Shown here one piece after another: positions 1-64,000 of a stretch of DNA of 64,000 bases. A program made the translations under genes and the position numbers. A model generated the notes under the pieces. That model was given only the letters and a program-made list of their open reading frames with translations. It did not search any database and was not told where the DNA came from. This stretch comes from Boletus sp. NGJ (Eukaryota > Basidiomycota > Agaricomycetes > Boletales > Boletaceae): the NCBI GenBank assembly GCA_019096195.1, contig JAGTXK010000185.1, positions 248,001 to 312,000 on the forward strand. Reading direction: 5' to 3'. How positions within the stretch are numbered: the stretch's first letter is position 1; each line of letters begins with the position of its first letter.

Positions 1-811
1 ACTCAGCCTCATCATTGCAAAGGGGGGTGAAATGGTTTCCTTGCAATAACTTACGATATGGTACAGGAGATTGGCTGTCATCTACTATACAAGAAGAAAA
101 GACGAGTCACTTTTTACATTCTTTGCGTATTCTACAATAGGTTCTGCCTGTTCTATGTCTGTCATCATCAACCTAATACTTGTGAACATCTCTGGGGAAA
201 CTTCTTGTCTGTTAATGACAATGTCTCTTGCCTGGCGAGGGTGAGGGTGCAGTGGGTGGTCAGTGCATGGCCAGGGTTTGGAGCACTTTCAGCAGATACT
301 AGCTGCACGGGCCTTATCCAGCTCCATGGGAGTGCCCTAACCAGTGAATGTACCAGTTGCATTGGGGTGAGGCTTGGCTGCAGGAGCAGCTACAGTGGTT
401 GGAGGGGGGCCAGCGAGAGTTGGGTATCATGGGCAAGGAATGAAGCAGGGGGAGTATAACAGGCCAGTTATGTAAACTGACCTTTTTCAATCCACGATTT
501 TGGCTAGGATGTCTGAGGCCCTTACAAGGGTGGTTTCCCACTTGTTATGTCTGTGGATTTGATCAGGGCAGGTTGGTTCCTTTCAATGAACTCCACTACA
601 TCTGAATGAACTGCTCACCTTACCAGATCTACCATGACCTGGCCATTATACCCAATGTTGAACTCTGTCTCTTCTGCATAGTGGTACAACTCTGTGAAGT
701 AATCTTTGACAGTGTCCTTGCCTTGCTTAAGGGCCATTAGTTTTTGTTGTGCCACCTGCTTCAGATTGGCAGGCTGGAAGTTCTTTGAAGCCAGTGAAGG
801 TGAGGATGTGG
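1..811 (-). mobile_element. C1: old Ty3/Gypsy relic (E family), gag part, left piece
   Basis: Minus-strand gag remnant of a Gypsy element. The segment at about 615-824 reads like the capsid region of element E (same run of lysine- and glutamine-rich residues around KQGKDTVKDYF), and the segment near 150-540 corresponds to the part of E gag around its cysteine knuckle. It is cut at 811 by element A and resumes at 14,299 after an identical TGTGG. The element runs off the left edge of the window, so its pol and 3' LTR are not seen. It is broken many times and poor in CpG, so it is among the oldest sequences here. Family assignment is by eye against E (19,193-20,430). Confidence 0.8.
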
Positions 812-1334
812 TGTTATGATTCACCCTTTTCCTTGTCCTTTTCTCTTCTTTTCTTTACTTTCCATTAGTCGTCCTCGCTCTCATCTCGTCCTCTTGATTC
901 CCCTGAACCATTTGCTACACAGTGGGACTCCATGTAGTCGAAACCCTTTTCTCTCATGATCTGTACTTCTACGCTGACATCATATGGAAGATCCCTTTCT
1001 ATTCCCACTCCATAGAATCTCTCTGATGCTGTGGCTGACTCATCCCCTTCCCACGCTTACTTCGTATATAAACCTTGTATTCGTAGTCGATCCCCAATTT
1101 ACACCTACTTGGTGAACTCCCATCATCGTTCCTCCGGACCTCTATAAGTCATCGTCCTACTTTGAGTGAACGCTTCTTCTGTGTCTTGACTTCACTCCTA
1201 CCGAGTGAACCTTTGACTCTATGATAAAGGATCCTTCATCTCAGAGCTCATCCAGCTCTTCCCTCAACCTCTGTAGCTTGTTGCTACTCAACCATCCAAG
1301 TTAGCGCCTATCTCTATCCGAGGTAGTCGTAACA
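812..1334 (+). repeat. Element A 5' LTR
   Basis: 523 bp direct repeat of 13,763-14,298. It begins TGTTATGATTCACCC and ends GTAGTCGTAACA. U3 contains TGACATCATA at 975-984 and a TATATAAA box at 1065-1072. The two copies differ by scattered substitutions and by a short length difference near the 3' end, where the other copy carries an extra partial repeat. Confidence 0.93.
1065..1106 (+). promoter_or_regulatory. Element A core promoter and presumed transcript start
   Basis: TATATAAA at 1065-1072, followed about 25-30 nt later by AATTTACACCT (1096-1106). This 11-mer is the exact reverse complement of the sequence just after the LTR (1337-1347). The position fits the start of R. The start site is inferred from spacing only. 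Confidence 0.6.
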
Positions 1335-1336
1335 TA

Positions 1337-1347
1337 AGGTGTAAATT
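1337..1347 (+). promoter_or_regulatory. Element A primer-binding site, self-priming type
   Basis: AGGTGTAAATT starts 3 nt after the 5' LTR and is perfectly complementary to 1096-1106 at the expected 5' end of the RNA. In the Tf1/sushi group the RNA 5' end folds back on such a site and primes minus-strand synthesis. I see this layout directly; the mechanism is inferred. Confidence 0.6.
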
Positions 1348-1472
1348 CTCTACCTCGAGGCTATCGCTGTTATAGTCCTCCATCCACCATTGCTTACCAA
1401 TGTTCCACTCTGAACCTGGCCTGGTGGAGCTCTCATGCACATGCCAAGACACCCCCCACTGACGGCACACCC

Positions 1473-2570
1473 TTGGACCACGAAGAAGAATCTTTGGACC
1501 TTGACCTTGACCTTGACCTCCTGTCCCAACAACAACAAGACGCTGCCCTTGACCTGTCACATCAGCTCTCAAACTGTCTACACCTACCAAGGACCTTGAC
1601 CCCACCTTCTCCTACACTGTTGATGGCAGTACCCTCGTTCTCCTTACCACCCCCTCCCTCGTCACACATGTCTTCAACAACTCGACCTACCGAACTCTGT
1701 ATCGGTATACCTGAAGCCTATGATGGCTCCTTTGACACCTCCATATCTTGGTTGAATACCGTTCAGTTCTACCTCTATGTCAACACCAAAGTCTACGACA
1801 CCAACGCCAAACAAATCGCCTTTGCCTTGTCTTATATGACCAAGGGACCAGCCCTCACCTGGGCCACTACCTATCGACAAAATGCCATCACTGGCATCAC
1901 AATCACTCTCAGCTCTTTTGCCAACTTTGTTACTGCCTTCAAGAAGGCATTCAAACACTGTGACACCACCAGCAACGCCATCACTTGGCTGTCCACCAAA
2001 TGCATGGTTAAGAAGCGGGATAACTTATATTCCCCTCCCCTCACACAATATACTTCCGAATTCCAGAACAATGCCTCTCTCACCAAGATCACTGACCTGA
2101 ACATCCTCATCGGGTACTACTCCACCGGGATCCCCTCAGGACTCATGCGATGAGTCATGTCTATGGACATGGTACCCACCACCATCAAAGACTGGTACTC
2201 TCGAGCCATTCATTTTCAGATGCAATGGGAGAGAGCCAACGAGATCACCAAGAGGTACAACAAACCCTCTGCACACACTTACCACTCCTTCTCCTCGCCC
2301 ACCTCGTCCAAACCCTGAGACCCTGATGCCATGGACGTCGACGCTGTCTCCATCCCCAAGCTCACCCCTGAAGAGCGGAAATGCTGCTTCAATCAAAAAC
2401 TCTGCTTCTGCTGCTGTCAACCAGGCCACATCACCACTGCCTGTACCACCTTCACTTCTCCCATCAGGAAAGCAAAGACCTCCCCTGCCAAGAAGGTCCA
2501 GGTCATTGAAAAAGAAGCAAAGGACTCCAATGGAGAAACCATCAGACAAGTTTCTTCGGGTTTTTGAATC
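1473..2570 (+). pseudogene. Element A gag region
   Basis: A long open stretch starts at 1473 and carries an acidic run made by four TTGACC hexamers (LDLDLDLDLL), a proline/serine-rich segment and a retrotransposon gag capsid-like segment (ISWLNTVQFYLYVN, then FANFVTAFKKAFKH). About 2395-2440 encodes a cysteine knuckle, CFCCCQPGHITTAC. Gag packages the element RNA into cytoplasmic particles. The segment belongs to a broken element and is kept as a fossil part; the start at 1473 is only the first ATG of the open stretch. Confidence 0.75.
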
Positions 2571-2599
2571 AGGAAACACCCTCAATGCATGTTTTCCCT

Positions 2600-3030
2600 T
2601 CTCTTAGTTGTGCTGCTGTAACTGTAGAGTCAAAATTGAAAGGCATTCACATTCCTGTTCAACTTCTCGTCCCCGCACACACTAAAAAAGCCATCGACAC
2701 CAGAGCCCTTGTAAACAGTGGTGCAGAAATCTCCTGCATCAACTATCAATTCATGCAAAAACACAAACTCCCAACCACTTGACTCCATACCCCCATCCGT
2801 GTTTGAAATGCCGACACCTTGTTCAACAAGAACGGAGATATCAAATTCACATGCGACCTCTTCGTCAACATCAAGGGCATCCTTCTGCGAATGACCCTCC
2901 ATGTCATCTCTTGTGGACAAGAAAACATCATCCTCAGCCAACCTTGGCTCCATTCTTGTAACCCCACCATCGACTGGGCAGCTAACACCCTCACCCTCGA
3001 CGAAACCCTCGGCCAATCCACCAACCTCTC
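2600..3030 (+). pseudogene. Element A protease region
   Basis: Aspartic-protease-like segment: ALVNSGAEISCINYQFM at about 2700-2760, followed near 2930-2960 by sequence of the type I..QPWLHSCNPTIDW, the usual second landmark of retropepsin domains in fungal Gypsy elements. It sits between gag and RT as expected for the family. Fossil part of element A. Confidence 0.65.
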
Positions 3031-3199
3031 TCACACGAGGACCAAACCAACTCCTGCTGAAACAGATAAACCCTTGTGTCGACCAGATCACGCCGAAATT
3101 AATCTCAGGACCTGTTACCATCTTTGTGGCTTCCTACAGAAGGAAACTGACGAACAAGAGTATCTACGGAACACGGATTGAAATCGCGTTATGCACCGA

Positions 3200-4640
3200 A
3201 TCATCCAAGGGGGTTACAGACATGTCACCTCCTCTGTCGTCGCCAAACTTACTATCGCCACTGAACTCACCAAAGCCGCTGAAAAGGTGAAACCCAAACC
3301 AACCCTCCCTGCCACGTACATTGATTACGCCTCCGTCTTCTTGAAAGAAGCAACTGATCATGTTCCCCCATCACACTTGTATGATCATGAAATCAATGTC
3401 AAAGAGACTTTTGTCCCAAAGATCAGGAAAGTATACCCCCTTTCTCCTCATGAACAGAAGGTTACTGAAGACTTTCTTGACGAACATTTCAAGACGGAGA
3501 AGATTCGCCCATCAACCTCCCCCCAAGCCTCTCCCTTCTTCTTCGTCAAAAAAAAGAATGGTGATCTCCACCCCTACCAGGACTACAGGTATGTCAATGA
3601 ACATACTATTCGCGATGCCTACCCTCTCCCCTTGGTCTCCAACCTCATCGACAAGCTCAAGGGAGCAACCACCTTCACTAAGTTTGATGTCCGCTGGGGA
3701 TATAACAATGTGCGTATCAAAGATGGTCATCAATGGAAAGCCGCTTTTGTTATGCATTGAGGCCTCTATGAACCCACCGTCATGTTCTTCAGTCTCTGCA
3801 ACTCCCCCGTGACCTTCCAACAGTTCATAATTGACTCCTTTCCGGAATATGATCACCGAAGGATGGCTCATCATTTACATGGACAACCTCCTCATCTTCT
3901 CCCCTAACAATGCCATACACACCGAATGAACCAAGCACATCCTCCAATGGATGACCGAACTCAACCTTCATCTCAAACTTGAAAAATGTACATTTGCTAC
4001 CAACGAAGTGGAATACCTAGGGATGATAGTCCGCTCTAACCAGCTGGCCATGGACCCTGTGAAGCTTGATGGGATTGCCAAATGGCCCACCCCCACTAAA
4101 GTCACTGGAGTCCGATCATTTCTCGGCTTTGCCAACTTCTATTGTCGGTTCATCCCTGATTACTCAACGATCGCCCGCCCCCTCATTGACCTCACCAAAC
4201 TTAATCAACCTTGGGTCCGACTTCTCCGCTCCCTTTGCCATCATCACTGATGCCTCAAAGTATGCCACAGGCGCCATCCTTTTACAAACCGACACTAATG
4301 GCGACTGGCATCCTTGCTCCTACCTTTCACAATCCTTCTCCCCCACTGAACGGAACTATGACATCTACAATCGTGAACTCCTTGCTGTCCTTTGTGCATT
4401 AAAGTCATGGTGCCACTACCTCTATGGCTCCTCCTTCCCAGTCCAGGTTTTCACTGACCACAAAAATCTATTGTACTTTAAATCACCCCAGAACCTCAAT
4501 TGTCGACAAGCCTGCTGGCTCCTCAATCTCGCCGACTTTGACCTTAAAATTATCCATGTCCCCGGCCACCTCCTTGCCAGCCTGGACGCTCTTTCCCGTT
4601 GCCCCGATCTTATCCTGACATCCGATGTCAACAATGAGGG
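3200..4640 (+). pseudogene. Element A reverse transcriptase and RNase H region
   Basis: RT segment with PSTSPQASPFFFVKKKNG and FTKFDVRWGYNNVRIKDG (about 3500-3720), followed by the thumb segment [19 protein letters not shown] (about 4110-4165). RNase H follows with [30 protein letters not shown] and FTDHKNLLYF (about 4245-4480), ending near LDALSR (about 4590). Domain order is typical of Ty3/Gypsy pol. Broken several times; fossil. Confidence 0.85.
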
Positions 4641-5378
4641 TGTTACACTCCTTCCCCCTTCCCTGTTTGTCAATTTAATTGACACCTCCCTGGCCTCCCT
4701 CATCCAACAGTCCTCTCTCTTAGACCCCCTTGTCCTTCACCACCTCCAGGCAACTGACACCTCCACACCCACTTTCCTTTCCGCCCACCTCTCTGATTGG
4801 TCATATACGGATGGTATCCTATCCTACCGTAACTGCATGTATGTTCTGCCTGACGACTCCCTTTGTTGTTCAGTCCTTCAACACTGTCATGACCATGAAT
4901 CCACTGGCCATCCCAGCTACCTTAAAACCGAGCAACTCATATCTGCCCAACTTCTGGTGGCCCGGCCTCACCTTCTATGTTTGTGCTTACATGTCTGGCT
5001 GTCCTGCATGTCAACAGAATAAGGCGACCACCCATCCCATGGTACCCCCATTGACCCTGATCCACTCCACCGCCTCGCTCCCTTTCTGCCAAGTGTCCTG
5101 TGACCTCATCACCGACCTACCCCCATTGTCCAGCTTTAACTCCCTGTTGGTCATGGTTGACCATAGGCTTATGAAGGGGGTAATTCTCTGCCCTACGAAG
5201 AAATCAGTGACCGCAGAAGGGATTGCAACCCTCTTTTTCCACAATGTATACCTCTGTTTTGGTCTTTATGACAAGATCATCTCCGATCGAGGACCCCAGT
5301 TCACCTCAGCCTTTGCCAAAGAGCTTGGAAAACTCCTAAAATACGACCTTTCCCTCTCTACCACCTATCACCCCCAAT
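4640..5378 (+). pseudogene. Element A integrase, part before the D1 insertion
   Basis: Contains a zinc-binding type segment (CAYMSGCPACQQNK at about 4980-5020) and the start of the catalytic core (VSCDLITDLPP near 5095-5125; IISDRGPQFTSAFAKEL near 5275-5325). The domain stops at 5378, where the 5' LTR of D1 begins, and resumes at 11,777. Fossil part of element A. Confidence 0.85.
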
Positions 5379-5853
5379 TGTTATAATATACGAAATTTTC
5401 AAAACTTTGCATACAAACACTTACTTTTCATTTTCATCAACCTTTTTCCTCATAAATCATGTGACTGTGCACATGACCGTGGAAACACATCACATGATAG
5501 GTCTAGAACCTATGACATCATATGACGTCACACCTCATGTGATCCATAACTCTTTAATTTCTGCTTTTCTCACACAGCCCCTTTAATCTCTGTCTTACTA
5601 TACTTAGTAAATTATCACATGCACTGCTTGGTCCGTGCACATCTTCATCATGTATATAAAGTAGCACTTTGATGACTGGTAACCACAGTCTAATCCACTT
5701 GTATTCTTCCTCCAACAATAGCTTTGGCCACTCTGGTCATTGTAGGGTTGGGAATAGTATGGACTAAGACTCCCCACCTCATCTGTTGAGCCAGGCTTTG
5801 TGTAACCTGTGAATAGTTCGAGCCTTGTGGTTTGTGCCGAAAGGTTCATAACA
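5379..5853 (+). repeat. D1 5' LTR
   Basis: 475 bp, starts TGTTATAATATACG and ends GGTTCATAACA, so the termini are inverted (TGTTAT/ATAACA). U3 holds TGACATCATA (5513-5522) directly followed by a palindromic CRE-like TGACGTCA (5523-5530). TATATAAA ends at 5660. Confidence 0.95.
5653..5697 (+). promoter_or_regulatory. D1 core promoter and presumed transcript start
   Basis: TATATAAAGTAGC at about 5653-5665, then AGTCTAATCCA at 5687-5697, about 30 nt downstream of the TATA box. The 11-mer is the reverse complement of 5856-5866, just after the LTR. The TATATAAAGTAGC string is also present in the E LTR. Confidence 0.65.
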
Positions 5854-5855
5854 CT

Positions 5856-5866
5856 TGGATTAGACT
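5856..5866 (+). promoter_or_regulatory. D1 primer-binding site, self-priming type
   Basis: TGGATTAGACT begins 3 nt after the LTR and is exactly complementary to AGTCTAATCCA at the presumed RNA 5' end. D2 keeps both arms unchanged; D3 has one difference in the downstream arm. Confidence 0.65.
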
Positions 5867-5950
5867 ATATACACAACGCTCGGACTCCAGAGCTAAGAAG
5901 ATCATATGTGGACCCAGTGTTAAGGGACATCTGAAGTATTCGCCACTTGA

Positions 5951-6205
5951 CGGTGACAAGAAAAGCACTTGCCAAAACGCTTGCACATACGCTCGTCCAG
6001 TGTTATAAATAAGGATAAAGTTGCTGCTGGGCATAGTGCACTAGCTCCACTTCTTAGGTGGTTGCCAACCTAAGCATACGTTGATTCTACAATAGTGAAT
6101 CCAGGTTCGCATGATTACCTGTGACATCACACAGTGCGATAGGAGATTTTATCTCGACTTATCTCTGTGCACACCTGCTAGTAGTAATGCAGTTATACTC
6201 CAGTC
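5951..6205 (+). promoter_or_regulatory. D1 leader block shared with family E
   Basis: Non-coding leader between the primer site and gag. It aligns by eye along its length with E 18,541-18,790, sharing landmarks such as the TTATAAAT stretch, GGGCATAG.GCACTAG, GTGAATCCAGGTTCGCATGAT and CCTGTGACATCA. Homologous blocks occur in D2, D3 and C2. Purpose unknown; packaging, translation or dimerisation signals are possible. Confidence 0.7.
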
Positions 6206-6461
6206 CTCCTACCACTGTTGCCCATCATTTTTAACGACTTATACTTCAACTCCTATGAAGGTGTAGGTGCCCCAGAACTTGGTTGTAAGATACCAGGTAG
6301 TAAGGCACTGAAAGAAGACCAACCTAGGAAAAGGAAAGTTTACCAAAGAAATTCCGACAAAGTCAGACCACTCCACCCATCCTCCGCATTCACCTTATAC
6401 TGCATTGCCATCCATCACTCATACCTCCGACCTACATCACTCCTAAAACCTGTCACCAGAT

Positions 6462-7631
6462 ATGTCTTGCGTCGACATTGATGATCTGGTCAAGAAACTC
6501 GCTGACCTTACTCAGAAACACGACAAGGAAAATATCACGAAAAAGATCGCTGATCCTAGGAAATGGGATGGCAACAGAACCACCTTTCGAGTATGGTGGA
6601 TTAAGCTGTGCCTCTGGGTCGACGCTCAGACCTGGAAAAATGACAAAATAATGGATATCGCAGTCTTGTCCCAACTCGAAGGGAAAGCAGAGAGTTTCGC
6701 TCAACTCATAATGGAGCATTATCTCAATGAAGAGGCAACCATTGAGACGGACACAAATGGGGTCATGCTGCCGGCAAAAGGAGCCAATGCTTGGCCTACA
6801 TGGAACCGATTACAGGAACAGATCAAAACACATTTTTGCATTGACACATTAAGACATGAGTCTCTTAGGAAACTAGAGGCTCTAAAACAAAACGGTCACC
6901 CAATTGATCTGTTCTTGCAAAAGTTTGAAATCTTAAGGAAGGAATCATACATAGACAATCACCATGCAGAGGTCCTCCTCAAAAAGGCAGTAGATTTTAG
7001 AATCTACGAAAGGTCGCACATGAATAACCCAGCGCGAAATTATGACTACGAGGATCTAGTGTTGAATTACAAAGTAATTGGGAGGGCGTTCAAACAAATG
7101 GTGAACGAACGCGGACCGCCCAGCCAATCATGTCAACCTCCGCAATCATCCTTCCCCCTGCCTCGTGGGCAACCCCCACACAATTCATACCGCCCTCAGT
7201 ATACGGCAGTGGGCACACAACCAGGCTGCGGCGCCCCAATGGAAATAGGAGTCCAGCAGGCTGGACCATCAAAAGACACAAGGACCTGTTTCCACTGTGG
7301 CAAACCTGGTCACATAAAACCAAACTGCTCTACCAACCCATTTAAGAGAACAGGTCGACCGCCTATGCAAAGGCAAATCTGGGATTGGAACCAAGGCTCA
7401 TACATCAAGCAAACACAGGGAGAAAATGAGTATCCCCAGTTTTTTAATGAAACCCAATCCAGACAAGCATACACAGCACAACCATCACTGCAACCTCCTG
7501 TCGCCACAGCAGCACCAAGTGTGGCATCAAGATCATATGTATCGGAAGAAGCTGAAGCATACTATAGGGATAAATTCAAGGTAGAGGCTAAAGCCAGAGC
7601 TGGTCAGGCTTTAAATGGACAGCGCCAATGA
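6462..7631 (+). CDS. gag: D1 gag
   Basis: Open frame of 389 codons. Residues of about 1-60 hold an N-terminal segment beginning MSCVDIDDLVKKLADL; about 40-220 resemble the retrotransposon gag capsid domain (RTTFRVWWIKLCLWVD, then LRHESLRKLEALKQNG, LFLQKFEILRKESY); a Pro/Gln-rich linker follows; residues about 276-289 (7287-7328) are a CCHC knuckle, CFHCGKPGHIKPNC, that binds nucleic acid. Gag assembles cytoplasmic particles. The start is supported by the same opening in D3 (MSHMDINELVQKLADL). The stop TGA overlaps the next ATG as ATGA. This frame is intact, but the element as a whole is broken. Confidence 0.9.
   Translation: MSCVDIDDLVKKLADLTQKHDKENITKKIADPRKWDGNRTTFRVWWIKLCLWVDAQTWKNDKIMDIAVLSQLEGKAESFAQLIMEHYLNEEATIETDTNGVMLPAKGANAWPTWNRLQEQIKTHFCIDTLRHESLRKLEALKQNGHPIDLFLQKFEILRKESYIDNHHAEVLLKKAVDFRIYERSHMNNPARNYDYEDLVLNYKVIGRAFKQMVNERGPPSQSCQPPQSSFPLPRGQPPHNSYRPQYTAVGTQPGCGAPMEIGVQQAGPSKDTRTCFHCGKPGHIKPNCSTNPFKRTGRPPMQRQIWDWNQGSYIKQTQGENEYPQFFNETQSRQAYTAQPSLQPPVATAAPSVASRSYVSEEAEAYYRDKFKVEAKARAGQALNGQRQ
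7628..7631 (+). promoter_or_regulatory. ATGA stop/start overlap between gag and pol
   Basis: The gag stop TGA and the ATG of the protease frame share four bases. The same ATGA is present at 27,520-27,523 (D2) and 37,099-37,102 (D3), both minus strand. Such overlaps can support termination-reinitiation; here that is inference from position and conservation. Confidence 0.55.
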
Positions 7632-9575
7632 GTAAAGAGGGAACTCAGCAGCACAAACAATCTTCTTTTTCTTCTCTTACAAACTGTACCAGTAGCGATT
7701 TTCCAATTTTTGATCTTTCTTCTATCTTACGTAAATTATCAATACAATCCGCAAGGGCGTCTCAATTGAGCATGGCATTGGACACAAGTGTGCTTAATTC
7801 CCTTGTCAAACAACAAAAAATATCTCATATCTATAAACCCACGAAAGTCACATTGAACCAAGCATCTACGTTATCCTATGGTGGAGAATTCTCCCTCAAA
7901 ACCATAGTATCATGCAACGTCAATGGACAGTGGTCGTGTTACCGTTTCCAATCCCTCTTGGATTCAGAAGCATCACATACTTTTATTGATCAGAACTACG
8001 TTAAACGTCACGGCATCCCATTCTATGATATCAAAAACCCCATTAAGATACATAACACTGACGGCTCGGAAGGAGCTATCGGACTGATCCGTCACGCGGT
8101 AACACTGATGGTGGAAATCCAAGGACATTATGAAGTCATAGATGCTTATATATCAAAACTAGGAACCCATCAAATGATCATCAGTTACGACTGGCTCTAT
8201 CGCCACAATCCTGATGTCAATTGGGTAAAACAAACAATTACCTTTCCTTGTTGCACTTCATACTGTAAAATTATGGGACTAGGCCCTACTTCTTCTTACG
8301 AACCAGTTAATCTTTGTACTATAGAGGAAGGACTCAAAGAAAAAGTTCTGCTAACTTATCATGAATTTCTAGATGTCTTCTCGGAGAAAGAATCCCAAAG
8401 AATGCCCTTATGAAAACATTGGGATCACGCCATTGATCTCAAAGAAGATTTCATTCCAAAGAAAGGACGTGTCATTCCCCTTTCGGACATCGAAATGGAA
8501 GAAGTCAGAATGTTTATCAAAAAGGAAGTCAAGAAGGGTTATGTCAAACCTTCAAAATCTCCACAGACATCACCCGTCTTCTTCATCCCCAAAAAAGACA
8601 GTAAAAAATGAATGGTAATGGATTACCGCTATTTAAATGAAGGAACTATCAAGAATTCCTATCCACTCCCTCTCATCCTGTAACTAATTGATAGACTCAA
8701 GAACGTGGATTTATTTACAGCAATGGACCTTCGATGGGGATACAACAATATACGTATCAAAGAAGGCGACGAATGGAAAGCAGCCTTCATCACCCCCATC
8801 GGAGCTTATGAACCAACCGTTATGTATTTCAGACTTATGAACTCTTCTCCTACATTTCAGACCATGATGAACAATATTTTTAATGACATGTATACTGTAG
8901 TCATTATTTACATTGACGACGTCATGATATTTACATCTGGAAAGTCCAAAGAACAGCACGAAGAAGTTGTAAAGGAAGTTCTACGCTGCTTATGCGAGAA
9001 CAATCTTTATGTAAAACTGGAAAAGTGTACCTTCTCGGCTGATAAAGTGGACTTTTTGGGTATGGTAGTATCCAAAGAGGGGGTAGAAATGCAGTCAAAA
9101 AAAGTAGCTGGGGTCATGGATTGGTCAATACCTACAAGATTAAAACAACTCCAAGGCTTCCTCGGACCATGTAACTATTATAGACGATTCATAGAAGGCT
9201 TCACGCAAATCACTCGACCCTTAAATGATCTTACCAAGAAAGACATTCCATTCAAATGGGGTCCAGAACAACAAGAAGCTTTCTCAAACCTAAAAAGAAA
9301 ATTTACGGAAGCACCGCTTCTCGCGTACCCAAATCGTGATCAAGAAATGTGTGTGGAAACCGATGCTTCTGACATCGCCACAGGAGCTGTGCTCTCTATA
9401 TTATGCAATGATGGTAATTGGCGACCAGTCGCCTTTATTTCACATTCCTTTGACAGCGCAGAGCGTAATTATCCAATTTATGACAAAGAACTGCTAGCAG
9501 TGATTTGTGCCCTGGAAGAATGGCGACATTATCTTATAGGTCGAGAAGGATTCGAAATCTAGACCAATCATAAAA
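7628..9575 (+). pseudogene. pol: D1 pol: protease, reverse transcriptase and first half of RNase H
   Basis: Protease-like segment at about 7880-8240 (LLDSEASHTFIDQNYV, then MIISYDWLYRHNPDVNW). RT at about 8420-9250 with [18 protein letters not shown] and the catalytic YIDD at 8909-8920; thumb GFLGPCNYYRRFIEGF near 9155-9205. RNase H begins near 9355 (ETDASDIATGAVL, then ERNYPIYDKELLAVICALEEW). Domain order and lengths match Ty3/Gypsy pol. The region is open for most of its length but carries a few breaks, so it is treated as a fossil part. Confidence 0.88.
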
Positions 9576-9577
9576 AC

Positions 9578-11290
9578 TTGGAATATTGGAAAAAACCCCA
9601 AATGCTTAGTGGACAACAAGCACACTGGTATGCACTATTCCAAGAATTTAATTATTCTTTTGTATATAAACCAGGTTCCTCAAATGAAAGAGCCAATGCT
9701 CTTTCCAGAAGACCAGACCATGGTGACGCAGTGCAAGATCACAATCAAAATGTCACCATTCTCCCACCATCTATATTTATAAATCATGTTTCCCTATCTT
9801 CAGACTTCATAACAAAAATCCAAAAAGAATCCAAAAAATATAACGTAGACGCCATAAACAATTTCCTTTTCTATTCCAAACTTAGTTTATTCAAAAACGA
9901 AAAAGACAAAATATTTGTTCCCAAATCCTTATGTACTGAACTCATTACTTTATGTCATAACTCACCGATAGCAGGACATGGTGGTCATTCTAAAACTATT
10001 CATACACTCTCTTGTTATTTCTTGTGGCCAGGAGTCACAAAAGACGTTAAAGAATATGTAGATCACTGCCAAGTGTGCGCCCTCATGAAGGGTAAGCAAA
10101 ATGCACCGGCAGGAAAAGTTATCCCTTTACCCGCAGCAAAAAGACCCTGGGAAGATTTATTGGTAGACTTTATAACCGGTCTACCTCAATCACGATCATT
10201 TACCGCTATTTGTGTTGTTGTAGATAGATTCTCAAAAGAAGTCATCTTTATACCTACCTACAATACCTGTTCCTGGAAGGACCTTGCAGTGTTATTTAGA
10301 GACCATGTTTGGTCAACACACGGACTCCCCTCAACCCTCGTATCAGATCGAGGACCCCAATTCATGTCAGCGTTTACCCAAGAGCTTTGTAAGCTTCTTG
10401 GAATTAAACAAAAGATTTCCACCGCATGTCATCCACAAACAGACAGACAAACAGAGCGCATTAAGCGAGATCTCGAGCAGTATCTCCACGCATATGCTGG
10501 AAAGAAACAACATGATTGGGTAGAATGGTTGAAGCTCGCTCAATTCTCGCATAGCAACACAGTAACAACAGCAACTGGCGAGATCCCCTTTAACGTCACC
10601 AGAAACTACATACCGCGTATGGGTTTCGAAGGGCATCTTACCAGTTTCGCAAATGAGATTGGACGAAACCATAAAGAGATAGAAGAAGTGCTGGAAGCTA
10701 CACGAGAGAGGATGATCACCTCTTCCAATAAAAAACGATCCCCTGCACTAGAATATTCTATTGGCCAACAGGTTTGGCTATCCACAGATAAATTAAAACT
10801 TCCATACACGGCGAAAAAACTTACCCAAAAATGGATTGGTCCTTACATCATCACTTGGATCCTTCCTAATGCCGTAACACTTAAACTCCCAAACTCTGTT
10901 CACATTCACCCAACTGTGAACATCTCTTGCATCAAACCTTATAAAGAAACGCTGCCTGGACAGCCTAAATCTCGACCTGACACTATAGATATTGATGAAG
11001 AGGGAGAAGAGCTATTTGAAGTCGACTTTATTGCCGCTTCTCGAATGAAGAAAGGCAAATTAGAATATTTGGTTCACTGGAAAGGTTATGACGATACTGA
11101 TCGTACTTGGAAATCTGAAGAAATTCACATCACTGCACCGGATGCAGTTAAAGATTTCCATTGTCTAAACCCATCCGCACCATGCAAGCTTCGTGGTTTA
11201 TCCGCTTCAGCATTCGCTTCTCTATTTATTCCTTATGAAAACTTCACCGAAAATGAAAAAACAACGACTCATCTGGAATTCGAGTCCTAA
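9578..11290 (+). CDS. pol: D1 pol: end of RNase H, integrase and chromodomain
   Basis: Long open frame of 570 codons. It starts in the RNase H tail (LSRRPDHGD), then has an HHCC zinc segment (GHGGHSKTIHTL, HCQVCALMKG), the integrase core (LLVDFITGLP, VSDRGPQFMSAFTQEL, HPQTDRQTERIKRDL) and, near the C-terminus (about 11,010-11,160), a chromodomain of the form YLVHWKGYDDTDRTW. Integrase inserts element DNA into chromatin, and the chromodomain of chromoviruses is thought to steer this to marked histones. The insertion of this element into another element, and of E into D2, fits such targeting. The ATG at 9578 is internal to pol, not a true start. Confidence 0.9.
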   Translation: MEYWKKPQMLSGQQAHWYALFQEFNYSFVYKPGSSNERANALSRRPDHGDAVQDHNQNVTILPPSIFINHVSLSSDFITKIQKESKKYNVDAINNFLFYSKLSLFKNEKDKIFVPKSLCTELITLCHNSPIAGHGGHSKTIHTLSCYFLWPGVTKDVKEYVDHCQVCALMKGKQNAPAGKVIPLPAAKRPWEDLLVDFITGLPQSRSFTAICVVVDRFSKEVIFIPTYNTCSWKDLAVLFRDHVWSTHGLPSTLVSDRGPQFMSAFTQELCKLLGIKQKISTACHPQTDRQTERIKRDLEQYLHAYAGKKQHDWVEWLKLAQFSHSNTVTTATGEIPFNVTRNYIPRMGFEGHLTSFANEIGRNHKEIEEVLEATRERMITSSNKKRSPALEYSIGQQVWLSTDKLKLPYTAKKLTQKWIGPYIITWILPNAVTLKLPNSVHIHPTVNISCIKPYKETLPGQPKSRPDTIDIDEEGEELFEVDFIAASRMKKGKLEYLVHWKGYDDTDRTWKSEEIHITAPDAVKDFHCLNPSAPCKLRGLSASAFASLFIPYENFTENEKTTTHLEFES

Positions 11291-11301
11291 AGAGGGGGTA
11301 G
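11289..11301 (+). promoter_or_regulatory. D1 polypurine tract
   Basis: AAAGAGGGGGTAG lies directly before the 3' LTR and just after the pol stop. This is the plus-strand primer position. The E and A elements have AAAAGGGGGTAA and AATGGGGGGTAA at the same place, so GGGGGTA next to the LTR is common to all three families. Confidence 0.8.
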
Positions 11302-11776
11302 TGTTATAATATATGAAATTTTCAAAACTTTGCATATGAACACTTACTTTTCATTTTCATCAACCTTTTTCTTCATAAATCATGTGACTGTGCATGTGAC
11401 CATGGAAACACATCACATGATAGGTCTAGAACCTATGACATCATATGATGTCACACCTCATGTGATCCACAACTCTTTAATTTCTGCTTTTCTCACACAG
11501 CCCCTTTAATCTCCGTCTTACTATACTTAGTAAATTATCACATGCACTGCTTGGTCCGTGCGCATCTTCATCATGTATATAAAGTAGCACTTTGACGACT
11601 GGTAACCGCAGTCTAATCCACTTGTATTCTTCCTCCAACAATAGCTTTGGCCACTCTGGTCATTGTAGGGTTGGGAATAGTACGGACTAAGACTCCCCAC
11701 CTCATCCATTGAGCCAGGCTTTGTGTAACCTGTGAATAGTTCAAGCCTTGTGGTTTGTGCTGAAAGGTTCATAACA
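11302..11776 (+). repeat. D1 3' LTR
   Basis: 475 bp direct copy of 5379-5853 with 18 differences counted by eye, all transitions and many between CG and TG or CA. The integrase of element A resumes immediately after it. Confidence 0.95.
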
Positions 11777-12565
11777 TCAATCCGATGGAGAAACGGAATG
11801 GGTCAACCAGGAGATCGAAACCTACCTCTGGATCTTCTGCGGCAGCGAACCCACTACTTGGGCCGAAAAGATCTCTCACGCCGAATTCACCCATAACCAC
11901 TGACCCCACTCTGTCACTGGTCAATCTCCATTCTTCCTTCTCATGGGATATGAACCCCATGCCCTTCCTTCGATCATCCCCAATTCCACAATCCCTGCCC
12001 TAGAGGAGCATATTCAGAAACTCTCTGCTGCAAGGAATGAAGCCTTGGCAGCCTACGAACTCACACGACAAGTCATGGCCTCTCGAACTCGTCATCACTT
12101 CACCCCATTCAAGAAAGGTGATCAGGTTTGGTCAGAGGCCAGAAACCTGAAATGCTCTGTCATGGACCCAAAGTTCACATCAAAGCGAGAAGGCCCCTTC
12201 ACCATCACAGACATCCTATCCCCAATCATTTATAAACTCCGTCTCCCAGCTACATGGAAGATCCACCCAGTCTTCCATGCTTCACTTCTCACTCCGTGTC
12301 ATGAAAACACCACATACAGCAAACACTTCGTCAAACCACCACCTGACCTGATAGCCAGTGAAGAAGAATACGAAATTGATAAGGTCTTATGACATTGTGA
12401 CTCCCTGTCTCGCTGCTCCTTCCTGATCCGATGGAAGGGATACTCTGCAGAAGAAGACTCCTGGGTTTCCAAGTGGAATCTGAAACATGCCAAGTCCGCC
12501 CTGCTCGACTATAAGAAACGTCACCCCAGGGTGTTCCCTCCCATCGTCTCTCTCACCTGCACACC
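11777..12565 (+). pseudogene. Element A integrase, part after the D1 insertion, with chromodomain
   Basis: Continues the integrase of element A: a C-terminal segment with HHFTPFKKGDQVWSEARNL and PKFTSKREGPFTITDIL (about 12,090-12,220) and HPVFHASLLTP near 12,270-12,300. A chromodomain-like segment follows at about 12,410-12,480 (FLIRWKGYSAEEDSWV). Fossil part. Confidence 0.85.
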
Positions 12566-13740
12566 ATGACCATCTCCCTTGTTGTTCACACCACAGCCTC
12601 CTCCAATGCTGCCATGTCTTCCTCCCCACATATTGTTTCTACAATACCTGATAGCCGTACTATCTCTCCTACTCTCTCCTCTCCTTCATCACTCTCACAT
12701 TTTGACACCCCTCTTGACGACAACTCTTGCCCTGGTTCTCCTTTGTTACCTCCTCCCCACAGCGAACCTCGCCTTCCACGCCCACCAACACCAGTCTCAT
12801 TAGCCTCTACCCCCACGCCGATCATGTCGGTGGACGTCCCCATCTGTGCCACACGTCTCTGCAACGACTTTCCAGATCTAGCTGAGGTTACCTGTCTCAC
12901 AGATAACCTCAAAGACCCATGCATGGCCTTAGGTCTTGGAGCCCACTTAGATTATGCCTCCCCTCTGTACTCCCTCTACAAGGCGTACCTGCAAGCGGCC
13001 AACCTAGACACTATCGCCAATCATACTACCGCCAACGCCCATCTCTCCTTGACCCAACTCCACCTTCAGGGCATCTCCAGTGAACTAAAAGCAGCGCTTC
13101 TTAATGCCCTTCATCAACTAGGAGCCGTAGAGCTCCTTGACGACCTTGACAGGTACATGAGAGACTTAGCCAACCGTCGCTCACCAGTAGCACTCCCTGC
13201 ACCCTCCACACCATCCACGTCATTGTCCCCTCTAGGCGAGGAAGAACTCACAGTCGTTCGCTGCGAAGAGGCCTACTGAACGGGTTGTGATGGATCGGTC
13301 CCACTAGGACCTTCCCACCCTCACTACTCTGAAGCCTGTTATCAATGCCACCGTCTTGGTCATCTACGAGTTCACTGCCCAGTCTACCAATGCCCCCAAT
13401 GTCTTCATTGGGAACCTGGTCATACGCAAGCCCGCTATCCCCTACGCCGTTGTCTGAACCCACAGACACCATCCACCTTGTCATCGTCGTCCAGTTGCGC
13501 TCCCTCCTCCCCCCGTTCAGTCTGCCATGTATTACCCCCTCCTTCTACCCACAGCAATCATCTCGCATGCTGTCACTCCTCCCTCCACCGTCTCACTGCG
13601 GAGGTTACTCACCTGAACTGCGCTACCGTAATACCCGACCTTTACGGCGACCCTGATGTCTTTAACAGCACTGTCATGAGCAACATGACCGGATCCCCTT
13701 GTGGGTCTTACCACAGTCTGGACTAAATCGCTCAGTGGTA
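12566..13740 (+). pseudogene. Element A extra frame downstream of the chromodomain, with two Cys/His knuckles
   Basis: A second coding-like region lies between the integrase and the 3' LTR, where Gypsy elements usually have only a short untranslated tail. The open part at 12,566-13,279 starts MTISLVVHTTASS and is Ser/Thr/Pro-rich, followed by a helix-rich part (LYKAYLQAANLDTIANHTT) and a negatively charged end. At about 13,330-13,445 a knuckle pair is encoded: CYQCHRLGHLRVHCPVY and CPQCLHWEPGHTQ. I do not recognise the product. The knuckles suggest nucleic-acid binding, perhaps a second nucleocapsid-like protein. Fossil part of a broken element. Confidence 0.6.
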
Positions 13741-13750
13741 CTTCGCATGT

Positions 13751-13762
13751 AATGGGGGGTAA
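13751..13762 (+). promoter_or_regulatory. Element A polypurine tract
   Basis: AATGGGGGGTAA immediately before the 3' LTR, at the position of the plus-strand primer. Confidence 0.7.
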
Positions 13763-14298
13763 TATTACGATTCACCCTTTTCCTTGTCCTTTTCTCTTCT
13801 TTTCTTTACTTTCCATCAGTTGTGCTCACTCTTGTCTCGTCCTCTTGATTCCCATGGACCATTCGCTACACAGTGGGACTCCGTGCAGTCGAAACCCTTT
13901 TCTCTCACGATCTGTACTTCTACGCTGACATCATATGGAAGATCCCTTCCTATTCCCACTCCATAGGATCTCTCCGATGCTGTGGCTGACTCATCCCCTT
14001 CCCATGCTTACTTCATATATAAACCTTGCATTCGTAGTCGATCCCCAATTTACACCTACTTGGTGAACTCCCATCATCATTCTACTTTGAGTGAATGCTT
14101 CTTCTGTGTCTTGACTTCACTCCTACCGAGTGAACCTTTGACCCTACGACGAGGAAGACCCTCTGTCATTGAACCCTTGACTCTACGACGAGGGATCCTT
14201 CATCTCAGAGCTCATCCAGCTCTTCCCTCAACCTCTGTAGCTTGTTACTACTCGACCATCCAAGTTAGCACCTATCTCTACCCAAGGTAGTCGTAACA
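13763..14298 (+). repeat. Element A 3' LTR
   Basis: 536 bp direct repeat of 812-1334, ending GTAGTCGTAACA and followed by the target duplication TGTGG. It is longer than the 5' copy because of a partial internal repeat of the GAACC..TTGAC..CTACGACGAGG type at about 14,130-14,200. Confidence 0.93.
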
Positions 14299-14875
14299 TG
14301 TGGACAGCACCCTGTGCTGTGATGAGATTGCCAAAGCATCCTGCTGGGTTGCTGCTGTGGAGGTAGGACAGCATAATTAGGATCTTCTGATAATCTCTTG
14401 GGTCCAACTCGAAGCCTGAGAGGTAGAGCTTCATTGTATGCCACCACAAGATGAACTTCTCCTTGTTGCCATTGTAGTATTCGGGTTTAGCAGCAAGTGA
14501 TTTTCCCAACTTGGATGATGACCCTGGAAAGCCACATGCTGGTTCGCATGGATTCCTGGGGGATGAGGGAGAGCTGGAGGTAGGCAGGAGCAGTCATTGT
14601 GGCAGAGAGGGTTGTGGGGGCAGCATCTCCTGCATGAGGTTAGGAGGGGAGGAGGTGGTGGCCCAGCCATGGCTCCTGCTCTCTCATATATCCTTTGCCA
14701 CATGCTGAATGCAGCTAGCCATGTGCTGATGGGGTCCATAGGCAGGATGTGGTGTTGACGGTGGAGAAGTGGGTTGGTTGGGGTGGTTGGAATGAGATCT
14801 GGAGGCATTGACTATCCGAGAAGCCTTTACAGCAAAGCCACTAGGGGGTCTTGTGGGGTTGGTACCTCTAGTCAG
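14299..14875 (-). mobile_element. C1: old Ty3/Gypsy relic, right piece (gag N-terminus and leader)
   Basis: Minus-strand continuation of the C1 relic after the insertion of element A. Segments such as GKSLAAKPEYYNGNKEKF and WWHTMKLYLSGFELD match element E gag (GKSLASKLDHYDSNKDQF, WWRTMTLYLNRFETE). Upstream on the minus strand is the Pro-rich gag leader. At about 14,875 it meets the truncated C2 pol. Broken many times; old. Confidence 0.75.
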
Positions 14876-16397
14876 CTGCATGATAATTTTTTTCCACATC
14901 ATTGAAGGAGTGGGAGATGAATGCGATAGGGTGCCAAACACCATCATGTTTCTGGGAGAGGACAGCACCAATGCCAATGCTGGAGCCATCAGTTTTGACA
15001 TGATAGAGGTTATTGTCTGTCAGCATGGCAAGGGCAGGTGCTGTGGAGGAGGTATCAGTTGCAGCATGTTACTGCATTGAGCTTGTGGTAGTCTTGTATG
15101 TGGTGGAGGCATCTGTCTTTCTTCTTAATGAAGAAGAACACTGAGGTGAATGGAGATTTCAAGGGGCATATGTGCCTGGACTTAAAGTTCTCTTCGAGGA
15201 TGGTGTCAAGTTCTTTTTGTTCTCCTGGGTTTAGGGGGTATACTTTGCAGTCTACCTCATGATTTCCTGGGAGTAGTTTGATCACATGATTCCAAGGGCA
15301 TCTTGGGTGGAGTGCATCAAAGCTTTCTTTCATGAATACATCTTTGAATTCATAAACGTACTCAGGGGTTGCTTTCTCAGGAGTCTTCTTTTTCTTTTGG
15401 ATGTAGTCTTTGATTGCTACTTCTGTTGCAACATTGCATATATATTCATCGCTGTCTAGTTGATAGAGTCAGTCTCTTTGCGAAGGAGCAAAGTCTTTGT
15501 CCATTTCATCGTCTTCCTCATTTACTGAGGTTGTTATGTGGTCATTACCACATGTGAATGAGATTTGTCCAGTTCTCCAGTCAATGGCTGGGTTGTGCAT
15601 TTTCAGCCAGTCATGTCCTAGAAAGATGGTGTTCAATCCAAGGTTTGTTACTGCAAGGGTGATTTCTTCCTTATGATTTCAGACCTGGAGTTCAACTATA
15701 ACAAATGTTTCGATTTTGCCTCCAGCATTGGTGTTATATATGGTAAGGGTGCATAGCAAGAAATAAGTTTGTACCCCCTTTTCAGCAATGAAGTTCTCGT
15801 GGATGGCAGATTCCATGCAGCTGGAATCAATGAGGGCTTGAACTTCTGTTTGATCTCTGTTCAATAGACTTAGTTATATAGGGATTTCAAGAGAGTCCCT
15901 TTTTGGTAGACAGGGTGATGCTTTCCTGAGTTGGGGTGTGTGTTGTAATTCACACAAAACCCAGTAGGCATTGTCTGGTGGCATTACTTGGAGTTCCTGA
16001 ATGAGATCCCAAGACACTTCAATTGTCCTGGTGTCATGGACAAAGGATTTCAGGTGTTTGATACTGTGTTCAACATCAGTGTTTTCTATCTAAGCCTTCA
16101 TCCATCATATAGATCATGGGTCTAACATGTTTAACCAGGAGCGAGAGGATGTCTCTTTCTTTCATTTGAGTTTCATTTGATGTTTTTGCAGGATTGTTTG
16201 CAAATCATTTGGTTCATCATCTCTTTTTACCAATGAATCAAAGACAACTTTTTTGAATGATGGGGGGCATTTCATGATTGTGATTTTTGCTTCTGTTATT
16301 GGGAGATTTACTTGAATTTCTTCTGGTTTAGCCTCATCACTGCAAAAAGGAGTGAAACAATTCTTTTGCAATGACTTAGATAATTGTACAGGAGAAC
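14876..16397 (-). mobile_element. C2: old Ty3/Gypsy relic, left piece (protease and RT/RNase H remnants)
   Basis: Minus-strand pol remnants of the E family. About 15,055-15,333 matches the RT start of E (LLPGNHEVDCKVYPLNPGEQ in E, nearly the same here), 14,880-15,010 matches E RNase H (GIGAVLSQK..G.WHPIAFISHS type), 15,600-15,870 is protease-like, and 16,160-16,390 is the linker after gag. Much of RT and everything after RNase H is missing. The piece is cut by D2 at 16,398 and resumes at 29,746. Broken many times; CpG-poor. Confidence 0.78.
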
Positions 16398-16873
16398 TGT
16401 TATGAACCTTTCAGAAACACAACCACAAGGCTCAACACTTGCAGGCTACACTGGTCCTGGCTCAACGAATGAGGTGGGGAGTCGTTCTCTGTGCTATGCC
16501 AACCCTACAATGACCAGAGTGGTCAAGGCAATGAGTTGTTGGAGCAGAATACAAATGGATTAGACTGGGGATTTCAGTCGTCAAAGTGCTACTTTATTTA
16601 TGTACAGGGATGATGCACAGACCAAGCTGTGCATGTGATAAATTACTTTGTATAGTAAGACAGAGATTAATGAGGCTGTGTGAGGAGAGTGGAAATTAAA
16701 AGGTCATGGATCACATGAGGTATGATGTCATTTGACATCATAGGTTCTAGACCATATTATGTAATTGTTCCCATGGTCACGTGCACAGTCATGTGACTTG
16801 AGAAAAAAAGATTTGATGAAATGAAAAGTTAAGTATGAAAGTGAAAAGTTTGAAATTATTGTATATTATAACA
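16398..16873 (-). repeat. D2 3' LTR
   Basis: 476 bp copy of 29,270-29,745. The polypurine tract (CTAAAAAGGGGGTAG on the minus strand, 16,874-16,888) borders it. Confidence 0.93.
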
Positions 16874-16889
16874 CTACCCCCTTTTTAGG

Positions 16890-17861
16890 ACTCAAATTCC
16901 AGGTGAGTTGTTGTTTTCTCGTTTTCCATGAGGTTTTCATAAGGTGAGAATAAAGAAGCAAATGCAGCAATAGATAATCCATGAAGCTTGCATGGAGTGG
17001 AAGGATATGACTTATGGAAATCTTTGACTGCCTCCAGTGCAGTGTTGGTGATGTCATCAGATTCTCAGATACGATCTGTTTCATTGTATCCCTTCCAATG
17101 CACTAAATATTCCAATTTGCTGTTCTTTAATCTAGAAGCAGTGACAAAATCAACTTCATATTGTTCTTCCCCTTCTTCATCAATCTCAATTGCATCTGGT
17201 CGAGATTTTGGCTGACCAGGCAGCATTTCTCTATATGGTTTGACATGTGAGATGTTCACAGTAGGATGGATGTGAATAGAATTGGGGAGATGAAGTGTAA
17301 CAGCATTAGAAAGGACTTGAGTGATTGTATAGGATCCTATCCATTTTTGCGTTAACTTTTTTGCTGTATATGGAAGTTTTAATTTATCCGTTGATAACCA
17401 GACTTGCTGGTCAATAGAATATTCTGGTGCAGTTGATCATTTTTTATCAGAAGAGGTGATCATCCTCTCATGTGTTGATTCCAGCACTGCTTCTATCTCC
17501 TTATGATTGCGTCCAATCTCTTCCATGAAGCCATTGAGATTTCCTTCAAACCCATGTGAGGTGCATAGTTCCTTGTGACTTTGAAGGGTATTTCTCCTGT
17601 GGCTGTAGTCACAGTGTTATTGTGTGAGAATTATGCAAGTTTAATCCAGTCTGCCCACTTGTTCTGCTTTTTTCCTGCATATGCGCAGAGATACTGCTTG
17701 AGATCTCTGTTTATGCATTCTGTTTGTCCATCCGTTTGTGGGTGATATGCTGTTGAAATCTTTTGTTTAACTTCAAGTAGCTTGCAAAGCTCTTGGGTAA
17801 ACACAGATATGAATTGTGGGCCTCGATCAGATATGGGGGTAGAGGGGAGTCCATGTATAGA
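16890..17861 (-). pseudogene. D2 integrase end and chromodomain
   Basis: Minus-strand segment with integrase landmarks (ISDRGPQFISVFTQEL and HPQTDGQTECINRDL at about 17,690-17,850) and a chromodomain at about 17,065-17,160 of the form YLVHWKGYNETDRI. It begins at 17,861, where element E is inserted; the rest of the integrase is at 24,863 onwards. Fossil part. Confidence 0.82.
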
Positions 17862-18162
17862 TGAAACATTTTCACTTTTACTCCATAGACACTTATGATA
17901 CTTAGCTAGCAGACGCTTACATATTAGCCAAGGGACTAGGTCTAGGCCCATGACATCATACATACGTCACAGAATCGCCTAAAACATTATGTCACCATTC
18001 TAGTACATTCCACACTGGCCCTAAAGGCTGGCCCGTGCTCAAGCCCATATACTATATAAAGTAGCGTACTCTGTAGTAGATATGCATTCTTGGAATTGCC
18101 TTTATACACTCGGAATATCGTTCTTAGGAGCAACTCTAAGTGTTGTGGGTCTTTTTCTTTCA
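17862..18162 (+). repeat. E 5' LTR
   Basis: 301 bp, starting TGAAACATTTTCAC and ending CTTTTTCTTTCA. U3 holds TAGGTCTAG, TGACATCATA (17,951-17,960) and ACGTCAC; the TATA box is at about 18,053-18,060. Confidence 0.94.
18053..18097 (+). promoter_or_regulatory. E core promoter and presumed transcript start
   Basis: CTATATAAAGTAGC, then ATTCTTGGAATT at 18,086-18,097, about 28 nt after the TATA box. The 12-mer is the exact reverse complement of the bases immediately after the LTR. Confidence 0.68.
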
Positions 18163-18174
18163 AATTCCAAGAAT
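18163..18174 (+). promoter_or_regulatory. E primer-binding site, self-priming type
   Basis: AATTCCAAGAAT starts at the first base after the 5' LTR and pairs perfectly over 12 nt with the presumed 5' end of the transcript (18,086-18,097). This is the layout of Tf1-type self-priming. Confidence 0.7.
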
Positions 18175-18540
18175 ACCCCTTGGTTGCTGGGCCCTTTGCC
18201 CCCCGACCACTTTCCCCCATCGCCACAGCCTCGCCGTCATCCTTAACAACGTGCTTGTCCTTTTCTCTACTTCCCTCTCCCCACATCCATTCCTCGAGAC
18301 AATTGTAGACCCTTGGGGTCCCTGTCCTTGAGAGCTTGGTTAGTGATACGCGTAATTCCAGCCTACTAGGTGGTCGCAAGCGCTGAGCACAGGCTACAAT
18401 TGAGGGAGAAGATAAGATCAGAGAACTGTTGGTTCCCACTCTTCACCCTCACCTCCTTTCCCCACTTCTGAGCGTGCAGGCTCTTCGCTGCCGTTCACCC
18501 CACACCAGACCTCAGGTTTAGAGGAACCCACTAGTACACA

Positions 18541-18790
18541 TGACGTACTCGAGTAAAGCACTTGGAGAAACACTTGTCTATACGCCTGTCCAGCATTATA
18601 AATTAGAATAACGTTGCTACCGGGCATAGAGCACTAGCCCCCTTTCTTGAGTGAGTGTCAACTCAAGTGTACACTGGTCCTATGATAGTGGACTTGGGTT
18701 CACATGATCACCTGTAACATCATGTAGCTGCGACACGGAGGTTTATCTTGGCTTCCTCCCGTGCAGCACCTTCCTGTAGTAAGGAAGTCA
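18541..18790 (+). promoter_or_regulatory. E leader block shared with family D
   Basis: About 250 bp homologous to D1 5951-6205, although the rest of the element belongs to another family. It precedes gag by about 400 bp. A related block is in the C2 relic at about 31,500-31,735. Confidence 0.7.
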
Positions 18791-19192
18791 TACTCATACT
18801 CCGGTTCCTCCGACTCTCCCCCCTCCTGATGGTGTGTGGTCTTTCTTGCTGTCATTCTTTTCAAGCTGCCTCCGGAGCAAACTCACTCCTACCAAGTCTT
18901 CCACCACAGATATGTCTGGGTGCACCCCGACTACTCCCTTGTCGTCCACACCACCCTGACCACCTACTTGCCAACACACACCCGACACATGCAGACCATC
19001 ACCAGACTAGCCCAACTCGCTGGACTGAGATGCAATGACCACAGTCCCGAGCTCCTACAGCCGCCCCACCTCTGTCACTCCCCCCACTCCTGAGAGCTTC
19101 GTGGATCTAGCACAGAGGGCCGCCACCCAGGGCCTCCCAACCCTCCAACTCAACCAGCCTGCTCCCCAACTCCCTATCTCTACCCACCTACA

Positions 19193-20430
19193 ATGAGAGG
19201 TGTCGGTGTACAACCTACACCAATCTATCCTCCGATACAACATCTGGTGCCAACAATTCACAGAGAATTCCGAAGCGGCTGGATCTCTGCCCCCAATCCA
19301 AGAACCTGCCGCAACCTCCATCAGGGTCAACATCCCATCCCCCGTGAGAACACCCCAGGCCCCACTGCCAGCCCATCCACTACCATCCCCCCGTCACCAC
19401 CATCCGGCCAGAATTCACCTGGGCTGCCAAGAGTGCCAGCGCATGGGTTCCCACTGACTTCCCCCCGAATTGGAAAGAGCTTGGCCTCAAAGCTGGATCA
19501 TTATGACAGCAACAAGGATCAATTTGTCCAGTGGTGGCGAACAATGACCCTGTACTTAAACAGATTCGAAACAGAGCTGATGGACTGGCAGAAGATTCTC
19601 ATTACCCTTTCATATATGCGAGGCGAAAATGCGGCAGGCTGCTTTTCAGATTTACCAGCCGAGGGCAATGCATATACTCTTGTAAGCTTCAAATTCTTCG
19701 TCAAAAAACTGAAGAAAACGTTCCAACCCACAGGTCTTGTGTGAATGGCAGAGCAAAAGCTCTTCACACTGAAGCAAGGGAAGGACGTGGTCAAGGACTA
19801 TTTCACTCAACTATACCAGCTGGCCACCAAGGCCAAGTTCAATGTCAGAGTCAACAGGCGAACCATTGTGAACCAGATCTGACACCAGGCATGCAACAAC
19901 CTGCTCAAATACATTGAGAGGTACAAACCCGACCTCATCGACAGTACGGACGTTCGCGAGTGGGAAGAAGCATTGGTGAGGGCCAAAGAAGTCCTCAGTG
20001 CCATTGCAGAAAGGAAGAAGGTCACTTCCATATATGCCACTGGCCCAACCTACAACCCCAGGTTCATCCCCCGTCCTCAATACACCCCACCCGCCAGAGC
20101 TCTGCCAGCTCCACAACCCCCGATGCCCGCAGCGCATCCACACCCTCAACAAACCGGCACGTTCACCGGACGAGGCACTCCCATGGAGCTCGACAAAGTG
20201 TGTGCAGCTGGGATCTGCCACAAATGCTCGAAACCATGGCCTTGTGCCGACCACCCTCCACACCCCCGCCCTTGTCAAGCGAGGGGCATCGTAATCAACG
20301 GGCAAGAAGTGGCCCCAGAGATGTTCAAAAGAATAAGGACGATGATGACGGGTGCAGAACGGGCAGAGTCCGCAGTAGAATATGCTCCCGATGTACAGAA
20401 TGATTCGTCTTTTCTCCTCGTACAGTAGAT
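19193..20430 (+). pseudogene. E gag region
   Basis: Pro-rich N-terminal part, then a gag capsid-like segment (GKSLASKLDHYDSNKDQF, WWRTMTLYLNRFETELMD, LSYMRGENAAGCFSDL), a Pro-rich linker and, at about 20,215-20,280, an unusual Cys/His cluster starting CHKCSKPWPCADH with two more cysteines. The spacing differs from the CCHC knuckle of D gag, a clear family marker. The element is broken; this is a fossil part. Confidence 0.78.
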
Positions 20431-20459
20431 AGCAACCAACCTGCTGTACAAAACCCTAA

Positions 20460-21240
20460 GTCATTGCAAAGAAAACATTTCGCAGTCTTAAGCAGTAACG
20501 AGGTTGAATCAATGGAGGTCCATGTGAACCTTCCAAAAACACAAAAAATCACCATCCTGAGTCATCCTAAAGCTGAGCGGAAGGTGGTATTCCACCTGTT
20601 GGCAAAAAGAGACGACAGACCGAACGACTTGCAGATGATACCGCAAAAACACCCCAAGGAGAATGGACGAAAGGAAGAGATGTCCTCTCATTCCTGGCTA
20701 AACATGCTAGACCTCTGGTCTATGTGATGGATAAAGGCCCAGGTAGAACACTCTGATGTCGAATGAAGCATCAGGCACCTGAAGTCCTTCATCCACAATG
20801 CCAGAATGATTGAAGTGTTTTGGGACCTCATCCAGGAACTTCAAAGAATGACATCAGAAGACACGTACTGGGTATTGAGGGACCTACAAACCCCCCCCCC
20901 GATTCTGAAGGGCATCCCCACACGTGACAAGAAGGAACTCCCTTGAAATTCCAGTGAGACTAAGCACCTCGAGCAGAGAACAAACAGAAGTCAAAGCACT
21001 CATCGACTCCAGATGCACCAGATCATTGATCCACAAGGACTTCATTGCAGAAAAGGGGGTGCAAATGCACGTGCTACCTCGCACCCTGACCGTGTATAAC
21101 GCTGACGGCACTGCCAATGCCGGAGGCAAGATTGAAAAGTCGTTATTGTCAAACTCCAGGTCCAAGACCACAAGGAACAAATTGCCCTAGCAGTAACCAA
21201 CCTAGGACCAAATATCATCTTTCTAGGACACGACTGGCTG
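20460..21240 (+). pseudogene. E linker and protease region
   Basis: Linker with VHVNLPKTQKITIL and VVFHLLAKRDDRPNDLQ (about 20,515-20,645), then a retropepsin-like segment EVKALIDSRCTRSLIHKDF at about 20,985-21,045 and LGPNIIFLGHDWLKMHNLAI at about 21,205-21,260. Position and second landmark fit the protease of this family. Fossil part. Confidence 0.65.
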
Positions 21241-22860
21241 AAAATGCATAACCTGGCCATCGACTGGAAAACAGGACGAATCTCATTCCGATGTGGAAAC
21301 AACCACACTGTTGCATCGGTCGACGATGAAGATGACGAACAGGACAAAGACTTCACCCCTTCGCAGGGGGATTGGCTATTCCGACTGGACAACGACAAAT
21401 ACATACACAACATCGCCACAAAAGTAGCCATCAAGGACTATGTCCAGAAAAAGAAAAAGACCTTCGAGGAAGCGGCCCCCGAATACGTCCATGAATTCAA
21501 GGACATGTTCATAAAAGAAAGCTTTGATGCCCTCCCTGCCGAGACGCCCCTGGGACCACACGATCGAACTGCTCCCAGGAAACCATGAGGTGGACTGCAA
21601 GGTGTACCCCCTCAACCCGGGAGAGCAGAAAGAGCTGGACACCTTTCTCAAAGAGAATCTCAAATTCAGATGCATACACCTGTCCAAATCCCCCTTTGCA
21701 TCAGCCTTCTTCTTCATCAAAAAGAAGGATGGACGCCTCCGCCCTGTACAAGACTACTGCAAACTCAATGCGGTGACTCGTCGCAATCAATACCCCCTCC
21801 TCCTAATCACTGAGCTCATCGACAAACTCAAGGCTGCAAGATACTACACCAAATTCGACGTAAGGTGGGGGAATAACAATGTGCGAATGGCCAAAGGAGA
21901 CGAGTGGAAAGCCGCATTCTGGACAAACCACAGACTCTTTGAACCCCTCGTGATGTTCTTTGGACTCACCAACTCCCCCGCAACGTTCCAAACAATAATG
22001 AATGTGCTATTCAAGGAGTTGGTAGACCGAGGCAGAGTGGTGGTCTATATCGATAACATCATGATATTCACGAGAACGATAGAAGAACACCAAAAAGTAG
22101 TACAAGAAGTGCTACAAATATTGCGCGACACCCACGTGTACCTATGACACGACAAGTGTGACTTCAAAGTCCAAGAAACCGAGTTCCTAGGACTCATTGT
22201 CATGCAAGACAAGGTCAGGATGGACAAGAAGAAGGTCTCTGCCATCGCTGATTGGCCCACCCCAACATTCAAGAAGCCACTCCAAGGCTTCCTCGGCTTC
22301 CTCAACTTCTACTGACGATTCATCAAAAACTTCGCCATGATAGCGCGACCACTCAACACGCTCACATCGGTGAAGAAAGACTTCGTCTGGACAGACAACT
22401 GCCAAAAGGCCTTCGAAGACCTCAAAGCAACCATCATGCATGCCCCCACCCTCACCATGCCAATGGACACTGACCTCTACTGAGTCAAAACTGACAGTTC
22501 CAGCATTGGCATTGGCGCTGTACTCTCACAGAAGCAAGATGGGACCTGGCACCCCATCGCCTTCATATCCCACTCTCTCAATGATGCGGAGAGGAATTAC
22601 CACACAGCCGACCTTGAGATGCTTGCAATCATCTACGCCCTCAATGAGTGGCGTCAATACCTCCTTGATGTGGCACACCCAGTCGAAATCCTCACTGATC
22701 ACAAAAACCTGGAGTTCTTCCACCGCCCCCAAGACCTCTCCCATCACCAAGCCTGGTGGCAGCAGATTGTTCAGGAATACTCCCTGACTATCACTCACCA
22801 ATTGGGCAAAACCAACCCCGCCGACCCTCTGTCCTGGAGGTCAGACTTTGAAAAGGGGGT
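21240..22860 (+). pseudogene. E reverse transcriptase and RNase H region
   Basis: RT segment with NHEVDCKVYPLNPGEQ, SAFFFIKKKDGRLRPVQDY, FDVRWGNNNVRMAKGDEW and the YIDN catalytic region (about 21,580-22,060); thumb LQGFLGFLNFY near 22,280-22,310. RNase H follows with GIGAVLSQKQDG, ERNYHTADLEMLAIIYALNEW and LTDHKNLEFFHRPQDL (about 22,510-22,740). Fossil part. Confidence 0.85.
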
Positions 22861-23089
22861 GGAACTCAACAACACCACCCAGACCCTCCTCCCAGACGCC
22901 CTTTTTTCACTGCCAGTGTCCATCAGCGCAGTCGCCCCACCCAGCACCCTCTTGAGAATAACAAAGCTGCAATACAAGCTCGAGAAATTCACAAAGGAGG
23001 GGCTCGCAAAGGATAACACCCACTGGGCAAGGAAGGATAGGCTCGTAATGTGGAAAGGCCTCACCTACGTCCCAAATGATGAAAAGCTA

Positions 23090-24040
23090 TGAGAGGACAT
23101 TATCATGGCCAACCACAACCACCCAATTGCAGGACACCCCGGCATAAAAAGGACCTGCGATCTCATCATGAGCGAGTACTACTGGCCGTCGCTCCAAAAG
23201 GACGTTGAGGGGTACATTAGGGGCTGCGATACGTGCCAGAAGGTGAAGGCCAAGACCATTGCCATCCACACACCCCTTCACCCAAACGAAATCCCATCCT
23301 TGCCATGGGAAATCATCTCCGTCGACCTCATCAGCCCACTCCCCCAATCACAAGGGAAAAACACAATACTCGTCATTGTTGACCACTTCTCGAAGATGAT
23401 CCACCTCACCCCAGTCATGGACACCATCATGTTGCAGGGAGTCGCCACCATCTTCTGTGACCAAGTGTTCAAGCTTCACAGAACCCCCCGAAAAGTCATA
23501 TTGGACTGGGGCACACAATTCATGTCCTCGTTCATGTGAGACCTGTATGCCCTCCTCAATATCAAAGCCAACCCGCCCACAGCATACCACCTGCAGACCG
23601 ATGGATAGATGGAGCGAATCAATCAAGAGGTGGAGAAATACCTGCGAGTCTATGTGAACCATAGGCAAACTGACTGGGTGGAGTGGCTCCCACTTGCAGA
23701 GTTTGCCCACAATTCACAGACGACGAGTGCCACAGGAGTGTCACCATTCCTACTCAACTACGGACAACAACCCCTGCTCCCCAACAAGCAGATTGAAGTC
23801 CGGAATGAGTCAGCTACAGACTTCATGAAGAAGATGAAGAATCACCATGAGGCAGCCAAGAGTGCACTAGAAAAAGTGGCCATAGTCATGAAAAAGAATC
23901 ACGACAAACAGACTGCCCTGTCAATGAACTATACAACCAGCCAGCAGGTCCTCCTTGAAGGGACCAACATCCACACCAACCAACTGACAAAGAAGTTCAA
24001 CGACAAGTGTTATGGCCCCTTCAAGGTGAAATGAAAGGTA
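23090..24040 (+). pseudogene. E integrase region
   Basis: Zinc segment HNHPIAGHPGIKRTCDL with CDTCQKVKAK (about 23,115-23,250), core landmarks WEIISVDLISPLPQS (about 23,310-23,350) and WGTQFMSSF (about 23,505-23,535), then EWLPLAEFAHNSQT (about 23,680-23,725). Fossil part. Confidence 0.85.
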
Positions 24041-24069
24041 GGCAAAGCATTCTACAAGCTAGAGATCCT

Positions 24070-24550
24070 GAAGATGTGGCATGGTATCCACCTGGTCTTC
24101 CATGAATCCCTACTCATGCCCTACCACGTCGGCATCACAAAGTCGCAAGCCAAACCGAAATCACCGCCACCAGTGATCATCCAACAGGAGGAAGAGCACG
24201 AAGTCCAGGAGGTGGTGGATTCGAGAAAACATAGGGGGAAAATGGAGTACCTCATACACTGGAAGGGTTACCTGAAGGAGGAATGCACTTGGGAACCCAA
24301 GACCAATGCCGGGAACGCCTCCAAGCTCATTGAGAAGTTCCACACATCCAACCCCTCAGCCATCTGCTCACTCACTGAAGCATGCAACTGCCCGATGTGC
24401 GTACGCCAAACCCCCCTCTTTGCCAACACCTCCTTTCATGCCTATGCCACCTCCCTTAACCACCTACCCGACCACCTGTTCAAAATCCCCCAACCCGACA
24501 CAGAACCACTTCTCTCCAGCATCATGGTTGACCGGGAGTTCGACCCCTGA
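24070..24550 (+). pseudogene. E chromodomain and C-terminus
   Basis: HLVFHESLLMPYH, an acidic hinge (QQEEEHEVQEVVDSRKH) and a chromodomain EYLIHWKGYLKEECTWEP (about 24,245-24,300) with a Pro-rich tail. It closes pol just before the polypurine tract. Confidence 0.85.
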
Positions 24551-24561
24551 AAAGGGGGTAA
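24550..24561 (+). promoter_or_regulatory. E polypurine tract
   Basis: AAAAGGGGGTAA directly upstream of the 3' LTR. Confidence 0.8.
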
Positions 24562-24862
24562 TGAAATGTTTTCACTTTTACTCCATAGACACTTATGATA
24601 CTTAGCTAGCAGATGCTTACATATTAGCCAAGGGACTAGGTCTAGGCCCACGACATCATACATACGTCACAGAATCGCCTAGAACATTATGTCACCATTC
24701 TAGTACATTCCACACCGGCCCTAAAGGCTGGCCTGTGCTCAAGCCCGTATACTATATAAAGTAGCATACTCTGTAGTAGATATGCATTCTTAGAATTGCC
24801 TTTATACACTTGGAATATCGTTCTTAGGAGCGACTCTAAGTGTTGTGGGTCTTTTTCTTTCA
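24562..24862 (+). repeat. E 3' LTR
   Basis: 301 bp copy of 17,862-18,162, followed by the target duplication ATAGA and then by the D2 integrase. Confidence 0.94.
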
Positions 24863-24867
24863 ATAGA

Positions 24868-27523
24868 CCAGCTATGGTCTCGGAATAAAATAGCTAAATC
24901 CTTGGATGAACACATATTGTATGTAGGTATAAACACTACTGCTTTAGAGAATCAATCAACAACAACGCAAATAGCTGTGAATGATTGTGAAGGTGGTAAA
25001 CCTATTATAAAGTGTACCAATAAATCTTCCCACGGTCTTTTTGCTGCAGGTAAAGGAATAATTTTTCCTGCCAGTGCTTTTTGGTTACCCTTCATGAGAG
25101 TGCACACTTGGCAGTGATCTATGTATGTTTTGACGTCCTTTGTGACTCCTGGCCACGAAAAATATTGAGAAAGAGTATGTATAGTTTTAGAATGTCCTCC
25201 ATGACCAGTGATGGAGGAGTCATGACATAAGGTTATGAGTTCTGTATGTAAGGATTCAGGAACAAAGATTTTGTCTTTTTCATTTTTGAATACATTTAGA
25301 TTTGAATAGAAAAGGAAGTTATTGATAGCGTCGACATTATATTTTTTGGATTCTTTTTGTATTTTTGTAAAGAAATCAGAAGATAAAGAAACATTGTTTA
25401 TAAAAATGGATGGAGGGAGGACAGTGACATTTTGATTGTGATCAACTACAGTGTCACTGTGATCGGCTCTTCCATTCAATGATTCTGGTTTATAAATAAA
25501 AAGGTAGTTGAATTTTGAAGTAAGGCGTGCCAGCACGCTTGTTGTCCACTGAGTATTTGTGGTTTTTTCCAATATTCTAAGTTTTTGTGATCGGTCCAGA
25601 TTTCAAATTTTTCCCAACCGATTAAATAGTGGCACCACTCTTCCAGTGCCCAAATTACTGCAAGTAATTCTTTATTATAAATGGGGTAATTGCGCTCTGT
25701 GCTATTGAAAGAATGTGAAATGAAGGTGATTGGTTGCCAGTTACCGTCTTTACATAATGTTGAGAGCACAGCTCCCATTGCGATGTCTGAGGTGTCAGTT
25801 TCCATGTGTACTTCTTGATCACAATTAGGATACACAAGAAGCGGTGCTTCCATGAATTTTCTTTTTAAAGTTTTGAAAGCTTGTTGTTGATTAGGTCCCC
25901 ATTTGAATGGAACGTCTTTCTTGGTAAGATTGTTCAAGGGATGTGCAATTTCTGTGAAGCCTTCTATGAATCTCCTGTAATAATTACAAAGGCCGAGGAA
26001 TCCCTGGAGCTGCTTTAGTCGTGTGGGAACTGGCCAATCCATGACCCCTGCCACTTTCTTCAACTGCATCTCTACCCCCTTTTTAGATACAACCTTTCCT
26101 AGGAAATTCTACTTTGTCTGCAGAGAAGGTGCACTTTTCTGGTTTTACATAAAGGTCATTCTCGCACAAGCAATGGAGAACTTCCTTTATAACTTCTTCA
26201 TGCTGTTCTTTCGACTTCCCAGAAGTAAATACCATACAGTCATCAATGTAGATGATAACTACCACATACATGTCATTAAAGATATCGTTCATTATAGTTT
26301 GAAAGGTGGGGGGAGAGTTTGTGAGTCCAAAATACATTACCATAGGTTCATATGCTCCAATAGGTGTTATGAATGCCACTTTCCATTCATTACCTTCTTT
26401 GATGCATACATTGTTGTATCCCCATCGGAGATCCATTGCTGTAAACATGTCCACATTCTTGAGCCTGTCAATTAATTGCAGAATTAAAGGGAGAGGATAG
26501 GAATTCTTTATAGTTCCTTTGTTTAAATATCAGTAATCCATTACCATTCGTTTTTTACCATCCTTTTTTGGAATAAAGAAAACTGGAGATGTTTGTGGGG
26601 ATTTAAAAGGTTTGATATATCCCTTCTTGACTTCTTTCTCGATGAACACCCTGACTTCTTCTATTTCAATGTCCGAAAGGGGAATAACATGTTCTTTCTT
26701 TGGAGAGAAATCTTCCTTGAGATCTATGGCATGATCCCAATGCTTTCTTAAGGGTGTTCGTTGAGATTCTTGTTTGGAGAAAACATCTAAAAACTCATGA
26801 TAAGTCAGTGGTACTTTTTCTTTTAGTCCTTCTTCTATAGTATGTAAATTGACAGGAGAGTACAAAGAAGATGGTCCAAGTCCCATCATTTTACAATAGG
26901 ATGTGCAATGAGGAAAGAAAATTGTCTGTTTTACCCAATCGATATTGGGATTGTGGCGGTAAAGCCAGTCATACCCGATGATCATTCAATGGGTTCCCAA
27001 TTTAGATATGTAAGTGTCAATGACTTTGTAATGTTCTTGTACTTCCATGATCAGTATTACCGCATGACGAATCAGTCCGATAGCTCCTTCCGATCCATCT
27101 GCATTATGTATCTTAATTGGGTTTCCAATGTCATAAAAGGTAATACTATGGTGATTAACATAATCTTGGTCAATAAAAGTATGTGATGCTTCCGAGTCCA
27201 AGAGGGATTTGAACTGGTAATGCAACCACTGTCCATTGATGTTGCATGACACGACAGTTTCAAGTGAGAATTCACCGCCATAGGATAATGTCGATGCTTG
27301 GTTTAACGTGACTTTAGTGGTTTTATATAGAAGAGATTTTTTGTTGTTTTACAAGGGAATTAAGCACACTTAAATCTAGTGCCACGCTCGAATGAGACAC
27401 CCTTGTGAAATGTATTGATAATTTAGATAAGACAGTAGAGAGATTGGAGATAGGAAAATCTGTATCTGTATAGTTTGTAAAAGAAGAATTTTGTTCTTGC
27501 TGCTGAATTCCCTCGATACTCAT
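24868..27523 (-). pseudogene. D2 pol: protease, RT, RNase H and start of integrase
   Basis: Reading leftwards on the minus strand from 27,523: protease-like (FKSLLDSEASHTFIDQDYV, about 27,150-27,210), MIIGYDWLYRHNPNIDW (about 26,935-26,985), RT ([22 protein letters not shown] near 26,240), thumb GFLGLCNYYRRFIEGF, RNase H and integrase zinc segment (GHGGHSKTIHTLSQYF). Same family as D1, with more breaks. Fossil part. Confidence 0.87.
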
Positions 27524-28690
27524 TGGCATTGTCCATTTAAAGCCTTGGCTGCTTGTGCCTTGGCCTCAACCTCAAATTTATCTCTGTAGTACACCTCTGC
27601 CTCTTCTAAGACATATGACCTTGATGCTACACTTGTTACTGCTGTAGCTGCAGGAGGGGGAGGGAGCAGTCATTCTGAATAGTGTTGTTGAGCCTGGGGT
27701 TGGTTAAAAAACATGGGATACTCGTTTTCTCCCGGTTATTGCTCTACATAGGAACCTTGGTTCCAATCCCAGACTTGTCTTTGCTGAGGTGGAGGACTAT
27801 TTCAATGGAAAGGGTTTGTCAGACAGTTGGGCTTGATGTGCCCGGGTTTCCCACAATGTAAACAGGTTCTGGTATCTTTTGATGGTCCAGCCTGCTGGAT
27901 GCCTATTTTCATGGGGGGACTGTGGCCTGGTTAAGCACCTGTTGTCATAAATTGAGGACAATAAGATTGTTGTGGGGGTTGCCCATACAGAGGGGGGAAG
28001 GACAATTTTGGAGGGTAGTGTGAGGTGTTGACAGGCAGTCCACACTCTGTCTGCATCTGCTCAAACACTCTACCAATAACTTGATACGTTATCACCAGAT
28101 CCTCATAGTCATAATTTCTCGCTGAGTTGTTTAGATCAGACCTTTCATAGATTTTGAAATCTACTGTCTTTTTTATGAGGATGGTGGCATGATGGTCATT
28201 GATCAACGCCTCTTTCCCTATGATCTCGAACCTTTGCAGGAACTGATCAATAGGATGTCCATTTTGTCGTAGAACCTCCAATTTCTTAAGAGACTCATGG
28301 GAGAGAGTGTTGATGCAGAAATGTGTCTGAATTTGTTCCTACATCTTTTTTTGTGTTGGCCAGGCTGAATCTCCTTTTGCTGGCAACATGTTTCCTTGTG
28401 CGTCAGTCTCAATGATGTCTTCTTGGTTGAGGTAATACTCAAGCATCAATTGAGTGAATCCTTCCGCTTTTCCTTCAAGACGTGAAAGGACTGCAATGTT
28501 CAGGATCTTATTGTTTTTCCATTGTTGTGCATCAACCTAAGGATGCAGTTTGACCCACCAAACTTGGAAGGTTGATCGATTGCCATCCTATTTACCAGGA
28601 TCAACAATCTTCTTTGAGACACTTTCTTTTTCACATTCCTAAGTTAGGTCGGTGAGCTTTTTGACGAGATCGTCTATGTCCAGACAAGAC
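27520..28690 (-). pseudogene. D2 gag region
   Basis: Minus-strand gag of the D family, with the capsid-like segment (QKFE/QRFEI..KEA type) and the CCHC knuckle near 27,820-27,870. Its 3' end overlaps pol by ATGA at 27,520-27,523, as in D1 and D3. Fossil part. Confidence 0.8.
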
Positions 28691-28929
28691 ACACTTGGTT
28701 ACAGGTTTTAGGAATGATGAATTGTGATTCGATAGAGTGTGAAAGCTGAGGATGGTCAGAGAGGTCTTTGTCTTTTAGGATTTGCCTTATAGGTCTTCCT
28801 TGGTCGTTTTTCTTTCAGTACCTTACTACTTGGTATTTCACAACCAGGTTCTGGGGTACCTATGTAAGAGTCAAAGTATAGGTCATTGAAAATGATGGGC
28901 AAATATGTGGGGCGAACCAGAGTATAACT

Positions 28930-29170
28930 GTCATACTACAGACAGGTGTGCACGGGAAAAAGGCGAGATAAATTCCCTTATTGCAACTACGTGACGTCAC
29001 AGGTGATCACGCGAACCTGGGTTCACTATCGTAGAACCAGCATATACTTGAGTCGGCACCCACTTGAGAAAGGAGGCTAGTGCACTATGCCTAACAGCAA
29101 CTTTATCTGTATTTATAATGCCAGACGAGCATATACAACTAGTATTTCACTGAGTACTATACTCGTCACC
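28930..29170 (-). promoter_or_regulatory. D2 leader block
   Basis: Minus-strand copy of the leader shared by families D and E, including the pieces corresponding to CCTGTGACGTCA, GGTTCGCGTGATC and GGCATAGTGCACTAG. Confidence 0.65.
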
Positions 29171-29269
29171 ATCAAGTGGTGAAGACTAGAGATGTCACTT
29201 AAAATGCTGGGCCTGCATATCTCTCCTTAGCTCTGGAGTCCGAGCGTTGTGTATGCAGTCTAATCCAAG

Positions 29270-29745
29270 TGTTATGAACCTTTCAGAAACACAACCACAA
29301 GGCTCAATGCTTGCAGTCTACACTAGTCCTTGCTCAACAAATGAGGTGGGGAGTTGTTCTCTGTACTATGCCAACCCTACAATGACCAGAGTGGTCAAGG
29401 CAATGAGTTGTTGGAGCAGAATACAAATGGATTAGACTGGGGATTCCAGTCGTCAAAGTGCTACTTTATTTATGTACAGGGATGATGCACAGACCAAGCT
29501 GTGCATGTGATAAATTACTTTATATAGTAAGACAGAGATTAATGAGGCTATGTGAGGAGAGCGGAAATTAAAAGGTCATGGATCACATGAGGTATGATGT
29601 CATTTGACGTCATAGGTTCTAGACCATATTATGTAATTGTTCCCATGGTCATGTGCACAGTCACGTGACTTGAGAAGAAAAGATTTGATGAAATGAAAAG
29701 TTAAGTATCAAAGTGAAAAGTTTAAAATTATTGTATATTATAACA
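29270..29745 (-). repeat. D2 5' LTR
   Basis: 476 bp copy of 16,398-16,873. On the minus strand the self-priming arms are intact: AGTCTAATCCA inside the LTR and TGGATTAGACT just beyond it (about 29,257-29,267). Confidence 0.93.
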
Positions 29746-31750
29746 AGAACAACTGTTATCTACTGTACTAGAAGAAAAGACAAATCTTGGGCAATGTCTG
29801 AGGCATATTCTACAGTGGGCTCTGCCTGTTCAGCATCCATCATCATGGTGTGTATACTAGTGAACATCTCCAGGAATACTTCTTGTCCATTTATTATGAT
29901 GCCCCTCACTTGGCAAGAGTGGGGGCACAGGGGGTGATCAGCACATGACCAGGGCTTCGAGCACTTATGACATACTCCAGCCACACATGCTTTATCAAGC
30001 TCTATGGGAGCACCTTGACCAGTGAATGTGCTGGTTGCATTTGGGTGAGGTTTTGCTGCAGGAGTGGCTGCAATGGTGGAGGAAGGGCCCACAGGGGCAG
30101 TGTATTGAGGGCATGGTGTGAAGTGGGGGGCATAGATAGGGCCTGTTGCATAGACTAACCATTTCCTGTGGGTGATCTCTATGAGGATGTCCAAGGCTTT
30201 GACTAGGGTGGTCTCCCAGTCATAAACATTGATGGATTCTATCAGGGCTGGCTGATTCCTTTCCACAAATTCCACCATGTCAGAGTGTACTGCTCACCTC
30301 ACCAAGTCCACCATTACTCTCCTGTTGTAGCCAATATTAAACTCAGCCTCCTCGGCGTAGTAATAGAGCTTGATGAAATAGTCTTCCACCATATTCTTTC
30401 TTTGTTTTAGACCCATGAGTTTCTGTTGTGCTACATGCTTCAGGTTTGCAGGTTAGAAGTTCTTTTTGAGCTTTTCATCAAAGCTCACAAAGGTGAGAAT
30501 GTGGACAGCTCCCTATGCCATCATCAAGTCTTCAAATCTTCCTGCTGAGTTGCTACAGCAAAGATATAATAGCACAATTAAGATTTTTTAATAGTCTTGG
30601 GAAGTGGTTTCAAAACCCAATAAGTATAGTTTCATCATCCTCCACCAAGAGATGAACTTCTCCTTGTTGCCATTGTAGTACTCTGGCTTGGCTGCCAGGG
30701 ACTTGCCTAGCTTTGGCAAGGGTTCAGAGAAGCCGCACACTGCTGTCTGGAGGTTTCCTGGTGAGGAAGGAGAAGGGGGAGTTGGTGGAAGGGAATGATA
30801 GAGTAATGGTCATTGTGGCAGTAGCATTGCTGTGGTAAGGTTGGGTGGGGGAGGTGGTGGTGGTCCTACCACCATTCCCACTCTTTTGTAGATTCTCTAT
30901 CACGTATCAAAGGTGGCCAGCCATGTTCTGACCAGATCCCTGAGCAGCATGGAGTACTGTTGGTGAAGTAGAGGGTTTTATTGGTATGGTGGTTATGAGG
31001 CCAGATGGCATCTGTTGGCCCAAAAGTCCAAGTGGCAAGGCTGCCAGGGGATTTCTGGGTGAGAAAGCCTCCACTGGGGATCATTGTGTAGGGGTGGACA
31101 ATGCAGTATTAATGTCTTCAAGGGTGGCGGCCATGGCCACAAATGTGGTGCCTTAAGAGGGGCCTGATGTTGATGCTGGGGAGTTGAAACTCATTGTCAG
31201 TGAAGGAAATGGAGTGCTGTGAGTATTTCAATGAGTATATCAGTTGGTCTAATGTGGCAGGTAAGAAAGTTCCAAAGCACACAATATAGGATATTAGGGT
31301 GTGGACTGGGTTGACATGACATGATGGGTATAACCCAACAAAGATAGTGTCAGGAGTGGCTGGTAATAAATGGAAGTGGGGAATGGAGGCAACTGAGTGG
31401 CACTTGGTTGCATGCTCAAGAATTATATGGAATGATGGAGAGGTGGTCCTGTAAAGAGACCCTTGACAAGAGTGAAGATGGTCAAAGTGGAACCGGAAGA
31501 TAACTTTCATACTGCAGGAAGGTCTGCACAGGGAAAAGATGAGATAAATTCCCTTATCACACTGGCATGATGTTGCAGGTGATCATGCAAACCTGCCTTC
31601 TATAGCATCAAGGAGGGTATGGACTGCTAGGTACTCAGCAGATGATGGGGGCTAGTGCTCTATGCCTGGTAGCAATGTTATCCTTATTTAGTCCACTGGA
31701 CAAGCATATATGCAATGGCTTTGATGAGGGTCTACTCAGGTGTGTCACGC
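29746..31750 (-). mobile_element. C2: old Ty3/Gypsy relic, right piece (gag and leader)
   Basis: Minus-strand gag of the E family. About 29,760-30,278 holds the Cys/His cluster CHKCSKPWSCADH and flanking Pro-rich linker; 30,280-30,720 holds the capsid-like region; 30,720-31,510 the Pro-rich N-terminal part; about 31,500-31,735 the shared leader block. No clear E-type LTR follows, so the 5' end is uncertain. Broken many times and very CpG-poor. Confidence 0.78.
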
Positions 31751-33286
31751 TGACCTGCATCAAACTTATTTCATGCATACTCAGAAGCTAGGACTTGAAT
31801 GGAATTAATTCTACCACTTGCAGCAGTTAGAATATTCCAATACTCTAAGACCCTATGACCCTTAGTATGACCCAGCAACCCTGCAATTCTTAGAATATTC
31901 CACCAAGAAACCAAGGAGAAATTAATGCTTTTCTCCAACACATAGCTCTGTTACTATCTACAAGTACATAGCTAATAGAACTGTAAATAAAATGTATATA
32001 GCCAAGTGCCAGTGAGAGAACATGATCATGTGACCATGAGCTATACAGCCTTGTATCACCTGACTGAACATTCCATGACCTTCCATGGAGTTCTATGGCA
32101 TTCTTTGAAGTTCTATGTTTCAGTCAGCAAAAGCTTGGCATTTGTAATAAACCTCTTGGCATTAGTAAGCAGCCAACCCTTCTGATTGGCTAGCCAAGCC
32201 CATGTATTTATCATAAAAGGAGAGCCATTCAGGCCACCAAGAGAGCAGATCACCTCTCATATAGGGCATCTCAACCAGAGAAGTTCTCTCAAGGAGAACA
32301 ATTCTCACCCCTACTTGGAGTACCACTCACAGGCAATCCACAGAGGACCTTGAGGAGGACATTCTCCAATTGTTTAGACAGCTAGTTGATTGTTAGGAGT
32401 AAATTCTTGTAGCCAATAGTGCACAAGAAATATAGGACACCTTTTGGGAGAAAACCCTAAATAGGGCAACAAAAGGGAATAGATCCCCAACAGTTTAATT
32501 CTACTAGACCCTAAACATCCCTGCTACTCTGCTGACTGCCCACGTAAGAGGATAAGTGACAGTACAGCCAAACAAGCACTGAATTGCACTCTCCTTAGCA
32601 AACAATAAGATTAAGTTACTATAACCTATCTGAGTGACCTAAGTGTAGTGTGAACCTATTCCAGCCTTATCTGAAAGATCTCAACATCTTGACAATCTAG
32701 CATATCTGCAGATTACCAGCCACAAAGTCATTGCCTTTTATAGCAATTGACTCATTTGACCTTCTTAAAAAGCCTACTAACCAAAGTCTAGCAACCTAGT
32801 AGCATTGACTAGTATACCTTTAGACATGTATGTTTACAGTTGTTTACACTATTAACCAGACTACAGTTGAAACCATTTCAATTCCAATTCTTCAGCATTT
32901 GTTGGGAATTGGTGAACAACCCATGCACTTAGTTACACTAAGTATTCAACTGACTCAAACCTTGCAGACCTAGAGATTGTTTCATCTAGGAGGTAAAAAT
33001 TCCCCTAGCTTATAGTGTTCTAACCATGGGAGGCAAAGCAAACATTTGGGGAAACCTGTTGTTTGAAAATGGATTTCCATTGCTTTTGCCTGCATAGAAG
33101 TCAACGTACACCAATGGATTCCTCTTAAGCCTTAGGTCCAGCTATGGGGTGTCTGTGATGAAGGGTCATGAGGACGAATAATGAAAAGAAAGTGATGGAT
33201 AGTAAAACAAACCAAAAGAATCTCCAAGCTCCTTATCTTCTCTGCTAGTTGTAGCTTATGCTCAATGCTAACAATCACCTAGATAC
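31751..33286. other. Gene-free, CpG-poor stretch
   Basis: No coding pattern on either strand. Only a handful of CG dinucleotides occur in 1.5 kb. TATTTATCATAAAAGG near 32,205 looks like a TATA region, and the stretch from about 31,742 to 32,490 could be a decayed solo LTR, but I found no second copy and no convincing target duplication. It may include the lost 5' LTR of C2. Confidence 0.5.
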
Positions 33287-33426
33287 TGTAGGTCCTAGAC
33301 CATATCATGTGATTGTTTCCATGGTCATGTGCACAGTCATATGACTTGATGAGAAAAGAGTTCAAAGAAATGAAAAGTAAGTGTTGATGTGAAAAGTTTG
33401 AAAATATTTAATATCATATCATAACA
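33287..33426 (-). repeat. D3 3' LTR, truncated
   Basis: Matches the last part of the 38,853-39,328 LTR, from GGT(C/T)CTAGACCATATCATGTG to the terminal ATAACA. The remainder of the LTR is absent to the left. Confidence 0.8.
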
Positions 33427-33559
33427 CTATATTCTTTTTAGGACTTGAATTCCAGGCAAGTCGTGGTTTTCATGGTTTCCATGAAGTTTTCATAAGGATA
33501 GAATAAAGAAGTGAAATATGCTGCTGATAAACCATGAAGTTTGTGTGGTGTGGAAGAGT

Positions 33560-34997
33560 TTTGATGATGGAAATTCTTGACTGCATCTGGTGTAGTGTTG
33601 ATGATTTCACTAGATTTCCATGTATGATCTGTTTCATTATAACCTTTTCAATGCACTAAATATTCCAATTTCCGATTCTTCATCCGAAAAGCGGCTATGA
33701 AGTCTACTTCAAATTGTTTTTCACCCACTGCATCAATCTCAATTGCATCAGGACAAGATTTTGGCTGACCAGGCAGTGTTTCTTGAAATGGTTTAACATG
33801 TAAGATGTTCACAGTTGAATGTATGTGAATAGAATTAGGCAATTTGAGTGTAACAGCATTTGGTAGGACTTGGGTGATTTCAAAAGGTCCTATTCATTTT
33901 TGCATTAACTTCTTCGCTGTGTACAGAAGTTTTAATTTATCAGTGGATAGCCAGACTTGCTGACCAATAGAATATTCTGGAGCTTCAGATCATTTTTTAT
34001 CAGAAGAGATGATTATCCTCTCACGTAACGCTTCTAGCACTTCTTCTATCTTCTTATGGTTTCAGCTGACTTCTCCCACAAAGTCAATGAGATTTCCTTC
34101 AAAACCCATGTGAGGTGCATAGTTTCTTGTAACTTTGAAGGGTATCTCTCCAGTAGCTGTGGTAATAGTGTTGTTGTGGGAGAACTAAGCTAACTTCAAC
34201 CATTCGGCCCATTTGTCTTGTTTCTTTCCAGCATAAGCATGAAGATATTGTTTAAGATCTCTGTTTACGCGCTCTATTTGCCCATCTGTTTGCAGGTGGT
34301 ATGCTGTAGAGATTTTTTGTTTAACACCAACTAACTTGCAAAGTTCTTCTGTAAACACTGAGACAAATTGAGGTTCTTGATCTGAAATGAGAGTGGAAGG
34401 GAGTCTGTGTGTACACCAGACATGGTCTTGGAATAGAATAGCTAAATCTTTGGAAGAACATGTATTGTAAGTGGGAATAAATATGACTTCTTTAGAAAAT
34501 TGATTGATGATTACACAATTAGCCGTAAATGAACATGAAGGTGGTAAACCAGTTATAAAGTCTACTGAAAGATCTTCCCATGGTCTTTTTGCCATGGGAA
34601 GTGGAATGATTTTACCTGCTGGTGCTTTTTGCTTACCCTTCATAAGAGCGCACACTTGGTAGTGATTTATGTATATTTTTACATCCTTTGTGACTTCTGG
34701 CCACAAGAAGTAATGAGAAAGAGTATGTATTGTTTTTGAATGTCCTCCATGACCAGCATTTGGAGAGTTGTGGCATAGAGTTAAGAGTTCTGTATGTAAT
34801 GATTCAGATATGAATATTTTGTCTTTTTCATTTTTGAAAACATTTAAATCAGAATAGAAAAGGAAATTATTTATTGTGTCAATGTTTTGTTTTTTGGATT
34901 CTTTTTGTAGTTTCGTAAAGAAATCAGAAGAAAGAGAAACATAATTTATAAATATAAAAGAAGGGAAAACAGTAACATTTTGATTGTGGTCAACCAC
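33560..34997 (-). pseudogene. D3 integrase and chromodomain
   Basis: Integrase zinc segment (GHGGHSKTIHTLSHYF, CALMKGKQKAPAG), core landmarks (LSVDFITGLPP, ISDQEPQFVSVFTEEL, HLQTDGQIERVNRDL) and, at about 33,648-33,760, the hinge and start of a chromodomain (EVDFIAAFRMKNRKLEYLVH). Fossil part. Confidence 0.84.
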
Positions 34998-34999
34998 TG

Positions 35000-37102
35000 C
35001 ATCACCATGATCAGGTTGTCAAGATAAAGCACCTGCTCTACCATTTGAAGAGCCTGATTTGTAGACAAAGAAATAGTTAAAAACTCTTGAAGAAGAGCAT
35101 GTCAGTGTGCTTGACAACCACTAAGGGTCTGTGGTTTCTTCCAATATTCCAAGTTTTTGTGATTAGTTCAGATTTTAAATCTTTTACGACCTATTAGATA
35201 ATGGCGCCATTCTTCCTGCGCTCGAATCACTGCAAGTAATTCTTTGTCATAAATAGAATAATTGTGCTCTGTACTATCAAAAGAATGTAAAATAAAGGCA
35301 ATTGGATGCCAATGACCATCTTTGCATAGTGTTGAAAGTACTGCTCCCATTGTGATGTCTGAGGCATCAGTTTTCACACAGACTTCTTGATCATGATTAG
35401 GATAGGTGAGAAGTGGTGCTTCCATAAATTTTCTTTTTAAGGTTTCAAAAGCTTGTTGTCAATTTGGTCCCCATTTGAATGGAACATTCATTTTTTTTGG
35501 TAAGATCATTCAAAAGATGTGCTATTTCCATAAAGCCTTTGATGAAATATCTATAATAATTACACAACCTGAGGAATCCTTGGAGTTGCTTTAATCGCAT
35601 GGGAATTGGCCAATCCATGACCCCTGCCACTTTTTTCAACTGCATTTCTGCCCCCTTTTTAGATACTACCATACCGAGGAAGTTCACTTTGTCCATGGAG
35701 AAGGTCTACTTTTCTGATTTTATATATAGGTTGTTCTTGCACAAGCGATGGAGAACTTCCTTGACAACCTCCTCATGTTCTTTTTTGGACTTCCCAGATG
35801 TAAATATCATACAATTGTCAATATAGATGACCACTACTATATACATATCATTAAATATGTCATTCATTATGGTTTGAAATGTAGGTGGAGAGTTTGTTAG
35901 GCCAAAATACATTACGATCAGTTCATAAGCACCTATAGGTGTTACAAACGCCACTTTCCATTTGTCTCCTTCTTTAATATGGACATTGTTGTATCCCTAT
36001 TGGAGATCCATTGCTGTAAACATATCCATGTTCTTGAGCCTGTCATTAGTTACAGAATAAGAGGAAGAGGATAAGAGTTGTTGATGGTGCCTTCATTTAA
36101 ATATCTGTAGTCCATGATCATGCATTATTTACCATCTTTTTGGGGAATAAAGAAAACTAGAGATGTTTGTGGTGATTTTGAAGGTTTGATATATCCCTTC
36201 TTCACTTCTTTCTCTATGAATGCTCTGACTTCTTTCATTTTGATGTCAGAAAGGGGAATGACACATCCTTTCTTGGGAGAGAAATCTTCTTTGAGATCTA
36301 TGGTGTGATCCCAATGTTTCCTTACAGATATTCTTTGAGATTCTTGTTCTGAAAAAACATCTAGAAACTTATGATAGGTTAATGGAACTTTTTCTTTGAG
36401 TCCTTCTTTGATAGTACATATGTTAACTGGAGTGTATGAAGATGAAGGTCCAAGTCCCATAACTTTACAGTAAAAGGTACATCAAGGAAAGGAGTTTATT
36501 TGTTTAATCCAATTGATATTGGGATTATGTCAGTAAAGCCAGTCGTACCCAATGATCATGTGATGGGTTCCAAGTTCAGATATATAAGTGTCAATAACTT
36601 CATAATGTCCTTGCACTTCCATGATCAGTGTTGCTTCATGATGGATAGGTCCGATAGCTCCTTCCATACCATCCATGTTATGTATCTTAATTGGTTGTGC
36701 AATATTATAAAAGGGAATACCATGACGAGTACCATAGTCCTGATCAATAAATGTATGCGACGCTCCCGAATCCAAGAAGGATTTAAATTGGTAATGCAAC
36801 CACTGTTTGTTAACTTTGCATGATATGACTATCTCAAGCAAGAATTCTCTGCTAAATGACAAGGTCAATGCTTGATTCAACATAACTTTTGTGGGTTTAT
36901 AGATAGAAGAGACTCTCTATTGTTTCACAAGGGAATTAAGCACACTTATTTCCAGTGCCATGCTCGATAGAGAGGCCCTTTTGAATTGCAGAGATAAATT
37001 ATGTAAAATGGAAGACATATTGGTAATAGAGAAATCTGAATTGGTATAGTCTATTAAAGAAGAAGAAAATTGTTCTGGCTGCTGAGTTCCCTCAACACTC
37101 AT
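35000..37102 (-). pseudogene. D3 protease, RT and RNase H
   Basis: Leftwards from 37,102: protease-like (FLDSGASHTFIDQDYG, about 36,750-36,800; MIIGYDWLY near 36,540), RT ([34 protein letters not shown]), thumb GFLRLCNYYRYFIKGF (about 35,545-35,590) and RNase H (KTDASDITMGAVL, HNYSIYDKELLAVIRAQ). Fossil part. Confidence 0.85.
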
Positions 37103-38275
37103 TGGCGTTGTCCATTTAAAACTTCAGCTGCTCTTGCCTTAGCTTCCACCACAAATTTGTCTCTATAATACACTTCTGCCTTTTCAGAAACGTATGCCCT
37201 TTGTGCTACACTTGGTACCACTGTAGCTGCAGGAGGAGTAGGGAGTGGTTGTCCAATATAGTGCTGTTGTCGAACCTGAGACTGATCATAAAACATGGGA
37301 TATTCATTTTCTCCTGTTGTTTGTGCTATGTAAGTGCCTTGGTTCCAGTCCCAGATTATTTGCCTCTGCTGAGGCAGACATGTGGTGCAACAGTAGGGAT
37401 TGGTAGGGCAATTGGGCTTTATATTCCTGGGTTTCCTGCAGTGGAAACAGGTTCTTGTGTCTTTTGATGGTCCAGCCTGCTGGACATCTATCTCCATGGG
37501 GGCACCTCAGCCCAATTGTGTTCCCACTGACGTAAATTGTGGACAATATTGTTGTGGGAGTTGCCCATGAGAAGAGAGATATGATGATTGAGGGGGAAAG
37601 CGTGATGGAGTCATGGGGGGACCATGTTCCATTTGCATCTGTTCAAACGCTCTTCTGATGACTCTGTATGAGATTACTAGGTCCTCATAGTTGTATATTC
37701 TCACAGAGTTATTCAAGCAAGACCTTTCATAGATTCTAAAATCTATTGCCTTTTTTATGAGGACCATCACGTGATTGTCATTAATCATTGATTCCCTGCA
37801 TAGAACTTTGAACCTTTATAGGAACTGGCCTACTGGATGTCTGTTCTATTTGAGAATCTCTAGCTTTTTTAAAGATTCATGTGCTAGGATATCGATGCAG
37901 AAGTAGGCACAAATTTGCTTCTACATCTTTTTCCATGTTGACCATGCACTTTTGCCTTTGGCAGAAAGGAGATTGCCATTTGCAGCTGTTTCAAGAACAT
38001 CTTCTTGTTTAAGATAGTACTCCAACATTAATTGACCAAATCCTTCTGCCTTTCCTTCTAAGTGAGAAAGCACAGCGACAACAAGGATCTTGTTATTTTT
38101 CCATTTTTGTGTGACGATCCCACAGACACAACTTGACCCACCAGCTCCTAAAGGTGGTGTGAGTGCCATCCCATTTTCCAGGGTTGATAATTTTTTTGGT
38201 GATGTTTTCTTTGTCACACTCAAGTGTGAGGTCTGCGAGCTTTTGGACGAGTTCGTTAATGTCCATGTGAGACAT
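37099..38275 (-). pseudogene. D3 gag region
   Basis: Begins near MSHMDINELVQKLADL (38,275) and has the gag capsid-like region and a knuckle CFHCRKPRNIKPNC (about 37,410-37,455). It overlaps pol by ATGA at 37,099-37,102. Fossil part. Confidence 0.82.
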
Positions 38276-38539
38276 ACTTTATGACAGGTTTTAGAAGAGA
38301 GGTAGGTCAGAGATATGAACAATGGATTACAATGCAATAAAGGGTGAAAGCAGAGGAAGGACAAAGGGGTCTCTGCTTGTCGGAGTTTGCTTGATAAATC
38401 TTTCTTGGTCGGGCTTCTTTCAGCACCTTACTACCCAGTATCTTACAACTAGGTTCTGGGGTGCCTATGAATGAATCAAAATATAGATCATTGAAAATGA
38501 TGGGCAAATTGGGAGGAGGAACCAGATCCACCTGGCTTC

Positions 38540-38765
38540 AGCGTAAGGGAATACTACCCTTGTTAGTTGTGATGTTACAGGTAATCACAAGAACCTGGGT
38601 TCACTATCGTAGTAACCAGCATACACTCAAGTTGGCACCCACTTGAGAAAGGGGACTAGTGCACTATGTTCAACAGTAACTTTATCTGTATTTATGACAC
38701 CGGACAAGCATATATAACTAGTATTTCTTCGAGTACTATACTTGTCACCTTCAGGTGGTGAAGAC
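38540..38765 (-). promoter_or_regulatory. D3 leader block
   Basis: Minus-strand copy of the leader shared by families D and E. Confidence 0.6.
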
Positions 38766-38852
38766 TGTAGATGTCCCTTAATGCTGGGCCCACATATACA
38801 AAAGTCTCCTTAGCTCTGGAGTCTGAGTGTTGTGTATATAGTATAATCCAAG

Positions 38853-39328
38853 TGTTATGAATCATTAGGAACAATCCACAATGCTTGACTACTCACAGGC
38901 TACACAGGTCCTGGCTTAATGAATAAGGTGGGGAGTCACGTCCGTACTATTCCCAACCTTACAATGACCTGAGTGATCAAGGCAATGGGTTGTTGGAGGA
39001 AGAATACAAGTGGATTAGACTGGGGATTCCAGTTGTCAAAATGCTACTTTATATATGTACAGGGATGATGCACAAACCATGCTGTGCATGTGATAAATTA
39101 CTATGTACAGTAAGACAGAGATTAAAGGGGCTGTGTGAGCAAGGTGGGGATTAAAGAGTCATGGATCATATGAGATATGATGTCATATGACATCATAGGT
39201 TCTAGACCATATCATGTGATTGTTTCCATGGTCATGTGCACAGTCACGTAACTTGATGAGAAAAGAGTTCAAAGAAATGAAAAGTAAATGTCAATGTGAA
39301 AAGTTTGAAAATATTTAATATCATAACA
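38853..39328 (-). repeat. D3 5' LTR
   Basis: 476 bp, D family, with inverted termini TGTTAT and ATAACA. The self-priming arm inside the LTR is intact and the outer arm has one difference. Confidence 0.9.
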
Positions 39329-41034
39329 AGAACAATATTACAGTGAAATAATGAATAAGATAAAGTATCAATAGTGTAATGATATAGTATAAGTTATGGA
39401 TGTACTGATCTCTACAGCTTGTGAGTGGTGTTCGAACTTCTACTGGCTATGATATGATGTCTCAGAGATAGCAACAAGTTGCTAGTAATCTAGGAGTGGA
39501 CTATACACAAAAGCAGGCAGAAAAGGGGGATTTAGTCTCAAATTTACAAGGAAACCAGTAACATATTGTACATGAGCTATATACTATCATTTATGCATAC
39601 TATTAGTGACCTTGACAATGTGTGCTTCCTCTAGCCTCTTTGCCAGCCATATTTTCTAAATTATAGCATGTTATTTGCTTGTATTTTTTAAGACAGTGAG
39701 ATACATGGCAGCATGCTGGATGTTTTTTGAAAGGAACAACCAACAGACAGAAGGATGAAGCCTATACCTGATATTCCAAATGTTGCTAACTGAAGCAATG
39801 TGCAAGGAAGTGAGAGGCAATATTAAGACTAAGGAAAACATGGTACTCTACTGGCTACTTATATACTACCAGCAGCAGTGCATGGATCATGCTATGCTAT
39901 GACATTGTAGGTACTGGGTATGACATCATAGGAATGAGAAAATGTTAGTGTCCAATGGCAAAAGAGAGAAACAATGGAATGAGGTGCATATGGTATATAC
40001 ATGTAAGTGAAAGGTAGTCCATGGTGTTTTGGAGCACAGCTACATTGTGATATATCAAAGGGGTCAATAGATAGAAATACAAAGATAAAATGAAAAGGAG
40101 ATGAGAAAGGAACACTTAAGGCATTGCATAGGTTAATTGTGAGATCTGGTATCGAGATAGGATCACATTGGGAGATGGATTGGATCTTGCCTAGTGTGTC
40201 TATAGTGGGTCTAATAAATAGATTAATCTAGTGTTGACTTGATTAGTACTTGGTGTAGGGTACCAAGTGCTGTGTCAGATACTGCCTATGGGTCTTGGTG
40301 TGGTTTATAGGCATGCAGGCCTGTACTTGCAGCAGTGAATGCCAGGTTAGCCATAAGGCTACTTGGTGTCGTATGGTGTAACAGGTATAACTAGGGTACA
40401 ACCAATGAAAGTGTACATGGATATGGACGATGGTATGGTGTATCGTATGATAGAGGATACAAGAGTGATGTGAGGATACAAATGGTGGAATGGTGTATGA
40501 TATGGGTGTGGTATCATATGGGGGCTAGGTTGTGTGTTTGTACATGTATAGCAAGGAGGGAGCTTGGTTGGTAGTAGATGAGAATATCATCTTTAGGTGA
40601 TGTGAGAGTGTAGTGAGGGTAGGTATAAATAATGGGTATTAACAGTGTGAACATTTCATTTTTCTGAAAGGAGTCAATGACTGATACAATTTTGGTAGGT
40701 AAAAGAGTGTTGAGATTAATTTCAAGCAGTTTAGTTACCATCTTAGACTTAAATACATCAGTAGCAGGTGGTGGTGGTGGTGGTGGTGGTGGTCACATTT
40801 GATAAGATATAGAAGCCATCAATAAAGCTGGGAGATTGGCCAAGATTGTACTATTATCATGCAAGTGGGTGCTGAGAGTCCCAAGCTGTTTGTTACCACT
40901 GATGGAGAATGAATCAACATCATAGAGACATTATCATCATCTTCAGCCTTACACTTTGCATTAGAACAGAAATGCTCAATGAGGGCTTTGAAGTGACCAA
41001 ACCCTATCTAGAGCTGATCTGAACAATAGGTAAA
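39329..41034. other. Gene-free stretch, TG/CA-rich
   Basis: No supported gene. Much of 40,240-40,520 is made of drifting GGTAT/TGGTGT-like words, and (GGT)9 lies at 40,767-40,793. The minus-strand open stretch at 40,514-40,741 has no recognisable motif. Confidence 0.5.
40767..40793 (+). repeat. (GGT)9 microsatellite
   Basis: Nine perfect GGT units. A seven-unit copy is at 50,404-50,424. Confidence 0.95.
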
Positions 41035-41195
41035 TGAAGCTTAGTGCTTGTAGCTCTTAACCCAGACCTGTAGAGGATAGGAAAGACCATGAGGACAAGT
41101 CTGAGATCCTCTGATGACTCTTGGGCCTTTATATAGTATACTGTCTAGGGGCTTACACTTGTGTATGTTAACATAAGGATAACATGTGTATCAGT
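41035..41195 (-). repeat. Dispersed repeat with TATA box, copy 1
   Basis: Matches 56,640-56,800 on the same strand, with shared runs such as GAGATCCTCTG and GGCTCTTGGGCCTTTATATAG (one change). Read on the minus strand it looks like a promoter: CTATATAAAGGCCCAAGAG, then about 30 nt to the expected start. It may be the upstream region of a repeated gene or an end of an unrecognised element. Confidence 0.6.
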
Positions 41196-41949
41196 ACAGT
41201 CATGGAATGGAATGGAAGGATAGCATAAGAAGTACACAAGGTGAGCAAGTCATAGATAGGGGCATGTGAGGTGATCTAAACTAACATGTATGATTCAGAA
41301 AGCATACATACCATCATAGGTGCAGCCACCACTAGCTCCATAAACAAATAGATGCTTGTCCACAATGGCCATGGGATATTTTGCCCAAAGAGTCATATAA
41401 GTGAGACATCCTGTATGCAGTAAGAGAAACTAACAGCTTGTCACTTTTGATCATGTTGCACACTTATGGTGCTCATATCTGGCATTTCGCCAATGATGAA
41501 TGCAGTGCATTCAAGAATCACTCTCAGGCACATCCTTCCAGTCATTGTCTGAATTGTATTCACATTGAGCTGGGTAGCATCAGCAACAGTCAAGCAAAGC
41601 AGAACATTCTAATGACTTACTTTGGCTTCCATTTCATTTTGGAACTGGTCAACAGTGCTTTCAGAAAGCCACAGATCAGATCAAGCATTATAAGAGTCCT
41701 TCAGTGGCACCACACCACACTGCTATGTATCCAGTCACTTTAGGCTATTGTTACCATCAATAGAAACCAACTATTCAAATTTCAGAGGGGACTTATCTTC
41801 TAATTTGTAGGAACATGTAGGACAGTCATTGAGAAATTGATGGTTTGGAGTATCTTGGTTGAGAGCTTCCTTTAGCCATGCATTAATACATTCAAGACTG
41901 TTGAGATAAACATCATATGCAATGGTGAGTTAATTTACTAGATATGGTC
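41196..41949. other. No supported gene
   Basis: I see no coding pattern. The plus-strand open stretch at 41,438-41,743 has no recognisable motif. The segment abuts the Tc1-like remnant and could hold its left end, but I could not find inverted repeats by eye. Confidence 0.4.
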
Positions 41950-42850
41950 AGTAAGAAACCTCTCCAAAGAGCATTCTGAGCTTCAGAAGTCTGTTGGAGG
42001 TTGCCCATCCAAGCTTTCTCCTATCAATTTTTGTCATGCCATCTGTTGCATTTCATCTGGAAAGGTAGAAAATGCTCTCCAGGTGACCAAGGCTCTCATC
42101 AATATAGTCAACCAATCTCTCTCTACCACCACAGTACACCAGCACTTGGTATAAGGGCTGTGGTGAAGTCTAAATGCCCCCTTCTATCAGCTAGGCATCA
42201 CAAGGCTTGCTTGGACTTTGCATATGCTCATAAGAATTAGACTATAGAGGACTGGAAGAAGGTAGTATGGTCTGATGAGACTAAAATCAATTGCCTAGGG
42301 TCAGATGGGCAAAAATGGGTCTGAAAAAAAGCAGGTGAAGGGCATAATAATAGATTGACTAAAGGAACCTTGAAGTTTGGAGGAGGTTCTCTTATGATAT
42401 GGAGGTGAGTTGACTATGCTGCCAAGATTGTTGATAGAATGGATGGTGACCTTTACAGTACCTTCAGATTTTAATGGATGAGTTGCTGAATACTCTGCAG
42501 TATTATGGTCTAGATCCTTCTAACATGATCTTTCAGCAAGATAATGACCCCAAGCATACTTGCAAAAAGGTGAAAGAGTGGCTTGGAGAGCAGGATTTTG
42601 GAACTATGATATGGTCAGCACAGTCTCCTGACCTCAACCCATTGAACACCTCTGGGGTCACCTCAAAAGAAGGCTAGCAGGCAGATTAAGAACATCCTTC
42701 TAGTGGAATTCATGAGTTATGGGAGAGAGTTCAGGTGGAATGGAAGGGGATACCAATACCACTTGACGAGTGTCAGAAGTTGATTGAAAGCATGCCTAGG
42801 AGGGTTGAGACAGTGCTCAGGCAAAAGGAGGCTATATCAAGTACTAATAC
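41950..42850 (+). pseudogene. Tc1/mariner-like transposase, decayed
   Basis: Helix-turn-helix linker remnant GGCPSKLSP near 42,000, then VVKSKCPLLSARHHKACLDFA (cut here at PLLSARHHKACLDFA) and a catalytic core: WSDETK (first Asp codon 42,274-42,276), GTLKFGGGSLMIW (about 42,365-42,405), FQQDNDPKHTCKKVKEWL (second Asp codon 42,546-42,548) and a glutamate in the IEHLWGHLKRRL motif (codon 42,644-42,646). The last two are 98 nt apart against 105 nt for DD34E, so a small deletion has shifted the frame. A C-terminal MPRRVETVLR and GGYIKY end fit Tc1 proteins of about 340 residues. There is also a frame change near 42,145, a stop near 42,238 and others after 42,400. The element is dead. Tc1 transposases cut and paste DNA at TA sites. 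Confidence 0.85.
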
Positions 42851-43981
42851 CCACTTCATACCAAGAGATGCAAAACTGTTGCAATGGTATTGCTGTTTTG
42901 AAATGGACATAACTCCACAGCCTCTGACAAAAATCATGTGGTCCAAAGTTAAGATTGTAGCCAAGAGGATCTACTTTGTTTGTTCCCACCAAAGCTAAGT
43001 GTAATTTCCATGGTGTTTGTGGTGTGCACAGCACACCACATCAGGGCTAGGCATTGCAATAGTTTTGGAGGTCACCTGTACAATGACATGGTGGTGGCAG
43101 GTGAAGGAGCAAATCATGTAGGGCAATTTGTTCAGTCTGATGAATGCAGGTCCCACTATGGGCATATCCAAGGCATGGTTTTGAATTGTGCTGTAAAGTT
43201 ACTCATCACCTGTAACATTTTATTAAAGACTCAGAAAGAGTCCAGTGCAGCAAATGCTGGATGTACAGAGCTCTCTTACATCACACAGCTAAAAAGGTAG
43301 ATAATATAGCTGCCACCACTGCCACTGCCAGAACTTCAAAAAAAAGGTGCCATGGCTTGAAGTCTAATGAAGGTATGGGTGTACAAGTACTACCCATCCA
43401 TGTTATAGTAAATCCCTTTAGAAAAGGACTCCTGATCTTCATGACTCAGGCTCACTCATAGTTTGTGTCCATTTTAAATATACGATGACCTTTTCTAACA
43501 TGTAACCTGTTTGTGATTGCTCAGTCTCAAGCATAATTTAGTGAATGTATAACTTATGATTGAGTGAATGTAATGCAACCAATCAGTCAATCACCTCCTA
43601 TGATTCATTGCTAATTATGCAAGCATTAAGTAAAATATATATGTATACTGAATGATTTCATATATGTCATTAAGTTAGACACCATATATTATTCATTGAG
43701 TTATCAATGAATGTCAGTAGAGAGACACACAAGGTTTTATGCATTGAGAATATCCATGATTCTACTATCCACAGTATATATGATCAGCCTGTATCGGTCC
43801 CATATTTTTCTCAATATCAGATATACAAAGGTGGCTATACTAATAATATATTTGCCAGCTAACAGACCAGCCCCCAGGACCATAGCCTATAGGTAAATAT
43901 ATATATTACCAGAAGTGTGATGACATTTGAATGAAGTGTGCAAGGTAATATTATATGTAATGAAACCAGTAGGGAATCTAT
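42851..43981. other. No supported gene; contains a perfect hairpin
   Basis: No coding pattern. A 10 bp stem with a 3 nt loop lies at 43,018-43,040. The rest is AT-rich with few CG dinucleotides. Confidence 0.45.
43018..43040. repeat. Perfect hairpin, 10 bp stem
   Basis: TGTGGTGTGC, loop ACA, then GCACACCACA. It lies about 170 bp after the Tc1-like frame. Confidence 0.8.
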
Positions 43982-44459
43982 TGATAACCATCCATAAGGC
44001 TTGAGCTACTTCATTGGCTACACTTGTCCTGGCACAGTAAGATGTGGTGGGGAGTCATTGTCCATTCAATACCACCCTATAATAGTTAAAGACCAAGGCA
44101 ATGAGTATTGATAATGAACAAGTGGATTAGACTGGAAATTCCAGTTGCAAACTGTCTATGTTATATAAATATGTTACAGGAATGCACACAGACCAAGCTG
44201 TGTGTGAGAGAAATTACTATGTAAGGCAATATTGTAAAAAGTGTTTATTTGTGAGAATGGATGGAGATTAAAGAGGGCTGTGTGAGAAAAGTGGTAATTA
44301 AAGAGTTGTGGGTAATATGAGGTATGATGTCATATGATGTCATAGGTCTAGACCTGATCATGTGATTATTCCCATGGTCATATGCATGGTTGGTAACTTT
44401 AGATAGAAAATGAAGATAAAATAAGATATAAAAAGCTTGAAAATGTTGCTATTATAACA
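43982..44459 (-). repeat. Solo LTR of family D
   Basis: About 478 bp resembling the D LTRs in order: CCATAAGGCTTGAG, GGTGGGGAGTC, CAAGTGGATTAGACTGG, a TATA region, ATGATGTCATATGATGTCAT, GGTCTAGACC and terminal ATAACA. No D-type internal sequence is on either side, so it is probably a recombination product of an older copy. The flanks do not show a clear target duplication. Confidence 0.8.
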
Positions 44460-44599
44460 TTATACCAGCTCTAAACTAGCATGTGATGAAGGACCTATAG
44501 TGTGGCCCTGACATCATAAGCTCATTCATGATAAAGTAGATAGTGCAAGCACAATACAATATAAGTAATAACAGAAGTCAGCCATTTCCACCATACAAG

Positions 44600-44630
44600 C
44601 CAGTGGTTCACTATTGGGCCTTCAGCCCAA
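44600..44630 (-). promoter_or_regulatory. Candidate Helitron 3' terminal hairpin and CTRR end
   Basis: On the minus strand TTGGGC, loop TGAAG, GCCCAA (44,614-44,630), then 10 nt, then CTGG (44,600-44,603). A hairpin 10-12 nt before a CTRR terminus is the Helitron 3' signature. The flanking base is C rather than the expected T, so the exact end is uncertain. Confidence 0.6.
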
Positions 44631-44787
44631 CAGGGGGGAGACAGCGAATTCTCACTTCATGCCTTTGGCACTGCGCTTGGATTTGGTAGTTGTGAATTTT
44701 AGTTTGAAAAGGAGTAGACTTCATTCTACTTTCATTTCAAAACAATTCATTTTTTGTTACATATCATACAACTATAGTACAATTGAA

Positions 44788-45470
44788 TCAAAGTTCCAAG
44801 TTTCTAAATACTTTATTCCAAACAACATTTGCAGTTTTAGTATTTTGTTGATCATCAGAAAAAAGGACCTTGATGTTTCTGGGATGAGTACAACGAGAAA
44901 GTGCCCCATAAAGTTGTCCATGAGAGAAAACAAATGTGCTTAAGTTAAGACCAATATGCTTGACTGTTTGATCTTGAGCTTTGTTGATAGTCATAGCATA
45001 GACCAGATGTACAGGAAATTGAAAGTGACAAAATGGGGCTGGAGAATCTTCTAAACCAGAGTCAAGGGCCAACCTAGGGATCAAGACCATATTGTTGGGA
45101 TTGTTACCATCATCCCCACTCAATACTTGACACTCCAAGATACAGCAGGTGGATCTGATCAGCCTCAACCGGGTTCCATTGTAGAGACCATGAAGAGGAT
45201 CCAGGTTGCGTAGTAGCATAAGTGGTGCATCAATCTTCAGCTCCAATTGATGAAGGCGAAATCCAGAGGGATTGAAAGTATGAAGGACCTGTGGTAGAAC
45301 AGAGTCATATTCTTGATCAGTGACTGAGTCTACACTAAGGTAGGTAAATTTCTCTTGAGGTGCAACAGAGTTTAAAATGGAGGCATTGATTTCATGGACC
45401 TGGACATTCCTAGGATTGAGGATGATACAATCCAAAAAGTATTGATCAGGAAGAAGCTGGTTTCCAGTGA
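44788..45470 (-). pseudogene. Helitron helicase, C-terminal half
   Basis: PIF1/RecD-like C-terminal part: ILNPRNVQVHEINASIL, then GLYNGTRLRLI (about 45,165-45,200), FPVHLVYAMTINKAQDQTV (the conserved motif around SINKSQGQT) and FSHGQLYGALSRCTHPRNIKVL near the end. This region binds and remodels single-stranded DNA during rolling-circle transposition. It is open for 215 codons to the stop at 44,788, the longest preserved part of the Helitron besides the preceding segment. Confidence 0.88.
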
Positions 45471-45474
45471 GAAG

Positions 45475-46274
45475 CTAGGAGTAGATGGCATTGATGAGAG
45501 AAGGCATATCATTACCACAATGCATGTGTTCAGGAAGTATAAGATCTCCATCAGTTACACCAATGTGAAGAAGCTGCTGTGCCCATTGATCAGACTCTGG
45601 ATCTTGGCCAAGATGCATGTTTTGATAAAGATAGTGAACATTCATGTTTGGCCAAAGATTGGAGTGGGTAAGAGTAGCTGGAAGAATCTGCTCTCTTGAT
45701 CCATGCTGAATGATAGGTAGAGTTTGCCTGAAGTCTCCACTAAGCAGGACAGTAATACCTCCAAATGGGCGATCTCTATTGAGCAAGTCAGGCAGAGTGC
45801 AATCAATAGATTCTAGAACAAAATGGTGTTGAGAACCTGCTTCAACCCAGACGATAAGAGAGGTCTGCTGAAGGAGTTGATGGGTAAGGTCATCCTTCCT
45901 GATATTGCAAGTGCTTTGTTCATGAATGGGAATGGAAATTTTAAAGTGTGAATGGGCTGTACAACCACCAGGAAGTATAAGAGAGGCAAGACCAGTTGAG
46001 GCAATACAAAGGACAATTTCACCTCTTGCACAAACAGAAGCAGTGATAAGGCTTGCCAGATAAGTCTTGCCACATCCACCACCACTATGAAGAAAGAAAG
46101 GAGATCCAAGGGAGTTGATAACACTATTCATAACTGCATCATAGAGAGTAGTCTGTTGAGGATTGAGGGTTGGCAGGCCTCTTTCAACAAATTGTTGCAA
46201 CTCCTGCACATTGTATTGGAGCTATTCATTGATTGGGTTTAAACTCAGTTCCTACAAGGCTAATTGGACCATGC
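45475..46274 (-). pseudogene. Helitron helicase, N-terminal half
   Basis: PIF1-like motor. FVERGLPTLNPQQTTLYDAV leads into Walker A GGGCGKT at about 46,063-46,083. The Walker B motif, usually WDEA, reads WVEA near 45,845-45,860, so the metal-binding aspartate is lost. Motif III LSGDFRQTLPII follows (about 45,720-45,755). The frame is open for 244 codons. A foreign fragment separates it from the upstream part at about 46,275. Confidence 0.88.
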
Positions 46275-46555
46275 CACTATCATGTGCAGCATGCCTTTGC
46301 CAGTCCCTCACAAGCACACCCACTAGCCATACCACCCCACTAGTGCGCATAATTTGGATTCAACTCTTGCTTCTGTTCTCAGAGTCCTCTTCTTTGCTTG
46401 CTAGCCACTGCCTTTGCTTTACCCGTTCCCTCCTGTCCCTTGTTGGAAGTGTTCCAAGTGGCTTCGTCCTGTATGTGTCCACTTGACTCCAATGTCATCC
46501 TGGGGTAGACTATTCTACCTTGGCTTTGCTGGCTTCTCGTCCTGGTGCCCATGAG
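46275..46555 (-). mobile_element. Short fragment matching the end of the DIRS-like element
   Basis: The part at about 46,395-46,550 matches the reverse complement of 56,805-56,950 (shared runs such as GTGGCTTCGTCCTGTATGTG and GGGGTAGACTATT). It interrupts Helitron coding sequence. Probably a truncated or terminal-repeat-only copy of the same family; both boundaries are approximate. Confidence 0.65.
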
Positions 46556-47935
46556 CTAATTCCCTTCCTCTGATGTTCCCAATTTTCATGTGGAAAATCC
46601 TGCAAGCATTTCACATGTCTTCTGAGGTCTTTCACAATGAGATGTAGTCCATAGTCACAGATCTGATCCTGGGTAGGTTCAGGAATATGAAGGACATTGA
46701 TGAGACAATGATGCAAATCATCACAAAGATTATTTCTAGCTGCCTCCCATAACAGATGAGGATCCACAGGTGCACAGTGGACCAGAATAATGATAAACAG
46801 ATGTCACAACTGAGAGCCCATGCTGAAGTGAGCAGCTTCTTGAAGACATAACAGCCACTCTCTATCATCTTGCAAGAGACTATATGCATGGCAAGTCTCC
46901 TTGAAGGAATCATGAAGATGACCATTGATAGTGCAAAGATCTTCATAGGAGGTAGCACCTATAAAAGTAAGATACATTATGAGATATAGATTATATATAT
47001 CTTGATAATAATCAACCTCACCTTTGATCACAGTGAGCAAAAGGTGCAAGTAGAAGATTTCTCCTTGATGGGGAAAAGCAGAATACATGGGTCAATAGCC
47101 TTATATCTCTGGCGAATCTTCCATATAGCATGGCATTGATCCCAAACAAAGTTTTTTGGAAACTCTTGATAGAGATAGTTATGTGCACCAGTAGCAATAA
47201 GATCTGAATCTTGATTGGCTTTGAACCATCCAAGCAGATGAGTATCATTGGCATTGTTGACCACTTTCTCAATCTGGGCATCAGCATAAAAAGCAACAGC
47301 CTATTGTTGACCTGGCAGATGAATAGGAAGATGATAGATAGCTGGCCATTCCATATGCATGGCAAATTCAAAGATGTTGTAACATGCCTGGGTGGAAGAA
47401 ATATGTCTGGCATCCAGATAGAAACGGATCTCATCATGGCCCTATGTCTGGATGGTAGCACAATCTGGACCCTCATAGATATACTTGTGAATGTATTTGA
47501 CAGCCTTGATAGAACCACAGACTTTCAAGTTGATATGATAGTTAAACTGTACCAACAGCTCTCTGGGATGAGGAACTACATGTCTGTTGTTAAAGACACC
47601 TTGGTGCTTTTCAACAGTTCTACCATTGTCAGGGCGAGCATAATCAGGATATTCATCCTCCTTAATAATGGTCTGAGGAGTGTAAGGCTTTGAAAAGTGT
47701 TTTGTGCAGACATTGTTCTCAATACATCTTTGAGGAGAGCAGGGACCATGGAGCATATATCTGGTGACAGCTGAGTGAAGCTGTGGATGAATATTGGGAT
47801 CAGAAATCCGTGCTGAGATGACACTATCAATCTGCTCCACAGTACGGATTTTGTGTTGCTCTTCTAAGAAGATCAGAAGAGGCATGTGAGGTAGACCCTA
47901 CTTTTGATATTCAATGGTGTATACAAAGCCAGCCA
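46556..47935 (-). pseudogene. Helitron region between Rep and helicase
   Basis: Contains VSARISDPNIHPQLHSAVTRYM, MLHGPCSPQRC, PDYARPDNGRTVEK, LLVQFNYHINLKVCGS and KYIHKYIYEGPDCAT (about 47,440-47,820), LYQEFPKNFVWD and RYKAID (about 47,060-47,190), and CTFCSL..SK followed across an intron by ATSYEDLCTING. All are landmarks of fungal Helitron proteins. An intron is supported at 46,959-47,021. Scattered frame changes and stops show decay. Confidence 0.82.
46959..47021 (-). other. Helitron intron, 63 nt
   Basis: On the minus strand GTGAGG..TTTATAG. Removing it joins AAAG to GTGCTACC in frame with the conserved ATSYEDL segment. Confidence 0.6.
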
Positions 47936-48034
47936 CATGTCCAAAGTAGCCATCACAAATCTTCTTTAAGAGAGCTTGCTGTTTGGCATGAAAGACTCAA
48001 GCAACTAGATCAGACCAGTCCATAGTACTTTGAC

Positions 48035-48089
48035 CTATTGTTATATATAATTAGTAATTAGACTTTGACATCAAATTGGATCTACACAC
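48035..48089 (-). other. Helitron intron, 55 nt
   Basis: Minus strand GTGTGTAG..AACAATAG, with a CTAAT-like branch region. Exons read PEITQNLLS and GQSTMDWSDLVA. Confidence 0.65.
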
Positions 48090-48804
48090 CTGAAAGAAGA
48101 TTCTGGGTGATTTCTGGCCAGCTTCCATTAGCAGTCATGGTAAGAAACAGATCAGGCTTTCTATATTCATGATAAATGGCCAAGGAGTCCTGAAGAAGTT
48201 ATTGTATGTAGCGAGTTCCACCTTTGTGACTGGAAGGTAAAATGACACATCCAACTTGACCCATGTCCTGACCAGCATCATCATGACCTAAGTGATCTCG
48301 TAATCCTTGATATAGATCAGCCCTAAGTCTTGTCTGATTGTTGGCAACCCAAGTAAGATTGCATTGATTATTGAAACCCATGCATCACAGACCAACTGCT
48401 GGAAAAGTCTACCACCCTTGAACAGATTTTGTGACTCTATTTGAGGTGGGCACACATGCAATGTATAGGCATACCAGAGGAGCTGGGTAACTTTTTTGAA
48501 ACAATGTGATTTGCCATTAGGATTTTGCAAGAGAATATTCAGATGCCAGCCTTCTTCTCCATGTGAAAAGAATAGAACATAATGGAGTGGAAGATAGGAA
48601 GGATGTAGATTGCTGATACGATGTAAACTACCACCTTGCAAGTGCACAATAATATCACGGTGAGCCCTAACATGCTGAGAACCATTATCAGAAACAATTG
48701 CAGCTATTTTCATCAACAGTGGGAAGATTATATCATCTTGCATCAGCACCCTGCTGTAAATGAATACACATGCAAGCATCTGTATGGTTCTCTGGAGGCT
48801 TGGC

Positions 48805-48878
48805 CTATTTATATAACATAATGACATGAATTCATAAGCTACCCAGCCAAAATAAACATATGAAACAAAATTACTAAC
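48805..48878 (-). other. Helitron intron, 74 nt
   Basis: Minus strand GTTAGTAATTT..TATAAATAG between AYEIMR and GQASREPYRC. Donor and acceptor are close to the fungal consensus. Confidence 0.6.
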
Positions 48879-48934
48879 CCTCATAATTTCATAGGCTTGC
48901 TTGTAGACCTCAGCATATGGATGAGATGTACTCA

Positions 48935-49690
48935 AGATAGTAGAAAGATCCAGCTAAATTCCAAGATTAAGGAGAGGGTTGCATTGAACACATCTATCAT
49001 TTGCCTCCTGTGGATCATAGATATAGAGCTGAGCATAGAGGGTTGAATTCCATTTACTGGCATGAGAGCTCCCATGAGATGATGAAGTGCACCATGAATA
49101 CAAAAAGATGCAGGACCAGATTGTTGAAGAGCTTGATCACTCATGCCAACACCAACAGAAGTGAATGCTAGAGCATTATTATTATATTGACAAATCTTCT
49201 TTTTAAACTCAGTACAATCCTGAGGATCATCAAAGAGTTCTTGAAGATTGTGTGGCCACTGTTGTATGTGAGGAAGATTGATCTGACCCTAAAGACAACA
49301 TAAGCAAAAGTGAGGATTGTGAACACCAGAGTTGGAGAGCTTTTCTGAAATGAAATGCAAGGCATAGCAATTGGGACATTGGATGTTCATGGCTCCCAAA
49401 GAGTGTAGTTCCACAGGCTCAGCATATAGTCTTCCACCAGAAGGAATATAAATATGATGTGATGGTTGAGAATGATTGGAGTTATCAGAGCTAGAGCTAG
49501 AGTCATTAGAATCAGGATCAAATTAAGGACCAGGAGGACCAGGATTAGGTGGCTGAGGTCTTGGTGATGAATGTCTAGACATAGATGATCTGGCTGAAGA
49601 AGAACTAGCAAAAGGAATAAAATCAGGGCTAGAAGATTTTGAAGTAGGTGGATCAACAGAAGGATTTAAATCGGGCTAAAAGATCTTGAA
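48935..49690 (-). pseudogene. Helitron N-terminal zinc-binding segment
   Basis: Minus-strand segment with CPNCYALHF and FCLCCL (about 49,290-49,385), LPHIQQWPHNLQELFDD (about 49,220-49,275), and PASFCIHGALHHLMGALMP (about 49,055-49,115). This Cys/His region precedes Rep in fungal Helitron proteins. It is decayed but readable. Confidence 0.75.
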
Positions 49691-49719
49691 GTTGTGAATT
49701 AGGAAAATCAGAATCTATA

Positions 49720-50450
49720 TCATAAGCAAATACTTACTGTTGTCTTGCCTGATCTTGCTCATATTGTTCTGCTAAATGCTGACTATATTCCACTAAGGCC
49801 TATGTAAGTAAAGCTTAAGAAGTCTGTTGCACTTGTTGAACTGCTTCTTGCTCCTGATGCTCATGTTGCTCCTCTTGTTGCTGCTCCTGAAGAAGTCTTT
49901 GATAATGTAGCTCCTGCTTCTGCAATGCTTGTTGCTACTCCTCATAGATTCTTTGATAATGTAGTTCCTGTTGTCTCCAAAATTCCTCCTATTGACAATC
50001 CAAAAGCCTTTGATGCTCTAATTCTTGCCTTAGCTACAATTGCATTTGGTGATAATGTTTTTGCTGCTGCTGCTGTAGTTGTTGCAATCAAATGTGTTTT
50101 TGTTCCTGCTAAGCTTATAAATATCGCTGGTTCTCTGCCTCATGTTGAAAATTGATAACAGGCTGAGCAGGACCTGGATTGGAAAGAACTCCAGAGGAGC
50201 GATTTTGTCTTCGATTGCATGCTGCCTCCCGTCACGAGTACGATTGAAGCCTTCCAAAAGGCGAGCATTGTAATCCACCTGAGCATGCATTTGAGGAAAA
50301 TATTGAGGTTGTGGAGGAGGTGGTACAAATGCTTGATAGGGCAGTTGCTGATTTGAGTAACATAGGTGGCTAAGGAAAGGAGGGAAATATTGGAAGAGGA
50401 AATGGTGGTGGTGGTGGTGGTGGTGACATCCAGTTACAATACTGTACATA
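49720..50450 (-). pseudogene. Helitron Q/E-rich N-terminal region
   Basis: Glutamine- and glutamate-rich sequence with a recurring QELHYQRL/QELHYQRI word (about 49,890-49,975) and EYSQHLAEQYEQDQARQQ, probably a coiled coil. Upstream is a Pro/Tyr-rich part and a poly-histidine run encoded by (GGT)7 at 50,404-50,424. A candidate intron donor GTAAGT lies near 49,735. A few in-frame stops interrupt the region. Its join to the Helitron protein is inferred from strand and spacing. Confidence 0.6.
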
Positions 50451-52148
50451 TGTTGTATATCATGATGTGCAACCTGGTGACAGGATATTCCAGGATATTG
50501 ATGGATAGGAACAGAAAGATGGGTCTAGAATTTATACTCGGTCTTTAAACATTTACAACATATCAAAAGAAACTCACTACTAATGTAGCAGGCATTGGTT
50601 GCCTAATAGGAGTGGGATGACGACAGAATGGGGAAGAACCAAGCTAATGTTGATCACATTCAGTTTGGCGAGCAACAGATTGAGCACATTGAAGGGAGGT
50701 GAGAGGAGAAGATCTAACAAAATTTCATGTAAATATATCAATAAAGAATCAAAAAATACCAACATTTTTAGTGATAGGGCAAAATTTAAAGGTTTAGGTT
50801 CAAGGGTAAAGATCCAGATTCAGAAAGAAAAATCCAAGGTCCAAGGAGGGAGGGTCCAGGTCCAAGGGGAAATGTCCAAGTATAGCCAATTTTCAGAAAG
50901 GTAGTCAAGGATGTACACCAATCCCTTTGCCTTACACAGCAGTGCCAAGAGCTAACTAAATGGCAACCAGTGCAGGAGTATGATAGAGATAAAGGCAAAA
51001 CACCTGAGACAAAGTGAAAGGTACAGTAATAGCAAGAATGAAAGACAGATCAAGACCTATCAGTATCCTTGGCAGCTTTCAATCAAGTCTCTACTCTGTA
51101 GTGCAATCAGAGATCTCAGTGGCAACCAGCAGATACACAGAGTTGGATCTGTGAAGCTAGGTAGTAGAGACTTGATCACACCTCTTCCTGAGCAACTGAT
51201 TCTCACTCTTGTCACACTATAGCAAAGCAAAGATCAAGTGCCTAATCCAAGAACTTACACCTTCACTTAGTTATCCAGCAGATCCTATGATCTATGATCT
51301 GTTATTAGCATAATGTATGTCTGTATCAAGCAAAGTATGTTCATACCAGCACTCAATGTGCTTATCAATGTATGAGATCTGTTATCAGATGGCAGCCAAG
51401 ATATCATTAGTATGGTATTAAACTTACCCAGGGATCACTCAGAGATTCTTTAGATTGATATTTTATGAGAGGTATCAAAGGTATAGCAAGATAGACAGGT
51501 GTAGCAATGATGCAGAAATGATGTGTAGGAATCTGAGTAGCAAGCATTCAGAGTCTCTCAATTTTGTGCACAGACATCCAAAAAAGGAAATACACATGCT
51601 TCAAATGATAAAGTGAATAGTACATGACGCACCCGAAACACCTGAAATATGCATCAGCAAGGTTTTGTCATACTTCAAGACTCCACCATTGTCTGCTCAC
51701 TTAGTGCTCTCTTGATTCCAGCAGCTACTCTAGCCTCTATCCAGATATCTGTTCTGGGATTGCCATTTAGTTGCCTGATGAATTGTACTCATAGTACTCC
51801 ATCTAGTGTTTCAGATGTCATTCTATCTTTCAAGATGCTTCAGACTTCTTGTCTACTCAGACAACCAGTGTTAAATAGACAGAATTGCACTAGCGCAGTC
51901 ATGATGTTCTTAAAGTCTGGTTGGTCTGAAAAGCGAAGGTTGATGGAAGAGTCTGTACAGACACTATCTGTTCCATCTTCTTTGTCACTGATGTGCCTTT
52001 GCCAGGATTCTTCAGATGGTTGGTGATCTACTCTGAGTTGTCCTGGTCCAATGCTACATCTTTCCTAGTAAGATAACAGTGTTTTTCATGCCACCATCTT
52101 CTAGCTTCAGGCCAAAGTGTTTCATTAGAGTTGCCCTCAAGCATTCTT
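50451..52148. other. No supported gene
   Basis: Open stretches on both strands lack recognisable motifs. About 50,800-50,880 has degenerate repeats of AAGGTCCAAG type. The 5' end of the Helitron probably lies in the first part. The plus-strand stretch 51,649-52,026 is likely an antisense shadow of weak minus-strand coding sequence. Confidence 0.4.
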
Positions 52149-52514
52149 TTAAGAATAGGAGTGGGAGGACACCCATAGTTCATATATTGACCAATTTACC
52201 CCCCTCACCATATGGTTTGCATTCCATGCTACATGCATGTTCTCTACCACATTTCCATCCTTATCTAACCAATCTAGCTTCTCAAATTGCTCTTTTCCTT
52301 TTTCACTTAAAAAGTCGCTATTGATGGCAGAGCTTTCTCTATTTGAGTCCATGAGTTGATTATCAAATGGCATGAAGCTCAGTTTTCTACTGAAGATATC
52401 CATCTTGCCATTGGTTGTTGTCTTCCCATCTGTAGTTCCTGAATGCACTTCAGACGATTGGAAGTCATCCTCAGATCCAACTTCTTGTGAGGGTGTCCTA
52501 AAGCTCATGTTCAA
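52149..52514 (-). CDS. Unrecognised minus-strand frame, 121 residues
   Basis: Starts MNMSFRTPSQEVGSEDDF, Ser/Asp-rich for the first 60 residues, then a Lys/Glu-rich part (DFLSEKGKEQFEKLDWLDKD) and a Trp-rich end. A TTATAAAA word lies about 35 nt upstream on the minus strand. No family recognised. Possibly a captured host exon or part of a decayed gene that continues leftwards. Confidence 0.35.
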   Translation of the reverse strand: MNMSFRTPSQEVGSEDDFQSSEVHSGTTDGKTTTNGKMDIFSRKLSFMPFDNQLMDSNRESSAINSDFLSEKGKEQFEKLDWLDKDGNVVENMHVAWNANHMVRGVNWSIYELWVSSHSYS

Positions 52515-53526
52515 ACTGGGTTTAGCATTAAATGTATGGTTTTTATAATGTATATGTTGTAATGTGGTAGGAACTTAGTTTACAACTAGTAGGCAGTCAG
52601 CCTGTCCTAGAGGAGTTTGTGTTATGCATCAAGATGTTTGTGAACTACTCACCCACCCTGCCACAGCTAGTAGATTTTATGTTTGATAGATATATAGACT
52701 AACTACTGGGCATTTATAATTAGGATATCTACTTTTCGGGTGCATAGTTTAATGTGTCTGTGATATATCATTCTATTCCCTCATCTTCTACACTTTGGTT
52801 AGGATTGTTCTCAATGTATTAGTTAGATGCTTAGAATTGAATCTATATATCCCACTTGGTGGTAATAGAGTATGCTTTAGATCTACAGTAGATTCTGAGT
52901 TTTACTTAATTGTTAGATTCAATCTTATTCTCTAGGGAGTGTTGTCAAACTGACAGAGCTTTGTTTGCTATCTGTTTGGCAGTCTATGGTGGGTCACTCG
53001 TCAGGCAGATTAGAATTTATATCTTAGGTTGGGTTCTCAGTGGTTATGGGAGTCAAATTGTTTATTCACTAGGTCAAGTGAATATTGTACTTGTTCTATG
53101 TTAGTTGATATTTCTACTCATCTACTTAAGAATACTTAATATGCTTACCAAGTTTATAGAGACCTGCCCTAAACTTAAGTGTAATTTTCTGGGGTGACCA
53201 GCTAGTGGAGAAATTTGTTAAGGTTATTGTCAGGCAATACTGTAAGTTGTTAGGCTTACTGCTCAACATCATTTTATCATTTCTTTATCAGCTGGTCATT
53301 ATCTTTTAATGTCCCTTCAATTAGACTATGAAGTTTCAGACACTTATTTCAAACTCTTTCTTTGTTTATGTTCAAAGAATTTAGATCAAGTTTTCAATAA
53401 GATTTGACAAAAGCAAGTTTATTTCAGTGATAAAAGCGAGTGTATGTTATCAAGTGAGTGACTAATTAAGAGAGTGCTATCGACAAATGAGGAGGATGTA
53501 GAAAGTCCTAGGATACTAGGGAGTAC
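52515..53526. other. AT-rich, no supported gene
   Basis: No coding pattern seen; few CG dinucleotides. Confidence 0.5.
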
Positions 53527-54692
53527 TTACTGGCCCTTTCGATGTTTCTTGGCTTTCTTCTTTGCCATGGGTCCAGATTCCTCACCTTTCCTCTTCTTAG
53601 GGTTTTGTGCTACCACTTTATTGGGTTGTGCCCCCGTCGCCGTTTCCTTCCCCAATTCTGCTGCATCCTCTGTGATTCCTTGTATGATAGCATCAAGGTC
53701 TGTGGGGGCTAGGATCAGTGGCTCCATTAATCCCCGCTCCACTTCATTCCCATTTCTGGTGGAGATGATGTAGGACCAGCCTTTCACGCTCACAGACATG
53801 AGTTTTTGGCATACTGGGCAGTCAAGATTTCGGTGGGCATTGTCGCTGCATATTGTGCAAACTTGTCATTGAATAAATTCAAGATAATATTCATTTGCCA
53901 TGAAGCTATAGGAAAAATCCTCTTTCTTCATCAATGCGGCTTCATCGTTATCATCATCCATTTTTACTGACACCTCCACCCTGTCCGTTTTCACATTATT
54001 TTCTAGGGCTATGCGCTGTAGATTTGTTGCAGTGTGGATGAAGTCCAGTCGTTCCAACCTCTGTTTGATTCTAGTCGTACTAAGTCCCGCCAGCACATGC
54101 ATGATGGTGATGGGAGTAGGAAACTGATAGTGTTTGCCCAGACAGAGTATTTGATAGCCAAGTCCTCTCCCCAGCTTTATTCAAGCCCCTCAGTAGTTTC
54201 CAAAAGATTTTTTCCTCATTGTGTTCATCAAAGCTGAGAAAATACCTGACTGTTTTCCTCCACTAGGGAACTTTTGTATTTGTTCCGGCCAGATTCCCCA
54301 CTGCTCGACCATAAAGTCAGCAACGAGTTGAGTGATGCACACATTGTAAAGGTTATTGGGGCCAAAATGGAGACCTTTCTCAAAGGCAGTGGCAAAGCTC
54401 AGCCATAGGTGAATAAAGTGTTTTGTGTTTAGTTGGCCATCAATCATCATGATGGAGGTGAAGTAGTGGGTCCCATACCAGGTGGTATCTTCCCCAAAGT
54501 TGTTCTTTATCTCCTTCTTGTGTATCGCCAAGGGCAGTGAGTACAAATACCCCTGCCAGTTATGCCCACCTCATCGTGTTCCATTCCCCACATATTGTCT
54601 TTTCTAAGGGAGTCTTTCGACTTCCCTTTGGTGGATGCAGAGGGTGTTTTCGACAATTTCATAGCAGAAGTGGTGAATGCGGCAGACATCAC
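53527..54692 (-). pseudogene. Unrecognised minus-strand gene with a zinc-binding motif and basic tail
   Basis: Coding-like segments follow one another on the minus strand: a Ser/Thr/Lys-rich start (MKLSKTPSASTKGKSKDSL), a globular part (HYFTSIMMIDGQLNTKHF, FATAFEKGLHFGPNNLYN, VEQWGIWPEQIQKFPSGG), a helix-rich part (LSTTRIKQRLERLDFIH), a compact cysteine cluster CTICSDNAHRNLDCPVC (about 53,805-53,860, spacing C2C4H4C2C) and a Lys-rich tail (KKRKGEESGP, KKKAKKHRKGQ) like a nuclear signal. I do not recognise the family. It has frame changes and stops or introns between segments. It lies downstream of 55,445-56,480 and may belong to the same transcription unit. Confidence 0.5.
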
Positions 54693-55444
54693 AAGGAGGG
54701 GGGTTTAGAGTAGTTATGGGGAGTATCTCCTCAGTTGTCTGCTTAAATACCATTCTGGCAATTGGATATACTTTACTTCAACATCTACGGATTAGGTATA
54801 ACTTTACAGTCTCCATCAAGCTATTCTGCTATTGGTTGCTCATGTCGGCTAGTACTTTGTTTTGATGAGAGGGTTAAAAATACATGTTTTCCTGCTAGTC
54901 GAGTTTGTCAGGTTCTTGCTTGTTTCTTGTGATTGGCTCTATGCTTCTACTTTTCCTGATGTTACACATACTAGGGTTAAGGCCAGCATACTGTTGTTGG
55001 CTTGTGCTCTGTTCCATGTATTCCATTCCAAGTAGGGCAGTGTCTCTTCTATCGAAATAACACATATTGGGCTTGGGGCCAACATGTGTTGGCTTGTGCT
55101 CCATTGCACACTATCACATGGTTTAAAGATCAATGCCAACCATCCTACATTTCCCCTGGTCTGTTTCATAAAATCCCAGGCAGGGTAGGTGTTGCTCACA
55201 GTGCTCCCTTGCACCACTGGTGTAGGAGAGCATATCTCACAGAGGCCCTTCAATCCCATCTGTTATCAGCTAAATCCGCAAAAGCTGGGTAAAACATGTT
55301 ACAATCCCTTATCAGTTCCGGCCAATGCTCCAGTAGTTCAGTCTCATGTTACCTGACTTAGGATTTCATTTGAGGTTTCAACAAAGGAGTTATGTTTTAT
55401 GGGCTTGATACATTTATTGTGTATATATAAAAATGAATATACTA
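54693..55444. other. No supported gene; imperfect duplication
   Basis: About 54,960-55,020 and 55,040-55,100 resemble each other (shared words GTTGGCTTGTGCTC and CCATT/CCATG), an imperfect tandem duplication. No coding pattern is supported. Confidence 0.4.
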
Positions 55445-56480
55445 CTAAGCAAAGAGATAACTGCACCCAATTTCAGAAAGGAGACAAGTGAGTAGAGGTG
55501 TAATTAGGAGACAAGTGTGAGTCCATTTCTCAATCCATGCCTTTGCCCTTTCCCTTGCCACCCCCAGGCCCACCTTAAGTTCCTCCCAACCCTTGACCAC
55601 CTCCTTCCTCAGTCTGCACCTTCTTGGATTTTGGCTGCTCCCCACCAGGGCCCAATTGCTTATACTTCCCACCTCCAGTGTAGGCCTGGTTACCACCCGC
55701 CAAAGACTGAGGTGTCTTCTCAATCTTCTCAACTTGGTCAGCCAGAGTCTTTACCGTTGCAATCAATGTGCATATTTCCTTGGACACATCCAGGTCTTGT
55801 TTCTCGTCAGATCTCCGAAGCACTCCTCCAAGCTCAAATGACATGGGCTTGTATTCTCCTTGAGCCTGGATTTTGTTCAATGTCCCCAGAAGGGGGCACT
55901 GAACATGGTCATGGAAGTGACCATTTGCAGGCCTTTCAAGGCAAAATGCACATTGCGGTGCATATATGCAGGCAGCCTTACCTGTGCACCTCCCATGTCT
56001 CCAAACTTGAAGTTGCAACGCTCTGAGCTGGTGACGTCCAAAGCCTTTAAGGTAGCCTTTACTTCTAGGCTTGCCCTTCTCATCCGCTATTAAAACCTGG
56101 TTAGTATAGTTATCCAAACCAGCGGTTACTTGCCTTTACGAAAGAATGTGGATCCAGTCCACAAAGGAAACTTGTTCACAAGGTCAGGGAGGTGCTCCTT
56201 AAGTTCCTTCCTTGAGGGGCAGTGGTCCTCCCACTTGACTTCCCAGCACACCAATGCCCCTCCATATTGTAGATTGTTAGGAATAACTAACTCCAGTGGG
56301 GTTGGCCAAATGGCTCGCATGGCACCCATCAACATATGGCATCTAGACCTTGATACCAAAGGTAGACTGGTGAGTCATTCTCTATCGTTTGCTCACATCA
56401 TTCCTGTAATAGCAGTCCACCAAGCCATCAGGCCCATGTTCCCCTACCACCTAGCACAATTCTCTTCATCAAAGCTATAG
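55445..56480 (-). pseudogene. Unrecognised minus-strand gene, DNA- or RNA-binding-like
   Basis: Segments on the minus strand: LVIPNNLQYGGALVCWEVKW and LKEHLPDLVNKFPLW (about 56,165-56,290), then VLIADEKGKPRSKGYLKG, WRHGRCTGKAACIYAPQC and CAFCLERPANGHFHDHVQC (about 55,900-56,030), then a predicted coiled-coil stretch ICTLIATVKTLADQVEKIEK and a Gly-rich end. The Cys/His cluster has knuckle-like spacing. It looks like the nucleic-acid-binding protein of some repeated element, but I cannot name one. The TATA-bearing repeat at 56,640-56,800 is upstream and in the right orientation. Confidence 0.5.
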
Positions 56481-56639
56481 TTGTCATCATTGTTGTTGTC
56501 TCCCTTTTCATGACTATGAATGGAGTATGAGACACTGTCATAGTACTAACAAACCACTATCCAGTTGGACTCTCTCTATGAGCATTATATTACTGTCCAG
56601 CACTCCACAGCACTGGACAGTTAGTCCTGTTTTTACTGA

Positions 56640-56800
56640 TGTGTAGCTTTTAGTCCAGACCTATAGAGAATGGTAAAGACCAAGAAAACAAGACTGAGAT
56701 CCTCTGGTGGCTCTTGGGCCTTTATATAGATCTAATGATAGCTATGCTACATGCATTAATCAGTGAGGCTAACATGAGGATAATATGCCAATTGGATTAG
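56640..56800 (-). repeat. Dispersed repeat with TATA box, copy 2
   Basis: Matches 41,035-41,195. On the minus strand CTATATAAAGGCCCAAGAG stands about 260 nt ahead of the first coding-like segment of the 55.4-56.5 kb gene, so it is a plausible promoter of that gene. Confidence 0.6.
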
Positions 56801-58440
56801 CCTTAGAGGGGCACCAGGACGAGAAGCCAGCAAAGCCGAGGTAAAATAGTCTACCCCAGGATGGCATTGGAGTCAAGTGGACACATACAGGACGAAGCCA
56901 CTAGGAACACCATAAACGGTGTTGAAAGGGAGGGAAGGGACGGGAAAAGGCAGTGTAGGAATGAGTAATTGATGGGGAGAGTGGCGAGGCAAAAGCACAC
57001 TATCATACATTAGCAAATGGTGGGTTATGAATGGACCAACCATGAAAAAGAACATTCTGCAAGAGTGTGGGATGGTGACGAATATAGCACTCAAAGGTGT
57101 CTGATTTCCACCTTCCAATAGCTTGAATTTGGGAGGGTGGAACACCTGCAGCAGCAAGTGATGTGGCACCACCAGCACCCATTGAATGACCCCAAGTGAC
57201 GTAACCTAGACATAAACCAGGGGCGAGAAGGCACAGGACCATCAGAACAGACCCATAACTGAGGAAACAATGGGAACAAGACATCATGAGATACAATGTA
57301 CTGGCGAAAAATGCAGTGTGGATCAGGAGCAGAAGTGCTCTTTTGAATGATCACCTGATCACCTTCAAAGAGATCATCACTCTTGGACTGAGGAATGGAG
57401 AAGGTGGTGGAGGTGGAGTCCAGATGGACATCATGTCTCCAGGAGATCTTAGAGAGTGAGCAAAGATGTGAGCTGTCAGTGGACAAGCTCCCCTAAGTGC
57501 AACAGGCCAAAGAAGCCCAGGAGCAGGGTGAGGAACAGCAATCTATCATGGGATAGAGGCTGGAGAAGGTGGTGATACACATACAATAGATGAGATCATC
57601 TCGAGTGAGGGGCGCTTTCTGGTGCACAGGACGAGAGAAATGGCACAGAGAACCTTTGAGTGTGCACACAACCAGGGAAGAATACCTGTTGGAGCGAACA
57701 GATGGAAAGGTTGACTTGAGTTTGGATACAATGCCGGCCAGGTAGGCACGAACAGAGCGTGGCTCGATGTGATGAGACATGAAGGTAACATATAGGGACA
57801 AGGTGTTGGCAGTAGGATCTGGGTCAAGGTGATGGAGTTGGCAGAAGGTGAGATAGGAATTCAGAGCAGATGAGTAGACTGCTTGAGTGGATCGGTCAAG
57901 AGCACAGCCAAGCAGCAATGGAGCGCTCAAGAAGGGGGCGCTCCATGGACCAAGCAGCCCGAACAGGTTGCCTGGCCCGGGAGGAGATGGTGAGGCTCCA
58001 TAACTTGGCTGCCCCCAGCGCAAGTGAGGGGGTTGAAAGGCAGAAATGGTCAGCTCAGGGTGTGATGCTGCAAGCTGAGCATTCTGAAGACGAGACAGCG
58101 AACTCCAGGGACATGGAACACTCGAAAGTGAAACCCTCGACTAAGCACAAGATCAGCAACCTGAATCAACATCCAGTTGAATGCAGGCAGTGCTGAAAGC
58201 GAATTGAACAGTTGGACAGTGTTTAGGCTGTCTGTGAAGACTGCAAGGCATTGTCCTTCTATGAGACGGGGTGCTGCATCAAGGATGGCTGCACAGACAC
58301 ACAGAGACTCGAGATAGAAGATAGATCCTCCAAGCTGGGCGGAAGATGTCATGGGCTGGTGCATGGAATTGCTAGCCTGAATGATGGGTACCAGAAGCCC
58401 AAACCGAATGTTGTGCTTGCTTGAAAGTCAGATTCTCCCT
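56801..58440 (-). mobile_element. DIRS-like retroelement with RNase H and tyrosine recombinase, broken
   Basis: On the minus strand an RNase H-like segment (AVFTDSLNTVQLFNSL, FRVFHVPG; about 58,120-58,320) is followed by a tyrosine recombinase (STQAVYSSALNSYLTFCQLH, SLYVTFMSHHIEPRSV, then GHSMGAGGATSLAAAGVPP and IQAIGRWKSDTFECYI; about 57,050-57,930). RNase H directly before a tyrosine recombinase points to a DIRS-type element rather than a Crypton. The reverse transcriptase is not visible. The element has several breaks. Its left end (about 56,805-56,950) matches the fragment inside the Helitron. Age: old. Confidence 0.75.
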
Positions 58441-58508
58441 AGCAAATGCAAATGACATTCTCCACACGATATCCTTAATCAAACACAGGTTCAGATCTGT
58501 GCATAGGA

Positions 58509-59511
58509 TTGGTGGTCAGTTCTCTTTCTCCCTTGCTTAAATCTGTTCCTTTTCTAACCACTTTCTTATTTAGGCATTTCAAATGGCTTCGTCTTGCTGC
58601 TGTCTTTATTGTCATTCAAAACTTCAATTTAACAAGTCTCCAGGATTGTGCTTCTGAAAACTCCCTGGCCCTAGGTGCAATCATTATTTGGATTCTCAAT
58701 AGAGCCCATTGCACTCCTCTTTATCACACTCTTGGTCTCACCAAGGAAGCTTGCCCAGAAGTACTCCTTGATGAAGATGACGACCCACAAGATCCCAATG
58801 CCATCACAACTCCTCTTATGTATGACTTTGGAGTCTACTTCTTATGCAATATTGCTGTTGACAATTGAACTCATTGTCTATGCATTTCTTAGGCAAAGAC
58901 TTTTACTCCCCAGTTCATTGCACAAGCAGATGAACAAGGAAGCATCAATGAAGTTCGCCATTTGCTCAATGCTAATCAACTTTGAATTGGTAAATGTCCT
59001 ATCAATTCTGAGAGGACTGGAAACAGAACATGCCATCAAACAACAAGCAGTTGAAGATCTCTATATGAACCTTCAGCTTTCTTTCATACCAGTTTAACAT
59101 CCAATTCTAGATAACACTGCTGGGCACATTCACTTCGATCACTTCTTTCCTCTCACAATTCCTTAGTATGCTGAAGAGAACTTTGGCAAGGCACACTACT
59201 TCAGGACCTACATTGGATTGCTAGGTCATCTCCCATCAGCAAGACTAAACCTGGTTAGAGCAGAACTACAAACAAAGTTTTTCTCTTTGACATGGATACC
59301 ATATACTGAAAGTGATCACATGTGGTGTACAAAGCAGATCAACTTCCAATGATGGAAATACCTACCAGTCAATGGAGATCACAAGAGATTCAAAATTGCA
59401 GTTCATGGTAGAGCCATCATGCAGCTTGGACAACAACCTAGTCTTCGTCCTATTCTAAGAGTAGAGGATTTATGTAAAGAGTTAGAAGAGTCAGAAAAGG
59501 AAAATGTGTAG
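58509..59511 (+). pseudogene. Unrecognised plus-strand gene
   Basis: First segment 58,580-58,866 with LTSLQDCASENSLALGAII, an acidic part LLDEDDDPQDPNAITTPLMY and a hydrophobic end. A pyrimidine-rich acceptor precedes it (TTATTTAG near 58,575) and another candidate acceptor TTTCTTAG is near 58,893. Later segments resemble FGKAHYFRTYIGLLGHL, TKFFSLTWIPYTESDHMW and a C-terminal LCKELEESEKENV with stop at 59,509-59,511, but frame changes and stops interrupt them. No family recognised; the intron-like signals suggest a former gene rather than random sequence. Confidence 0.45.
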
Positions 59512-61088
59512 ATTGAATATACTTTTTCCTATTATTGTATATGTAAATAGTTGAAAGAAATTGAGAATGTTTGCTATTGGCCATATATCATAAAATAAAA
59601 GAGAGTGTCCAAATGTGCGCCAAGTGACAATCTTGCCTGGAATTCCCATCTGAAGTCCAATGTCAATCAACCATTGCTCTAAATTAATTGAATCCATCTC
59701 AAGTATGCAAGTCAGATCATTAAGAGCCTGAACACATTCATGATCTGGTTTGTGATGAGGAACAGAAGGTGGTGCCTGAGGTTGATTGTGGAGAGGGGGT
59801 TGTGAACTGTTGCAGCCTTCCAGCCATGGAGTTCATGGCCAAAATATGCATCCTGGAAGTAGAAACAGAGTTGTGCAACACATTGGAGGTATCCACGAGT
59901 GAAATTGTTGAGAAGAAAAGCAGAGATATGTGTGAGTCAAATCATTCGATTTTGGGACGGTTGGATGGACCAGGCTGAGCAGTGATGGCACTGGCGGATG
60001 GTGCTGGTCACAGTTTAACACTGAAAGTGATTGGCTGAAGACCATCTGGGGACAATGAGAGGGAGATGAGGGGTGAAGAGCAAGCAGGCTTTGTGGTGAA
60101 GGTCAACTGCTCCAACTCAGCAAGTTCATCAAGGTTTTTTTCCCAAGTTGGGTCGGCTCATATTCGTTGCAGGATCTCATCCGTCTCTGGGTCCCAAGCT
60201 TTGACAGGTGATGGTTGATGGGAGGGTGTGAGCTCACACATGAAGACATTGATGGCTTCAATAACGTTAGGAGGAGCATGTACTGGAGTCACAGGAAGAG
60301 CTGGGACTGAGGCAGGACCAGAGCGAGCAGGGGGTATGCAGAGGCATAACGGAGAGAGGAGATTGTGGGGAGGAGCAGATGTGGAGGTGGTCAAGATTGA
60401 AATGGTTGGGAGAGGGAGGGGTGGCTTTGGCAGAGGTTATTTAGTAGAAGGACAGGTAGGCGACAACAGTCCTGTTGCCTTTGCGCATATTTTCTTTGTT
60501 CTGCACTTGTTGTGTTGTGAGGGAACAGTATCCATCTCAATGTCATTTGGATCCATGCCCACAACTTCGACTTCATCGTCTGATTCGACCGCATTGATTG
60601 TGCTTGTACCTTTGTTGACATGAGCTGGTAGAAATGCACTCTCTTCTGCTGCGGATAGCGGTAGATGCAACCACAGAGTTGTTCATTGTCCAATGCAGAC
60701 TATAGGGTATCCTGTCATTATGTGAGAGAAACAAAGGTCAGAGAGAAAGTGACTTACTGCAATGATCATAATGTTTGCACATGCAAGGTTCAGACCAATG
60801 AGACCAACCATGGAGAGGATCAACACACACAAGCCAGCGGTGTGAGTGGAGGACTGGAATTCTTGAAAGACCTTCTTTCACTTGTTCTGGAGAGTCCAAC
60901 CTTTGAGTTTGAGTGTCTTGATGCCATGTAATTTGAGCACCTGTGAATATATATATATCAGCAGAATGTGAATAAATAGCGAACAGAATACTTATGTCTT
61001 GAATAGAAGAGTTAGAGCTTGGGAATAGCGAGAAGGTGATTATTCGGTTGGGATCTTGTGTTGTTGGCGGTGAAGCGATGGATGGCAC
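59491..61088 (-). pseudogene. Unrecognised minus-strand locus, distal part
   Basis: From about 61,088 leftwards: a short Ser/Pro-rich segment, then an acidic low-complexity part (ESDDEVEVVGMDPNDIEMD at about 60,530-60,590), a Pro-rich part (PPARSGPASVPALPVTPVH), then KAWDPETDEILQRI, and ADPTWEKNLDELAELEQL, and near 59,580-59,750 a segment ending LNDLTCILEMDSINLEQW and GIPGKIVTWRTF. This reads as one disordered, intron-bearing protein that has decayed. Function not recognised. It may be the 3' part of the gene starting at 63,027. Confidence 0.42.
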
Positions 61089-61496
61089 TAGGTGAGGAAC
61101 AAGGGTTTGACCATCCTCATGGATGGTGAGAGTGGAAGCATTGTCAACCTAAAGGTGGTAGGTGACAATGTTGGCCAGGATGTTGAGCTTGGTGGATGCT
61201 TGCTTCTGCTTCCAGGCATTGAATGAGGTGGATGTGGTCCAATTACCTTGGTCACTGGCGCATGGATTCATGTGGGGATGCAGGAGCCCATGACAAAATT
61301 CAATGTAGAAATTCTAAGGGAGGATGGATTAGCCTGAATGAATTATGAAATGCAAAGGGGAAAAGAAGGCGTCAAGGACACCTGTGTGAGGTGGGCATGC
61401 AATGGAACATATGCAGTACACAGAATCACATGACAAGTGTGGCCATCTGGGACGCCTGCAATGCACAACAGCATATAACCATGTGACCTTGTCGCA

Positions 61497-63027
61497 TCAG
61501 CACTGAGTGGGCATTGGGGGTACCCACGAATAATGCAGCATCAGTGAGTAAAATAGCAAAATAAGCATAGTGTGAGCAGCATGAAGGGTGGGTGTCCCAG
61601 ACGCCTGAACACTGAACAGAATGACAATAGGGACATTATCTTGCCTGCGCCTGCTAGCATTGTTAATAATCCTTGTTTGATTACTTGGAATGTTTTTCCT
61701 ATCCTGACACCCCATCCATGAGTAACACAGGGGAACCCTTGAAGGCTCATTGAAGCATTCAAAAAAATGCCAATAAGTTGGTGCCATTGAGGACAATGGG
61801 GCTTGCATGGATTTGCCACATCCGCCAACCACAGGTCAATGACTCCATTTGGATCAGTAAACTTCTAAAAAAAGTGAATGACCTTTTTCTGACACCTAAG
61901 ATACTCCCACAGCTCATGCTGTGACAATGACCCCAGATCCTCAACTTCCTTTTTCTATGCCATGTCCACCTCCCAACCATCTGGAAGTTCAAAAACATCT
62001 GAGTTCTTGTCCATGACAAGGTGTTCCAGCACAGCTGTCACCAAGTGTTCAAGATTGCGGATGTCCTCAGCAGATGCAAACTTCTGAAGCGCATCCCTGA
62101 GGACCTTAGGTAGAGCTAAGTATATGTAATTGTTGATTAGAATTCTACTAGTAATCAAATGAAGACTCACTGTTGTGAAGCTCATTGTTTGTCTTGTCAT
62201 TTTGCACCTCCATGAACAGCACCTGGAGAGTCTGCTGCATCTTTTTGACTTCCTTGATCAATGCCTTGTCAGTGTATCACTGGAGGACTGTCAACTGCTT
62301 GTGAATTTGCTCTAAATACATTTTGAGCATTTTGATGGGGAGTTGAGCCCCTCACTGAATCTCTGTGTGATATCAAGCTGTGTGTAATGTACTGATCCGA
62401 GTGATTAAACTTACTAGCCCAGGCTTCATCCAACTTCTGCCATTGCTTTGTGACTATGGTTGCCTCCCACTTCAACCCCTTTCTATACCTATGCTATGTG
62501 TTGACGATGACCGCATCAGAGAAGTCCTTGATCTCTACGACCAAGAAAAGTGAGTCTTTTTGAAAAATGTCATCCCTGAATAGAGTCGACATGAGGTTTA
62601 TCTAACTGAGGTATAAACCTGCACATCCTCAAGGTTGGGAAGCTATTGTCATTAGTTGTGAGTTGGTAGAGTTGTAGATAGTACATACTACATTTGATTT
62701 CACCTGAGCTATTGCCTCATACAGGGTAACTTTGCTGTCCTTGAATACATTGTCAACTATCTGATTGAACTTCCACATCCAAATGCTCAACTTGATGAAA
62801 TCAGCCCATGTGTGTTGGCCCGCTGTGTTGTTATCAGTAAACATCCTTCTGAAATACTGAATGTGCAATGTTGGTGATTGACTTCAAAGGTTCTGTGCAT
62901 AGATCTTGATGCTGTCAGTGACCAAGACTGACCATTCCTTGAGGTTGGAAGAGGGTGAATCTGGATCCACATAGTCTAGAGTTGTCCAAGAAATGCTCGT
63001 GACTTTTGTGAGGCCCTGCCAGACCAT
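61497..63027 (-). pseudogene. Unrecognised minus-strand locus, proximal part with likely start
   Basis: Candidate start MVWQGLTKVTSISW at 63,027, with a TATAAAAA word at 63,135-63,142 (108 nt upstream). The first part runs through LDYVDPDSPSSNLKEWSVLV, TDSIKIYAQNL, one in-frame TGA, then LHIQYFRRMFTDNNTAGQHT and VDNVFKDSKVTLYEAIAQVK. A candidate intron (GTTTATACC..ATTCAG) lies at about 62,582-62,625. Later segments: DDIFQKDSLFLVVEIKDFSD, WEATIVTKQWQKLDEAWASK, PKVLRDALQKFASAEDIRN and NGVIDLWLADVANPCKPHC. No family recognised. The exon pattern suggests a real but decayed gene. Confidence 0.45.
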
Positions 63028-64000
63028 GCAATTCCAAGGTAAGCTATCTGTTTTTCCAAGAATGAGGAGTGCTGTGCTGATAGAGAGGGTAGGCCTTAGC
63101 GAGAATCAATCAGATCAGTACTGGACCAGTCACCTTTTTATAGTATAAGTATCAACCCTCACCCTGATGCTATTAGTAGTCACCATGATCAAACAGTGAA
63201 CTGACATGTCATTTGATCAATCAGCTGGACACTTCAAGATCCATGTCACTCTTTGAATGTGAGTTCAAATCTAGAAATCTCCATCATTAGTTAACCTGTA
63301 CAAATTGCATCCCATTCAGGGGGTCTCAGACGCTGTCACTGCAGAAGCAATCATTTCAGCATTTTTGAAAAGCAGTCAGAGGGGCAGGGGCATCTAGGAC
63401 ACCTGTGTGCACAGTGTGTCTCACATTTTTCTTGTTTCTGTTCTCATTCTTAAAATGAAGGTGTCGTGGATGCCTGCAGGCAGGAGTGCATCACAACCAA
63501 GCACAATGTGGCATGCATGCAGCAGCATAAGTGAGCAGGTGTCAGTGATGCCCACATGTATGAGGTGAGTTCATCTGATCACCCCAAACATGCAAGCAGG
63601 TGTCCATGATGCCCACTTTATCAGCTTCCAATCTGTCTAATAGGGCTGGCATATGCAAGCAGGAGTCTGGGATGTCCATGTCTGCAGTGAGTTCAGCTAA
63701 CCAATTTCAGAGTTTGATCACCCTGCCTGTGCAATCTGGGTAGTGTACATGGTGCATGTGGATATTAGTAAACCTGACTCACCTTATATATGTGTGAATG
63801 TCAATCTTATGATGTCATGTAACCATACCACACATATGAGCATCCTGGACACCTTCAGGCCAATTAGTAATACCCTCACACAATATAGCATTCTGTGAAC
63901 AATTGCCACCATAGAAATTCATCTTATAATTTAAATAATATACTTGCTTGCTACTCCAATGTAGAGTTCAATCTTGCTCCATTATATTGTATATTTAAAT
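63028..64000. other. Upstream region without supported gene
   Basis: TATAAAAA on the minus strand at 63,135-63,142 could be the promoter of the 63,027 gene. The rest shows no coding pattern. Several loosely repeated words (CAGGTGTCNNNGATGCCCAC at about 63,535-63,555 and 63,595-63,620) hint at an old imperfect repeat. Confidence 0.4.

What the first reader, a model, noticed from the sequence alone, without database searches (positions are those of the whole stretch)
5951..18790. A leader block of about 250 bp is shared between families D and E, whose proteins differ
D1 5951-6205 and E 18,541-18,790 align along their length, and related blocks are in D2 (28,930-29,170), D3 (38,540-38,765) and C2 (about 31,500-31,735). 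Yet D and E have different LTR lengths (475 against 301 bp), different gag cysteine clusters and different integrases. Either a control cassette was exchanged by recombination or it is under strong RNA-level constraint, for packaging, dimerisation or translation.
Basis: partly seen in the sequence, partly recalled or inferred. Interest (0 to 1): 0.72.

Follow-up and report, generated by a model that had tools for sequence, protein, structure and literature searches.

The report
Swapped RNA module in retrotransposon leaders
Retrotransposon families that otherwise differ carry, in one eukaryotic genome, the same roughly 290-nucleotide folded RNA module in their leaders, and parts of it have been swapped between families, which points to a shared step in the life cycle such as packaging their RNA or starting DNA copying.

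Summary
D1 5959-6200 and E 18552-18795 align at 73% (E 1.8e-33); the next best match in the first 2.3 kb of the two elements is E 0.001. RT is 48% and integrase 33% identical in protein. The block is about 290 nt; its core pattern has 222 genome matches against 0 for the reversed control. It is a conserved RNA structure: 18 of 75 proposed pairs covary beyond a tree-aware null (7 of 75 by the stricter all-pairs standard, against 0 of 45,075 other pairs). It has also been exchanged: by transversions, the D core (columns 121-200) lies inside E's own diversity and C far outside, while in columns 1-60 C goes with E and D lies outside (five mosaic copies set aside); those mosaics carry all or part of another family's core. 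A fourth gypsy family lacks the block (12 of 12 loci). In 13 selected CpG-rich copies the leader has 0-2 AUGs, which fits scanning better than internal ribosome entry. Best reading: a cis-acting packaging, dimerisation or reverse-transcription module of the Ty1 leader kind. That function is inferred, not shown.

The parts
5913..6206 (+). D1 leader block (structured RNA module)
   Evidence: limits; match to E; covariation
18511..18801 (+). E leader block
28914..29211 (-). D2 leader block
   Evidence: profile
38519..38788 (-). D3 leader block, with a deletion that removes much of the 3' large hairpin
31490..31781 (-). C2 leader block (in the alignments, but not in those)
5379..5853 (+). D1 5' LTR (475 bp)
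11302..11776 (+). D1 3' LTR (96% to the 5' LTR); 5-bp flanks CCAAT/TCAAT
17862..18162 (+). E 5' LTR (301 bp)
24562..24862 (+). E 3' LTR; 5-bp target duplication ATAGA
5687..5697 (+). D1 putative self-primer downstream of the LTR TATA box
   Evidence: 11-nt exact complement of 5856-5866
5856..5866 (+). D1 putative primer-binding site
18086..18097 (+). E putative self-primer
   Evidence: 12-nt exact complement of 18163-18174
18163..18174 (+). E putative primer-binding site
6462..7631 (+). D1 gag (one CCHC knuckle), downstream of the block
8684..9562 (+). D1 RT/RNase H
9563..11290 (+). D1 integrase with chromodomain
21515..22147 (+). E RT (45-48% aa to D1)

Best explanation
The block is a cis-acting RNA domain of about 290 nt in the 5' leader of self-priming Ty3/gypsy elements, at least D being a chromovirus. 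Shown by sequence analysis: it keeps a set of covarying hairpins; it is shared by families D, E and C and absent from the F loci examined; parts of it have been swapped between families; the surrounding leader of selected CpG-rich copies is nearly free of AUG. [quoted passage not shown] Different families would keep compatible versions, their RNAs would sometimes be co-packaged, and reverse-transcriptase template switching in the conserved stretches would swap the cassette. Ribosomes would reach gag by scanning the AUG-poor leader.
For: Restricted sharing. Abundance: 40 scored matches each, a cap; 222 matches, control 0. RNA constraint: 92.1% of cells paired, covariation 0.360 against 0.178 in shuffles (0 of 500) and at most 0.131 when slid; 18 of 75 pairs significant within the structure set, 7 of 75 by the all-pairs standard, 0 of 45,075 other pairs. 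Exchange: core transversions D-E median 3.8% (0-8.9) against E-E median 3.8% (maximum 12.5) and C-E minimum 20.3%; columns 1-60 the reverse, D-E minimum 20.0%, C-E median 5.1% (five mosaic rows and L068 set aside). L054 (C flanks) carries an E/D-type core; L051 and L064 (E flanks) a C-type core. The pol genes put E nearer to C than to D. AUG depletion. Self-primer complement. Position between LTR and gag. Ty1 and Ty3 precedent.
Against: No experiment. Single copies do not fold better than shuffles (z +0.50, -0.79, -1.04, -0.62). The structure tested was predicted from the same alignment, which favours it. The pseudoknot and the two enclosing helices are mostly paired but not individually significant. 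In columns 61-120 and 201-300 D-E and C-E distances do not conflict (medians 5.9 and 8.5, 9.2 and 9.1), so the exchange rests on columns 1-60 and 121-200 and on the mosaics. The apical palindrome of one hairpin is not universal (A/T alleles). Passages of a review say a role of the Ty1 pseudoknot in packaging could not be demonstrated. Family F does without the block. E as one clade on the whole-block tree is rejected only at p 0.036.
Confidence: 0.55

Rival explanations
1. The block is a translation element: an internal ribosome entry site, or a structured enhancer of gag translation.
For: It lies upstream of gag; its structure is conserved; the leaders are long, 791-943 nt from the inferred start to the putative gag AUG in 13 copies.
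Against: Those 13 CpG-rich copies have 0-2 AUGs in the leader where dinucleotide shuffles average 4.0-7.3, which suggests that ribosomes scan it. That disfavours internal entry but not a role in scanning or translational control.
Confidence: 0.2
2. Pure vertical inheritance: D, E and C share the block from a common ancestor and only its strong constraint kept it alike.
For: The structure is constrained; family labels cluster on the block tree, 4 changes against 20.2 in shuffles; two of four segments show no conflict.
Against: Columns 1-60 and 121-200 group the families differently; mosaic copies; E-E pairs of equal block identity keep alignable flanks and D-E pairs do not; D falls inside E on the block tree (E as one clade p 0.036).
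Confidence: 0.12
3. The block is an RNA transport or export element, or a host-protein binding site, used by different elements in one nucleus.
For: Sharing by families with different Gag proteins would be natural if the partner is a host factor (inference).
Against: No Rfam family matches it (only sub-threshold rows), though a host-protein site need not be in Rfam; family F lacks it.
Confidence: 0.13
4. Nested insertion or assembly makes the block look shared.
For: The window is a nest of insertions (E inside D2, D2 probably inside C2, D1 inside F).
Against: Block copies with family-specific flanks lie on many contigs.
Confidence: 0.01

Closest known systems
Ty1 TIPIRT domain (Saccharomyces, Ty1/copia); abstract and passages of PMC5454406 seen
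   Different: Ty1 is primed by tRNA and its domain extends into gag. Here the elements are gypsy, self-primed, the domain lies in a long leader and is swapped between families. No function has been tested here.
Retroviral packaging and dimerisation signals and cross-packaging; passages of PMC5086612 seen
   Same: Different viruses can package each other's RNA and recombine by template switching.
   Different: No Gag binding or packaging data here; recombination is seen only as mosaics fixed in the genome.
Tf1-type self-priming retrotransposons (mechanism recalled; only search listings seen)
   Same: An 11-12 nt stretch after the TATA box is complementary to the primer-binding site in D1, D2 and E.
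   Different: I know of no large conserved leader domain in Tf1 (recall, not searched beyond).
Ty3 genomic RNA 5' end; abstract of PMC11381356 seen
   Same: Ty3/gypsy; palindromes near the 5' end proposed to start dimerisation.
   Different: Ty3 uses a tRNA primer (passages of PMC4974528); no sequence relation was tested.
Sirevirus conserved non-coding motifs; abstract of PMC2829016 seen
   Same: Conserved non-coding elements in otherwise very divergent LTR elements.
   Different: Those are LTR repeats, polypurine tracts and junctions in copia elements, not a folded leader module swapped between families.

Membership tests
Ty3/gypsy chromovirus (host element D) | Order RT/RNase H then integrase, with chromodomain | tested here: met
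   D1 9563-11290: H2C2, rve and Chromo; RT before it
Ty3/gypsy chromovirus (host element E) | Same | tested here: inconclusive
   E has RT and RNase H matches and integrase homology to D1; a chromodomain was not scanned for in E
Tf1-type self-priming | Start of the transcript complementary to the primer-binding site | tested here: met
   11 nt in D1, 12 nt in E and D2; none of 8 nt or more in the D3 stretch examined; transcript start inferred from the TATA box only
Conserved structured RNA | Covariation beyond phylogeny | tested here: met
   18 of 75 pairs (7 by the all-pairs standard), 0 of 45,075 other pairs
H-type pseudoknot inside the block | Both crossing helices covary | tested here: inconclusive
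   94.8% and 92.0% of cells paired but no pair significant
Ty1 TIPIRT / retroviral psi domain | Needed in cis for packaging, dimerisation or start of reverse transcription | not testable with these tools
   needs experiment
Known Rfam family | Score over the family's cut-off | tested here: not met
   no hit; four rows far below cut-off
Internal ribosome entry site | Initiation independent of scanning | tested here: inconclusive
   AUG-poor leader of 13 CpG-rich copies argues against the need for it

The most novel reading that the evidence does not exclude
The block is a shared packaging passport: retrotransposon families that are only about half identical in RT keep interchangeable versions of one RNA domain, so that particles of one family can package and copy RNAs of another, and the core swaps are the fossil record of that co-packaging.
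Probability: 0.3. Interest if true: 0.75.

Novelty: new variant of a known kind. Interest (0 to 1): 0.6.

Why it matters
For most LTR retrotransposons outside yeast the packaging signal is unknown (recall). A leader domain with helices supported by covariation over dozens of copies gives a concrete candidate, and the swapped copies are natural experiments: they show which parts are interchangeable between families. It also shows that RNA modules in leaders can move between element lineages apart from the genes, so trees of elements made from RT miss part of their history.

Tried and rejected
Known RNA identity: no Rfam match in the D1 region at E up to 10 or in the whole window at gathering thresholds; five genome copies gave four rows far below cut-off. 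No tRNA gene in the window. Single-sequence folding energy: not better than shuffles, so not used. Dimerisation through the apical palindrome: both A and T alleles occur in E and C, so not claimed. The first clustering of loci was wrong because loci of minus hits are given on the contig strand; it was redone and searches are not used.

Limits of the sets. Family labels were set by hand from the downstream clusters, and rows not named C or D were counted as E. At a looser cut-off E and C merge. L058 there repeats the block of its neighbour L015, and many rows are near-identical; searches use 55 rows under 95% identity out of 75. The window's C2 block (L039) is not in the alignments, because its profile match fell short of my length cut, and D3 is not in them either; D2 was added from then on. 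L068 fits none of the three families well and was left out, but is. L051, L054 and L064 were left out of the family means; these three with L060, L062 and L068 were left out of the ranges because they are mosaic or odd, so 'C-E never under 20.3%' holds only without them; they are reported separately. The scripts stopped at a late line; their printed parts are used and the rest was redone. The covariance model was not used in any search.
Full report
SETTING. The window lies in a 32.8 Mb, 141-contig genome. It holds nested Ty3/gypsy LTR elements: D1 has RT, RNase H, H2C2 integrase and a chromodomain. From the comparisons, D1 interrupts the integrase of another element (F, 1338-5377 continued at 11778), E interrupts D2, and D2 probably interrupts C2 (reading mine). 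E has a 5-bp target duplication and D1 one with a single difference. A decayed rRNA gene elsewhere in the genome looks fungal to me (by eye and recall, not tested).

OBSERVATION. D1 and E align strongly only in the leader block (5959-6200 with 18552-18795, 73.1%, E 1.8e-33). Between the CpG-rich copies L087 (D) and L028 (E), the block is 81.4% identical and the next match has E 0.93, over 2.3 kb of L087 and 3.3 kb of L028. Elsewhere D1 and E are 48% (RT) and 33% (integrase) identical in protein. In the 68 loci first fetched, the stretch of about 1.45 kb downstream falls into three groups of 37 (E), 18 (C) and 7 (D), with 6 singles, yet similarity in the block runs across the groups. A 25-base core pattern with up to 2 mismatches has 222 matches in the genome and 0 for the reversed control. 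A fourth gypsy family, F, has no block in 12 of 12 gag loci by BLAST and by profile search; two of these loci are identical to each other. F is about as far from E and D in RT as these are from each other (pieces of 41-58% aa).

STRUCTURE. On 23 rows of the core, a structure of five helices including an H-type pseudoknot has 92.1% of cells paired, 14 pairs changed on both sides and a covariation score of 0.360, against 0.178 in shuffles (0 of 500 as high) and 0.056-0.131 when partners are slid. On 55 non-redundant rows of the whole block (of 75), RNAalifold gives a multibranched fold. Against a null in which each column's substitutions were redistributed on the tree (30 simulations), 18 of 75 pairs have E under 0.05 within the structure set; counted over all 45,150 pairs, 7 of 75 pass and 0 of the other 45,075. 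The structure came from the same alignment, which favours it. The significant pairs lie in six helical regions from the 5' hairpins to the last one. The pseudoknot helix, the helix around the core and the closing helix are mostly paired but conserved or varying without significant covariation, so they are consistent rather than proven. Single copies do not fold better than shuffles.

EXCHANGE. Many copies have lost CpG sites (0-32 CpG per block), which inflates identity differences, so I compared transversions. In core columns 121-200, D-E is 0-8.9% (median 3.8, 640 pairs), inside E-E (median 3.8, maximum 12.5, 780 pairs), while C-E is never under 20.3% (560 pairs). In columns 1-60 it is the reverse: C-E median 5.1% and D-E at least 20.0%. 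In columns 61-120 and 201-300 there is no conflict (five mosaic rows and L068 set aside). The mosaics show the swap directly: L054 has C flanks and an E/D-type core; L051 and L064 have E flanks and a C-type core; L060 and L062 are intermediate. In pol, E is nearer to C than to D: the stretch that I take as the rest of C2 matches E at 71.6% in DNA over 1372 columns and at 45-75% aa in same-sense pieces, while E-D1 pieces of over 60 aa are 25-48%. At 72-82% block identity, 600 of 627 E-E pairs share at least a quarter of the downstream 1.2 kb and 0 of 301 D-E pairs share any; 5 of 301 D-E pairs share something upstream (rows include near-copies). The whole-block tree puts D in one clade (100/99) inside E; E as a single clade is rejected only at p 0.036, in a test prompted by that tree. 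So constraint and exchange are both real. The gradient of D-E identity fits repeated template switching better than one clean transfer (inference).

LEADER AND TRANSLATION. The 14 of 14 copies with 27 or more CpG in the block have no AUG in it; many are near-identical. The 8 E copies with 19-24 CpG have 0-2, and D copies L087-L091 (21-22 CpG) have none. For 13 copies that I picked from these sets, the leader from the TATA box plus 30 to the first AUG at least 200 nt past the block is 791-943 nt long and holds 0 AUG in 10, 1 in 2 and 2 in 1; shuffles average 4.0-7.3 (fraction of shuffles as low 0.000-0.025) and the reverse-complement control CAT occurs 6-15 times. They come from D and a few E subfamilies, so they are not independent. 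Copies poor in CpG have up to 10 AUGs in the block. D1 itself, with an open gag, carries two AUGs in its block and one between the block and gag, so the depletion belongs to the less decayed copies. The gag start of D is placed by homology to D1; that of E by an AUG 229-238 nt after the block in most E copies, in frame with an open reading frame in L083, which also has an earlier in-frame AUG.

SELF-PRIMING. An 11-12 nt stretch a little over 30 nt after the start of the LTR TATA box is the exact complement of the sequence just after the LTR in D1, E and D2; none was found in the D3 stretch examined. This is the Tf1 arrangement (recalled).

HOW IT MOST LIKELY WORKS. A folded domain between the primer-binding site and gag, conserved in structure and compatible enough between families to be swapped, fits a recognition domain for genomic RNA. 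[quoted passage not shown] Retroviruses can cross-package each other and recombine by template switching (passages, PMC5086612). Caution: a review states that a packaging role of the Ty1 pseudoknot could not be demonstrated (passages, PMC4974528).

NOVELTY. The kind (a structured retrotransposon leader) is known. This RNA family and its swapping between gypsy families did not show in the listings, which cover only open-licence papers.

Noticed in passing
5687-5697 with 5856-5866; 18086-18097 with 18163-18174: D1 and E look self-primed in the Tf1 manner: the inferred transcript start is complementary to the primer-binding site.
   Followed up: partly
5498-5532 and 17937-17971: The two otherwise unlike LTRs share about 36 bases that hold CRE-like motifs (E 0.001; motif name recalled), perhaps a common enhancer.
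   Followed up: no
genome-wide, e.g. L040 against L016: Some copies have lost nearly all CpG (0-3 per block against 32 in others), which suggests methylation-driven decay and creates upstream AUGs.
   Followed up: partly
window 18164-18510; the matching stretch upstream of the block in C loci such as L040: E and many C copies also share a second leader stretch of about 250 nt or more upstream of the block; it gave no match in D loci L001-L008.
   Followed up: no
44788-46221 (-): Pieces of a PIF1-like helicase, possibly of a Helitron.
   Followed up: no
43986-44462: A sequence about 70% like the D LTR, probably a diverged solo LTR.
   Followed up: no
L093 (G000:C81): An rRNA gene copy that looks decayed, followed in its spacer by what looks by eye like an LTR element of E type.
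   Followed up: no
L068 (G000:C102:46837-50066): A block copy that fits none of families D, E or C well; its flanks match few other loci.
   Followed up: partly
L087-L091: CpG-rich D copies have no open frame over 185 aa in the 2.3 kb fetched, although by CpG they look less decayed than D1, whose gag is open.
   Followed up: no
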